Positions 1 to 64,000 of a stretch of 64,000 nt of DNA are shown in pieces (the first letter of the stretch is position 1; every line of letters begins with the position of its first letter). This DNA is from Strigamia acuminata. Its lineage: Eukaryota > Arthropoda > Chilopoda > Geophilomorpha > Linotaeniidae. A model generated the notes under the pieces. The model made no database searches and was not told the DNA's origin. It worked only from the letters and a program-made list of their open reading frames with translations. The stretch covers positions 6,473,875 to 6,537,874 of the forward strand of contig OX442315.1 in the NCBI GenBank assembly GCA_949358305.1, read 5' to 3'. The position numbers were made by a program, and so were the translations under genes.

Positions 1-708
1 ATCCGTTCCCCCACACGATGGGCAGCTGTTGGGGTCCCACGCGTGTTTGGCTGGAGTCTGCTTGCCGTGCGACGTGGCGGAGCTCTTGGGGAAGCGTTTT
101 CCACCCGTCTGTCGCTTCGAATTAAATTTCGCCTTGGCGGCGGAGTTATTATTGGAATTGCTGACCTGATGTACTGCTGTTGTGGGTCTTGCGAAGCTTG
201 CAAGGTCGGAACTGGCCAACTCCGCTGCCGACGCTGCGTCGAGGGCTTCGGCGAACGTCATGTCCTTCTTCAAAACGAGCGTTTCCTGCACGTTTCGCAA
301 GTTGAGGCCCCAAATAAATTGGTTTCGCAGCTCGTCGTCCAGCTTGTCTCCGAATTCACAGTATCGTGTCAGCACTTGCAACTCCACGGCGAAATCACCC
401 ACCAACTCGTTGGGCGCGCGAGTGCGGGAACGGAAGCGCATAACTGCACTTTGCGCGAGCGGCTTTGGTTTCTGGTGCTTCTGCATTAGGGCGACCACAT
501 CGGCGTACTTCATCGTGGTCGGATCCTTCGGCCTGGCTAAATCCGTGATCCGTTTGAACGTCGCCATTCCTACGCAGGCGAGCAGGAAATTGACTTTGTC
601 CGCGTCGGCGTCCACTTTGTTTACTGCGAAGACGCATTTCATCTGCGAAATATACGTCTCCCAGTCGTCGTTGGGATCGTACTTATCCGGTGTGCCGACG
701 TTTGGCAT
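1..708 (-). CDS. Gag polyprotein of an LTR retrotransposon (5' part, runs off left edge)
   Basis: On the minus strand an open frame of 236 codons begins with ATG at 708-706 (MPNVGTPDKYDP) and stays open to the edge of the window. The first 150 residues have the helical, Trp- and Leu-rich character of a Ty3/mdg4-type Gag capsid, for example FIWGLNLRNVQETL and MKYADVVALMQ. A basic linker leads to CPSCGG at the window edge, the start of a CCHC zinc knuckle. Immediately upstream are a primer-binding-site-like sequence and a candidate LTR, so this is the 5' end of an element whose pol lies outside the window. Base composition is clearly more GC-rich than the surroundings. The plus-strand open frames here are shadows. 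Exact clade is not certain. Confidence 0.8.
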   Translation of the reverse strand, partial: MPNVGTPDKYDPNDDWETYISQMKCVFAVNKVDADADKVNFLLACVGMATFKRITDLARPKDPTTMKYADVVALMQKHQKPKPLAQSAVMRFRSRTRAPNELVGDFAVELQVLTRYCEFGDKLDDELRNQFIWGLNLRNVQETLVLKKDMTFAEALDAASAAELASSDLASFARPTTAVHQVSNSNNNSAAKAKFNSKRQTGGKRFPKSSATSHGKQTPAKHAWDPNSCPSCGGTD

Positions 709-877
709 CGTGGAAAGCAACAAAGTTGAAGGAAGCGCACCAAAAGACAAAACGGAGGAACTAGGCCTACTTCTGGGTCCGCGAAGTCCGCGTGGTCAGC
801 GTGGTCAGCAAAAGTCCGAAAAAGTCGCTATTTTTGCACGAAAAAGTTCACAATAAAGAATGTGGATTCTTGTATTA

Positions 878-891
878 CCATCTCGTCGCCA
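878..891 (-). other. Candidate primer binding site
   Basis: On the minus strand TGGCGACGAGATGG lies two bases inside the candidate LTR and about 170 bases before the Gag ATG. A TGGCG start next to the LTR is the usual layout of a tRNA primer site. The tRNA was not identified. Confidence 0.5.
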
Positions 892-893
892 AT

Positions 894-1002
894 TGTTGTG
901 TTCTTATTCGTGATGGTGATAATGATTGTTGGATGAAGCAATAACGATACGTGTCAAGCGGCCATATTTGCATAAGTGAATTTATTAAGTCAAAAGTTAA
1001 CA
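894..1002 (-). repeat. Candidate short 5' LTR
   Basis: On the minus strand this 109-base segment begins TGTTAAC and ends CACAACA, giving TGTT/AACA inverted ends, and directly precedes the candidate primer site. It contains an AATAAA near 980. The partner LTR would lie left of the window, so the boundary toward 1002 is inferred from the terminal motif alone. Confidence 0.5.
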
Positions 1003-1743
1003 CAGGTGGCGCTGCGCAAAGGTAGCGTCACAAATCAACAGGAAATGACAATTACAGAATGGAGTACAGACACTCCAACCGAATTGCAAATGGAAATGAT
1101 TCTGACACAATGTCCGAGTTTAGTAAACGTAAGTTTAAAAGGCTGTCAAACACTTGTCCACAGTGTGATACGGCAAGTTGTCGAATCGAAAGCTCTTCAA
1201 AATCTTCAAGTTTTATCGCTCAATTCGTGTAATTCTATCGGTGTAGATTCGGTGATGAAATTGTTAGAAGCCGACAATCATATGACTCAATTAAACTTAA
1301 TTGAATGCGTAAATATTGATAGTGCAGAATTTCTTGACATTGTCGCTCATGTTGAAAGGATTCATCTAGATGTGCATATTCAACATCGACGTGCTGTACA
1401 CGAGGAAGATGAAAACGTAGTTGAAAATGAACCTATAGTTGTTGAAGTAGAGAGCACGAGTCTAATAATGATGAGGAGAATGATGATGAAAAAAATGGAT
1501 ATGATGATGATGATGGCGATTGCGATGTTGATGGTAATGTTAATAGTGGTGATGACGATATTCATAATAGAATACGTAGATGAAAGTGAGGATAAAGATG
1601 TTAGTGTGTTAAACGTTTTTCTTATGGTCGTTTTCCGATTATCAATTGTTATAAAGTTTATCTATTGTCAATTATCAATTATCAATTGTTTTAAAGTTTA
1701 TCTCTTGTTTGAAATCGTTTTCCGTACCTTAAGCACGATGTAA
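1003..1743 (+). pseudogene. 3' fragment of an LRR-family gene, 5' part replaced by the retrotransposon
   Basis: From about 1081 the frame matches the C-terminal repeats of the intact LRR genes at 23-27 kb (TQCPSLVNVSLKGC, then a VESKALQNLQ block and a VMKLLEA block). The N-terminal BC-box and first repeats are absent. The frame meets the LTR end at about 1002, so the element, or a rearrangement at its edge, removed or separated the 5' half. After residue HIQ the frame continues into an acidic stretch, then near 1461-1463 changes into a run of Met and hydrophobic residues. The +2 frame from 1464 to 1583 instead reads 39 acidic Asp/Glu/Asn-rich codons to a stop, so a one-base indel probably shifted an original acidic tail. 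No start codon is evident. Confidence 0.7.
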
Positions 1744-2552
1744 CTTTTGATGAAAAACTAACTGAAATTTTTACTTAGCTGGATACGTTCTGCTGAGACA
1801 AATAAAACCATGCTTTGCATTCACATTTATTGTAACGTTTTTGGGGATTACATTTCTTGAAACATGAACTAAGGGTCAAAACTGAGAAAACATGACCAAA
1901 AATCAAACTTCCGCATGCACGTCATCCGATCTCAAACCTAAAAGCGCCTCGTTGATGTCGGCGTCTCGGCTCAACCACGCGCGTCCCTCGCTGGTTATCC
2001 ATTAATCATTCTGTTGTGCATGAAATTGACTAGATTTTGCATTGCATCAGTTGAAATTTTTTCCAATTTCACCATTAATTACCAGTTTTAACTCCTCATT
2101 AGGTAAGTATTTGTTTATGAGCGGAAATCCCATTTTTTGCCTAAAAAGTGCATTTTTTGCCTAAAAAGTGCATTTTTTGCCTAAAAAGTGCATTCTTTTG
2201 TCTAAAAGAAGGAATATTGAGTTTTGTCCGCAGGCTGCGTTTAATTTGAGATCCTTATGTTGCAGATGTAATACTTTGGATTTTGTTTTTGAAGTGTTCC
2301 AATGACGATTTTAGTCACATAAATTAGATTGTTACATGAATATATTACTGAAAGAAAAACCTTTTCGTGTCTGGTCTGAAATAGAGCAAATGTTTGGCAA
2401 AAAATTTCACGTTTTTGGAAGACTGTGTGTGGGTTGTAACATCTGGTTTTTGTTTTTACAATCTAATTAGAAATTGGATCCGGTTTCGGAATTATTATAA
2501 ATTAACAAATATGTTTACATTTTATTGAAAAACGGCTTTTAACGGCTAAATT
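1744..2552. other. Intergenic: dispersed repeat and 20-base tandem repeat
   Basis: Positions 1793-1910 are about 120 bases closely similar to 11950-12078, where the same sequence ends the damaged LRR gene. Positions 2131-2210 hold three exact and one diverged copy of a 20-base unit (CATTTTTTGCCTAAAAAGTG). No gene seen in the rest. Confidence 0.6.
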
Positions 2553-3869
2553 TTACAACATGTGTAATTGCAAATCCAAGTTTTGACTTTTGGCATAACG
2601 TTTAATTTCATCGAAAGCTTGAGCGTCAATATTATTACAATTTAGAAGGAATAACTCATTCATTGGATTTCGCATTTCCAGCAATTTTATGATCGAAGTG
2701 GAACTAATAGTGTGGCAATTTGAAAATTCTAAAAATTTCAGATATTGTAGCTCGTTCGACTGAATAAGTTGCAAAAGTAAATCATCAGAAAGTATTTCAA
2801 AATTATTAATCCGCAAACTTTCCAAACGTTTACACGATGCCACCAACATTCTCATTTGCTCTGCATTGATGTGTGAATTTCCACATCTCAAATGCAGTCG
2901 ATGCAGGTTTCTGAATTGAACAGTAATAACATCATCATTTTCATTGGAAATTGAACAAAATATTAACTCTAATTCCTCTAACATTGGCCACGCACGATGA
3001 ATAAGTGCAATATCGACTTCTGCAGATGTAAGACGGAGACTCGTCAATCGTTCTACCCACGTGAAAATACTCAAATCCAGATGAGTTACGACACCGCCCA
3101 AGTCTAAGCTTCTTAAATTTGGAAACCTTGTCCTCAGGATGGGAATATATTTATTACATACAATCTTTGGAAGTTTTTCGAGGGAATAAGTGCGCCATGT
3201 TTTGTTTCTTTGCGCCTGTTCCGCGAATAGGGCGAATAACGCGAGCCACCAACAATGCTCAAACTCTTTTAGAACGGGCAGTTCGTTGAGAACGAACAAA
3301 CATCCATTAATTGTGATACCAGTAACCTCAATATCCATATACTCCAGCTTGACGCAACTGCGTAGCGAGCGAAGCCCAACATCGGTGAAGTTTGCGCTGC
3401 GCCTAACGTCGAGATGTGTCAACAGTGGACAACTCTTTCCAATTGCGGCAGCAACTTCATTCGTGCATTCGCTAATTTTTAGACGTTTAAGTTTTGGTAA
3501 ACTTTGCACCAGTTTGACTGTGGATGCAGTTGGCATTTGCAAAATTTCGTAACATCTATCCAAGGTTAAATCCACAAGGTTTTCACAAAGTTCGCCTATT
3601 TTATCATATAGGGTAATCATGGGCGCATCGAATATATCCAAATGGTGTAATGATCCAGTGCGGGAATGAATGAAAATGTTTGGTGGTACAAATGGTGGAG
3701 TGAATTCACTCGAAAATTCATATCGATTACACAGTCTTTCAAATATGTTGTTGTTAAATATTGGCGGTAAAATTACAAGTTGATCTTGCATCTCTTTCTT
3801 TTGGAAATGAGTCGCCGCCATGTTCAGGCACAATTCTTCCAGACTCAGCGCTGATTTTCAGCGTGGCAT
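2553..3869 (-). pseudogene. LRR protein with premature stop at codon 4 (LRR-1)
   Basis: Aligning to the intact paralogue at 21148, the expected start is ATG at 3869-3867, but codon 4 is TGA (3860-3858) where the paralogue has AGA. Beyond it the frame is open to the stop at 2553 and preserves the family layout: a BC-box-like SLEELCLNMA, a Cul2-box-like LPPIFNNNIF, then LRRs of the AMN1/cysteine-containing type to a C-terminal YAKSQNLDLQL. The next in-frame Met (3821) would give 422 residues but leaves out the BC-box. Either the gene is dead, or it makes an N-terminally shortened protein that cannot recruit Elongin. A solo LTR sits in its upstream region. Strand and repeats are certain; the function is inferred. 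Confidence 0.8.
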
Positions 3870-3935
3870 GTCGGTCGTCGCCGTGTGTGTCAACTGCGAA
3901 TAATAAAAGAGTCAGTTTAAATGGGCAAAACGTAC

Positions 3936-4483
3936 TGTTAAATCCTCTCGTAACAAACTGCAGTCGATGCTTGTTGAAATATTCAGATTGTTCGTACAAA
4001 AAGAATCACCTTTTGTTGTCTCGAGATCGTCCGTTTTGTTGGCACAAAAAGAGTCGCCTTTTTGCTCTGTTGAAACCGTTCGTTTTTCAGGTCTGTTTTC
4101 AACCAGTCTCGGTTGAGAAAATGTAGCACTTTTCTTGGGAACAAACACACACATACACACTGGTTAAAGAAATGTTACACTCTGATTTTATTCTTGTTTC
4201 TACAGAATATATAGCACATCAATTAAAGATAATTGGTCGTTCCCCATTGGTGGAACAAACTACAAAGAACATGAAAACAATGGTTGACAAAAACCTGCTT
4301 CTATTAATAGTGAGGTCAACCAGGAGTTCTAGGAAATCAACGGAGGTCAACTAGGGGTTCTAAGAAATCAACTGGGGTCAAACAACTACTCAAAACAATT
4401 AACAAATTCTTTCTTCATATGCTACTAATCAACAATCATCTAAACAAATTCAAATATTATTTTTTAAAACCCTAGTTTTTACA
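3936..4483. mobile_element. Solo LTR (548 bases) with 5-base target duplication
   Basis: The element begins TGTTAAAT, ends TTTTTACA, and is flanked by CGTAC at 3931-3935 and 4484-4488. The homologous upstream region of the paralogue at 21148 (opposite orientation) reads straight through a single GTACG at 21088-21092, so it is the empty site. TG...CA ends, the 5-base duplication and the absence of coding capacity fit a solo LTR. Confidence 0.8.
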
Positions 4484-6704
4484 CGTACAGCAAGTTATAA
4501 AACACACAAAACCTGCGTTGGCTTCTATATTTTGATGGATGATGTGGTTGAGGTTAAAAGTGGACCGTCATGGTGGTCAAAAACGACATGTGCAAATTTA
4601 TTGCAGTTAATAACTATAGAGGGCGCTGACAGAAGGTCGCCGTTATTATTTGTAATAAAAGGTCAAAGGAGTCTATCAATGCAATACCAGTATACACTTG
4701 GCTGCGTCAAGAAAATTGAAATGATATTTTTAATAAATAAATAAAATATAATTTAGAAATTTTATTTTTTTATTTTTTTATTTTTTTATTTTTAGAGATC
4801 TGAGTTAGTGGGATTTACTCCCTGCTTTTTGAAATATCCACCAAAGAACTCTTGAGGTAAATACGGCGACAGAGAGACGAAATTTGTAGCGCAGAAGGTG
4901 CAAACGTGACGTAATGAGTAAACGGAGCTTGTCAAAATAGTCCCGAGGGAAGAACTATAGAGTAAATAAAATGATTTTTGGCTTATGTTTTCAGGCCAAA
5001 ACATCGATTATCGGGTCAAAGACATCAATTTTTGGAGTAAAAACATGTTTTTGAGCTAAAACATTTATTTTTAGACCAAAAAAAATCATTTTTCCAGCTA
5101 AAAAAGTTCATTTTCGAGCTAAAATAGACAATTTTCGATGTTAGTTAGCTGAAAAATCGTTTTTTTTTTGTCTAAAAATGACATTTTAGCTCAATAACAG
5201 AGCTTTTAGGCCAAAAATTGCCATTTTTGTCTAAAATAACGTTGCGGGATGATTATTGGCCTATAAAAAGTTTATTTTCGGGCTAAAAACATGGATTGTC
5301 GGGCTAATAACATCAAAAGTCGGGCTAAAAACATGGATTGTCGGGCTAATAACATCAAAAGTCGGGCTAAAAACATGGATTGTCGGGCTAATAACAACAA
5401 AATTTAATTACTGTGCAGTCATGAATTGTTATTAATTTAACTGGTATTTTAAATGATATTTAACAAATAAAATTATGAAAAAGGTTAAAAAATACAAAAA
5501 AGAAAACCAAGATCAAGACTTTTTCATGATTTATTTTTTTCGTAATTTTAGCTGTTATTGTGTTAGAGTAAATTTGATGAGCAGTTTTCTAATAAACAGA
5601 AGGTGCTCTTTCTTTTTTTAATTGAGAATTTTGCTCTACCTGTCTTAGTTTAAAAGTTATAGTTGGAATGACCTTGAAGAAAAGGTCAGAGGTAAAATTT
5701 TTTCACATTTTTGAAATGCCTTCACTTACTAGTAGTTTACTAGTACTACATTCGTTTCATTAATCTCACTCAAATGGTCTTTTCGTTATTTGACCGGCTT
5801 CGTTCATTTGGGACACCTTGTATATTAATCGTTAGTTGTGTGTAGTATTTGTTTCATTAATGTTTCTGGTGCAGTTTTTTCCGCTTTCGTTTGGTGTTTA
5901 GTTTTTGACGATCCGAGCCTGCTTTCTCGAGATATTTTGTGTCCCAATTCACCAGGTTAGATTGCATTAGTCATTCCTGAATTTCAGATTGTGGTACTTT
6001 TTGAACTTTTTTAGCTAGATTTTGCAAGGTTTTGTGCAATTTTGCTAGATATTGTAAAATTTTGCTAGATGTTGTAAAATTTTGCTAGGTTTTGTAAAAT
6101 TTTGCTAGATTATGTAAATTTTTGCAAACTTTTGTAAAATTTTGTTAGATTTTGTAAATGTTTGATAGAGTTTGTAAATTTTTGCTAGATTTGAGAAATT
6201 TTATCTAAAGTAAAGTGGTATGGTACGAAACGTACTGTGTATTTGTACCAGTACCGCTGCAGAAATCCACACAATCTGAAATTCTGGTGTGACTACAGTA
6301 GTGCAATCAAACTTGGCAAATTGGGACAAACATTCATTTAAAACGCAAATATCTCGAGAAGGAAAGCTCGGATCATTAAAAACTAAACACCAAACGAAAG
6401 AGCGGAAAAAACTGCACCAGAAACATTAATGAAACAATACTACCGGTACCCGCCACTAATGATTAATATACGGTACTATATTAATTGAACAATACATACA
6501 TTTTTTTAGACTCCCGTAGTAACCCTTCTCGCATTGTCGGGCCGCTTTTATGTGGGCCACCCGGTACATATCCGGTGCTGGAATTAGTGTATGGAATGGA
6601 ATGTCAGTTTTGTATCAAATTTTAAAGGATAGTTAGATTTTATTATATAAATGAAATATTACACCCTGACATTTTCAACGCTATAAAAATGTGTATTTTG
6701 TAAT
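4484..6704. other. Intergenic: duplicated LRR upstream region and repeats
   Basis: About 4484-4960 is an inverted homologue of the upstream region of LRR-4 (about 20690-21090), so both genes were copied together with several hundred bases of 5' flank. Positions 5279-5396 contain nearly three copies of a 42-base unit (CGGGCTAAAAACATGGATTG...). About 6015-6205 contains degenerate 20-base repeats around TTTTGCTAGAT. I see no gene. Confidence 0.6.
5819..6474. repeat. Foldback element with about 120-base arms
   Basis: Arms at 5819-5952 and 6322-6474 are inverted copies (for example TTAATGTTTCTGGTGCAG and its complement, TTTCGTTTGGTGTTTAG and its complement, CTCGAGATAT in both). The loop of about 370 bases holds the TTTTGCTAGAT tandem repeat. 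There is no coding capacity; it resembles a foldback MITE. Confidence 0.65.
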
Positions 6705-8057
6705 CTAATCCACCAGTTGCGTCCGCACATGCACATGCAAATTTTTACTTTTGACGTAACCCTTAATTTCTTCAATAACCGAAGCGAAAATATTGTTACA
6801 TTTCACAATGATTAACTCATTCATTGGATTTTGTAGATCCAACAACTTAATTATTGAAGTAGAGGTAATAAAATTGCATTTTAAAAATGACAACATTTTC
6901 AGATTTTGGAGCGTCTTTGATTCAACAAGTTCTGAAATTAAATCGTCGGAAAGTACGTCACAATTATAAAAGGACAATTCTTCTAACCGTGTACATGGTA
7001 ACAATAACACTTGCAATTCTTGTTCAGTATTACCAGCAAAGACTGGATGTACCGGTACCCGGCCAAAATGCAGTTTACGAAGGTTTTTTAACGGACTATT
7101 AGTAACACCATCACTTTCATTTATAAATCTACAATCGTTTAATGATAATTTTTCTAACATTGGCCAAGCGCGGCCAATGAGTCCTATATTAACTGACAAC
7201 ACACTAAACAGATGGAGACTCGTCAATCGTTGAGGCCACGTTAAAATATTAAAATCCAGAAAGGTTCCGTCACCTAACAAATATAAGCTTCTTAGATGTG
7301 GAAACTTCGTCCTCAGCATGGGAATATGTGCAATATATACAAATGGAACTTTTTCTAAGGAATAAGTGCGTGATGTCGTGTTTCTATTTGACGGTTCTGT
7401 TAACTGACGACGAAATTCTATCCAGTAATCGTGTTCAAACACTTTTAATTTGGACAGTTGGTTAAGAACGAAGAAACACCCATCGATTGTGACACGAGTT
7501 CTATGAATATTCAAATACTCCAGCTTGACACAATCGCTTAACGCCCGGAGACCAACGTCAGTCAGTTTGAAGCAACGCGAAAGGTTGAGACGAGTTAAGA
7601 GTGGACAATTCTTCCCGATGGCGGCAGCAACTTCATCCGTGAATTCATACGTACACTCAATGTCTAAACGTTGACGTTTCGGTAAACTTTGCATCAGTTT
7701 GGTTTGGGATGCAATTGGCACTTGTCGATAGTCGATATCTCCCGAATCTTTTCCTACGTGTAAAGCCACGAGGTTTTCACACACTTTTCCTATTTCACTG
7801 TGTAGAGCAGGCGCGGTCTTACCAAACCAATGAAGATGGCGTAGCGACACGGCGCCGGAATGAATGAAAATGTTGGACTGCAAACGTCGATCGGTTTTGT
7901 CAGCATCAAATTGCAGACACAGTCGTTCAAATATGTTGTTGATAAGTGTGCCCGGTTGATTTACCAGTTGACCTTGCATCTGCTTCTCTTCAAAATTATT
8001 AATCACAACGTCTAGACACAATTTCTCCAGACTCGAAGCTGATTTCCGGCGTGGCAT
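6705..8057 (-). CDS. LRR protein with BC-box (LRR-2), candidate CUL2 substrate receptor
   Basis: Intronless, 450 residues from the family-conserved ATG at 8057 (MPRRKSASSLEKLC); an in-frame ATG at 8096 would add 13 residues. SLEKLCLDVV fits the Elongin-C BC-box pattern (S/T-L-x3-C-x3-aliphatic). The Cul2-box-like stretch after it is weaker here (QPGTLINNIF, lacking the leading Leu-Pro). The rest is leucine-rich repeats of the LTxLNLxxCxxLTDVGL type found in FBXL/AMN1/ZYG11-like receptors, ending KSKNLHVHV. Divergent from RBX1, with start codons about 310 bases apart. The family match is direct; a ubiquitin-ligase receptor role is inferred. An F-box-like reading of the N-terminus is the main alternative. 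Confidence 0.8.
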   Translation of the reverse strand: MPRRKSASSLEKLCLDVVINNFEEKQMQGQLVNQPGTLINNIFERLCLQFDADKTDRRLQSNIFIHSGAVSLRHLHWFGKTAPALHSEIGKVCENLVALHVGKDSGDIDYRQVPIASQTKLMQSLPKRQRLDIECTYEFTDEVAAAIGKNCPLLTRLNLSRCFKLTDVGLRALSDCVKLEYLNIHRTRVTIDGCFFVLNQLSKLKVFEHDYWIEFRRQLTEPSNRNTTSRTYSLEKVPFVYIAHIPMLRTKFPHLRSLYLLGDGTFLDFNILTWPQRLTSLHLFSVLSVNIGLIGRAWPMLEKLSLNDCRFINESDGVTNSPLKNLRKLHFGRVPVHPVFAGNTEQELQVLLLPCTRLEELSFYNCDVLSDDLISELVESKTLQNLKMLSFLKCNFITSTSIIKLLDLQNPMNELIIVKCNNIFASVIEEIKGYVKSKNLHVHVRTQLVD

Positions 8058-8169
8058 GTCGACAGTGTCGTTCAGATGCGAATGATAAAAGCCCATAACT
8101 ATTTCTTTTCACGGGCGAAACGTAAACGGTTGCGAACGATTGAACCGGCTTGAACGTGTGAGATCGAAC

Positions 8170-8293
8170 AGTGATTGGTCAATGGCGTAATGAAGACGAA
8201 GCTAACCGTATTCTTCTTTCGGCCAATCAGTAACGTTCGTATTGGCCAATCAGTAAAGTTTGCTTTGGTCACGGCTACACTCTCCAGTATAAA
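8170..8293. promoter_or_regulatory. Shared divergent promoter: CCAAT boxes and TATA
   Basis: Between LRR-2 and RBX1 are ATTGG at 8174 and two direct repeats of GGCCAATCAGTAA (8221 and 8243), that is three NF-Y-type CCAAT boxes. TATAAA at 8288-8293 lies 73 bases before the RBX1 ATG. Spacing suits plus-strand initiation near 8320; use by LRR-2 is inferred. Confidence 0.55.
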
Positions 8294-8365
8294 CAATTGA
8301 TCGCTTACGAATTTCATTCAAACAATCTTTCGTCTTTCGGTTCGGTCTTCTACAGATCGTTCTTT

Positions 8366-10762
<2,397 letters not shown>

Positions 10763-12061
10763 ATGCCGCGCAAAAAATCAGCACCGAGTCTTGAAAACTT
10801 GTGTTTAAATATGGCGATTATTCATTTTGAAAAGAATGAATTGCAATATCAACTCGTAGATCAACCGCCGGCACTTATCAACAACATATTTGAAAGACTG
10901 TGTCAACGATATGGACATTCACGAAAGCATCCTCGGTTTCCGTCAAACATTTTCATTCATTCCGGCGCCATCTTGTTACACCATTTGACTATGTTTGATA
11001 AACACATATCTACTCTGTGTGATAAAATAAGCCAAATTTGTGTGAACCTTGTGGATTTAAACTTGGAAAAAGATTTATTCAAACCAAAAATGAAGACTTC
11101 TAACACGTGCGTAATCAAACTGGTGCAAAGCTTACCGAAACTTCAACGATTAAACCTTACTTTTAGAGAAGAATATACGGATGAATTAGCCGCTGCGATC
11201 GGAAATAATTGTCCGATGTTGACGCATCTCAACATTCAGGGTTGCATAAACATAACTGACATTGGACTGCAGTCGTTAAGCCGTTGCGACCAGCTCGTGT
11301 TTCTGGATGTTTGGTACACTAAAGCCACAGCCGACGGGTGTTTGTTCGTCCTCAACCAACTGCCCAAATTAAAAGTGTTTAAACACTATCACTGGGGCAA
11401 ATTATTTTCTAAGTTGGCAAATCAATCTAAAAGAAACAAAACATGGAGCACTTATTCCCTCGAACAAGCTATAGATATTAGTAATGAACAGATTCTCGTC
11501 GTAAGGAACAGTTTTCCAAATTTACTATGCTTAAATTTCTTTAATGTCGAACCCCATTTTGATTTTAATATTTTCTTATGGCCTCAACGATTGACCAGTC
11601 TCCATCTATGTGAAGTTAAACCAGTGAGTATTCGACTTATTGATCGAGCTTGGCCAATGTTAGAGGTATTAAGCTTAATGTATTGTACAATTTCCGATGA
11701 AACTGATGATATTATTAATGCTCCTTTGAAAAACCTACGCCAACTGAGTTTAAAGTATTTAGGCTTAATGACGAAACAAGAAATGGAAACTTTATTGGTC
11801 GAGCGTAAAAGTTTAGAAAAATTGGTCTTGCTTGATTGTCCATTGGAACTCCCTTTGAGTTTGATTTCACAACTTGTCAGATTGAAAACTTTAAAATTTA
11901 AAATTTATCAAATGCCACTCTATTACTCCCACTTAACTGCATATTTTTTTGCTGAGACGAATAAAACCATGCTTTGCATTCAAAGTAACAAATTCATTGT
12001 AACATTTTTGGGGTTTACATTTTTTAAAACACGAACAAGAGTCAAAACTGAAAAAACATGA
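10763..12061 (+). pseudogene. LRR protein with frameshifted and replaced C-terminus (LRR-3)
   Basis: Starts at the family ATG (MPRKKSAPSLENLC); BC-box SLENLCLNMA and the partial Cul2-like QPPALINNIF are followed by leucine-rich repeats very close to LRR-4. Near 11910 a one-base shift relative to LRR-4 turns the CHSITPT motif into unrelated residues. From about 11950 the DNA is the dispersed repeat also seen at 1793-1910, which supplies the last 35 or so codons and the stop. The final LRR and the YVKSQNLDL tail are therefore lost. The protein could still be made as a 432-residue variant, so pseudogene status is probable, not proven. Confidence 0.75.
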
Positions 12062-12078
12062 CCAAAAACCGAACTTCC

Positions 12079-12255
12079 GGAAATGGGACGGAATTGGGAC
12101 GGAATTTGGACGGAATGGGGACGGAAATGGGGACGGAAATGGGACGGAATTGGGACGGAAATGGGACGGAAATGGGACGGAAATGGGACGGAAATGGGAC
12201 GGAATTGAGACGGAATTGGGACGGAAATGGGACGGAATTGAGACGGAATTGGGAC
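12079..12255. repeat. 12-base minisatellite (GGGACGGAAATG)
   Basis: About fifteen copies of GGGACGGAAATG / GGGACGGAATTG / GAGACGGAATTG in tandem follow the damaged LRR-3 gene. Both strands are open by chance because the period is a multiple of three. Confidence 0.9.
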
Positions 12256-12856
12256 TGTAACCTAAAAGTATTATGTGGAATGTATTTCTAAAATAAATTA
12301 TTTCCTTTCTTTTGTGTTTCCTCTCTTTCACTTACAAGTATGACCGAATAAAGTGTCCTAATTGAGGATTAGCTTGGTTGCCTCAATAGTTTTAGGTTAC
12401 AAAGCTGAGTTACAATGCTGAGTAGACTAATGTTTCAGACCTTTTTTCTCAAAACTTTTCAGTAAGAAATAATTTTTTTAAGAACAGTTCTAGACTAATT
12501 GGATGATGCTCTACAACTTTCTAATTCACATTTTTGCTCTAACTGTCACGGTTCTCGAGTTACAATATGGATGACCTTGAAGATGACCTAAGAGGTCAAA
12601 TTGGATGTCATAATTGGATTTCCCCCAACATACTACCCTTACAATAATTTTGCTGAATCAACATCTAGAACAGTTTGGGAATTATTTACTGTGAACCAGA
12701 CTTTCTGAACCACCCTGCATAATTGCATACAATTTTATACAATTTTACATATAATTTTATGAGCATTAAGGCTTATTTATCAGCCATTTATCCATAATAG
12801 AATTGAACACACAAACTGAAATAAATTTGAATTTGGCAGTTGTTTATTGTCTAGAT

Positions 12857-13196
12857 CAGGAGTCGGCAACCTTCTGCTCTTTTGATGTCTAGATGCGGCT
12901 CTCCAAAAAACGGGCGTCGCTATAAAGTGAAGTGAATGTACTTCACTTTAGCGACGCCCGTTTTAGCGACGCCGTTTTTTAACCTAATTAAACCTACCCT
13001 AACCTGAACTAACCTGACCTAAACTAATCTAACCTAACTTAACCTGACATACAATAAACTACCCTAACCTAGCTGAATCTAAGCAGCTGAAACACGGCGT
13101 CGCCAAAACGGGCGTCGCAAGTGGCTCTTTAAAAACTGGGAAATTATGTAAATTTTAACTTTTGGCTCCTCCGTCTCAAAAGGTTGCCTACCCGTG
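12857..13196. mobile_element. hAT-type MITE with 8-base target duplication
   Basis: Ends CAGGAGTCGGCAACCTT and AAGGTTGCCTACCCGTG are inverted repeats of the CAGGGGTCGGCAA class. They are flanked by GTCTAGAT at 849-856 and 13197-13204. Inside are a hairpin (AACGGGCGTCGC...GCGACGCCCGTT, about 12909-12962) and a stretch of degenerate AACCT pentamers (12978-13070). No coding capacity. Confidence 0.85.
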
Positions 13197-13204
13197 GTCT
13201 AGAT

Positions 13205-13875
13205 AGAATAGACTCTTCTAAACGACAAGACAAGTGCACTATTCTAGGGGAAGGGCATCATGTCTATAAGATAGTTTGATTGTTGAAATTTAAAAAAAAA
13301 AAAATTTTTGTGAGCGATGCATTGCGCCCCACCAAAAATCAGCTCGCGCCTCACCGTTTGGGAAACGCTGGTATAGATGTTTTTTTTTTAAAGTTTCACA
13401 ATTGTTCTAGAATGTGTCATAATATTAAGCGCAATTGACGGCGTTCTGGGCGAGGAAGCATTTGGAACTTAATATTTAATATTGATTGATAATATTAAAA
13501 TGAGTTTAGAAGTCTAATATGTAATGCTTCCCTGCATTACAGATGTTTACTTGTTTTATTCTTTTCTTTTTGAAATATATTTTAAAATTTTATTAATTGC
13601 ACATTTTACGTAAAATGTAAAAACAGTCGCCAGATTGTGTGTCTGCAGCTGCACCGCGTGTGCTAGTTAGTAGTTCTCCGTTCTCCCGCCAGGCCATCAA
13701 CATTCAAGTGGTTTATGTATTTATAACTACGGAAAGATAGTGTAATAAAAAAATCCGTAAAATTAATACCACTAGGGCGTTTATTTGAGACAGTTATGGT
13801 ATACATTTAATTTAAATATTTTTTGATACACTTTGTATAAGTTCCACAAAAACACTCAAAAGTGGACAATTGTTT
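13205..13875. other. Gene-free stretch
   Basis: AT-rich sequence downstream of the TRAF-like gene (whose stop is at 13876). Short homopolymer runs only; no gene or clear repeat seen. Confidence 0.5.
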
Positions 13876-16800
13876 TCAATCAGTAACATTTAAATCTAGT
13901 TTGAAAAACATTTTGCCACTCACTACATATTTTGGTTGATTTTCACCTAAAGGAATAAATTCTGCAATTTTAAATCTTACGTTTTCCCCAGCATATGTTT
14001 TTGGTCTGTCAAAAGCATGTTTAAAATTGATAATATCAGATTTTATATCATGAGAATAATCAGATGTGCCTGTCAATTGATCAATCAAGGTAAGTCGTCC
14101 ATGATACTGCATAGGCCAATGAAGAAATGCATCATTTGGGCCTCTCATCACTTGAAGAGAAACAGATAAGAGACTTTCCTTTGTCTTTCCACTGCCATTT
14201 GGATTTATAAATAGCATTAGTCGCATTTTATAACCGTTTTCCTTAGTGTAAAAATAATCGCTATAATTGGGACGTAGCAATTCCATGTGAGCAAAATTAT
14301 GAATTTTCCAGATGTATTTGAACGACGAAAAGGTTGCCAGTTCGTTCTTTAAATCCATTTCTTTGAATAAATGAAATTAGTTAATAATTGGTAAGAAATT
14401 GGTAAAAAATTTGTTGAGAATTCGTCGAAAATTATAAGCATATAAAATTATATTTAATGTGGTACAACAGTCAACTTACCTCTGCTTTTCGCATCATTTT
14501 GTTCGAACTCCTTTTGTTTTCTCACTACAGCATCTAAAAATTAAAATCAATTTAGAATGAATTATACGTATACAAAATGATATTTAATATGGTAAAACAG
14601 TCAACTTACCTTTGCTTTTCGCATGATTTTTTTCGAACTCAGTTTGTTTTCTCACTATAGCATCTGACAATTAAACTCAATTCAGAATAAATCAACAAAT
14701 GATTGTTACGAATTAATTCTACCAATCTTGTCAATCAGAATTTTCTTGTCCTCGGCTGAAACAAAATTTGCATTTTTTTTGTCCCAGGTTTTAACTAAAC
14801 AAACAAAACTATTCTTACCCACAGCTTTAGTCAACTGATCTAAAATCAAAGAAAATCAACATTAAAAGAGCAGTCGATAAACGTTTGAATCACTTACTGT
14901 TTGCCATTATCACAGTGGTCAGAGTTTTTTGGTAGTTTTCTAAATTGTCGCACTGTTCGGTTTGCTGTTTAGTCAGCATCGCTAAACAAAATTCTCCTTT
15001 TAAGGTTTAAAATCGCACAAAAACAGTAGCAGCATTCAAAAACTGCACTTTTACCCATTGTTTTTTCCATCGTCTTATTCGAATGCTCAACTTCATTTTT
15101 GTCTTCAGCTGAAATTTTTTCATTACAGTCGAGCCTCGTTACAACGAATTGCGAGAGACCCGAGAAATCGGTTTGTTATAACAAAAGTTTGTTGTGTCAA
15201 ATTTTTTTTTTAATATGGTGTTCAAACCAAACAACCGAGACATTTTTAACTATTTGTTATAACAAAAAATTCGTTATTACGAGGTACGACTGTAAAATCT
15301 TTATTGATGATAGCTGTCTATGAATCTGGGTGACCAGATTTGGTAAATGGAAAACCTGGACGATACGCGACTTATCAAAAATAAGCCAAGCAAACTGGAA
15401 AAACTTTCTCCGCGCACTTCATTCAACTGAAATTCATACTTTCTTGGGACACCGCGACAAAAAAAAATCTGTCTGTTCTAGGAAAACTGAAACATCTGGT
15501 CACCCTGTTTAAGATAGGACAATTTACCTTCTCGCAATTTTACATCATCCGCCAGTTTTTGCATTTGTTTCGACTGTTCATCAAACATCTTCTTTAATGA
15601 ATCTAGAAAAAAACAAAACATTTAATCAATAAAAATGGCTTCTCATTTTCAATCGTTCCAAACAAATTAAATGAGATGACGATGGCTAGTCGCGTAGTTC
15701 GTTTGTTATTGGTAAATAAATAGTCCAAAATACTTAATGAATAATAATGATCGATATATTAATTAATTAATCACTTAACAATCACAGTTTATACATCAAT
15801 TCACTCGTGTAACGGATACACGATAATCGCCGAGTGCGTGCTATCCCATCATGCATTATCATCTTAAAAAATAATCTCGAACACATATCAATTATATAAC
15901 AACGCTCTAACATAGTTTACCGTAATCATGTCCAATAGATTGGACAAAAGTTAAAATATTTTCGACTTTTTTATTAAAATAATCATAAATCTTTCCAAAT
16001 CCCATCCGAATCCTACGAAAGATTCGAATCTCTGACACGCATCCAAAATCGGACTGTCCCTGCTAAACTGGAACATCAGGTCACCCTGTTTAAGATAGAA
16101 CAATTTACCTTCTCGCAATTTTACATCTTCCGCCAATTTTTGCATTTGTTTCGACTGTTCATCAAACATCTCCTTGAATGAACGTTGTTCCAACCGGAGG
16201 TCGTTCATTTCCTTTTCTTGCTTTTCTATGGGAATAAAATTTAACAACTTGACAAAGAAAACCATCTGCTGCTTATGTTTTACCTAAAACAACTTTCATT
16301 TCTTTGCAGCACTCGTTCTGTTTTCATCAAAATTTAAATAAAATTGTTGGCTTTATAGTTGTTCAACAACAATATTTATTCTACCAATACCTGACCACTG
16401 CTGCTACCAATTGCGCTTTTACGTGATACTGGCCCGGAAAATAAACGTTCCAAAATCAATCCGTTACTCGATTGCTGAAATGCAAGAAATTTACAAACAA
16501 TCCCCAGTAGCACAGCAGATGCAATATTAAACACAGGTGTGATGTTTAATCGTTCATTGCGTTGTTTGGGACATCATTACTATTATTCTACCTCGGTTTG
16601 AAGAGTCAGCAGTAATTTCATCATCAACTCGGCGTGAGAATTACCACTTTCGTGTTTTTCAACTTCCAATTGATTTCCCTGCAATGTTTTGACATTGTAG
16701 AATAATTATGATTTCAGTTGGGAATAATATCTGCGCACCTGAAATTCACAACCGATTGGCAAAAACTTGCACTTGCGTAAGTAACGGACACATTCTTGCA

Positions 16801-18079
16801 CATGGTTGCCCATCTGTTGGAAATAAATATTTAGCATTCTTTATCCAAATCACATTTTTTGAGTGGAGTTTAGAGTTTGGGGTAACGGCAATTTTTGAAA
16901 AGTGCTGTTTTTTCGTTTTCAAAAATCAAAACTTCGGTTAACCGCGGTTTTTTGGTTTTCCATTTTTCCTAATTGAGTATTATAAACTTTAGCTTTTTAA
17001 GTTGTAAAGAAAAATTAGTCGTATTAAACAATTTATTTTATTGTATTTGTATATTATATTGTATATTTATCATTTTTACAGATAATAACCATTCAAAACA
17101 ACAAGGGCATTTAATAATTTATCCAATAAACGTGAACGAAGTTTATTACAAAAATGACTACTCAACAAAAATGTCCTTTCTACATTTGTTGATGTTGGTT
17201 TTATTGTAGAAAATGCTTCATATTTTTAGACATATTTTAAACATGTCAAAGAACGAATAGCATTAATTATTGTATTAAACTCCGTTCACATAAATGTTAT
17301 TTTGAAAGATTATTACCTGCAAAAATGATAAAATATTAAATATTACGGTGAAATCGCAATGCCAAACTCCAGCGGAGTGAACTCACCTTGGAACGAATAA
17401 ATTTGTCATTACAAAAATTGCAGTAAATTGGATACACAGCACAACTGTCATTATGACTCTGCAAACAAAATGAACAAAAAATGTAAGTATTACTCCGTAG
17501 TTGATATCATTAAACATCAACAATTGATTGAATCGTGAGGAAATATTCGATATTATAATTACTTCAATCTTGTTTAGATCGATCACACTGTTGCAATATC
17601 TACAATGCCCCATCTCGGATTCCATCTCACCACCAGCTTTTTTCTATGAGCAAAAATTTGAAATTTCTCTGAGCGATTATATTTTGTCAATATTACACTC
17701 ACAAGTGTTGGTGTGCCGAAATCTGTCTTGGCGCCACATTGATAGCAGAAGATGCCATCACTAGGCTGTTTCACACCACATCTAAACAGAAAATACAAAA
17801 ATAAATAAATAAAAGTTGTGCTGAAGTAAGAAATTTGAGCTTAGATTGATCGGTTAGTTGTTCCACTGCAACTGTAAGTTGTTGGTTTCGGTTTTTGAGG
17901 AGCGCTACGCAACAAACAAACTCATCGACGGATGTCTGCCACATGGATTATTAAACCACGGGCCGTGATTAAACTGAATAAAACAATTGCCACTTACTTG
18001 GAACAAGTAAACACTTCTAAATTCATCGCCACTAAATGGAGAGGACGAGACTCGCACACAGGACAACTGAAGTCCGCGA
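13876..18079 (-). CDS. TRAF-like adaptor: zinc fingers, coiled coil, MATH domain (first exon not found)
   Basis: Seventeen minus-strand exons join in frame: 18079-17998, 17781-17703, 17643-17563, 17458-17387, 16813-16739, 16678-16592, 16474-16391, 16317-16284, 16225-16109, 15602-15528, 15108-15055, 14981-14898, 14839-14819, 14755-14723, 14663-14610, 14533-14480, 14360-13876 (at least 522 residues). The N-terminal part has cysteine pairs CPVC, CSKC, CYQC, CRYC and then TRAF-type fingers (SHNDSCAVYPIYCNFC, GNHVQECVRYLRKC). The middle is Lys/Glu/Gln-rich coiled coil in small exons. The last exon is a TRAF/MATH domain (YIWKIHNFAHMELL, WPMQYHGRLTLIDQ). TRAFs trimerise and couple receptors to ubiquitin signalling. 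The ATG exon must lie upstream of 18079 and was not located. Confidence 0.85.
15126..15292. mobile_element. Tigger-like MITE in TRAF intron
   Basis: Ends CAGTCGAGCCTCGTTACAAC and the complement of CGTTATTACGAGGTACGACTG are inverted repeats, flanked by TA on both sides (15124-15125, 15293-15294). 167 bases, non-coding. Confidence 0.8.
15326..15507. mobile_element. MITE with GGTGACCAGA ends in TRAF intron
   Basis: GGGTGACCAGATTT near the left end and CATCTGGTCACCCTG at the right end form inverted repeats. A right end of the same family (CAGGTCACCCTG) also lies at 16080, next to the duplicated exon at 16109-16225, so this flank was duplicated with the exon. Confidence 0.7.
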
Positions 18080-18355
18080 CTAGACAAAGCAGCACCTGGC
18101 GTGTCTAATCGAAATATCGTTTTTCTCCGATTTTTACTTCGCTCGATACGATACAAATTCGATACAGCTACGACGAAGCTGTTCAACCGAGACTTTATTT
18201 TCCGCGAAAACTCAAATTTTCTTAACAAAAATAAATACTTCGATTTCCAAAACCCCACTTTGAAAAACAAAAAAAATTATAATAAAAATAAAATTGCAGT
18301 TATTCAATTGAATAACTCCATATATTTCTAGATCTATTTTTGTATTTGTTTTTAT

Positions 18356-18526
18356 CTCCCGAAGGAGTGGGCCAACCCGTGGCAGGGGTGGAGCAAGCTC
18401 CGAGCACCCCACCTGGTTCCAAAAATCAGTTTAATATTCTGGGCCCTCAATGAGGACCGTATCAGATATTAAGCTGATAAGAACAGATACTACACTTTGA
18501 TCTTAGCCAAAAGGCCGAGAAGCGAT
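18356..18526 (-). ncRNA. U2: U2 spliceosomal snRNA
   Basis: Reading the minus strand from 18526: ATCGCTTCTCGGCCTTTTGG, then the conserved branch-site recognition region with GTGTAGTATCTGTTC, stem IIa/IIb sequences, and an Sm site in GATTTTTGG. The 3' stem-loops follow (GGAGCTTGCTCC, CTCCTTCGGGAG). Length 171 bases. U2 pairs with the intron branch point during splicing. The 5' end is exact by homology; the 3' end is estimated from the last hairpin. Confidence 0.95.
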
Positions 18527-19643
18527 AACCAGCTAACTCGGCCAAAAAACACCCAGTCAAACATTTACCTCTACTCGCATTGGTACATCACTTCACTTTC
18601 AAATCGTAATTTCGGAATGATAATTAAATGGAAATAAAGTAAATTAATCTATTTAGTTTTTACTCGTCTTCATTATCATTATTACACATCGGATAAAGTT
18701 TTTTGATGGATTTGTTTTTGAGTAAAACAAATTTCTCATATTTATTCATCTGAAGTGCACAGTGGAGTAACTGGAAAGCTAAAACGCTCCTACTAAAAGT
18801 TTAGAAAGAGAAATACACTCAGTGCTTTTTAAATATGTATTATTAGTGCGTTAAATTCAATATGTATAATTTATTATCACATTTAACTGTAGAGTTCAAA
18901 TTATACCGTTTGTTTTCATCGATAAAACATATCAAGTAATGAATTTTATCACCAGGTGGCAGCTGTCTGCAGTCATGAAGCAGTAGTCATTGCAGCTAGT
19001 ACACAGATTAGAGAATACTACTCTAATCTGTGAGCTAGTATGGTAAGCCATAGGAGCGATTAAGATAAAGTTTATCGATGTTTACTTTTCACGTCTAATG
19101 AAAAGAAAGCAGAATCGGCACTTACGATGTGGTCGGGACTAACCTGGCGAGCAGTCTAATTAGATGTATGAACGAATAAAAGTACGACTTGTTGGTTTCC
19201 GCGTCACCCACAGCCGTGACTGTGACATGCTGACTCGTCCAGACACACAAGTTCTCATCTTCATTACTCTACACGTTTTCTTATAAATTGTTACAGTTTA
19301 TTAATTAATTTACCGATTTGACTGATTCCGTTACATGTATCCACCAAGTCCTTAATGCTATCCTTGTTTTAACCGGTAATTATAGGTCACGAGTCGCACC
19401 GTAGACTCTTGAACGGACTACACGCCATACAGACACAGCCAACTTAGCACAAAAGGCGTCGCGGAACCGAACAAACTCGATGAAATTATTTAAAAGTCAC
19501 TTAATTCATTTAATACATGAAATTCATTATCTTTCTGATATGTTATTTATTCACCTGTTATTTATTTCTTGTTTTCACTTCTTTAGCTTATTGGTTACGT
19601 GTGGTCGGGCCTCCTGCGCTAGAACTCGTAGGAATTTTGTCTT
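18527..19643. other. Intergenic upstream of U2
   Basis: Contains the U2 promoter side and otherwise AT-rich DNA. A short palindrome CAGATTAGAGAATACTAC followed by CTAATCTG lies at 19004-19031. No gene seen. Confidence 0.4.
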
Positions 19644-20530
19644 TAAACCACAGAATAATACAGAATGGACACTTCACCGCCATCTTGAAGATGGGCGGAG
19701 CCAATCGGCGACACAACTCCCTGGTGGTGGCGATGGTGGTTACACAAGTAAACAACATAACAATTCAGTTTTAATGTTATATTTTGCCAATATTTGCGTG
19801 ACAATAGCTTATGATGTAATTTTTCTGAAGATTTTTTGGCAGAAAAATAAACAATTGTATCTTTTGTCAGTTTCCTGCATTCGTTCTTATTTTCATCACC
19901 TTTTAAATGTCAAAATCAAAGGGGCACCATTGCTTTGCTATTGGATGCATAAGCAATAGAGAAGCATGTCCAGGATTATCTTTTTTTTTATTATTTTCTA
20001 ATGAAAAGGATGCTTTGAGATAATGTAATAATTAATTCTAAGTAATGAAATAAATTTTATTAAAAATAAAAATTAAAAATTTTAAAACTAATTGTATTTT
20101 TTTATGAAATAATAAATTAAATTTTATTCCAAATAAAAAGGACGCTTTGAAAGTAATTTAATAATTAATTCCAATGCAAAAAATGAAAATTATTTGTTTT
20201 GTACTTCTTTTTTAACATAGAAGATAGAAAGAAATTAATGAAAAAAAAGAAATGTTTCAAATAAGTAAAGAAAATATTGATAAACTACTAGTCAGTGATT
20301 AAATATATAGTTTAGCAAACATATCTTCAATTAATTATTTTTTGAACTCCATTTGGAACTTCCAAACAAAAATTTAAAGCCATTCTCTGCTTGTTTGTTG
20401 TCTGTTGCCATGTAACCACCATCGCCGCCACTGGTCGCGCTGCAGTCGCTATGACGCAACAATCACTTCAAAAACATCAAAGGCGGTGGGCGGAGTGTCC
20501 ATTCTGTGTTATTCTGTGTTTAAACCACTG
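19644..20530. mobile_element. Foldback DNA transposon relic with THAP-like remnant
   Basis: Arms at 19640-19745 and 20406-20530 are inverted copies (ACAGAATGGACACT in both; GGCGATGGTGGTTAC and its complement). Inside, a 38-codon frame at 19907-20023 reads HHCFAIGCISNREACPG then FFLLFSNEKDAL, which resembles the beginning of a THAP zinc finger as in P-element-type transposases. The rest of the interior is AT-rich and without long frames. Confidence 0.6.
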
Positions 20531-21147
20531 TGTAAGTTCTCTTACACCGACTAATAAATGTTGTTACAATTTGTGTAAAATATGACATAAATTTGTTAGT
20601 CAATTAGAATAATTCCAGAACCTGATCTTCCATATTTACGACATAAAAATCTTTTTGACAGACAGAAAGAAATATAGGAAGCGGTTCTTACTTTGGGACA
20701 ATTTTGACGAGCTCCTTTATGACCTCATGTTTGCATCTTCTGCGCTACAAATTTCGTCTCTGTGTCGCCGTATTTGCCTCAAGAGCTCTTTTGGTGAATA
20801 TTTCAAAAAGCATTAAATCCCCACGTCTGAGATCTCTAAAAAAAAATACAAAAATACCCAAATCAAATATCTAAACGTAGCCAAGTGGTATTGCATTGAC
20901 GCTCCTTTGACCTTTGATCACAAATAATGACATCGACCTTTCGTCAGCGCCCTCTATAGTTTTTGCCTGAAATACATTCGCACATGTAGATTTTGCTTGC
21001 GTTGTTGACGGTTCACTTTTAACCTCAACCACATCATCCATCAACATTTAGAAGCCAACACAGGTTTTGTGTGTTTTATAATTTGCTGTACGTTTTGCCC
21101 ATTTAAAATGACTCTTTTATCATTCGCAGTTGACACACGCAGCCGAC
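20531..21147. other. Upstream region of LRR-4, inverted copy of 4484-4960
   Basis: About 20690-21130 is an inverted homologue of the region upstream of LRR-1, including the intact target of the solo LTR (GTACG, 21088-21092). It keeps a stretch CATTCGCAG just before the ATG, also present upstream of LRR-2 and LRR-3. No separate gene. Confidence 0.6.
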
Positions 21148-22452
21148 ATGCCACGCAGAAAATCAGCGCCGAGTCTGGAGGAATTGTGCCTGAACATGGC
21201 GGTTACTCATTTCCAAAAGAAAGAGATGCAAGATCAACTTGTAATTCTACCGCCAATGTTGAGCAACAACATATTTGAAAGACTGTGTAAGCAATACAGA
21301 CATTCACGTACGCATCCTCGGTTTCCTTCAAACATTTTCATTCATTCTGGCGCCACCTCGCTACACCATTTGACTATGTTTGATAAGCACATATCTACTC
21401 TGTGTGATGAAATAAGCCAAATTTGTGTAAACCTTGTAGATTTAAACTTGGAAAAAGATTCATTCAAACCACAAATGAAGACTTCAAACACGTGCGTAAT
21501 CAAACTGGTGCAAAGCTTACCGAAACTTCAAAGATTAAACCTAAGGTTAAGAGACGAATATACGGACGAATTAGCCGCTGCGATCGGAAATAATTGTCCG
21601 ATGTTGACGCATCTCAACATTCAGAGTTGCACAAAAATTACTGACATTGGACTGCAGTCGTTAAGCCGTTGCGTCCAGCTCGTGTTTCTGGATGTTTTGT
21701 ACACTAGTGTCACGGCCGACGGGTGTTTGTTCGTCCTCAACCAACTGCCCAAATTAAAAGTGTTTAAACACTTTAGGTGGGGCGAATTGTATTATAAATT
21801 GGCAAATCAGTCTAAAAGAAACAAAACATGGCGCACTTATTCCATCGAAGAAATTACACACATTTATAACGAAAATATTCTCGTCGTGAAGAACAGTTTT
21901 CCTAATTTACGACGCTTAGATTTCTTTAATGTTGGACCCCATTTTGGTTTTGATATTTTATTCTGGTCTCAACGTTTGACGATTCTCAATCTATATCGAG
22001 TTAATGCAGTCAGTATTCGACTTATTGATCGCACCTGGCCAATATTAGAGGAAATATTGTTAGATTGGTGTACAATTATCAATGAAAGTGATGCTATTAA
22101 TGCTCCATTGAAAAACCTACGTCAACTGAGTTTAAAGCATTTACGCTTAACGATACAAGAAATAGAAAAATTATTGACAAAGCGTAAAAGTTTAGAAAAA
22201 TTGGTCTTGTTTGATTTTCCAACGAATCTCCCTGTGAATTTGATTTCACAACTTGCCAGATTGAAAACATTAGAATTGTACGCGTGCCACTCGATTACTC
22301 CTACTTCCATCATGAAATTGTTGGAAATGCCAAATGCACTCACTCACCTATCCGTATGGCATTGTAATAAGATTGACGCTTCAACTTCTGATTTAATTCA
22401 AAGTTATGTCAAAAGTCAAAACTTGGATTTGAACTTTAAACGTCTATTGTAA
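21148..22452 (+). CDS. LRR protein with BC-box and Cul2-box (LRR-4)
   Basis: Intronless, 434 residues from ATG 21148 (MPRRKSAPSLEELC). The BC-box pattern SLEELCLNMA is at residues 9-18. LPPMLSNNI follows about 18 residues later and fits the Cul2-box pattern hydrophobic-P-x-two hydrophobics-x3-hydrophobic. A conserved HSGATSLHHLTMFDK block precedes leucine-rich repeats (for example TDELAAAIGNNCPMLTHLNI, TDIGLQSLSRC). It ends with YVKSQNLDL as in other intact members. It serves as the reference copy for LRR-1 and LRR-3. A cytoplasmic or nuclear substrate-receptor role in a CUL2-Elongin BC ligase is inferred from the boxes and the LRR scaffold (compare ZYG11, LRR1, PRAME). Confidence 0.85.
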   Translation: MPRRKSAPSLEELCLNMAVTHFQKKEMQDQLVILPPMLSNNIFERLCKQYRHSRTHPRFPSNIFIHSGATSLHHLTMFDKHISTLCDEISQICVNLVDLNLEKDSFKPQMKTSNTCVIKLVQSLPKLQRLNLRLRDEYTDELAAAIGNNCPMLTHLNIQSCTKITDIGLQSLSRCVQLVFLDVLYTSVTADGCLFVLNQLPKLKVFKHFRWGELYYKLANQSKRNKTWRTYSIEEITHIYNENILVVKNSFPNLRRLDFFNVGPHFGFDILFWSQRLTILNLYRVNAVSIRLIDRTWPILEEILLDWCTIINESDAINAPLKNLRQLSLKHLRLTIQEIEKLLTKRKSLEKLVLFDFPTNLPVNLISQLARLKTLELYACHSITPTSIMKLLEMPNALTHLSVWHCNKIDASTSDLIQSYVKSQNLDLNFKRLL

Positions 22453-23373
22453 TTTTTTTAACTATTAAAAAATGTACTACGGTATGTAAAACTAAACTGC
22501 AGTGAATATAATCCCGCTTACAATAAAATCCAACAGTTCTTGTTAATCTTATACCGAATGTCTGAAAACTATGGAATTTGTATGTTAAAAGTAAAAATTT
22601 GGATTCGCAGGTTAATTAGACTACAAGCTTCTAAATAAAATACAATTTAATACATGTCAAAAAATATTTCGATCGACCTGTCGGGCGTCGCCAAAACTGA
22701 AGTTGTCCGGTGAAATGTAACTGCAGATGTGTGTGAAAGTCAGGACAAGCATGTCACATGTTTATTGATTGAATTAGGAGTGAAATGGATAAATTGTCCT
22801 ATCAATCGCCAATTTTAGTCTTGAGAGTCACAAAAAGAGACTATTTTGGTAGAAAAATAAATAAATAAATAAAAAATAAATAATTGTAGAAAAATACATA
22901 TGTACAAAAATATTTTGTTTGCATTTAAAAATTCAATTTTAATGTCTAAAATCAGAGCTACAGTACATACAACAGATGATTGGTAAATGCGGTTTTTATA
23001 GATGGGACAACGAATTTTGTAGATGCAAAAATACATTAGGTGTTCAAACGAATTTATTAAGTAGAAAAAAAAAGAATTTATTAGATGGAAAAACCAATTT
23101 CATGAGTAAAAAAACGAATGCTTTTGTCGTTAAAACTAATTTTCTAGACAGTAATTTTAGTGCCTAAACTAAAACTAAAGCAAAATAAGATTTTGTAGTA
23201 TCAGCTGCAACATATACGATACAATCAACACATCTCCCATCAAAAGAGTACTCGAATCGAATTTAGCGCCATCTGCTACCCAAGATTTACTGTAGGTGGA
23301 GCCACATAATGGAGCGATTGTGAGCAGAGCAGTCGTCCCGTGATTAGACATTTCATGGCGAATTCCTGTCAAC
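22453..23373. other. Intergenic between LRR-4 and LRR-5
   Basis: Positions 22810-22960 and 23215-23330 match 25355-25510 and 25505-25640 upstream of LRR-6, so LRR-5 and LRR-6 were duplicated together with about 400 bases of 5' flank. About 22973-23180, rich in AAAAA and GTAGA motifs, is absent from the other copy. Confidence 0.55.
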
Positions 23374-24735
23374 ATGCCGCGCACGAAAACGATACCAACC
23401 CTGGAAGAATTGTGTTTAAATGTGGTGACTGTTCATTACGAAGAGCGAGAGGTACAAGATCGACTAGTAAGCTTACCGCCCGTGCTTATCAACAACATAT
23501 TTGAAAGACTGTGTGTGCAATTTGATGATGATGACGATAAAACCGATCGACGTTTGCAGTCGAACATTTTCATTCATTCCGGCGCCGTATCACTACACCA
23601 TTTGACCTATTTTGATCTGCCCAGGATTCCTCTATTCGATAAAATAGGGAAGGTGTGCAAAAACCTTACGGATTTAAGCATGGGAGATGATCCGACACTT
23701 CCGACAGATTTTGAAAATCAAAAAGTGTTAATTGCATCCCAAATCCAACTGGTGCAAAGTTTACCGAAACTTCAACGTTTAAACATGCGATTTACACATG
23801 CATTCACGGATGAAGTTGCTGCTGCCATCAGGAAGAATTGTCCACACCTAACACGTCTTAAACTTCTGTGTTGTTACGAACTGACTGACGTTGGTCTCCG
23901 GGCATTAAGCGATTGTGTCAAGCTGGAGTATTTGAATATACAAGCAACTAGTGTCACTGTCGATGGGTGTTTGTTCCTTCTTAACCAACTGCCACTTTTA
24001 AAAGTGTTTGAACACGATTACTGGGACAAATTACTTATTATGTTAACAAAACTGTCGAATGAAAGCCAAACATCGCGCACTTATTCCATAGAAAAAGTTG
24101 AAAACATAAAAAAGAAACATATTCCCATGCTGAGGACCTTTTTTCCACATCTAAGAAGCTTAGATTTGTCAGGTGACGGAACCTTTCTGGATTTTAATAT
24201 TTTAACGTGGCCTCAACGATTGACGAGTCTCATTCTGCGTTGTGTGGAGCAGGTTAATATTCGACTTATTGGTCACGCTTGGCCAATGTTAGAGGAATTA
24301 ACATTAAATAATTTTACATTTACGAATGAAAGTGGTGTTATTAATGGTCCGTTAAAAAACCTTCGTATATTGAATTTATGGGCATCTCCATTCAATCGCG
24401 ATATTACTGAACAACAGTTGAAAGTGTTATTGTTACCATGTACACGGTTAGAAGAATTGTCCTTTTACAATTGTGACGTGCTTTCTGACGATTTAATTTC
24501 AGAACTTGTTGAATCGAAGACGCTAGAAAATCTGAAAAAGTTGTCATTTTTATCATGCAATTTTATTAGTTCCACTTCAATAATTAAATTGTTGGATCTA
24601 GAAAATCCAATGAATGAGTTACGCATCGGGGATTGTTATAATATTAACGCTTCGGATATTGAAGAAATTAACGGTTATGCTAAAAGTAAAAATTTGGATG
24701 TGCGGGCGCACGTGGTGGAAGTAGATTGGGGATGA
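23374..24735 (+). CDS. LRR protein with BC-box and Cul2-box (LRR-5)
   Basis: Intronless, 453 residues from ATG 23374 (MPRTKTIPTLEELC). TLEELCLNVV fits the BC-box and LPPVLINNI the Cul2-box. An Asp-rich insert (FDDDDDKTDRR) precedes the HSGAVSLHHLTYFD block. Leucine-rich repeats follow, with a TDVGLRALSDCVKLEYLNI unit shared with LRR-2, and the C-terminal YAKSKNLDV. It is closest to LRR-2 in the central repeats and to LRR-6 at the N-terminus. The stop is followed at once by a GC-rich minisatellite. Function inferred as for LRR-4. Confidence 0.85.
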   Translation: MPRTKTIPTLEELCLNVVTVHYEEREVQDRLVSLPPVLINNIFERLCVQFDDDDDKTDRRLQSNIFIHSGAVSLHHLTYFDLPRIPLFDKIGKVCKNLTDLSMGDDPTLPTDFENQKVLIASQIQLVQSLPKLQRLNMRFTHAFTDEVAAAIRKNCPHLTRLKLLCCYELTDVGLRALSDCVKLEYLNIQATSVTVDGCLFLLNQLPLLKVFEHDYWDKLLIMLTKLSNESQTSRTYSIEKVENIKKKHIPMLRTFFPHLRSLDLSGDGTFLDFNILTWPQRLTSLILRCVEQVNIRLIGHAWPMLEELTLNNFTFTNESGVINGPLKNLRILNLWASPFNRDITEQQLKVLLLPCTRLEELSFYNCDVLSDDLISELVESKTLENLKKLSFLSCNFISSTSIIKLLDLENPMNELRIGDCYNINASDIEEINGYAKSKNLDVRAHVVEVDWG

Positions 24736-24737
24736 GC

Positions 24738-25206
24738 ACGGGACCGGGACCGGTCCCGGTCCCGCAGCGGGATTCGGGACGGGACGGGACTGGATAAATC
24801 TGTATTCCACGGGATTCGGGACGGGACGGGACTGATAATTTTTGCCTTGTGCGGGATTCGGGACTGGACGGGGGCTTGGTGAAGTTTCATTTTATCATAT
24901 TTATTTATCATATTTGATAATATTTGATAATATTTGATCATATTTGATCAAATTTGATCATATTTGATCATATTTTAACGTTATGCGCGTGTATTACGTT
25001 AAGGTTACACGTGCATATTACGTTCGGGACTCGAAAAATCGGCACATTTCGGGACACGGGACGGGTCGGGACTCGAAAAATTGGCATATTTCGGGACATC
25101 GGACGGGTCGGGCGGGAAAAATTAGCACATTTCGGGACACGGGACGGGTCGGGGCTGGAAAAATAGGCAAATTTCGGGACACGGGACGGGTCGGGACCCA
25201 AAAATT
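24738..25206. repeat. GC-rich GGGAC minisatellite
   Basis: Starts with a palindromic block (GACCGGGACCGGTCCCGGTC), then GGGACGGGACGGGACT repeats interrupted by AT-rich TTTGATCATAT repeats (24895-24970). It ends with four roughly 42-base copies containing TCGGGACACGGGACGGGTCG and AAATTGGCA-like spacers (25023-25200). No coding sequence. Confidence 0.8.
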
Positions 25207-25674
25207 GGTCCCGTTCTCATCCCTAATGTGGATATGGATTATTAGATTACAAAATGCAGATTTATAGCTTTGAAAATGTTAGAGTGTATCATTTCCGAGC
25301 ACTGCGAGCAGCCACTTCTAAACTATTTATTTTATTGTGCATCAAACATTCATATTTAATCTCTCAAAAAGAGGCTATTTTTGTAAAAATAAACATAAAT
25401 AAAAAAAAATATAATTCTAGAAAAATACATAGGCCTATATTATGTACAATTTTATTTCTTTTTCATTTTGTTTGCATTTAAAAATTCAATATTAATGTTC
25501 AAAATCAATCAACACATCTCCCAAAACCGCCATCAAAAGACTACTCACTTCGAATTTAGCGCTATCTGCTACCCAAGATACATTGTAGATAGAGCCACAC
25601 GATGGAGCCACATGATGGAGCGATCGAGAGCAGTCGTTCTGTGATTAGACATTCCATGGCGATTTCCTATCAAC
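25207..25674. other. Upstream region of LRR-6
   Basis: Duplicate of the region upstream of LRR-5. It contains ACACATCTCCCA and a GAGCCACA-rich stretch shared with 23215-23330, and an internal duplication of the GATGGAGC motif (25600-25625). No other gene. Confidence 0.5.
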
Positions 25675-27051
25675 ATGCCACGCACGCAATCAATCCCAAC
25701 CCTGGAAGAACTGTGTTTAAATGCGGTGACTGTACATTACGAAGAGCGAGTGGTGCACGATGGACTGGCAAACCTACCGCCCATGCTTATTAACGACGTA
25801 TTTGAAAGACTGTGCGTACGATTCGACCACACCCTTCATCTTTTCCCGCCTAACCACAGACCAAGTCTGCGGTCAAACATTTTCATCCATCCCGGCGCCG
25901 CTTCACTACACCATTTGACCTATTTTGATCTGCCCGGGATTCCTCTATTCGATAAAATAGGTCAAGTTTGTAAAAACCTCGTGGATTTCAACGTGGGAAA
26001 ACATTTCAAAATTATCAAAGAAGATTCACAAATAGCAGTTCCATCGACAGTTAAAATGATGCAAAGTTTAACGAAACTTCGTAGTTTACACCTTGAGTTG
26101 AGAGATCAGTGCTCGGCTGAAATCATGCTTGAGATCGGAAGAAATTGCCGACTGCTGACACATCTCGACATTCGGGAGTGCCATAACGTTACTGACGATG
26201 TCGTCGAGACATTAGTTTGTTGTGACAAGCTGGAGTATTTAAATATTTTTTACACTGAAATCACAGTCAATGGATGTTTGTCTCTTCTCAATGCACTCTA
26301 CTATTTAAAAGTGTTTGAACATAGACGCTGGCGCAAATTATTACCGGCGTTAGAAATAATGTCAAACGTAAACAAAACATTGTTCACTTATTGCATCGAA
26401 TCTATTAGTGTGGAGAATATCGAAAGCATCGCCATTTTGAGGACAATTTTTCCAAATTTAAGAACGTTAAAGTTGCTACAAGTAAAAGATCATCTAGATT
26501 TTAATAGTTTAATATGGCCACCAGGATTGACTGATCTCCAACTGTGGAGTATTCCGGCGGTTAATATTCAACTTGTTAATAGCGTTTGGCCAACGTTAGT
26601 GAAATTATCATTTTATAGTGCTTTGAGTGTCCATGAAAATAATTGGTTTATTGATGCTCCGTTTAAACATCTTCGTCAACTGTACTTCGGCGGTAATGTT
26701 GATTCACTCATTACTCAACAACAAATGAAAACGTTATTGATACAATGTCCCAGTTTAGAAAAATTGTGCATTGACAGTTTTTATTCACTTTCTGACGATT
26801 TATTTTCGGATCTTGCTGAATCTAATGCACTTCAGCATCTGAAAATGTTAGCGGTACGAGAGTGCCAAAATATAACTTCCGCTGGGATCATAAAATTGTT
26901 GGAAATGCAAAGTTCATTGAATAAGTTATTCTTCTTTTGTTGTGAGAATATTGACACCGAAATGATTGAAACTTATGTGAAAAGTAAAAATTTGGATGTG
27001 CAGGTTAAAGACAAGAATTATGACTTCTACCAAACAGATTTCATAAGATAA
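25675..27051 (+). CDS. LRR protein with BC-box and Cul2-box (LRR-6)
   Basis: Intronless, 458 residues from ATG 25675 (MPRTQSIPTLEELC). TLEELCLNAV fits the BC-box and LPPMLINDV the Cul2-box. The HPGAASLHHLTYFDLPG block matches LRR-5; the leucine-rich repeats diverge more (TDDVVETLVCCDKLEYLNI). The C-terminus YVKSKNLDVQV is followed by a short unique tail (NYDFYQTDFIR). It is the copy most like the fragment at 1003-1743. No damage seen. Receptor function is inferred from the boxes. Confidence 0.85.
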   Translation: MPRTQSIPTLEELCLNAVTVHYEERVVHDGLANLPPMLINDVFERLCVRFDHTLHLFPPNHRPSLRSNIFIHPGAASLHHLTYFDLPGIPLFDKIGQVCKNLVDFNVGKHFKIIKEDSQIAVPSTVKMMQSLTKLRSLHLELRDQCSAEIMLEIGRNCRLLTHLDIRECHNVTDDVVETLVCCDKLEYLNIFYTEITVNGCLSLLNALYYLKVFEHRRWRKLLPALEIMSNVNKTLFTYCIESISVENIESIAILRTIFPNLRTLKLLQVKDHLDFNSLIWPPGLTDLQLWSIPAVNIQLVNSVWPTLVKLSFYSALSVHENNWFIDAPFKHLRQLYFGGNVDSLITQQQMKTLLIQCPSLEKLCIDSFYSLSDDLFSDLAESNALQHLKMLAVRECQNITSAGIIKLLEMQSSLNKLFFFCCENIDTEMIETYVKSKNLDVQVKDKNYDFYQTDFIR

Positions 27052-27522
27052 ATTACAATATTTAATAAGAGTAATAAAGTAAGATGTAAAATTATAATGC
27101 ATAAAAATACTTGAAAATCCACTCTGTCTTTGCAGCTTTTGTTAACAATTTCTTTAGCTGTTTCTGCAGCAAAAACAATACAAATCTGTCAGCAAATAAT
27201 TAGTAATCACAGACTGTGTTCGCCAATCTAGAGTAGACATTAAGCAACACAAATTTTTGTTTTCAACAATGTTTCATGGTTCATGTTTCATCTGAAAAAT
27301 GTCAGCAACTGTTAAAATAATTTTATTTTTTTCTTACAAAATTAGTGATAAAAATGCATTTAACACTCTTAATTTTTCTGAAATTTTAAACTTGCTTGAA
27401 ATACTAAATGACAATACTAATTAACTAAAAGGTAAATTTATTTATTTAAAACAAAATGAGAGAATCCATGTAATTTACGTTTGTTGGCTCATTTTCAGCT
27501 ACGTTGGTTGGGGCAGGGAGAT
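27052..27522. other. Intergenic with poly(A) signal of the fasciclin gene
   Basis: On the minus strand AATAAATAAA lies at 27440-27452, about 75 bases after the fasciclin stop. The rest is AT-rich; no gene seen. Confidence 0.6.
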
Positions 27523-30500
27523 TTAATGAGAAACGTGGTATTTCCTGTGCACGTAATGAACGTCGGAGTGGGTCGGCGGCAACAACACGGTGTTGATCGA
27601 GTGAACCACGCCGTTGTCGGCCATGATGTCGCACTCTCGAACCTGCGCGCCGCCGATGTAGATCGAACCGCGGAATCGGTGCAGGGAATGCAAAGATCCG
27701 CTCAAAGCACGCACGTTTTCTTGCACGCCGTAGTTGATGGGTGGCACGCCGGCGCAGCAAAGAACTTCTGTAAATTTTCCACACATGGAATTATAAAAAC
27801 GCGAATTGTGACGTCACAAGTCAATTTTTTGTTTCTAAGTGGCTACGTTCATAAAGTATTATTTTCATGACGTGCTGTGATTGGTTGAGAAGTGTATTGA
27901 GATACAATCTCGTGAAATCTCGCAAAATCTTACGAGATCTCGCGAGATTTTACGAGATCTCTTGACATTTTGCGAGTTTTCACGAGATCTCGCGAGATTT
28001 TGCGAGATTTTACAAGATTTCGCGAGATTTTACGAGATCTCATGACATTTCGCGAGATTTCACGAGATTTGCAAGGTATCCCGAGATTGAAATCTGTGGA
28101 ATCCTATACAGATTCCAGTAATCTCGTACACGTTTTTCACCTATGTCGTACCCTCGAAACAAACCAACATCAATAGATCTTAACCAATCACAGCGCGTCA
28201 TTAAAATAATACGTTCCTGTTGGAGATGAACATATAGCCACTGCCTTTTTTTTACCGGGTAAAATGTGATTTCGCACAAAAGCGTCGGCTGAATCTTTAT
28301 CGTGGAGAAATTGAGTCAAAGTATCCTCGGGTAGAGCGTAAAAAGCCGAATCGGTCGGTGCTAAAATGGTGTAGGGACCGTGCTCGGCTATTTCCTCTTC
28401 GAATTCGGCAACTCGGAGGAGTTTGCGGAAAAGCGAGAAACTCTGGTTGGATGAAACCACATGGGCCAGATTTCCTTCTGGGGGAAGGAGCACCTAAATG
28501 GTAAACAAAGTGTGAATCAATTATAAATTTTGGTGGTAAAAATTAGGATTTTTACTCTTTCGACGATGTGGATTACACCTTCGCACATTTGTCCATCCAT
28601 TTCAAGGATTTTGGCACATTGGGCAGTGATTTGATGAGATAGGCCGTAAACCTTAAGTTATTATAATTATTTCATAATAACTTTAATTTTTTTTTAAATT
28701 ATTTTACCGATGTGAATTGGTTAAATCTTATTTTCTTGGAATCAACTGCCGTTGTGATTTGCTGGTTGTTTTCGGCAAAGCACATTGTGGTTGCGGGGAA
28801 GCCAACGTGGTACATGATGATTTCTTGCAATTTGTCTGGGGAATTTCGTTTAAGTCTGTCCAAGTATGGCCGTACTTGCTAGAGAAAAAGAGGTAAAAAT
28901 TCTTAGGGTTGGGTAAGATACTCAGATTAGAGGGAAAATTGGGGTTTGTTGATAGATTTTCCATCATTTTAGACGTTTTTTTATTAATTTTCCATCAGTT
29001 TAGACGTTTTTGATTGATTTTTCTATCATTTTAGACGTTTTTGATTGATTTTCTATCATTTTAGACGTTTTTGATTGATTTTCTATCATTTTAGACGTCT
29101 TTGATTTGTTTTCTATCATTTTAGACGTTTTTGATTGATTTTCCACCAATTTACATGTCCTTTCTGATTAGGCCTGAATGTAGCCATGCTAAACTGTAAA
29201 ACTAAATAGAAACCTGTATTGCCCTGTTGGTGGGTGCAAAGAAAGTGAAATTTTTCATGTTGTCCAGTTGATCTTTCATTTTAGTCTCTTCTAACAAATC
29301 CATCAAGTCAGACAGTTGAGTTTCGTCCAAAATACTTGTTACCGATTTGGCTGAAACACAAATATGTACAAATCAATCCAATCTACTGTGAAGCAATTCA
29401 AATACCTTGATTTGGAATGAGAACACCTTCAAGTGGATAAAGTACTCCATTGGTAGCCATCTGTTGCTTCCCAGTGAGCACGTTGACACCATTTACCAAA
29501 AGCCTTTCCTCCGACACTCGGATCTTAACATCTGGCCCCAAGAGCGTGGCGGACCGTGCTCGGGGTGGCAATATTTCTTGGCAGACAACATTTGGAAGGA
29601 TGTGGAACTTCAGAATATTTGCCACGCAACCTTCACCCCGTGATAGTTTCCTTCTCAGATCTGCATCTAGTTGATCAAAAGCTTCATCCGTTGGAACTAA
29701 AAGTGTCTTATGGCCGTCTTGCATCAATAATTCCATCAAATTATTTTGTTCCAAAACTATAAAATTGAAGTTAAATCATGAAAAAAGTATTGCACTTAAA
29801 AGTTGCCTTGTGTACGGTAGCGGTATACCGTATCGCGGTATTTTTTTACGACGTAATATCGCAGTATCTACCAAAATACTGCACCATACCGGATCAATAC
29901 TGCAATACTGCATCAATACCACAAATACCACATCAATACCGAATATCGCACCAATACCGAATATCACATGAACATCGTGTTGTCAGTCATCACAAATATG
30001 TTGGTTTTTATAGCTTTGGTCAATTTTAAGTTGGATTTTCAGCGTTTTGTTACATTTGCGGTATTTGCAATATTACAGTACCGGTATTGCAGTATTGATG
30101 CGGTATTTGCAGTATTGCGATATACCACATTCATTGCGGTATTTGGTAAATACCGTACCGCACTCGTGCAAAAAAATTACCACACACTCCTACTTAAGAT
30201 GCCCCTGTCACCGCAGTACAAATGCAAGTCCTCTAAAAGCGCATTCAGAGAACTCGTATTCGTACTGCGGTGCAAGAGGTGAAATTCTTAGACGATTGCA
30301 AAACGAACTACTGCGAAAGGAGTTGCCAAGAATGTTTTTATTAATCAAGAACGAACGTTTGAAGTCTGAAGACGATCAGATATCGCTCTAGTTCTAACCA
30401 TAAATCAACCCTCCGCAAGTTCCCAAAGACCTCAAATTTTCTTTAACAAAAATGAGTCATTATGTTTTATCAATGTCAGTAAAACTTGATTGTCACCGCA

Positions 30501-33046
30501 GAGTACAGTAACAGCTGTATACTCAAAACCACCCCAATGTTGATCTATTTAGCCTGTTTACGCCTAACTTTGTACCGTGTTCTACTACGTGGAAAAGCAG
30601 TTCTGTGTCAAAGCATCACCTTTGACAATGTTGGTAATCGAGCACAATGTCTGGAGTTCGATTACAATTCTGGTGTTTTGGACTACTTTTTTGTGCCACT
30701 ACACCAGTGAAATAGATCAACGTTGGAGTGGTTTTGAGTATAGTTGTAAGAAAAGCCAAAGATGTACGGTACATATGCATTCTCCGCATTCTCCACTTTC
30801 ATAAAAGAATATTGAGTATTTACGTGTTTTGAAGATCGAGAATTGTGGATTTAGGGCCAAGAGTTGACCCAAAGGTTGATTTATTGGTGGCAGAACACTA
30901 TTCACCATGTGAACAATGCCATTTGTTGCGTAATGGTTGGGAGACAGCACCTTGGCACAGTTAGCTGTCATCACCTTTTGAAAGAAATATTGAAACAACA
31001 AGTTTGACTTTTGTCAACATTTCATCAATTTCACATACAATTAAAATATACTCACTCTGTGTGGTAGGTTGTAAACATTAAGCCTAATCCCTGCATTTTG
31101 GTTCTCAGTATACAGGACCTTTTCATCCATAAAATCCGAAGATCTGAGAAATCCAGCGACAACATGCGATAATACCAAATTCTCATTGCTGTCGGCACTT
31201 CTTTTCCGTTTGTGCACCATTGGGGTCATCACCACAACCTAAAAATGTGTATTTTTAGTGTATTTTTTAGATTTATTAAGATTAAATTTTTTTTAGGGCC
31301 CCATAATACCTAAATCCGGCCCTGACAGTGGTGAACAGAGATCTGGTGAGAGCAACAAAGAACAGAACTGCTGCTGTTGCTCACCCAAACTCTACTCCTC
31401 TGGGATCATTGGTCAGTGTGTCAGTGACCTACTGCAAAGCAAAAACCAACAAATGGTCACAACCTTTGACCAAGAATCCAAGATCACTGCTTATCTCTAG
31501 CAACACTGGCTCAGCCCTGGGCCTACAATTTGTAAGGGCCTCAAAATGTGTATTCCAGTAAATGGTTAAAAGTCCTACATTTGTAAACAAAACTGTAGAA
31601 ATAGGACCACTGAAGAGCCAATTTGTACAGAATTACCCTGCTTAAGCCGCATGTAGCGCTGGACTGGCCCAGCGGGCTACCGGGAATTTCTCAGTGGCCT
31701 GTGGCCCTGTGGCCCTGGCCCACTGTAGCCTGTCCCTGTAGCCCAACCCATCCAGATTTCCCGATACTAAATTTGTACCCAGTCCAGCCCTGGCCGCTTG
31801 CCGATTAACCGTCGCGCGATGGAGCGGCGCGGTATGAAAAGTCGGGATACCCAGACGGCCCGTAAACCCCATTTGTAACGTGTCATTAAGAATTATTTGT
31901 TTTAATATGTCCAAAATGTAGGAAATTGGCTTAAATTTCTGTTAATTTACCCAAATTTTAGTAATAACCTTCAGAATGTCAAGAAAACTCAAACTTCTGC
32001 CCCAAATTCTAACATAATTATTCATCCGGGCACACTTGACCTAGGCGGTTTTAGTTTCTCTTACATTGTTTTCGAAATCTTCGTGAAAACTTTTTAGAGC
32101 AAGATCCGTGGGACAGAACAAGGTCAAGTTTTCTCTTTCGAACTTTTCGACCAAGCCGGAATAGGAAATCAATTCCGCAAATATATTTCCACCGGCAGCT
32201 TTTATGGTCTCTAAGAGTGGAGTTAGTTCCACTCTCTCACACATCCCGCGCATGTTTTGTCTTTTGTAACCATGGCAACAGTGCAAGGACACTGTAAGCG
32301 ATTTTTGAACACCGCGTGAATGGATTCTGCAGCGAAAATAAATCGATTTAAAATCAATCAATCAATTAAATGTATATTTAACTTACTTTGTGGTGCACTT
32401 GAAGGCCAGATCTGTCTCCACACAACTTTTTGACTGGAAATTAAACGGAAATGGCGAAGTTCCTTCGTCTACTTCTTCCCGATCGACGCACACGTTATCG
32501 CTGAAAAATATATCGACTAATCGGTTAACCGATTTTTTTATTTTAATTTTTTAAATGTGAAATAAAACTCACCCTTCCCACCAATATATTTGATGTTGGA
32601 AAAATTGGTCAAAGTTCGGAAACTGTTGATTGATTCGGTCGGAATTCGGATAAAAATCTGTGAAAATCGATAATGAATGATTATCGATACGGGATATAAT
32701 CGATGTGCGCTATTTACGCATTATTTGGGGTGTATCGACTTCCTTGAATGGATGGTGAATTGATTTATCGACTACTTCGGTTATTTCTTCGTTGTTTGGT
32801 CGATAATTACGATTGCTAAAAATGAAAATTTATTTATTTTAATGATAATAAAAATAAAATCAACGATAATTACTAAGAATAAAAAATTAAAAACGATTTC
32901 TAGTATTTTTTTCTACATTTTTGATGGCAATTTTAAACAAAATAAATAATAATCAATGTTTACCTGTTTTTCCAAAAAGCATTCCTTTGTGCTTGACCAT
33001 TACTAGTTAGAAAAATTAGGAGCAGAATAGCAGCAAACCAAATCAT
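27523..33046 (-). CDS. Secreted four-FAS1-domain protein, TGFBI/periostin/midline-fasciclin type
   Basis: Thirteen minus-strand exons: 33046-32964, 32815-32718, 32657-32573, 32501-32387, 32326-32065, 31238-31056, 30974-30824, 29756-29406, 29350-29214, 28878-28708, 28651-28556, 28493-28256, 27767-27523; about 724 residues. The N-terminus MIWFAAILLLIFLTSNGQA is a signal peptide. A Cys-rich EMI-like segment (LHCCHGYKR) precedes four FAS1 domains at about 155-298, 300-429, 430-570 and 570-715, each with the paired motifs (LTLFCPTDLAL, LLVPTDEAF, FTFFAPTNRA, YTILAPTDSAF; YATNGIVHMVNSVLPP, ADNGVVHSINTVLLPP). Such proteins are extracellular-matrix adhesion ligands. Exon 32501-32387 needs either a 40-base internal intron or has a one-base insertion. 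Confidence 0.9.
27895..28085. repeat. TCTCGCGAGATTTT palindromic tandem repeat in intron
   Basis: About ten degenerate copies of a 19-20 base unit centred on the self-complementary TCTCGCGAGA or ACGAGATCTCG, inside the last intron of the fasciclin gene. Confidence 0.85.
28962..29150. repeat. 31-base minisatellite in intron
   Basis: Six copies of a roughly 31-base unit containing TATCATTTTAGACGTTTTTG in the intron between fasciclin exons 29350-29214 and 28878-28708. Confidence 0.85.
29816..30165. repeat. Inverted GGTATT/AATACC-rich foldback in intron
   Basis: The left half is rich in AATACC and ACTGCA, the right half in GGTATT and TGCAGTATT. The ends carry TACGGTA motifs in opposite orientation. 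It is a foldback repeat in the 1067-base intron 29757-30823. Confidence 0.6.
30250..30407 (+). pseudogene. 18S rRNA fragment in an intron
   Basis: GAGGTGAAATTCTTAGAC, GCCAAGAATGTTTTTATTAA, TCAAGAACGAACGTTTG and GAAGACGATCAGATA occur in the order and spacing of the universally conserved middle part of 18S rRNA, with several substitutions. It is about 158 bases, isolated, and antisense to the host gene. A decayed rDNA insertion is the simplest reading. Confidence 0.85.
30510..30745. repeat. MITE-like hairpin with about 33-base arms
   Basis: TATACTCAAAACCACCCCAA at 30516 and its near-complement ending TTGGAGTGGTTTTGAGTATA at 30743 bound about 160 bases of unique sequence. Arms differ at two or three positions. 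Confidence 0.75.
31654..31792. mobile_element. hAT-type MITE (CTGGACTGG ends) in intron
   Basis: TAGCGCTGGACTGG and CCAGTCCAGCCCTG are inverted ends, flanked by GCCGCATG and GCCGCTTG (7 of 8 match). The same family occurs at 57389-57513. It lies in the intron between fasciclin exons 32326-32065 and 31238-31056. Confidence 0.75.
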
Positions 33047-33080
33047 TTTGCAAAATGAGTAATTTTGGACTCAGGTCCAA

Positions 33081-33090
33081 GTTTATATGG
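33081..33090 (-). promoter_or_regulatory. TATA box of the fasciclin gene
   Basis: CCATATAAAC on the minus strand lies about 40 bases upstream of the start codon at 33046, which would give a very short 5' UTR. Confidence 0.4.
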
Positions 33091-34389
33091 AACCAAATCT
33101 AGACTAAATTTTGGTTTACATTTATTTTCACACATTGTAGCAAAAAAATCTTCAAATTGGATCAAAATAAATAAAAACAAGTGATATTGGCACGGTTAAA
33201 CAACTGTGTGTGCCTTTAAAGACGATATCTCAGTGTTATTTGTGTTAATCAAACACAAAAACAACAAATTTTAATAGCAGTGGACATTTTGTATCTAAAA
33301 AATGATTAGGATGTGTCTAATCAGAGTAATTTAAGTCATTGGAAGAGTCATAGGTCAATGGATCGGTACTGGAAAGTTTGTTTTTAATAAGAAAATGTCA
33401 GTTTAGATGTTTATTCATTGGAGAAATAGTGTTAATCCAAATTAGGAAGAAGACCGGTTGGAGTGTGGGCGTTTTAATGGATGTCTCATCCACCCAACTC
33501 TGTAAACCGTTGGAGCAGGAAAGAAAAACTGGTTTCCATTTTTTTTGTAGTGAATTAATGTCAATCTTAATTTTTTTTTCCAGGAAAATTCAAAATCTAA
33601 TAAATTTTTTATCAATTTCATCATTTTTATCAATTTTATATCAATAAAAACACGTAAATAAACAAAGATTGTTTATAATTTTATCTATTATGATTTATTT
33701 TCGTTTGAATAACAAAAAATAAAAAGAAATAACAAACAATCATTCAATTTATTCCAAATTCCTTTTTATTTACATCATTTCGTCTATGATTCACACAATT
33801 TCCTGCATTTCAATAAATTTGAAATTCATAAATAAAAATAATCTAAATCCATAAACAAACATTTAAAAAATCTCGTAATCCCGCGCGAATCTACTGGCAC
33901 ATTCAAAACACGTCATAAAATATGCTAAATAATACGAGGTTAGACTATTTTATTACGTCATTCTTCGTGAGAGTGAATACAGAACCGACGATTTTGATCC
34001 AGCGAATGAGAATGCGTTGAATGAACCAATCAAATTCAAAGTTGAAGACCGCGTGACGGTCTTTCTGAAGAGAGAACAAAAAGGCGAGCGAGCAGCTTTG
34101 TGTCGGAATTCACTCGACATTTCGTGTGGTTTGCTCGCTGCAAATACTTCGCAACTCGCGTGAGTAGCTCTTACACTTTGTCTTTATTTATTCGCTGGGA
34201 GAATTGACTTAGATTGTGGTAAACTTTAGAATTTATGTCGCTCGTTTGGGTCGTTAGGACTACGAGAGGGTTAAAAACGCTAAAATCGATGAAAACAAAG
34301 TTTGAAATTGTGTTGATTAATTGTTTTTGTTTGTTTAAATCAGGTTTGGAGTCCTGGATGTGAATTTGCGACCGAATTTAACTGACATC
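33091..34389. other. Intergenic; stathmin first exon near its end
   Basis: AT-rich spacer between the divergent fasciclin and stathmin genes. A donor GTGAGT at 34160 preceded by GC-richer sequence (about 34090-34159), and an acceptor CAG at 34341-34343, define the likely non-coding first exon and first intron of stathmin. Confidence 0.5.
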
Positions 34390-37300
34390 ATGATGCACAA
34401 CGCATGCGGAGACCAAGTGAAAGGTGAGGAAGGTTTTGTTGTTGTTTTGAATGAGATTTTGTGCAAATTGATGAGATTTTTGTGTTTGAAATGTGAGTTA
34501 GTATTTTTTGGTTTGAAAAAATGTAAATGTGGTTTTTGGGTGGAAAATGTTGTGGTTTGGTTGGGGGAGGTTTAGAATGTTTTTTTGTGGGATTTTGTTT
34601 GGAATTTGTGGTAATTCGGAGAAAATCGTATGAAGTTTGTTAAATTTTGTTTGAAAATTAATGAATTTGTTTGAAAAAGGACGAAATTTTGTTTGAAAAT
34701 CAATGAAATTTTGTCTGAAAATCAATGAAATTTTGTTTGAAAATCAATGAAATTTTGTCTGAAAATCAATGAAATTTTGTCTGAAAATCAATGAAATTTT
34801 GTTTGAAAATCAATGAAATTTTGTCTGAAAATCAATGAAATTTTGTTTGAAAATCAATGAAATTTTGTTTGAAAATCAATGAAATTTTGTTTGAAACGTC
34901 AATGAAATTTTGTTTGAAAATCAATTAAAATTGATGAAAGTTTGCTGAAAATCAATTAAAATTGATGAAAGTTTGCTGAAAATCGATTAAAATTGATGAA
35001 AGTTTGCTGAAAATCGATTAAAATTGATGAAATTTTGCTTAAAATCAATTAAAATTGATGAAAGTTTGCTGAAAATCGATTAAAATTGATGAAAGTTTGC
35101 TGAAAATCGATTAAAATTGATGAAAGTTTGCTGAAAATCAATTAAAATTGATGAAAGTTTGCTGAAAATCGATTAAAATTGATGAAAGTTTGCTGAAAAT
35201 CGATTAAAATTGATGAAAGTTTGCTGAAAATCGATTAAAATTGATGAAAGTTTGCTGAAAATCGATTAAAATTGATGAAAGTTTGCTGAAAATCGATTAA
35301 AATTGATGAAAGTTTGCTGAAAATCGATTAAAATTGATGAAATTTTGCTTAAAATCAATTAAAATTGATGAAATTTTGCTTAAAATTTATTAAAATTGGT
35401 CTAAATAGTAAAATTTTACTTGAAATCAATAAAATTATGCTTAAAATCCGTTAAATTTTGATGAAAAATCGTGAAATCTTGATTAAAAATCATGAAATTT
35501 TGATTAAAAATCGTGAAACTTAAATACAAAAAGTGAAATTTTGTCCAAAATTCAACATTTATTACAACAAAATCAATGCAACTTTCTCAAATTCATTTAA
35601 AAAAAAAAAAATTAAAAGCAAAACAAATCCAGCATAAATTCTACAAAATCAACAAATCCCAACCGAACTCCACCAAATCCGACTCCAAAAAATCCCGCAC
35701 ACCAAATTCAAATTCAAATTCAAATTTCCCGCCAACCCACCCTCCACCCCCCCAACATCAACCCCACCCACCCAACCCCAAAAAACCCCACCCAAACCCA
35801 AAAAAAAACCCAAGCCCCACAACCCCGCCCACAAAACCCCCAAAAAACCAAAAAACCTCCATTTCCCATTACATCACCACTCCTCTATTGATCTCTGATG
35901 ACATCATCCCTTCAGACAAATCAATAACCGACCAAAAAACTCCAACAAAACCCCCCAAACCCCCCCAAAAAACCCCAAAAAATCAAAACCCCATCTAAAA
36001 ACAAAAAAAAAAATATTGCACCAATTTAAAACGCAAAATTAACACGAAAACGACACGAAACGATAATTGTCGCCCGAGTGTCTGGCATTGGCTCCCCCTC
36101 ATTGCTCATTCAGTCTGAGCCTGGGAACTCCCTGAAAAGGAACACTTTAGAAACTCTTCATTTTTCTACTCTCAAAAAACCCCAAAAATGATAATCGAGT
36201 GGGTCAAAGACTCCGTTCTGCAGTGTTTATGTCGTTCCTGCAAATCACACGAAATTCTAGGTAAGAAATTTGGTCGATTTTGGTCGTTTTTGGTCTTTTT
36301 TGGTCTTTTTTTGATTTTATTTCAATTTTGTCTGCCGGCAAACGTCAAATTGGAGCGTTTTATCGCCATTTTGTGTCGAAAACGGCCCAAATTGACCCCT
36401 AGAAGGGCTTGACCGCACCACACAGGGTTTCCATGGCGATTAAAGGGCTGGGCCGGATGATTAATTGGTTTTTGGGGATGATTTTGAACAGATGGGGTTA
36501 ATTGGGGCGTTTAAAGGGGCTGTTTGGTCACTTTGGTGGCCATTTTGGATTTTTTTTTTTTTTTTTTTAAATGAAAAATGATGAATTTTGTTAAGAATTG
36601 GTCAATTTTTGGTGAAAAAATCGTTTGGTTCGGTCGAATTTGGGCGGAAAAGGTCCGTTTTTGGTGATTAAAGATGGTGGATTTGATGAGTCATCCGGTT
36701 GTTACAAATTTGTCAATTTCTGGTTTCAGAGAAATCCATTCTACATGAAGTGCAGTGCACTCAGCCGACGAAGAAAGGAGCTTACATAGGTACGTTGTGT
36801 CGATTTTATACCAAAATGGTGGAATAAAATTTTTTTTTCCTTAAAAACAGCGACGGAAATCCGCGCGGCCGAGAAATCCAAAGGCGGAATGGCCTACGAA
36901 GTGATCTTGGCCCAGCCGGCCGCCGAGACCCCGCCGAAGCGCCCCGTTTCGCCGCCGAAAGCCAGTCTGTCCGTAGATGACATCGAAAACAAGCTGAAGG
37001 CTGCCAGGGAGAGAAGACAGGTTGAGCGATTGATTCGATATCACACGAGTTGGGGCCCAGGGTCTGACGGGAAGTTGGGGCCCCTGCTGATAGATTTTTT
37101 GATTGATTTTTGGGGCCTTGGTCGGAAATTTACGTTTGTTTTGTTCGGTTTGAAACTGGGGGGCCGAAAAATGTAAATTTATTTATTTGGGCCCCCTCAA
37201 TTTAGGCTTAGACAGGGGCCCATGCATTATATCGAGTAATATCACTCTTAATATCGATTAATATCGACCCATTTAGTCAATAAAATCTTTGGGCCTCTTG

Positions 37301-40300
37301 TCTCGTGTAAATAAAATTGGGCCCCTTGTGTGCTGTTTGGGGCCCAGACCCATTGCCCCATGTTTGGATTTGATAAAAAATTCTTTGGGTCCTGGGCCCC
37401 TTGCTTCCTATTTGTGTATGGGATAAAATCTGTGGGCCTTGGGTCACTTTGATAAAATTTAGTTTAAAAAATCTTTGGGCCCCTTCAGGGAAGTTTAATA
37501 TAAAAAAATTCTTGGGGCCCCTTGCCCACTGTGTCTGGTAGAAAATCTTTGGGTCCCAGGCCCCTTTAGTGAGAGTTTAGTAATAAAAAATAAAGTTTGG
37601 ACCCTCTGCTCTATGCTTGTATCTAAAATCTTTGGGTCCTGGTCTCTTAATAGAGTTTAGAAAAACATTTGGGGCCCCGGGCCCCCGGGCCCCAGGGTTT
37701 GGTAAAAAAAAAATATTTGGGTCCCTTGATTCCTGTTTGCGTCTGGTAGAAAATTTTTGGGTCCCGAGCCTATTTTGTCAGGGTTTCATCGAAAAAAAAT
37801 TGGGGGCCGGGCCCCTTTTATTAGGATTTAGTAAAAAAAAAAAAAAAAAAAAAAATGGGTCCTGGGCATTTTGGTCACACCTAAACCACTTTTGTAGAAA
37901 ACCTTTGTTCACACTACCGCAGGTTTACTAGAACTCAAAACAAGATGGCGGCCTTTTCTACAAATCAAGTTGAAGAAAAGTTTTCTTAAACTTGACGTCG
38001 CAACTGCAAAACACGTCCCCGTTGTGTCATGTGACTAGTTTTGGGCTGACGTTCACAAAACATGGCTGCCAACAGCAGGTTAAGACGTCGTGATTTGTGA
38101 CACTTGTACGAAAATCATAAGTTCTAGAAAAGTGGTTTAAGTATGAACCGCGCGTAAAAATATTTGGATTTGTTGAAAACAAAACTTGGGCCCCACGTTG
38201 GGGGACCCGGAGCCCCTTTATGTGGCTTGTGTTAAATCGTTTTTTTGTTTGCAGTCGATGGAGCAACAAAAGTTAAACCAGTTGGCGGAGAAGATGAATC
38301 GAATCGACGAAGTGTCGCAGAAGAAGGCGGAGTTCAACAACAACTTTATCAACCAAACCAAAGAACAGTTGGAGCTAAAGATGGTGTCCATCAAGGAGAA
38401 CCGAGAGAGTTATTTGAGCGAATTGCGGGCCAAGCTCAAGGACCATGTAAGAATTGCTCGTTGAATTGGGGTTAGACTGGATAAGAGCTGAGCGACTCCT
38501 TAGCTGAGTTATCTAGCGAATGATTGGTTGGAGATGGTGTGAAAACGTGTCGGATTTATTTGATTTGATTTGATTTGATTTGATTTTTGGTTTGATTTTG
38601 TATTGATTGTGTCGCATGGTGTGTTTTTGTGTGTATGAATAGAATAGTCACATTGAGGAGGTACAGAGGTCGATTAAGAGCCATAAGGAACAGCTGAGGG
38701 AGAATATCGATAAGAAATTGAACAACGCCAGCGAAAACCGCGACGAGAACTTGCAGAAAATGATTTCTAAGTTGAAGGAGCATGTAAGATTTATTTTTGT
38801 TGCGTTTTTGGCTTTATTTGTTTGTTTTAGTTTTTCAGCGGTGGGATGAGGAGATGTCTATTTTTTGGGTCTAAAATGTGGTTTGGGTGTGAGTTTGGAT
38901 TTTTGATTGGAAAATTTGCGGTTTTTGATGAAAAATTTGCGGTTTTTGATGAAAAATTTGCGGTTTTTGATGAAAAATTTGTGGTTTTAGATGGAAAATT
39001 TACGTTTTTGGGTCTAAAATGAAGTTTTTGGGTCTAAAATGAAGTTTTTGGGTCTAAAATGAAGTTTTTGGGTCTAAAATGAGGTTTTAAGATTGAAAAA
39101 GTTGCATTTTAGATCAGAAGTTGTCAGTTTTAGACAAACTCTACTTTTTTTGGGTCTAAAATTTTTTATTTTAGACAGAAAAATGCATTTTAAAGTCTAG
39201 AAAGGTCAGAGATTGTCATTTTAGACGGAAAGACTGCAATTTTAAATCAAAAGATACCATTTTAGACAGAAAAACTGAATTTTTGGATCAAAAATTGGCA
39301 TTTTAGACAGAAAAACTGAATTTTTGGATCGAAAATTGGCATTTTAGACATTTTTCAGTCGCCAAATATTATTTTTAGACGAAAAAATCGTAAATTACTA
39401 AAAAAAAAAATAATAATAATAATAATAATTTTTATAAAGGGAAATGCATTTCAGACGGAAAAAATGCAGTCTTAGCTGCCATACCTTGTCCTACCACTGG
39501 TTATTTGATTTATTGAAATTTATTGAAATATTTTTGACACGAAATTGTAATTTTGTTTTCTGTTAAATTTGTGATTTTTTTCATTTATTATTTTTATTTT
39601 TATTTTTGTTTTGATTTCGTTTCGTTGCATGTGGATTTTGCATGATTGCAGGAAGAGAACATTCTGAAAGTTAGGAAACTTTACGAAGAGAGAATTCAAT
39701 ATTTGGAAGAGAAAGTGACGAAAAAGTTAGAAACAGCTCAGGAAAAACGCGACGCTCAAATCCAGAAAGTGATTGAGAACATCAAAGAACACGTAAGCAA
39801 ATGCTGAAACTATAAGAAATCGCTCCGACTAATCCAATAAATTCGTGACAATTGTGAAAAATTACGAGACAAATGTTGAAAAATTTCGACTGATTTGAGA
39901 AAATTTTGTTTATTATTGACAAATTCGTGAATTTTTTTTATGAAATTGTGACAAAGTCGTGAAATTTTTGTTGAAATTGTGAAAATTTCGTGAAATTTTT
40001 GATGAGTTTGCGACAAATTCGTGAAACTTTTGACGAAATTGTGACATTTTGATGAAATTGCGACAAATTCGTGAATTTTTTTATGAAATTGCGACAAATT
40101 CGTGAATTTTTTCATGAAATTGCGACAAAGTCGTGAAATTTTTGTTGAAATTGTGAAAAATTCGTGAAATTTTTGTTGAAATTGTGAAAAATTCGTGAAA
40201 TTTTTGATGAGTTTGCGACAAATTCGTGAAATTTTTGGCGAAATTGTGACATTTTGATGAAATTGCGACAAATTCGTCAATTTTTTTATGAAATTGCGAC

Positions 40301-40698
40301 AAATTCGTCAATTTTTTTATGAAATTGCGACAAATTCGTCAATTTTTTTATGAAATTGCGACAAATTCGTCAATTTTTTTATGAAATTGCGATAAATTCG
40401 TGAATTTTTTTATGATATTGCGACAAATTCGTCAATTTTTTTATGAAATTGCGACAAATTCGTGAATTTTTTTATGAAATTGCGACAAATTCGTGAATTT
40501 TTTATGAAATTGCAACAAAGTCGTGAAATTTTTGGCGAAATTCGTGAAATTTTTGATGAAATTGTGAAAAATTCGTGAAATTTTTGACGAAACTGCGACA
40601 AATTCTTTAAAAAAAAAATCTCAATCTTTTCTACTTCTCAGGAACGTCACGCGGAAATCGTTCGCCAAAACAAGGCCCAAATGACTTCTTCCGGGTAA
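34390..40698 (+). CDS. Stathmin, microtubule-destabilising tubulin-binding protein
   Basis: Isoform A exons: 34390-34423, 36730-36789, 36851-37020, 38255-38446, 38643-38783, 39652-39792, 40642-40698; 264 residues, close to insect stathmins. The exon at 36851 encodes the stathmin signature (EIRAAEKSKGGMAYEVILAQ), a proline-directed KRPVSPPK and the start of the helix (SVDDIENKLKAARERRQ). The next three exons encode the long tubulin-binding helix in similar repeats (NQTKEQLELKM, NASENRDENLQKM, TAQEKRDAQIQKV). Stathmin sequesters tubulin dimers and is controlled by Ser-Pro phosphorylation. AATAAA lies at 40926-40931. An alternative first coding exon is given separately. Confidence 0.93.
34690..35380. 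repeat. Two adjoining minisatellites in a stathmin intron
   Basis: About 34690-34925 repeats a 23-base unit (AAATTTTGTTTGAAAATCAA). About 34925-35380 repeats a 31-base unit containing GATTAAAATTGATGAAAGTT, about fourteen copies. Confidence 0.9.
36188..36260 (+). CDS. Alternative first coding exon of stathmin, cysteine-rich
   Basis: ATG at 36188 opens a 24-codon segment MIIEWVKDSVLQCLCRSC... ending at a GTAAGA donor in the same phase (1) as exon 34390-34423, so it can splice to 36730 and give a 277-residue isoform. Three close Cys residues recall the palmitoylated membrane anchor of SCG10-type stathmins. The preceding 130 bases are less AT-rich and promoter-like. Confidence 0.7.
37180..38155. 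repeat. GGGCCCC-rich degenerate repeat and foldback in stathmin intron
   Basis: 37180-37870 is full of TTGGGCCCCTT-like motifs spaced about 60-70 bases apart. 37886-37903 (AAACCACTTTTGTAGAA) and 38122-38139 (its near complement) bound a separate foldback. Confidence 0.6.
38885..39370. repeat. Short tandem repeats in stathmin intron
   Basis: Units such as AAAATTTGCGGTTTTTGATG and GGGTCTAAAATGAAGTTTTT repeat three or four times each, followed by degenerate ATTTTAGACAGAAAA copies. Confidence 0.7.
39830..40610. repeat. 31-base GAAATTGCGACAAATTCGT minisatellite in stathmin intron
   Basis: About twenty-five copies of a 29-31 base unit (GAAATTGCGACAAATTCGTG plus a T-rich spacer). Long minus-strand open frames here are repeat artefacts. 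Confidence 0.9.
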
Positions 40699-40931
40699 CG
40701 AAGAAGAGACTCGATCGCGTCGAACGGTGGTTCTTTTTTCGCGGCCCTTTCTTATAAAACCGACGCTGGACGTCGCCGCGTCCTCGTCAGCCATGTTTGA
40801 CGTACATATTTGCTTGAGAAATTCTTTCTTTTTTCTTTTTTTTTAAAAAAATTTTTTTTTTCCAAAAAAAAAAAGAAAAAAAAAATTTCAATCGTTATTG
40901 TATTAATGTGTTAACTCTTTACTACAATAAA

Positions 40932-42190
40932 ACAAACAAACAACTTAATAAACAATATTTAAAGAAAAAAAAAGCAAAAAATTCGTTGTCCCGTTCGTGT
41001 GAGAACAAAAATGGCTTCTTGTGATGCTTTTTTGGCCTATGCACTGCTTCATGCCTTGGAATAAATAAATAAATTAAATTAAATAAATATAATATGATAT
41101 TAATTAATTACATAAATGGTAAGAAATGAATAAAAAAAAAAGTTTTGCTAAATTTTTTTGCTATTAATATTCTTAATATTTAAGAAAAGGAATAATAATA
41201 AAAATGTTTTCAACTCTCTTAATTTGTATGGAATTTGAAATTGTTTAAGTGCCATCATTATATTTTTGTAATAATTTTTCCTGTTCTGTTAGAAAGCCCT
41301 TCGTGAAAATTTTTTGTACTCGAGTTTTTGAATAACGCGCCTTTACAAGAGAAATAAATACAAAAGAATGGAAAATTGCCTTTGTAGCTTTTAAAGAAAA
41401 AATAAATGTTGAAAAATTAATTTGACTCGTAGTGGTTTATTTAGAGCAGCGGTCGGCAATTGGCAGACTGCGGTGACATTTTTCCCTAGGTTTCTTTGGT
41501 TTTTCGGTGTTTTTTCTTGTTTTTTCCTGTTTTTTTTTGGGTTGTGTGTGTTTATTGGGGGGGTTTATTTGGTTTTTAATGTTTTTTCTGTTTTCTTAGG
41601 TTTTTCGTAAGGTTATTAAGTGTTTTTTTTCTGGACCTCGATAAAAATTTTCAATAGTATCCGGACTCGACTTAAAATTATTTGCCGACCCCTGATTTAG
41701 AGTGTCTGGGTTGGATTTTTGCTGGTCCTATGAAAATTGGCTCCAATGCAATCGGAAAAGGAGAAAAATCGTGTTTGTAGGCAAAAATTTGCGACTAATT
41801 TGAGAAAGAGTTGAAAAATTGTACGCACGTGCGTAAATTATCGATGTTATAACTATATATTCTTTACTCAAAGATTTATCATATTTAAGCCACAATAATT
41901 CTAGTAAAATTTAATATTAATCTGTAATTACCTTGGCATTAAATCTAACATTATAATCCAGCATTGATCGTATATATTCAATTGTAAAACAATTTTTATT
42001 ATCACATGAAACTTTGTATAGTTAGTGCAAACATTTCCAAACACTAATCAAAACAATTAAAATCAATATCATTTAGGCACATTAAACACAACTTCAAATT
42101 TAAACAAACTCAGAATTAGAGTTTAATAAAACAAAATAAAAAAAAAGAATTTTACCAGATTAATTTAACAAATTGTTATTAAGCGTCCGC
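40932..42190. other. Spacer between stathmin and the RNase H array
   Basis: 41320-41446 and 41703-41823 match 54480-54780, part of the 3' flank of other RNase H units. 41843-42190 matches 61000-61326, the 3' flank of another RNase H-retropepsin gene. These duplications mark the left border of the array. Confidence 0.65.
41447..41694. mobile_element. hAT-type MITE with 8-base duplication and preserved empty site
   Basis: CAGCGGTCGGCAA and TTGCCGACCCCTG ends are flanked by ATTTAGAG at 41439-41446 and 41695-41702. The paralogous flank at 54613-54620 (and 48430-48437) has one uninterrupted ATTTAGAG. Confidence 0.9.
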
Positions 42191-43452
42191 TTAGATAGTT
42201 AGATAATTCAAATTGATTATGTTTGAAACCTCAACAAATTCATAGGGAATTACAATTTCCAGCTTGATTTTTCGCTCGCCAAAAATAAAACTAAAACACG
42301 ATTTACAAATAAAACTAACTCCCAGGACAACTCGGTTTTCGATTTGTTTCGGTACAATAATAAAGGGAACTTCAGTAACCTGGTCTGCCCATTTAACTTT
42401 GAACATTACTCGTCCAATTAGTTCGTAAGAATTACCACACATGTCTTGTCGGACGTTATCTTCCATTTTTAGAATGCTGTTTCGTGAGTAGCCGGTTTTT
42501 TCAAATAAATGTTCACCGATGACGCATTGGGCTGATCCCGTGGCTATTAAAGCAAGGTGAGTGAGATTTCCTATCTTCACTTTGATAAATGGACGGTCGT
42601 TCGTAAACTTTTTCGATGTTCCGCTTCCGGTAGCGCAGTTGTTCGCCATTTTGAGCTAAATAAGAGAATTTTTGAGTTATTAGTGAAATGGAAAGTGTGT
42701 ATTTGTTCGTAAACCTACCTGGAAATCAGAATCAGTGTAAGAATTGTATAAAGAATGTTTCTTAATTCCTTCTCGAGCCAATTGATCAGCTGCTTCGTTG
42801 CCCGCATTTCCCGAATGAGCCTTAACGTATTCCTAAAAAAAAAAATTATTATTATTATTTCCATATAAAATAAATTAAAACTTAATAAATCGATTTTACC
42901 CATTGCACATGAATTCCCTCTGATGCTTCAATGACGTCCTCAAAATCCGCTCGGTTATCAACCTCTTTACCGGAAACGGTTTTCCATCCATTTCGTCGCC
43001 ACTTTTTCATCCACTTAGTTACACCTAAATAAACTCAAGCCCTAATTAAAAACCTTCCGATAGTCGCAAATAAAATCGCGTACTGTCGATTAGAAACCGA
43101 CTATCCGTTGTAATCGTAACCGCTGCAAATCCTTCTCTCTCTGCCTGTCGAATGCCGCGAACCGCTGCCTGGATTTCCGCTCTGTTATTCGTTTGTCGCC
43201 CATGAAGCGCTTCGCTTACGTTTCTGTAAAAACATTTAATTAATTAAAATTAAATTAAAATAAAATTAAAATTTTTCTTTTCAAATACCTGTAATCATTT
43301 GGGCCCCAATACACTCCGATTCCACCTTTAGCGTCCTCTTTACCGTTATTCTCGCATGCACCGTCGGTATAAACCTTTGGAGGAGTTAAAATGTGTGTAA
43401 AAAGTGATAAGAAATACAAATCAAATCCTACGTGTGCGCTGTATTGGCTCAT
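42191..43452 (-). CDS. RNase H1 domain fused to retropepsin-like domain (unit 10)
   Basis: Exons 43452-43432, 43374-43289, 43223-43084, 43024-42900, 42832-42719, 42655-42191; 316 residues. RNase H residues are all present: VYTDGAC, NNRAEIQ, TTDSRF, KAHSGNAGNEAADQ. The 'handle' motif RRNGWK is of the cellular RNase H1 type, which degrades RNA in RNA-DNA hybrids. The last exon, joined in phase, is retropepsin-like: RPFIKVKIGNLTHLALIATG, VPFIIVPKQ, LGVSF. The catalytic D-T-G is A-T-G. Intron 1 is shortened and lacks the acceptor used by the other units; an internal AAAG acceptor at 43376-43375 keeps the frame, or the intron may be retained in frame. Confidence 0.75.
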
Positions 43453-44386
43453 TGTTCCTGAAATGTCTGAATGCTTGTACTGAGTTGGATCGTAAATGCG
43501 ACTGTAGTCAAATCTCTAGTGCTTTAAGTGTGGATATTGAATGCTTTCGGAATTCGGACCTCTAACAGAACACAGCCACTTGGAGTTACATGCATTTCAT
43601 TGGTCTACTGCAAATGGGCATTCTTGGAATGCAAGGTACTCCTAGTGACGTCACATTCTAGAAAATTCTGCCGTCTTCACCCGAAAATAACATCAATGGT
43701 GTTGTATTCGAGTTTTGTTGGAAACTGTCATTTTTGAAACATTGTTAAAAAATTGGAATGTAACACCACTTCAGCAATTTTTGGTGGTTTTGTTTCATTT
43801 TTGTTTTACATTTTACACTAATTTAATAATGGCTCTGCTTCAATTGTTAACCTTTTCTGCATAATATGTCATAATAACTGTAAGGTGCTCACAAAAATAT
43901 TATCACGGTGTTAAAATTTACCCAATTGTTGTGTTGGCAATGATAATGACGAGGAATTACAATGAAATCATGTTTATTATTAAATAATATTTCTATTTAC
44001 ACTGCTACTGAAATATTGAAATTTCTGGCATTTGTAGATTTTTTACTTTTTTTACTTGCACAAAATTATTATCACTCCTTGTGAAAATTGCAGATTTATA
44101 CATTTTCAACCACTTCGTTTTAGCGATCGCATCGTTTTAGCGAATTTTTTGGCGCTAAAACAAGGCATTCGCTAAAATGGATTCGCTAAAGTGAGATTCG
44201 CTAAAACAATGTATAGTTAGTGCAAACATTTCCAAACACTAATCAAAACAATTCAAATCAATACCATTTAGGCACATTAAACACAACTTCAAATTTAAAC
44301 AAACTCAGAATTAGAATTTAATAAAATAAAAAAATAAAAAAAAATTTTTACCAGATTAATTTAACAAATTGTTATTAATCGTCCGC
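43453..44386. other. Spacer with TTCGCTAAAA repeats and shared 3' flank
   Basis: 44110-44205 carries about six copies of TTCGCTAAA or TTTTAGCGA in both orientations. From 44205 the sequence matches the 3' flank of units 10 and 1. The 5' side (43453-43740) matches upstream regions of other units. Confidence 0.6.
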
Positions 44387-45631
44387 TTAGATAGTTAGAT
44401 AATTCAAATTGATTGTGTTTGAAACCTCAACAAATTCATAGGGAATTACAATTTCCACCTTGATTTTTCGCTCTTCAAAAGTGAAACTAAAACCCGATTT
44501 ACAAATGAAACTAACTCCTAGGACAAGGTTTTCGATTTGTTTCGGTACAATAATAAAGGGAACCTCAGTAACCTGGTTTGCCCATTTAACTTTGAACATT
44601 ACTTGTCCAATTGGTTCGTAAGAATTACCAACGAAGTCTTGTCGAACGTTATCTTCCATTTTTTGAATGCTGCTGCGTGGGTAGCCGGTTTTTTCAAATA
44701 AATGTTCCCCAATGACGCATCGGGCTGATCCTGTGGCTAGTAGAGCAGGGTGAGTGAGATTTCCTATCTCCACTTTGATAAATGGACGGTTGTTCGTAAA
44801 CTTTTTCGATGTTCCGCTTCCGGTAGCGCAGTTGTTCGCCATTTTGAGCTAAATATGAGAATTTTTGAGTTATTAGTGAGGTGGAAAGTGAATTTGTTCG
44901 TAAACCTACCTGTTTCTCGATTCCTTGTTTTGCCAATCGATCAGCTGCATCGCTGCCCACATTTCCCGAATGAGCCTTAACATATTTCTACAAAAATAAA
45001 TAAATAAATAAATAAATTTAGTACACTTTTAATAAAACCAAACAACTATAAAACAAATTAATTTACCATGAACACTCGAATTCCCACCGCTGCTGCATAG
45101 AAGTCCTCAAAATCCTTCCGGTTTTCTACCGGTTCACCATTCGCGTTTCTCCAGCCATTTCGTAGCCAATTCTCCTTCCAGTCAGTTACACCTAAATCAA
45201 ATGAAAATATAATTTAAAAAACGTCGGTAGTTGCAAATTAAAACCCGTACCATGGATTAAATAATGACTGTCCGTGAAAATGGTTAATTTGTCGAATTGT
45301 TGCTCCCGAGCTTGTTCGAGTGCCCGAACTGCGGCCCGAATCTCCGCTCGCTGGCTAGTTTGTCGTCCTTCGAGCGCTTCGCTTAGATTTCTGCAATAAA
45401 AAGATTTCATTACAATCAAACAAATTTTTTTAATTTTTTATTTCACCTCCTATCATGCTTGCCCCAAAAAACTCCAATTCCACCTCTAGCATTGGGTTTG
45501 CCGTTATTTACGCAAGCACCGTCGGTGTAAACCTTTGGCCGAGCATTCTTTAAGAGAAAACAAGTTAAAATGTATGTAAAAAGGGATAAGAAATAAAAAT
45601 CAAATCCTACTTGTGCGCTGTAGTGGCTCAT
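44387..45631 (-). CDS. RNase H1 domain fused to retropepsin-like domain (unit 9)
   Basis: Exons 45631-45611, 45547-45447, 45390-45251, 45191-45067, 44987-44910, 44848-44387; 308 residues, all introns GT-AG and in phase. Exon 1 encodes MSHYSAQ. The RNase H catalytic set is complete: VYTDGAC, SQRAEIR, FTDSHYL, KAHSGNVGSDAADR, with LRNGWRNANG as the substrate-handle segment. The last exon starts LKMANNCATGSGTSKK and encodes the retropepsin-like domain (LLATGSARCVIG, VPFIIVPKQ, LVLGVSF). The first-motif Asp is Ala. There is no mitochondrial signal and no hybrid-binding domain. This is the clearest example of the spliced fusion. Confidence 0.85.
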
Positions 45632-47340
45632 TGTTGTCTGAATGCTTGTATCCGTCTTGGATCGTGAAAGCGATTGCAGTCAAATCAAATCTCTAGTCTC
45701 TGGTGTCGAAACTCTGGCAAGAGTGGCCTTTCTCCCATTGGCCCAGCCTCATTACTCCTGTGTACTACCACCAGGAAAATTAGTTTTTTTAAGTTTAATA
45801 ATAATCAAATAAATTTAAATAAAACTACTTTTTATTTATTATTATTATTACTATTATTATTATTTATTATTTTTATTTGTATTGTATAATAAAATGTTGT
45901 TCCCATTCATAAAATAAAGTTTCATGCTGTTAGTAAAACGCCGAACGGCCGAAAGGCCCGGTATTGCGAAAACCTGATACCGCGCAACTATGGTGCGCCG
46001 AAGAACACGTCGCCGTAGAAATGTGTTGAGGAGCAGAAATTGGCATCTTGTTTAGGCTCACGGGTGAACAAAAGCGGCATCACCAAAGACATGGGCAATT
46101 CGGGCGTGGCAGTGACAAGGTGTGTAGTGTTTTAGTGTGAAATCAAGAGTGTGCCGAGTTTGATAATTCAAGCTTAGCACACTTCGGATCTGCGCGACAG
46201 ACCTGCGCAATTAGCTCGGTTTGGTGCAAGAACATAATTGTTGCACCAAAACGGTTAATTAGGGGCTCACCCCAGCCAATTTGGGGTGACTTGTGCCTAG
46301 GGAGTTTGCAACCCCTAGTCACATGACTCGGTTTGTCGTGTGCCAAACCAAGTGAATTAAGAAATAAAATATTAAATATTCTTAAGTGGTGAAAATTCTT
46401 TATTAGCAAATAAATCGAGATCACCACATGTTGAGTTGAGATTCCTTTCTGCTTTTACTACATTTAGTGAAATCAGTTCTCTTGTGTCTGTGTTGTTACA
46501 CGTTTCTTTGCGAACTTAAGGTAACGCCCAAGGAACTCCGCTCACCGCCGACCATCGTGAGTCCCGTCTATCGAGTTTACTCCGGAACTCACCATCGCCG
46601 CCCGAGCAAAACCACTTGCCGTGAACCATCGCCATCGTGGGGGTACCATTGAGCTTGCTCTGAGACTCATATCATCGCCATCGTACGTGCAAGTGTAATT
46701 TTTACCGGCGAATTCGCTTTGCCATTTTCCGCACACATTCCTTTTGTTTCCGCGACCATTGCAGCTCGCTTAATTTTTATTTCCTAAATTATACGGAGTA
46801 CTTCGTTAATTCTAATATTTATCCGTTTGTAAATTAAACGAATAAAATTCATTTGTCATTTTTATTATATTTAACCAACTTGTATTCATTTCAATATCCC
46901 TATAGACACATTTTTAGGCCAGTTGAGTTTAATTAGTCTGTACAATCATTGGACCAACCTGTCTTTGTGCAAAACTTTTTAAGAAGAGAGAATGAGCGCG
47001 TTGGTAAATTTGTCACAAAATATTTGGGAAACAGTTGGAAAATTGCAGATATGTTAAAAAATGTCGAAAAATTTGTAAATAATATTGCAAAATTGCAGAA
47101 TTGTTGCGAAATGTCGAGAAATTTGTAAAAATGTTGAGAAATGTCGAAATAATTAGTAAAAATGTAACGAAATGTCGACAAGTTTGAGAAAAGTATTGTT
47201 GTTTGAAACCCATCATAACGATGTAATTTTGCCACTAGATGGCGCGCGCAACCAACTGCCAATATACGCAGTGAACACAAACTTGGACAAAACCACTAGT
47301 GTCTGAATGTATCTGCAACAACTCGAAACCTTTTTATTTC
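45632..47340. other. Gene-free stretch with dispersed repeats
   Basis: 45880-46140 nearly duplicates 59680-59870 and includes a GC-rich, hairpin-prone block (CGAACGGCCGAAAGGCCCGG). 46150-46430 is one arm of the family at 52331-53322 (TTGCACCAAAACGGTTAATT). 46500-46930 matches 53720-54420 (ACCATCGCC-rich, then an AATAAA-bearing AT tail) and may be an LTR-like end. 47037-47190 is the RNase H 3' minisatellite. Confidence 0.6.
47037..47190. repeat. Minisatellite 3' of RNase H unit 8
   Basis: Copies of a roughly 30-base unit containing GAAAAATGTCGA..ATTTGTAAA. The same array type follows units 7, 6, 5 and 3. Confidence 0.8.
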
Positions 47341-48109
47341 TTAATCACAATCACAATCAGAATCAGAATCGCGGTATAAAGAATGTTTCGTAGTTCCTTC
47401 TCTTGCCAATCGATCAGCTGCATCGTTGCCCACATTTCCCGAATGAGCCACATATTTCTACAAAAATTAATTAAAAAAATTAATTCATTATACTTTTAAT
47501 AAAACCAAACAACTATAAAACAAATCGATTTACCATGCGCACGTCAATTCCCGCCGATGCTGCATTGAACTCCTTAAAATCCTCTCGGTTTGCTACCGGT
47601 TCACCCTTCGCGTTTCTCCACCCATTTCGTAACCAATTCTTCATCCAGTTAGTTACACCTAAATCAAGTCAAAATATAATTCAAAAACCGTCGGTAATTG
47701 CAAATTAAAACCCGTACTATCCATTAAATAACGACTGTCCGTGACAATCGTGATTTCGTCGAATCGTTGCTCCCGAGCTTGTTCGAGTGCATAAACTGCG
47801 GCCTGAATCTCCGCTCGTTGGTTTGTTTGTCGTCCTTCGATCCGTTTGCTTTCATTTCTGCAATAAAAAGATTTCATTATATAAATAAATAATTAATAAA
47901 TAAATACATTTTTGTTTCATTTACCTATCATCATTATGGCCCCAATACACTCCAATCCCAGCCTTAGCATTGTATTGTCCGTTATTTTTGCAAGCACCGT
48001 CTATGTAAACCTTTGGTCGAGCATTCTTATGATAAAAACACGTTAAAATGTGCGTAAAAAGTGATAAGAAATAAAAATCATATCTTACTTGCGCACTGTA
48101 CTGGCTCAT
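47341..48109 (-). CDS. RNase H1-type ribonuclease (unit 8)
   Basis: Exons 48109-48089, 48025-47925, 47857-47718, 47658-47534, 47457-47341; 167 residues. Exon 1 encodes MSQYSAQ. Catalytic residues are present: [44 protein letters not shown] is the conserved handle. One codon is missing just before the catalytic His (KYV-AHSG against KYVKAHSG elsewhere). The tail is short and Asp/Ser-rich (DSDSDCDCD) and no retropepsin domain follows; AATAAAAAG lies just past the stop. A cytoplasmic or nuclear hybrid-specific endoribonuclease is expected; no organelle signal is seen. Confidence 0.85.
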
Positions 48110-48973
48110 TGTTCCTGAAATGTCTGAATGCTTGTATCTGTGTTGGATCGTGAAAGCGACTGCAGTCAAATCTCTAGTGTTCTACAGTGTGGATTCTGAG
48201 TGTTACAGCTGAGGGTGAGGAGGAAGGTCAGACATACGTAAGAGCATGGACAGGAGGGGGAAAAGGGGGGCAACTGTGACCTGACTAGGAATGACCTCAT
48301 TATTGCCAGTCAACAGTCAATAACAAAGTTTAGAAACAGGGATTCAGACGTCAAATTGTTGATTGGTGGTGGAATTCTAGTAACTCTCCTGTCTTTTCCT
48401 CTCCATTTGATCTTGGACTAATAGTGTTTATTTAGAGTGTGTGATTTGGATTGTAAACACTTGAAATAGGTTAAGAAGATCGAAATTGCATTCAAGAAAT
48501 GAAAATTGGCTGCAATGCAATCGGAAAAGGAGAAAAATCGTGTTTGTAGATGAAAATTTGCGACTAATTTGAGAAAGAGTTGGAAAATTGCAGAGATGTT
48601 GAAAAATGTCGACAAATTTGTAGAAAATATGAAAAAATTGCGAAATTGTTGAAAAATGTCGACAAATTTGTAGAAAATATTAAAAAATTGCGAAATTGTT
48701 GAAAAATGGCGACAAATTTGTAAAAACTATTGAAAAATGTTGACAAATTTCTAAAAATTATTGAGAATTTCCCAGAATTGTTGAAAAATGTCGACAAATG
48801 TGTGAAAATGGTAAAAAATTGCGACTTATGACGTAATTTTGCCACTAGATGGCGGCGCAACCAACTCGTAGTAATCGCAGTCGAAGTGAATGAATCCAAT
48901 TCAAACTGAGCACAAACTTGAACAACCACTAGTGTCTGAATAAATCTCCAACAACTGGAAAACATTTTATTTC
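48110..48973. other. Spacer between units 8 and 7 with minisatellite (48597-48830)
   Basis: 48420-48600 is the shared ATTTAGAG...CAATCGGAAAAGG flank (uninterrupted by the MITE seen at 41447). 48597-48830 is the GAAAAATGTCGACAAATTTG minisatellite. 48835-48973 is the conserved 3' flank with GCCACTAGATGGCG. Confidence 0.7.
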
Positions 48974-49787
48974 TTAACACCAATGAAAGGTCAAATCATC
49001 ATCATCATCTGAATCAGGATAATACATTATGTCCCAGATTCCACGGGCTTGGGATGTAGAATGTTTCTTAATTCCTTCTCGAGCCAATCGATCAGCTGCA
49101 TCGTTGCCCACATTCCCCGAATGAGCCTTAATGTATTCCTAAAAAAAAATTATTATTATTACTTCCACACAAAATAAATTAAAAACTAAAAAAACCGATT
49201 TACCCATTGCACTTGAATTCCCTCCGATACTTCAATGATGTCCTCAAAATCCGCCCGGCACTCAACCTGTTTACCGGAAGCGGTTTTCCATCCATTTTGT
49301 CGCCATTTTTGCATCCACTTAGTTACACCTAAATACAGTCAAACCCTAATTAAAAACCATTCGATAGTCGCAAATTAAATCCCGTACTGTCGATTAGAAA
49401 ACGACTATCTGTTTTAATGAAAATCGCTGCGAATCCTTGGAAATTTGCCTGTCGAATTGCGTGAACCGCTGCCTGGATTTCCGCTCGGTTATTAGTTTGT
49501 CGTCCAGAGAGCGCTACGCTTGCATTTCTGCAATACCACGTGTAAAAATATTTAATTAAATTTATAAATAAAATTTTTTATTTTGAATCTTTTACCTCTT
49601 ATCATTTGGGCCCCAATACACTCCGATTCCACCTTTAGCGTTGTTTTTACCGTTATTCTTGCACGCACCGTCGGTATAAACCTCTGCACAAGGATTCTTC
49701 GAGATAAAAACAAATTAAAATACGTGACAAATGATAAAACAAAGAAAAATTATATCGTACTACTCTGGTAATTCTCATTTGGCTCAT
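48974..49787 (-). CDS. RNase H1-type ribonuclease (unit 7)
   Basis: Exons 49787-49761, 49696-49596, 49527-49388, 49328-49204, 49138-48974; 185 residues. The leader is 27 bases (MSQMRITRV) instead of 21, as in unit 5. The catalytic set is complete: [35 protein letters not shown]. The handle is RQNGWKTASG. The C-terminal tail is acidic (YYPDSDDDDD) and ends HWC, as in unit 3. The stop is followed by AATAAAATG. With units 4 and 5 it forms a subgroup (NPCAEVY in place of NARPKVY at the start of exon 2). Confidence 0.87.
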
Positions 49788-51419
49788 TGTTGATGTAATA
49801 TCTCAATGCTTGTATCTGTGTTTGATGGTGATTGCAACTACAGTCAAATCTCAAGTGTTTAGTGAAATCTGTAGTGTCCAGTGCTCTTGGACCTCTTGTA
49901 TACCACGTGATACCTAATCCGTTAATCTTTTGGCGGGATATGCGATTCATTGGTCTAGTGCAAATGGTCATTCTTGCAATTGGTCAGTTGCATTCAACCA
50001 CCTGTTAAGAAGCAGAAATGAATGCGGCTTGACATCTTGTTTAGACTGAGTTGTTTTTATTACTATGGGTGGTCAAAAGCGGCATGACCAAGAACATGGG
50101 CAAGCCATAAACAAGGGGAGAGCGCAAAGATTCAAAAGGCGACTACTGGAAAACCACTTGTGGTATCAATTGCAAAGATGGCGTGCAATAAACACAGCAA
50201 TCGGGTCCAAAGATTAAACGATTCCCGACAACTACAGCCACATTCTATACAATGCAATTTTGAAGGTTTGATGCTTCCGGTCACCCCAACTTTATTGTTT
50301 GTTGGAGGTGAAATATAAACTGTAGTCAAGTTTCAAAGGTTAAACAAGCAAGTGCTCTTTATTTATTTTACATGCATACTGTATTTATAGTGAGGTGAAA
50401 GGTTGTTGCACTGGAAGCTGATTGGCTGTGTGATGTTCCAATTTTAGAGATTCTCCTCCCACAGCTCATTGTGGTTCACTCAGTGTCCAAGTCAGCGTTA
50501 ATCCCTTTTAATTGTCCACGTCGGGGACACATTGGGGCCTCTGTAGATCCCTAGCTCCTACATTGTTGACACTAGAATTTTCTAGATTGTGACGTCACTT
50601 CAAATTATGTATTATCCTGTAACTAATATTCTTGTATTTGATTTTGTATTTCGATTCGTGTTGAAGGAAATAATAAAAAGTTCAAGCTTGAATTTGGTAT
50701 GATATTTTTTCTCTCGCGTGGCGACCATTTTGGAATATTATTTACGCTGACAAAAATTGGTGCATGAAAATTCGTCTTTGACGCTTGTGGTGACGCCAGT
50801 CTAGTCTAGTCTAGTCTAGGATTTACTAAATTGCCTCTTTTCTTCCAAGAATGCTGGCGGCAGGAGGATTCATATCCTGTTAAAGGATTAAAGCATTGTG
50901 TGCAGCTGTGCACTGTGCCATGCGATTGTAGTCTGGTAGGAAGTGTTTGGGAATATCCAGAATCCACACTGCACTGTGCACTCGCACTTACCATACAATA
51001 TAGGTACAATCATTGCACCAGCCTGTATTTGTGCAAAACGTTTTAAGAAGAAAAAATGAGCGCGTTGGTAAATAAATTTGTTACAAAATATTTGAGAAAC
51101 AGTTGAAAATTGCAGAGATGTTGAAAAATGTGGACAAATTTGTAAATAATGTTGAAAAATTGCAGAATTGTTGAAAAATGTGGACAAATTTGTAAATAAT
51201 GTTGAAAAAATGCAGAATTGTTGAAAAATGTGGACAAATTTGTAAATATGTTGAGAAATGTCGGCAAGTTGTCCGAAACCATGTAATTTTGCCACCAACT
51301 GCCATGATCGCAGTCGAAGTGAGGTAAGAATTCAATTCAAACTGAACACAAACTTGGACCAAACCACTGTCTGAATGGATCTCCAACAACTGGAAAACTT
51401 TTTATTTCTTAATCAGAAT
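49788..51419. other. Spacer with remnants of plus-strand RNase H flanks
   Basis: 50240-50330 (GATGCTTCCGGTCACCCCAAC) and 50570-50760 (TTGTATTTGATTTTGTATTTCGATTCG, then TTTTGGAATATTATTTACGC) match the 5' and 3' flanks of the plus-strand pseudogene at 60164, but the coding exons are gone. 50801-50819 has four GTCTA copies. 51080-51270 is the 3' minisatellite of unit 6. Confidence 0.65.
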
Positions 51420-52240
51420 CTATGGTGTTCCATAGAGGTTTATTCCCAATGACTGTAGAAATAGGCCTGAAGATGAGGTTGTAACGGGAGGACAAGTAGC
51501 ATGTTTCCTAATTCCTTGTTTAGCCAATCGATCAGCTGCATCACTGCCCACATTTCCCGAATGAGCCTTAACATATTCCTACAAAAATAAATAAACAAAT
51601 AAATACATTTAGTGCACTTTTAATAAAAGCAAACAAATTAATTTACCATGTACACTTGAATTCCCACCGATGCTTCATTGAAGTCTTCAAAATCCTGCCG
51701 GTTTTCTACCGGATCACCATTCGCGTTTCGCCAGCCATTTCGTAGCCAATTCTTCATCCACTTAGTTACACCTAAATCAAGTCAAAATATAATTCAAAAA
51801 CCGTGGGTAAATGCAAATTAAAACCCGTACTATCGATTAAATAACGACTGTCCGTGACAATCGTGATTTCGTCGAATCTTTGCTCCCGAGCTTGTTCGAG
51901 TGCCCGAACTGCGGCCTGAATCTCCGCTCGCTGGTTAGTTTGTTGTTCTTCTTCTCCTTTGAGCGCTTCGCTTACATTTCTGCAATAAAAAGTTTCATTA
52001 AATAAATAAATATATAAATAATAAATAAATAATTTTTTTATTACCGGTATTTACCTGTAATCATTGGGGCCCCAATACACTCCAATCCCACCCTTGGCAT
52101 TAGATTTGCCGTTATTTACGCAAGCACCGTCGGTGTAAACCTTTTGTCGAACATTCTTTAAGATAAAAACGAGTTAAAATGTGTGTAAAAAGTGATAAGA
52201 AATACAAATCAAATCCTACGTGTGCGCTGTATTGGCTCAT
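51420..52240 (-). CDS. RNase H1-type ribonuclease (unit 6)
   Basis: Exons 52240-52220, 52155-52055, 51979-51831, 51771-51647, 51578-51420; 184 residues. Catalytic residues complete: VYTDGAC, NQRAEIQ, VTDSRYL, KAHSGNVGSDAADR. Exon 3 has three extra codons in the loop (LKGEEEQQ in place of LEGRQ). The C-terminal tail (CPPVTTSSSG) is unique. A TATA-like ACTATAAA on the minus strand lies at 52316-52323, about 80 bases upstream of the ATG. All splice sites are canonical and nothing is broken. Confidence 0.87.
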
Positions 52241-52330
52241 TGTTGCAGAAATATCTGAACGCTTGTAAGTTATCTGTGTTGGATCGTGAAAGCGACTGCA
52301 GTCAAATCTCTAGTGTTTATAGTGTCTATA

Positions 52331-53322
52331 GTGTGACTTCAGATCTGCTCAGTAAATCTGCGCAGTTAGCTTGATTTAGTGCAACAATAGATTTGTTGCA
52401 CCAAAACGGTTAATTAACGGTTTCAGCGCTTCACCCCAGCCAAATTGGGGTGAAATGTGCTTGGGGAGTTTACTCTCTCTGATCACATGACTTGGTTTGG
52501 CACACGCCAAACCAAAATGAAAATAAAAAGTACACAATTTCTTAAGTGGTGATAAATTTATTTATTAAATAAATAAAAACACTTCAGGATCACCACAAGT
52601 TGAATGTCGGTTGTCGTTGTATTGTTGTTCCAAAGTGGAACGATGGGAAACGTTTCACTCCTTCGTTAGTGATAGAAAAATTAATAAATAATTAAATTAA
52701 AACACAACAAAAACATGGATAAGTGTGATTATGTTGGAAGATTGTTTGGTTTTTGTTTATGGACCACTTGGGTTATCAAAATTGTGCTTTTACTCACGTT
52801 TTTTATGGTGACAATGGCGGCGTGAGGAATGGATGCATATGTGATTGTAGTCTATTATAGTAGAGAGGGTTTTGGAATATCCAGAATACACACTAAGCTG
52901 CACTCGCCATACAACACAGATACAGTCCTTGGACGTTGTAAGAAAAAAGAATGAGGGCATGGCAAATTTTTACGAAATATTGAAATAATTTCGTTTATTT
53001 CTGCTTATTTTTAATTTTAGGTGTAGAATTGGAATTGGATATATTCATGTTGTCGAAGTTCCACACGTTGTGGTGACCCTGAAATGTTTTTTGTTTATTT
53101 AATAAATAAATTAGTCACTACCTAAGAAATTGTGTATTTTTATTTTGTTTTGGTTTGGCACACGCCAAACCAAGTCACGTGATTAGGGGGAGAAAAACTC
53201 CCTAAGCATATTGCACCCCGATTTGGCTGGGGTGAAGCCGTTAATTAACAGTTTTGGTGCAGCAAATCCTTTGTTGCACTAAAACAAGCTAATTGCGCAC
53301 TGCACTGATCCGAAGTGTGCCA
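52331..53322. repeat. Large foldback element with about 250-base arms
   Basis: 52331-52585 and 53068-53322 are inverted copies (GGTTTGGCACACGCCAAACC, itself palindromic, CACCCCAGCCAAATTGGGG, GCACCAAAACGGTTAATT). A single arm lies at 46150-46430. The loop of about 480 bases has no long frame. Confidence 0.75.
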
Positions 53323-55077
53323 GCCAGGCCTGCGGGTGCAGAATTGTCACACTTCGGCACCAAATTGAGCTCACGGCGCACAGTTAGTGCGCAGAACCGA
53401 AGTGTGCCTGGCACACTCCACCTTCTTTTCGGCCAGGGTATGGTGCAAAATAAACGGTTTTGGTGCAACAAATTCCTTTGTTGCACGAAAATTAGCTTTC
53501 TGCGCACATTTAGTGCGCAGGACCAGAGATTGCATAAAACCCCAAATTTTGGCGGTTTTAACTCAGTCTCAAAATCATCACAAACACAAGAACACAAGCA
53601 TCACTACTTTGAATAAGATCAGGTATTGATAGTGTTAACGTTTGTGACTTGAGATTCATTGCTGCTCTCACTGAAAAAAGCTCAGTGAGATTATAGCCAC
53701 TTTGCGCAAGCACGCATTTATACTAATCTCGGGTACACCCGAGAAAAACAGCTCACTGTTGGCCATCGCGTGCTCCGTTGACTTGTCCGGGCCCGCCATC
53801 GTCGTCACAGAAAACTGCTGTCCGTGAACCATCGCTATTGACTGTAAGCCACCGAGAGCTACTCCGGAGCTTACAGTCTACGCCATCGAACGAGCAGCGT
53901 AATTTTCACCCGCTCACTGCCGACCTTTGCAAGCACCGTTGACTTGTCCAGGCTTGCAATCGCCGCCACAGCAAAAACACTCGCCGTGAACCATCGCCAG
54001 TGTCTGCAAGCCACCGAGAGTTGCTCCGGAGCTTGCAGTCCTTGCCATCGCACGAACGAGTGCAATTTTTCCAGCGTCGCCATTTTGTGCGCAACAACAA
54101 GTCGTTGTTGTGCGCTCATTTGTTCATTTCTTGTGAGCATTATAGCTCACATTTTTCCTCTTTATTGTTTAGCATCTCTTCTTAACTTTAGTCCTAAATT
54201 TTAGTTATTAAATTAACGTATTAATTTATAAATTAAGCAGCTCAATTCTCATATTAATTTCGCATTAGTTTATCAGTGACTCTCGTATTGATTAAAATCA
54301 TTTCACAATTATTTATGCAATATTTGTAATTTAAACCGAATAAAGTTTATTTCTTGCCATTTTAATTCAACCAAACTTGCATTCATTTTTTAACATCTCT
54401 AAACACATTTTACAGGTCAATCGAATATAAGTCCTATCAACGGCATCTCAATTGTGATTAATTAATAAAAGTAAGTATTTGATTAAATAATTCTCGAGTG
54501 TTTGTATAACGCGCCTTTACAAGAGAAATAAATACAAAAGGAATGGAAAAATGCCTTTGTTGCTTTTAAAGAAAAAATTAATGTTGACAACTTAATGTAA
54601 TTTGTATGGTTTATTTAGAGTGTGTGATTTGGATTGTAAACACTTGAAATAGGTTAAGAAGAACGAAATTGGATTCAAGGAAGTGGTCTTATGAAAATTG
54701 GCTGCAATGCAATCGGAAAAGGAGAAAAATCGTGTTTGTAAATGAAAATTTGCGACTAATTTGAGAAAAAATTGGTAAATTGCAGAAATGTTGACAATTT
54801 TGTAGAAAATATTAAAAAATTGCGAAATGGGTGAAAAATGTCGACAAATTTGTAGAAAATATTAAAAAATTGCGAAATTGTTGAAAAATGTGGACAAATT
54901 TGTAGAAAATATTTAAAAAATGCGAAATTGTTGAAAAATGTCGACAAATTTATAAAAATGTTGACAAATTTGTCTGAACACAAACTTGGACAACAACTGT
55001 CTGATTATATCTCCAAGAACTAAAAAACTTCTTATTTCGTATTTCTTAACAACCAATGAAATGTAGTTTAATCAGAA
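53323..55077. other. Gene-free repeats: 170-base tandem, LTR-like tail, minisatellite
   Basis: 53323-53540 holds further diverged copies of the GTGCGCAG/GAAGTGTGCC arm sequence. 53755-53890 and 53930-54070 are tandem copies, about 173 bases apart, of a GC-rich unit with CCGTGAACCATCGC and CTCCGGAGCTT. 54180-54420 is an AT-rich tail with AATAAA shared with 46780-46930. 54480-54780 is the shared RNase H flank with the empty MITE site. 54775-54975 is the minisatellite of unit 5. Confidence 0.6.
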
Positions 55078-55933
55078 CTACATCAGAATCAGAATCAGAA
55101 CTACATCAGAATCAGAATCAGAATCAGAATCGGAATCTGCATCATACATTATGCTTGTTCGTCCAAGCATTATGTCACTGAGTCTACGGGCATTATATAA
55201 AGAATGTTTCTTGATTCCTTCTCTAGCCAATCGATCAGCTGCATCATTGCCCACATCTCCCGAATGAGCCTTAACTTTCTTCTAAAAAACAAATTATACT
55301 ATTTTCATATAAAATAAATTAAAACACTTTAAAAAAATCGATTTACCCATCGCACTTCAATTCCCACCGATGCTGCAATGATGTCCTCAAAATCCTCCCG
55401 GTTTTCAACCTCTTTACCAGAAGCGCCTTTCCATCCATTTTGTCGCCACCTTTCCATCCACACAGTTACACCTAAATCAAGTCAAACCCTAATTAAAAAC
55501 CATTGGATAGTCGCAAATTAAATCCCCCTACCTTTGAATAGCAAACGACTATCAGTTATGATCGTAACCGCTTCAAGTCCTTGGCGCCTTGCCTGTCGAA
55601 TTGCGCGAACCGCTGCCTGGATTTCCGCTCGGTTATTAGTTTGGCGTCCATCGAGCTCGTCGCCGACATTTCTGCAATAACATGTGTAAAAAACATTAAA
55701 TTAAATTAATAAATACAATTTTAAATTTTCTTTTCAAATACCTGCAATCGTTTGGGCCCCAATACACTCCGATTCCACCTTTAGCGTTGCGTTTACCGTT
55801 ATTCTCGCATGCACCGTCGGTGTAAACCTCTGCGCAAGGTTCCTTTGAGATAAAAACAAAGTACGATATGTGAAAACTGATAAAACAAAGAAAAATCATA
55901 TCGTACTGGTGTGCTAGATCTCTTTTCGCTCAT
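55078..55933 (-). CDS. RNase H1-type ribonuclease (unit 5)
   Basis: Exons 55933-55907, 55842-55742, 55671-55532, 55471-55347, 55281-55078; 198 residues from ATG 55933 (MSEKRSSTP). Catalytic set complete: [35 protein letters not shown]; handle [10 protein letters not shown]. The tail ends in a Ser-Asp dipeptide run from a GATTCT repeat. The frame upstream of this ATG is open without a stop back into the last exon of unit 4, so the same exon can also be read as the middle of a two-domain protein. The start chosen is the family-conserved one. Confidence 0.8.
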
Positions 55934-56716
55934 TGCAGTTAAATCTGTAGTGTCGGGATAAAACATTACGTCCCAGGGTCCACTGGGTTTGAGTGGAGAA
56001 TGTTTCTTAATTCCTTCTCTAGCCAATTCATCAGCTCCATTTCCCGAATGAGCCATAATATATTTCTAAGAAAAAAAAATAATTAGGTATAATTTTCACA
56101 TAAAATAACTTAACTTAAAAAATCGATTTACCCATTGCACTTGAATTCCCACCGATGCTGCAATGATGTCCTCAAAATCCGCCCGGCAATCAACCTGTTT
56201 ACCGGAAGCGGTTGTCCATCCATTTTGTCGCCATTTTTGCATCAATCTAGTTACACCTAAATACAGTCAAACCCTAATTAAAAACCATTCGATAGTCGCA
56301 AATTAAATCCCGTACTGTCGATTAGAAAAATACTATCTGTTTTAATGATAACCGTTGCGAATCCTTCGACATTTGCCTGTCGAATTGCGCGAACCGCTGC
56401 CTGGATTTCCGCTCGGTTATGAGTTTGTCGTCCAGAGAGCGCTTCGCTTACATTTCTGCAATAACATGTGTAAAAAAATTTATTTAAATTAATAAATAAA
56501 ATGTAAAATTGTCGAATCTTTTACCTGGGATCATTTGGGCCCCAATACACTCCGATTCCAAATTTAGCGTTGTCTGTCCAGTTATTCTCGCCCGCACCGT
56601 CGGTATAAACCTCTGCACAACGATTCTTCGAGATAAAAACAAATTAAAATACGTGACAAATGATAAAACAAAGAAAAATTATTTCCTACTGCTGTGCTCA
56701 ATCTGGATTGGCTCTT
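55907..56716 (-). pseudogene. RNase H unit 4, start codon lost, frame continuous into unit 5
   Basis: Exons 56716-56690, 56625-56525, 56455-56316, 56256-56132, 56065-55907. The leader begins AAG where ATG is expected, with an in-frame stop shortly upstream. The domain keeps VYTDGAG, HNRAEIQ and KTDSIF. In the last motif five residues are missing (AHSGN-GAD), which shortens the loop between the catalytic His and Asp. The last exon has no stop and runs in frame through the 5' region of unit 5 (PSGPWDVMFYPDTT) into its leader and donor site. Without another start it is probably not translated, but with an alternative first exon it would give a double-domain protein. Confidence 0.65.
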
Positions 56717-57822
56717 TGTGTATGTAATATCTCAATACTTGTATCTGATTGAAGTGAAATCTGGAGTGTCCAGTGCTCTCGGACCTCTTGCACGCCACGT
56801 GATACATAATCTGTTAATCCTTTGGCGGGATATACATTTCATTGGCCTATTGCAAATAGTCATTCTTGCAATTCGTCAGTTGAATGCAACCACTGGAAAA
56901 CCACTTGTGGGATCAATTGCAAAGATGGAATCCGAGTGCAATAAACACAGCAATCCGGTAAAAAGATTAAACGATTCCGGACAACTAACTAACTAATATT
57001 CTTGTATTTGATTTTGTATTTCGATTCGTGTTGATTCACTTTAAAATAAGGAAATAATAAAAAGTACAAGCTTGAATTTGGTATGATATTTTTTCTCTCG
57101 CGTGGCGACCATTTTGGAATATTATTTGCGCTGACAAAAATTGGTGCATCAAAATTCGTCCTTGACCCTTGTGGTGACGCCAGTCTAGTCTAGTCTAGAA
57201 TTTACTAAATTGCCTCTTTTCTTCCAAGAATGCTGGCGGCAGGAGGATTCGTATCCTGTTAAAGGATTAAAGCATTGTGTGCACTGTGCATGCCATGCGA
57301 TTGTAGTCTGGTAGAAATAGAATCCACACTGCACTCGCACTTGTCATACAATATAGGTACAATCATTGCACCTGCCTGTATTTGTGCACAGTGCTGGACT
57401 GGCCCGTGGCCGCTGTGGCCCATCGTGGCTTGCTGTGGCCCGTCCCGACTTGATTAATTGTGGCCCGAACATCCAGATTTCCCGGCACTAAATTTGTTCC
57501 CAGTCCAGTCCTGTTTGTGCAAAACGTTTTAAGAAGAAAAAATGAGCGCGTTGGTAAATAAATTTGTTACAAAATATTTGAGAAACAGTTGGAAAATTGC
57601 AGAATTGTTGAAAAATGTGGACAAATTTGTAAAAATGTTGAGAAATGTCGGCAAGTTGTCCGGAACCAGTCATAACCATGTAATTTTGCCACTAGATGGC
57701 GCGCGCAACCAACTGCCATGACCGCAGTCGAAATGAGTGAAGAATTCAATTCAAACTGAACACAAACTTGGACAAAACCACTGTCTGAATGGATCTCCAA
57801 CAACTGGAAAACTTTTTATTTC
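56717..57822. other. Spacer with plus-strand remnant and shared 3' flank
   Basis: 57000-57180 repeats the plus-strand 3' flank also at 50630 and 60650. 57183-57198 has GTCTA repeats. 57389-57513 is a MITE. 57590-57650 is a short version of the GAAAAATGTGGACAAATTTG minisatellite, and 57680-57822 the conserved 3' flank of unit 3. Confidence 0.65.
57389..57513. mobile_element. hAT-type MITE with 8-base duplication and preserved empty site
   Basis: CAGTGCTGGACTGG and CCAGTCCAGTCCTG ends flanked by TTTGTGCA at 57381-57388 and 57514-57521. The paralogous copy at 51028-51035 has one uninterrupted TTTGTGCA. Confidence 0.9.
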
Positions 57823-59384
57823 TTAACACCAATGAACGGTAGTTAAACCATCATCATCTGAATTAAATCCACAAAACAGATAATCACGGAATCCACAGGG
57901 TTTACGGGCATCAGGATGTTTCTTAATTCCTTCTTCAGCCAAATGATCAGCTGCATCGTTGCCCACATCTCCAGAATGAGCCTTAACATATTCCTAAAAA
58001 AGTTAATAAAAAAATTAATTTATTACACTTTTAGTAAAACAAAACAATTATAAAACAAATCGATTTACCATGTGCACTCGAATTCCCACCGATGCTGCAT
58101 TGAAGTCCTCAAAATCCTGCCGGTGTCCTACCTTTTGACCACTCTCGACTCTCCAGCCATTTCGTAGCCAATTTTCCATCCAGACAGTTATACCTAATTC
58201 AAGTCAAAATATAATTAAAAAACGGTCCGTAATCGAAAATTAAATCCTGTACTGTTGAATAAATAACGACTGTCCGTTACGATCGTTATTTCGTCGAATC
58301 GTTGAACCCGAGCCTGTTCAATTGCCCGAAGTGCGGCCCGAATCTCCGCTCGGTTCTTATTTTGTTCTCCTTCAAGCACTTCGCTTACATTTCTGCAATA
58401 AAAAGATTTCATTATCGTAAATAAATGAAATTATTTTTGTTTTCATTTACCTATTATCATTGGGGCCCCAATATACTCCGATTCCACACTTAGATTCAGT
58501 GTGCCATTTTCCCTCATGATTGCTAGCACCGACGGTGTAAACCTTTGGACGAGCATTCTTTAAGATAAAAACAAGTTAAAATGTGTGCAAAAAGTGATAA
58601 GAAATAAAAATTATATCCTACTTGTGCGCTGTATCGACTCAAGTCCGAATGTTTCTCGATTCCTTGTCTTGCCAATAGATCAGCTGCATCGTTGCCCTCA
58701 TCTCCCGAATGAGCCTCAACATGTTCCTACAAAAATAAATAAATAAATAAATTAATTAATTAATTAATTTATTATACTTTTAATAAAACAAAACAATTAT
58801 AAAACAAATCGATTTACCATGAACACTCGAATTCCCACCTCTGCTGCATAGAAGTCCTCAAAATCTTTCCGGTTTTCTACCGGTTCACCATTCGCGTTTA
58901 TCCAGCCATTTCGTAGCCAAATCGGCTTCCAGTCAGTTACACCTAAATCAAGTGAAAATATAATTCAAAAACCGTCGGTAGTTGCAAATTAAAACCGGTA
59001 CCATGGATTAAATAATGACTGTCCGTGAAAATGGTTAATTCGACGAATTGTTGCTCCCGAGCTTGTTCGAGTGCCCGAACTGCGGCACGAATCTCCGCTC
59101 GCTGGCTAGTTTGTCGTCCTTCGAGCGGTTCGCTTAGATTTCTGTAATAAAAAGATTTCATTACAAGCAAACAAATTTGTTTTTAATTTTTTATTTTACC
59201 TTTTATCATTCTTGCCCCAATAAACTCCAATTCCACCTCTAGCATTGGGTTTGCCGTTATTTTCGCACGCACCGTCGGTGTAAACCTTTGGCCGAGCATT
59301 CTTTAAGAGAAAACAAGTTCAAATGTGTGTAAAAAGTGATAAGAAATACAAATCATATCCTACTTGTGCGCTGTAGTGGCTCAT
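57823..59384 (-). CDS. Double RNase H protein: intact domain joined to a domain lacking the first Asp (units 2+3)
   Basis: Exons 59384-59364, 59300-59200, 59141-59002, 58942-58818, 58726-58622, 58557-58451, 58392-58253, 58193-58069, 57993-57823; 344 residues. Domain 1 has VYTDGAC, SQRAEIR, FTDSHYL, EAHSGDEGNDAADL, all catalytic residues present. Its last exon lacks a stop; instead, after EKHSDL, it contains the next unit's leader (SRYSAQ, with the ATG changed) and donor, so splicing continues in frame into domain 2. Domain 2 has YTVGAS where TDGAC is expected (first catalytic Asp lost, Cys lost) plus a two-codon insertion, but keeps RAEI, TDSRYL and [12 protein letters not shown]. It ends DDDG...HWC. 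The arrangement suggests a paired active and inactive RNase H. Confidence 0.75.
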
Positions 59385-59596
59385 TGTTGTCTGAATGCTT
59401 GTATCCGTGTTGGATCGTGATGAAAGCGACTGCAGTCAAATCAAATCTCTAGTCTCTGGTGTCGAAACTCTGGCGAGAGTGGCCTTTCTCCCATTGGCCT
59501 AGCCTCATTGCTCCTGTGTACTACCACCAGGAAAAGTAGTTTGTTTATGTTCATTTGATTATTAATAATAATCAAATAAATTTAAAAAAAAATACT

Positions 59597-59663
<67 letters not shown>

Positions 59664-60163
59664 TATTATTTTTATTTGTATTGTATAATAAAATGTTGTT
59701 CCCATTCATAAAATAAAGTTTCATGCTGTTAGTAAAACGCCGAACGGCCGAAAGGCCCGGTATTGCGAAAACCTGATACCGCGCAACTATGGTGCGCCGT
59801 AGAACACGTCGCCGTAGAAATGTGTTGAGGAGCAGAAATAGGCATCTTGTTTAGGCTCACAGAACTGAATTGTTTTTATTACTACGGGTGAACAAAAGCG
59901 GCATCACCAAAGACATGGGCAAGCCAAAAACGAGGGGAGAGCACAAATATTCAAAAGAAGCAAATTAAGACGACCACTTGAATACCACCCACGTGTGGGA
60001 TCAATTGCAAAGATGGCGGCGTGCAATAAACACAGCAATCCGGTCAATCCCGACAATTACAGCCACATTCTCCACAATGCACTTTTGAAGGTTTGATGCT
60101 TCCGGTCACCCCAACTCTATTGTCGACACTAGAATTTTATTTTATGTATCTTTATTATTGCAG
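59385..60163. other. Spacer with ATT microsatellite and duplicated block
   Basis: 59600-59672 is a long (ATT)n run. 59680-59870 nearly duplicates 45880-46060 (CGAACGGCCGAAAGGCCCGG). 60060-60120 carries the GATGCTTCCGGTCACCCCAAC plus-strand flank. Confidence 0.7.
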
Positions 60164-60640
60164 AAACGTTAGCGAAGCGCTCGGTGGACGACAGACGAAC
60201 AATCGGGCCGAAATACAGGCAGCGGTTTGCGCCATTGAGCAAGCTCAAGACCAAGGATTAGACGAAATTACCATTTATACCGATATTCGTTTGTTATTCA
60301 AAGGTAGGGGGATTTAATTTGCGATTATCGTTTGGTTTTTAATTAGATTTCGACTCGATTTAGGTGTAACCGTGTGGATGGATTTTTGGCGAGAAAATGG
60401 CTGGCGAAAGATTTCTGGCGAGCGGGTTGAAAACCGAGAGGATTTTAAGGACATCATTGCAGTATCGGAGGGAATCAGAGTCAATTGGGTAAATATCGGT
60501 GTTTTATTTTATTGAAAGAAAGCGTGATAAATGTTGATCTTTTTTTCTATTTAGAAACGTGTTAGGGCTCATTGGGGAATTAAGGGCAACGCGAAGCAGC
60601 TGATCGATTGGCGAGAAAAGGATGTGAGAAACATTAGTCT
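60164..60640 (+). pseudogene. Plus-strand RNase H pseudogene (first exons missing, frameshift at catalytic end)
   Basis: Exon-3-like 60164-60303 (NNRAEIQ, YTDIRLL), exon-4-like 60364-60488 (RENGWRK, ENREDF) and exon-5-like from 60555 are present with intact splice signals. The exon with the first catalytic Asp is absent; the preceding DNA goes directly into the upstream flank. In the last exon AHWGIKGN is followed by a frameshift: the bases for AADRLARKG are present but two bases out of frame, with the spacing around the catalytic Asp altered. It therefore cannot encode an active enzyme. Confidence 0.85.
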
Positions 60641-61326
60641 TGATTTCTGTATTTGATTTTGTATTTTGATTCGTGTTGATTCACTTTAAAATTAAGAAAT
60701 AATAAAAAGTACAAGTTTGAAATTTGTGTGATGCTTTTTCTCTCGTATGGCGACCATTTTGGAATATTATTTACGCTGACAAACATTGGCGTGTGTTAGC
60801 ACTAATGACAAGATATTTCCAAAATAAATTCAAATATTGCACTCTGAAATTGCATGTCAGTGAATTCCACAAATTTATACGGTAATAACCACTGAAATAA
60901 TATTAAAGATTTGATAGATGTAAACTTTTAAATGTTAAATTTTACCATTTAGACTCGTTTAAATAATATAAACAACTTTTAATGAATTATTATTCTCGAT
61001 GTTATAACTATATATTCTTTACTCAAAGATTTATCATATTTAAGCCATAATAATTCTAGTAAAATTTAATATTAATCTGTAATTACCTTGGCATTAAATC
61101 TAACATTATAATCCAGCATTGATCGTATATATTCAATTGTAAAACAATTTTTATTATAACATGAAACTTTGTATAGTTAATGCAAACATTTCCAACACTA
61201 ATCGAAACAATTCAAATCAATATCATTTAGGCACATTAAACACAACTTCAAATTTGAACAAACTCAGAATTAGTATTTAATAAAAAAAAAATAAAAATAA
61301 AAAAAAAAGTTTTTCACCAGATTAAT
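60641..61326. other. Spacer: plus-strand 3' flank then retropepsin-unit 3' flank
   Basis: 60645-60780 matches 50630-50760 and 57000-57130. 61000-61326 matches 41843-42190 (CATTGATCGTATATATTC and the following 300 bases), the 3' flank peculiar to RNase H-retropepsin genes. No gene. Confidence 0.65.
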
Positions 61327-62553
61327 TTAACAAATTGTTATTAATCGTCCGCTTAGATAGTTAAATAATTCAAATTGGTTACGTTTGAAACCTACAAATT
61401 CATACGGAATTACAATGCCCAGTTCATCATGGATCAATTTCCGCCTGCCACAATAGATACTCAAACCCGAAATACGAAGGAAACTATGTCCCAGGACAAG
61501 GTCTTCAATTTCTTTCGGTACAACAATAAAGGGAACTTCAGTAACCTGGTTTGCCCATTCAACTTTGAACATTACTTGTCCAATTGGTTCGTAAGAATTA
61601 CCAACGATGTCTTGTCGAACGTTATCTTCCATTTTTTGAATGCTGTTGCGTGGGTAGCCGGTTTTTTCAAATAAATGTTCCCCAATGACGCATCCGGCTG
61701 ATCCTGTGGCTATTAGAGCAAGGTGAGTGAGATTTCCTATCTCCACTTTGATAAATGGACGGTCGTTCGTAAACTTTTTCGATGTTCCGCTTCCGGTAGC
61801 GCAGTTGTTCGCCCAGATTTCACGGGATGAAGAATGTTTCTTAATTCCTTCTCGAGCCAATCGATCAGCTGCATCGTTGCCCACATTTCCCGAATGAGCC
61901 TTAACATAGACCTAAAAAAATTAATTAATAAATGAATATATTATACTTTTAATAAAACAAATTAATTTACCATGTACACTTGAATTCCCATCGATACTGC
62001 ATTGAAGTCCTCAAAATCCTGCCGGTTTTCAACCGGTTCACCATTCCAGTTTCTCCAGCCATTTCGTAGCCAAGTCTTCATCCACTCAGTTACACCTAAA
62101 CCAGGTCAAAATATAATTAAAAAACCGTCGGTTATTGCAAATTAAAACCCGTACCATAGTATAAATAATGACTGTCCGTGACAATCGTTAATTCGTCGAA
62201 TCGTTGCTGCTGAGCTTGTACGAGTGCCCGAACTGCGGCCTGAATCTCCGCTCGCTGGTTAGTTTGTCGTCCTTCGAGCGCTTCGCTTACATTTCTGCAA
62301 TAAAAAGATTTCATTAAATAAATAAATAAATAAAAAATAAATAAATAAATATTTTTTTTTCATTTACCTATAATCATTGGGGCCCCAATACACTCCAATC
62401 CCACCTTTGGCATTAGGTTTGCCGTTATTTTCGCAAGCACCGTCGGTGTAAACCTTTGGTCGAGCATTCTTTAAGATAAAAACGAGTTAAAATGTGTGTA
62501 AAAAGTGATAAGAAATACAAATCAAATCCTACGTGTGCGCTGTATTGGCTCAT
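61327..62553 (-). CDS. RNase H1 domain fused directly to retropepsin-like domain (unit 1)
   Basis: Exons 62553-62533, 62468-62368, 62294-62155, 62095-61971, 61911-61327; 323 residues. RNase H catalytic residues: [35 protein letters not shown]. Here the RNase H end and the retropepsin-like domain are in one exon without an intron (REIWANNCATGSG), unlike units 9 and 10, so the join arose or was reshaped separately. The retropepsin-like part has RPFIKVEIGN, LIATGSAGCVIG (Ala for catalytic Asp), VPFIVVPKE and LVLGHSFLRISG, the second hydrophobic-hydrophobic-Gly motif. It is the most complete retropepsin-like domain of the three. Confidence 0.87.
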
Positions 62554-63624
62554 TATTCCAGAAATGTCTGAATCCTTGTATCTGTGTTGGATCGTGAAAG
62601 CGACTGCAGTCAAATCTCTAGTGTCTCTAGTGTCTGTAGTGTGGCTTCTGAATGCTTTTGAACCTTTTACAGACCACAGCCACGTGGTAAATAATCCGTT
62701 AATCCTTTGGCAATACATGCATTTCATTGGCCTACTTGCATTTGGTCATTTTTGGGGTCACCAGAAGCATTAACAAGGAATTTACATTCCATGTAAATGC
62801 CAAAATTGCAAATCCCGAATTTTAGTTTGATCATTTTTCTGCACTCATTTCAATTGGGTTTTCAACTTGAATTTTTAAATTTTTATTGCACATAAAAGTT
62901 TGTAAAAAAAATAAACTTAAATTGCTTTGATGTGATGGATTGTAGAATTTGTAGAAGAGAGACACGAAATCAGACCATACCGTATAAGGGTTACTATGGA
63001 AGTCCGGTTACAATTTTATTTAACGTTAAAGTCGCCGAGCACCAAGTGGCGCTATTACAAAAGTATCATCATAGAATATCACATTACAATATTATTGTCT
63101 TGCAATGGAATGTAAGTTCCTTGCTTGATGCTTCCAGTTCAAACAAATCGTGGGCGTCGTCATGTTTGTTTTTAAAATTCAAGAACATTCGTACCAATTT
63201 TCTACCTTGACTAAAAGTAAAAAGGTGTTGAAGAACAGACATAAAGACGTCATGGACAGCAAAAGTAGGTTGTTTTTATTGCGAAACAGAGCGGCGCCAC
63301 CAAGCAACAAACAAGGGAAGGACACAAACATTCAAAAGAAGCAAATTAAGGAGAGAACAAAAACGAAAACTCCAATCCCAAATAAAAGATCACTTGCAAG
63401 GGTGGCCGCGTCCAATAAACAATACAATACACATCTGGTCAAAAGATCAAACGAATCCCGACAACTTTTGTCACATTGACCACAACACTTGACTTGGAGG
63501 GTGAATGGATTATAAATTCCTTGTCGATGCTTCTGGTCGGTCACCCCAAATAGAATTTTCCAGATTTTGACGTCACTTGAAATTCCAATTTCCAATGACC
63601 AATTGCAAGAGTGTGAGTGTGGTC
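62554..63624. other. Divergent intergenic region between unit 1 and the right-edge unit
   Basis: Upstream sequence of unit 1 on one side and of the plus-strand gene on the other. An ATG at 62935 opens an exon-like frame (MDCRICRRET...) ending at a GTAAGT donor near 63112, but no partner exon or family was recognised. 63470-63560 contains the GATGCTTCTGGTCGGTCACC flank. Confidence 0.45.
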
Positions 63625-63631
63625 TATAAAA
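63625..63631 (+). promoter_or_regulatory. TATA box of the right-edge RNase H gene
   Basis: TATAAAA within GGTCTATAAAAGGTGCAGG lies 94 bases upstream of the ATG at 63719; initiation near 63655 would give a 5' UTR of about 60 bases. Confidence 0.65.
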
Positions 63632-63718
63632 GGTGCAGGGGCATTCAGAATCCACACTCAAGGCTTCTTGATCCACACTAGTCACATTCACCACCCAACA
63701 CAGACAGTCAGACACAAA

Positions 63719-64000
63719 ATGAGTTGCCCAGCGGTTTACACGGACGGGGCTTGCAAAAATAACGGTCAACACAATGCTAAAGGAGGAATCGGAGTGTATT
63801 GGGGCCTGCATGATAGAAGGTAAAACAAAATATTTTACTTTGATTTATTTATTTATTTATTTATTTATTCTTGCAGAAATTTAAGCGAGGCGCTACAAGG
63901 GCGCCAGACGAATAATCGGGCGGAGATACAAGCCGCTGTCCGGGCGATTGGTCAAGGAAAAAGCGAAGGGTTTCGTCAAATGACGATTTTGTCAGATAGC
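63719..64000 (+). CDS. RNase H1-type ribonuclease, plus strand, runs off right edge
   Basis: Exon 63719-63819 starts at ATG in MSCPAVYTDGACKNNG; a 57-base intron with GTAAAA and TTGCAG borders follows. The next exon starts at 63877 ([20 protein letters not shown]) and is open to the window end at TILSDS. The first Asp, the Glu and the Asp of the third motif are present. Unlike the minus-strand units it has no separate leader exon: the ATG lies in the DGAC exon itself. Introns fall at the same position and phase as in the minus-strand units. Confidence 0.85.

Follow-up and report, generated by a model that had tools for sequence, protein, structure and literature searches.

Chimeric genes joining a cellular-type RNase H1 domain to an Asp-less retropepsin-like tail in a tandem array of Strigamia acuminata

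At three places in one stretch of the Strigamia acuminata genome, an RNase H1-type domain runs on into a retropepsin-like domain, and the question arises whether these are true composite genes, from which source the second domain was taken, whether it was taken once or repeatedly, and what it may be used for. The stretch analyzed (the window, 64,000 nucleotides) corresponded to C3:6473875-6537874 of the 237.5-Mb genome, and the study concerned this one genome. TTAGG repeats, a telomere type pointing to an arthropod, were present at two of the four contig ends read, and a search for the nematode SL1 spliced leader gave no exact match. The three fusion genes, designated copies A, B and C, were located in the window as follows.

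42191..43452, minus strand: copy A, 316 aa, consisting of an RNase H1-type domain and a retropepsin-like domain with intron 42656-42718 between them; exons 43452-43432, 43374-43289, 43223-43084, 43024-42900, 42832-42719 and 42655-42191
42191..42655, minus strand: retropepsin-like exon of copy A, starting with CTCAAAATG (former 5'UTR and start codon, see below); triad A-T-G
44387..45631, minus strand: copy B, architecture as in copy A, 303 aa, with intron 44849-44909 between the halves; exons 45631-45611, 45532-45447, 45390-45251, 45191-45067, 44987-44910 and 44848-44387
44387..44848, minus strand: retropepsin-like exon of copy B, starting with CTCAAAATG; triad A-T-G
61327..62553, minus strand: copy C, RNase H1-type and retropepsin-like domains, 318 aa, with no intron between the halves; exons 62553-62533, 62453-62368, 62294-62155, 62095-61971 and 61911-61327
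61327..61812, minus strand: retropepsin-like part of copy C, directly after KKHSSSREIW; triad A-T-G

All 14 introns of these genes had GT...AG ends, and the three spliced frames contained no internal stops. The gene ends coincided with those given in the initial annotation, whose description of three loci with a complete RNase H domain followed by a retropepsin-like domain was thus borne out; the same is true of the cellular-type, intron-bearing organization of the RNase H half and of the domain order, in which the RNase H precedes the protease domain, the reverse of retroelement Pol. In copy C, the last RNase H exon and the retropepsin-like domain formed a single exon (61327-61911), and a 2-base indel near its end altered the last residues of the protein. 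As had been annotated, the first-motif triad read A-T-G in all three fusions, its first codon being GCC and its T and G being present in each copy. The second motif, described as a uniformly kept LVLG, was found in this form in B and C, and read VVLG in A.

The Pfam RNase_H profile (PF00075) was covered from position 4 to position 140 of 141 (E-value = 2.8e-37, 1.8e-34 and 1e-35 for A, B and C, respectively). The motifs TDGAC, RAEI, TDS and AAD, which we take to be the sites of the four acidic catalytic residues of RNase H, were found in all three fusions. Among the Pfam profiles, RVT_1 had no match in A, B or C, and RVT_3, an RNase H-type family, overlapped the RNase H domain and was above the cut-off in A and B. 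An N-terminal hybrid-binding domain is usual in eukaryotic RNase H1. No match to this domain (PF01693) was found in the array, and its sole match in the genome, among six candidates scored, was at C3:249522, in an RNase H1 gene outside the array. The window contained 12 RNase H1-type copies between 42 and 64 kb, 10 of them on the minus strand, and A, B and C were the three of the 12 that run on into a retropepsin-like domain. The other copies were as follows.

47341..48010, minus strand: n47, unfused RNase H (exons 2-5), own tail and normal stop (KHSLYRDSDSDCDCD followed by the stop)
48974..49681, minus strand: n49, unfused RNase H (exons 2-5), smallest dS to the RNase H of A (0.18)
51420..52140, minus strand: n51, unfused RNase H (exons 2-5), smallest dS to the RNase H of C (0.10)
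55078..56610, minus strand: n56 and n55, RNase H copies, when spliced open in frame across both
57823..59384, minus strand: n58 and n57, continuous in frame, two RNase H domains in a spliced product of 334 aa
60165..60631, plus strand: degenerate RNase H copy, stop in the last exon
63734..64000, plus strand: RNase H copy that is cut off by the window edge

The unfused copies n47, n49 and n51 each had their own tail and stop, n56 had no ATG at the start position of the other copies, and n58 was the copy nearest to the RNase H of B (dS = 0.04). The n58-n57 chimera may be seen as a parallel to the fusions, since an intact RNase H domain (n58) was followed in frame by a second RNase H domain (n57) whose first catalytic Asp was replaced by Val.

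Taken singly, the tails of the fusions fell below the Pfam curated cut-offs (best score 25.4 vs. 28.2 bits, gag-asp_proteas), and a single-sequence search of B's tail against solved structures reached DDI1 only at an E-value of 0.36. A profile of seven family members matched yeast DDI1 (E-value = 2e-5) and ASPRV1 (E-value = 0.006); with the retrotransposon proteases and the standalone gene L044 (see below) added, DDI1 was matched at an E-value of 1.3e-7. Alignment of the family profile with five retrotransposon protease pieces of the same genome gave a probability of 99.6% with hhalign (E-value = 7.6e-25, 131 columns). AlphaFold2 modeling of the tail, for which the alignment consisted of the three window tails only, had a mean pLDDT of 34, a value too low to be informative about the fold. 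Judging from the profile comparisons, the whole-domain homology of the tail to retropepsins is secure.

The genome was searched with B's tail; 150 of the 1804 candidates were scored, and the list of standalone genes is therefore a lower bound. The annotation of an Asp-less protease holds for the fusions themselves, all of which carry A-T-G, but it had missed the source, namely, a dispersed family of genes in the same genome that consist of the domain alone. Identity to the tail of B was 49% in standalone gene L012, 56% in L013 and 54% in L014. Further members were L044, the pair L042/L043, which is truncated, and a family of L015-type repeats with at least 29 matches of one common score. L013 was above the Pfam RVP cut-off, L015 and L044 had no Pfam match, and a MANNxATGSG-like start was found in L012 and L013. 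No RNase H match was found in the 9.9-kb stretches L039-L054, which covered L012-L014, L042-L044 and ten L015-type copies. The triads read A-V-G (L012), V-T-G (L013 and L014), A-T-Q (L042/L043) and I-E-W (L015), the first residue being A, V or I in five of the six standalone lineages examined; the sixth, L044, had D-P-W and is the one standalone lineage that still has D.

Long polyprotein frames with 32–36% identity to B's tail were also found in the genome search. Long open frames with a homologous protease were abundant, many of them of 1402 and 1394 aa, and the five proteases read, which belonged to two families, had D-T-G (three copies) or D-S-G (two copies). Two of these five were compared with the RVP profile, both being above the cut-off, and in one frame that was read further the protease was followed by a reverse transcriptase (RVT_1, E-value = 6.2e-34). 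The RVP scores and the downstream RVT_1 thus identify the repeated frames as retrotransposon Pol. In viral contigs, no relative was found with the profile of the dead family (A4) or with that of the retrotransposon proteases (A2). Since standalone genes with degenerate triads exist, the fusions most likely copied a domain that was already dead, and the catalytic Asp was most likely lost before capture rather than inside the fusion genes.

The joints between the halves carry traces of this source. In L012, L013, L014, L042/L043 and L015, an intron was located just upstream of the domain. The joint introns of A and B were compared with the 5' introns of these five lineages after removal of the splice-site ends, L042 alone standing for L042/L043; in nine of the ten comparisons, none of 500 shuffles reached the observed score, and in the weakest, B-L015, 8 of 500 did, whereas for a control intron from B 339–379 of 500 shuffles reached the score. 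In four of the five lineages (L012, L013, L014 and L042/L043), an ATG was present 6 or 7 bases past the acceptor; in A and B, the bases between the acceptor and the old ATG encode LK, and the ATG itself encodes the M that follows (LKM). The homology of the intron and the old ATG thus indicate that the joint intron in A and B once lay in a 5'UTR and, consequently, that the tail was copied at the DNA level from an intron-bearing gene. In copy C, ANNCATG follows KKHSSSREIW immediately, and the joint contains no intron and no ATG. Past the common GI(K/E)K, 13 residues precede the donor in A and one in B, and eight precede ANNCATG in C; given these unequal numbers, the joints of the three genes differ. 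The architecture of the fusion genes, RNase H1 with an Asp-less retropepsin-like tail, and their origin can be stated with high confidence.

Phylogenetic and dN/dS analyses of the RNase H half were performed on 10 of the 12 copies, those on the plus strand being left out; exon 1 was left out of the trees, and the n47 row contained one odd codon (three extra bases). Copy A grouped with n49, n56 and n55 (100/100) and copy B with n58 (100/100), whereas copy C lay inside the wider group of B in a position that the tree did not settle. When imposed on the RNase H tree, a clade of A, B and C (AU test, p = 1.3e-4) and a clade of B and C (p = 1.7e-6) were both rejected. In the tail tree, from which, as from the tail dN/dS, L042/L043 and L044 were left out, the three fusion tails formed one group (97/98). 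The dS between A and B was 0.74 for the RNase H vs. 0.115 for the tail (bootstrap CI of the difference 0.37–1.01). Identity along the genes was mosaic: the 5' end, the last RNase H exon and the tail were alike in A, B and C, whereas the middle of A differed. Part of the 3' flank was 97–98% identical in A and C, and B differed there. The sequences indicate that the RNase H half and the tail have different histories. Because the RNase H tree rejects the grouping of the three fusions, the tail would have either spread within the array or been captured more than once, and both repeated capture and the spread of a single fusion by gene conversion would account for the pattern. One fusion followed by simple duplication was ruled out by the same tree.

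For the tail core, omega was 0.20–0.28 in pairs of standalone genes (four lineages) and 0.22–0.38 between standalone and fusion copies, the bootstrap upper bounds being below 1 in both cases; the pair L014-L015 gave no omega value because of saturated dS. By these ratios, the standalone copies are under purifying selection, and part of this constraint may predate the loss of the Asp. L015, one of the constrained lineages, is itself a high-copy repeat. The homologous 5' intron and the constraint outside an element mark the standalone genes as putatively domesticated genes of transposable-element origin. Among the fusions, omega was not distinguishable from 1: for the tail core it was 0.48 (CI 0.19–1.28) for A-B, 0.70 (CI 0.30–2.08) for A-C and 1.28 (CI 0.48–5.62) for B-C, the RNase H value of the latter pair being 1.25 (CI 0.65–2.85). 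Further RNase H pairs had omega values of 1.43 (B-n58), 0.89 (C-n51), 1.92 (n49-n56), 0.66 (A-n49) and 0.68 (n51-n47). In a neutral simulation with substitutions only (1000 runs each), a 303-aa frame remained free of stops with a probability of 0.034 when divergence was 10% and of 0.002 when it was 19%. Coding indels away from the joints were all multiples of three, with the 2-base indel near the end of copy C as the single exception. The simulation and the indel pattern support translated frames, rather than a role for the tail. The suggestion in the initial annotation that the protease fold was kept as a binding or dimerization module therefore fits the omega of the standalone genes and the kept T-G, but finds no such footing in the fusions, where the omega values are compatible with 1.

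The explanation preferred here is that DNA-level recombination brought the body of a standalone gene into a tandem array of RNase H1-type genes that have no hybrid-binding domain, and that this body encoded a domesticated retropepsin-like domain in which the catalytic Asp was already absent. The tail would then be used for its fold: as a module for dimerization or protein tethering, it would bring two RNase H domains together, and the paired domains would have a higher avidity for RNA:DNA hybrids, replacing the missing hybrid-binding domain. Doubling of the RNase H domain by a dimer would be the simplest of the uses to which the tail could be put. According to the excerpt of PMC11402058, retropepsins act as dimers whose C-terminal strands form the interface, a Ser after the Asp makes the "fireman's grip" of the dimer, and an Asp-to-Ala change inactivates aspartic proteases. 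The grip residue is Ser in that excerpt and Thr in the fusion tails. The indel of copy C alters the C-terminus, where the dimer strands would lie. The explanation as a whole, in which A, B and C are chimeric host genes with the tail as a dimer or tether module, is judged about evenly balanced between right and wrong, and the dimer or tether function of the tail, taken separately, is tentative and falls somewhat short of an even chance.

A close rival to the dimer or tether function is that the chimeras arose neutrally, as by-products of rapid birth and death in the array, where unequal crossing-over and gene conversion yield in-frame chimeras that may be transcribed, while no function of the tail is selected. 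This is a real possibility, although clearly below an even chance. It would accommodate the omega values of B-n58, C-n51 and n49-n56, recent pairs in which the ratio is close to 1 or exceeds it, although A-n49 and n51-n47 are lower, as well as the mosaic identity along A, B and C, the second in-frame chimera, in which two RNase H copies are joined, and the degenerate copies, namely, n56 without its ATG and the plus-strand copy with a stop. However, frames and splice sites are complete in all three chimeras despite two kinds of joint, and the simulated improbability of a stop-free frame also speaks against neutrality, more for translation than for the tail.

A further reading draws on the fast evolution of several RNase H pairs in the array. 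A retroelement restriction factor would be formed if the dead retropepsin monomer paired with the protease of resident retrotransposons and poisoned the maturation of their polyprotein, while the RNase H cut the replication hybrid at reverse-transcription complexes. The abundance of long frames with a homologous protease, with the Asp-containing triad in 5/5 copies read, and the dimeric action of retropepsins described in the PMC11402058 excerpt agree with this idea, but B's tail shares only 28–30% identity with the element proteases read, and the fast evolution is equally consistent with neutrality. Such a factor is judged improbable. Still less probable is that A and B each comprise two separate genes, the RNase H ending alone and the tail being translated from its kept ATG. 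Both still contain the ATG and the 5'UTR intron of the standalone gene, but RNase H coding sequence, open as far as the splice donor, now stands in place of that gene's first exon, and copy C is a single exon across a joint that lacks an ATG.

Compared with known systems, the fusions resemble eukaryotic RNase H1 (class I, cellular) in the full catalytic domain, the cellular exon–intron structure and the acidic motifs of A, B and C, whereas the array lacks the hybrid-binding domain and the fusions have an additional C-terminal retropepsin-like domain. With retrotransposon retropepsins (family A2), the tails share whole-domain homology to the genome's own elements and the second motif, but they have Ala for Asp and are located outside a polyprotein, after an RNase H. 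ASPRV1 and DDI1, the best cellular relatives of solved structure by profile, likewise have a single retropepsin-like domain in a host gene; however, ASPRV1 keeps D-S-G-A (as given in the excerpt of PMC11402058) and yeast DDI1 keeps D-T-G (alignment), whereas the family described here has lost the triad. The standalone dead retropepsin-like genes are closest, with 49–56% identity to B's tail (L012-L014) and the homologous 5' intron, but no RNase H partner was found in the 9.9-kb stretches that contain L012-L014, L042/L043 and the ten L015-type copies. No RNase H1-retropepsin protein was found in the open-access literature among the matches listed, and the architecture appears, on this weak test, to be undescribed so far. 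Exon shuffling and domesticated retropepsins are already known; the new element would be this pairing.

At this locus, exon shuffling can be traced: a nucleic-acid enzyme has gained a transposon domain that is domesticated and enzymatically dead, and the old UTR intron and start codon are still legible. It makes testable the idea that a non-catalytic protease fold may take the place of a nucleic-acid-binding domain or counteract retroelements. Should the latter, improbable as it is, prove true, the host lineage would have used parts of retroelements to make a factor that restricts them. Even with a tail that has no function, the locus would still be a clear example of tandem arrays yielding in-frame chimeras.

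Within the tandem array of RNase H1-type copies, two copies (n58 and n57) were found joined in frame, with a spliced product of 334 aa. The second domain of n58-n57 carried VYTVGAS in place of VYTDGAC, and the n57 half was without its own ATG at the usual place. This locus is a further chimera with a dead second domain. A 50-base AT-rich tandem repeat recurred between the RNase H copies.

Features of the window
57823-59384, minus strand: n58-n57, double RNase H chimera
47035-47136, 48553-48738, 51102-51259 and 54786-54970: 50-base AT-rich tandem repeat
18362-18526, minus strand: U2 spliceosomal RNA, full-length Rfam match
29995-30412, plus strand: 18S rRNA, partial match (model 621-1113 of 1831)

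Genome loci L015-L038 and L045-L054 represented a near-identical repeat bearing a dead retropepsin-like gene with the triad I-E-W, in which the homologous 5' intron was present. This repeat extended beyond the 9.9-kb stretches, for example, in L047 and L049, where its ends were not reached; the remaining ORFs of L047 were at most 209 aa.

Five RNase H matches, each spanning 5-139 of 141 in one stretch, were located at C1:51.34-51.58 Mb (L002-L006); four of them contained no stops and L006 contained one, and they are possibly retroelement RNase H sequences. Among recent RNase H pairs within 42 kb-64 kb of the window, several had omega (dN/dS) values of ~1 or >1 (1.92 for n49-n56), which may reflect relaxed or diversifying selection.
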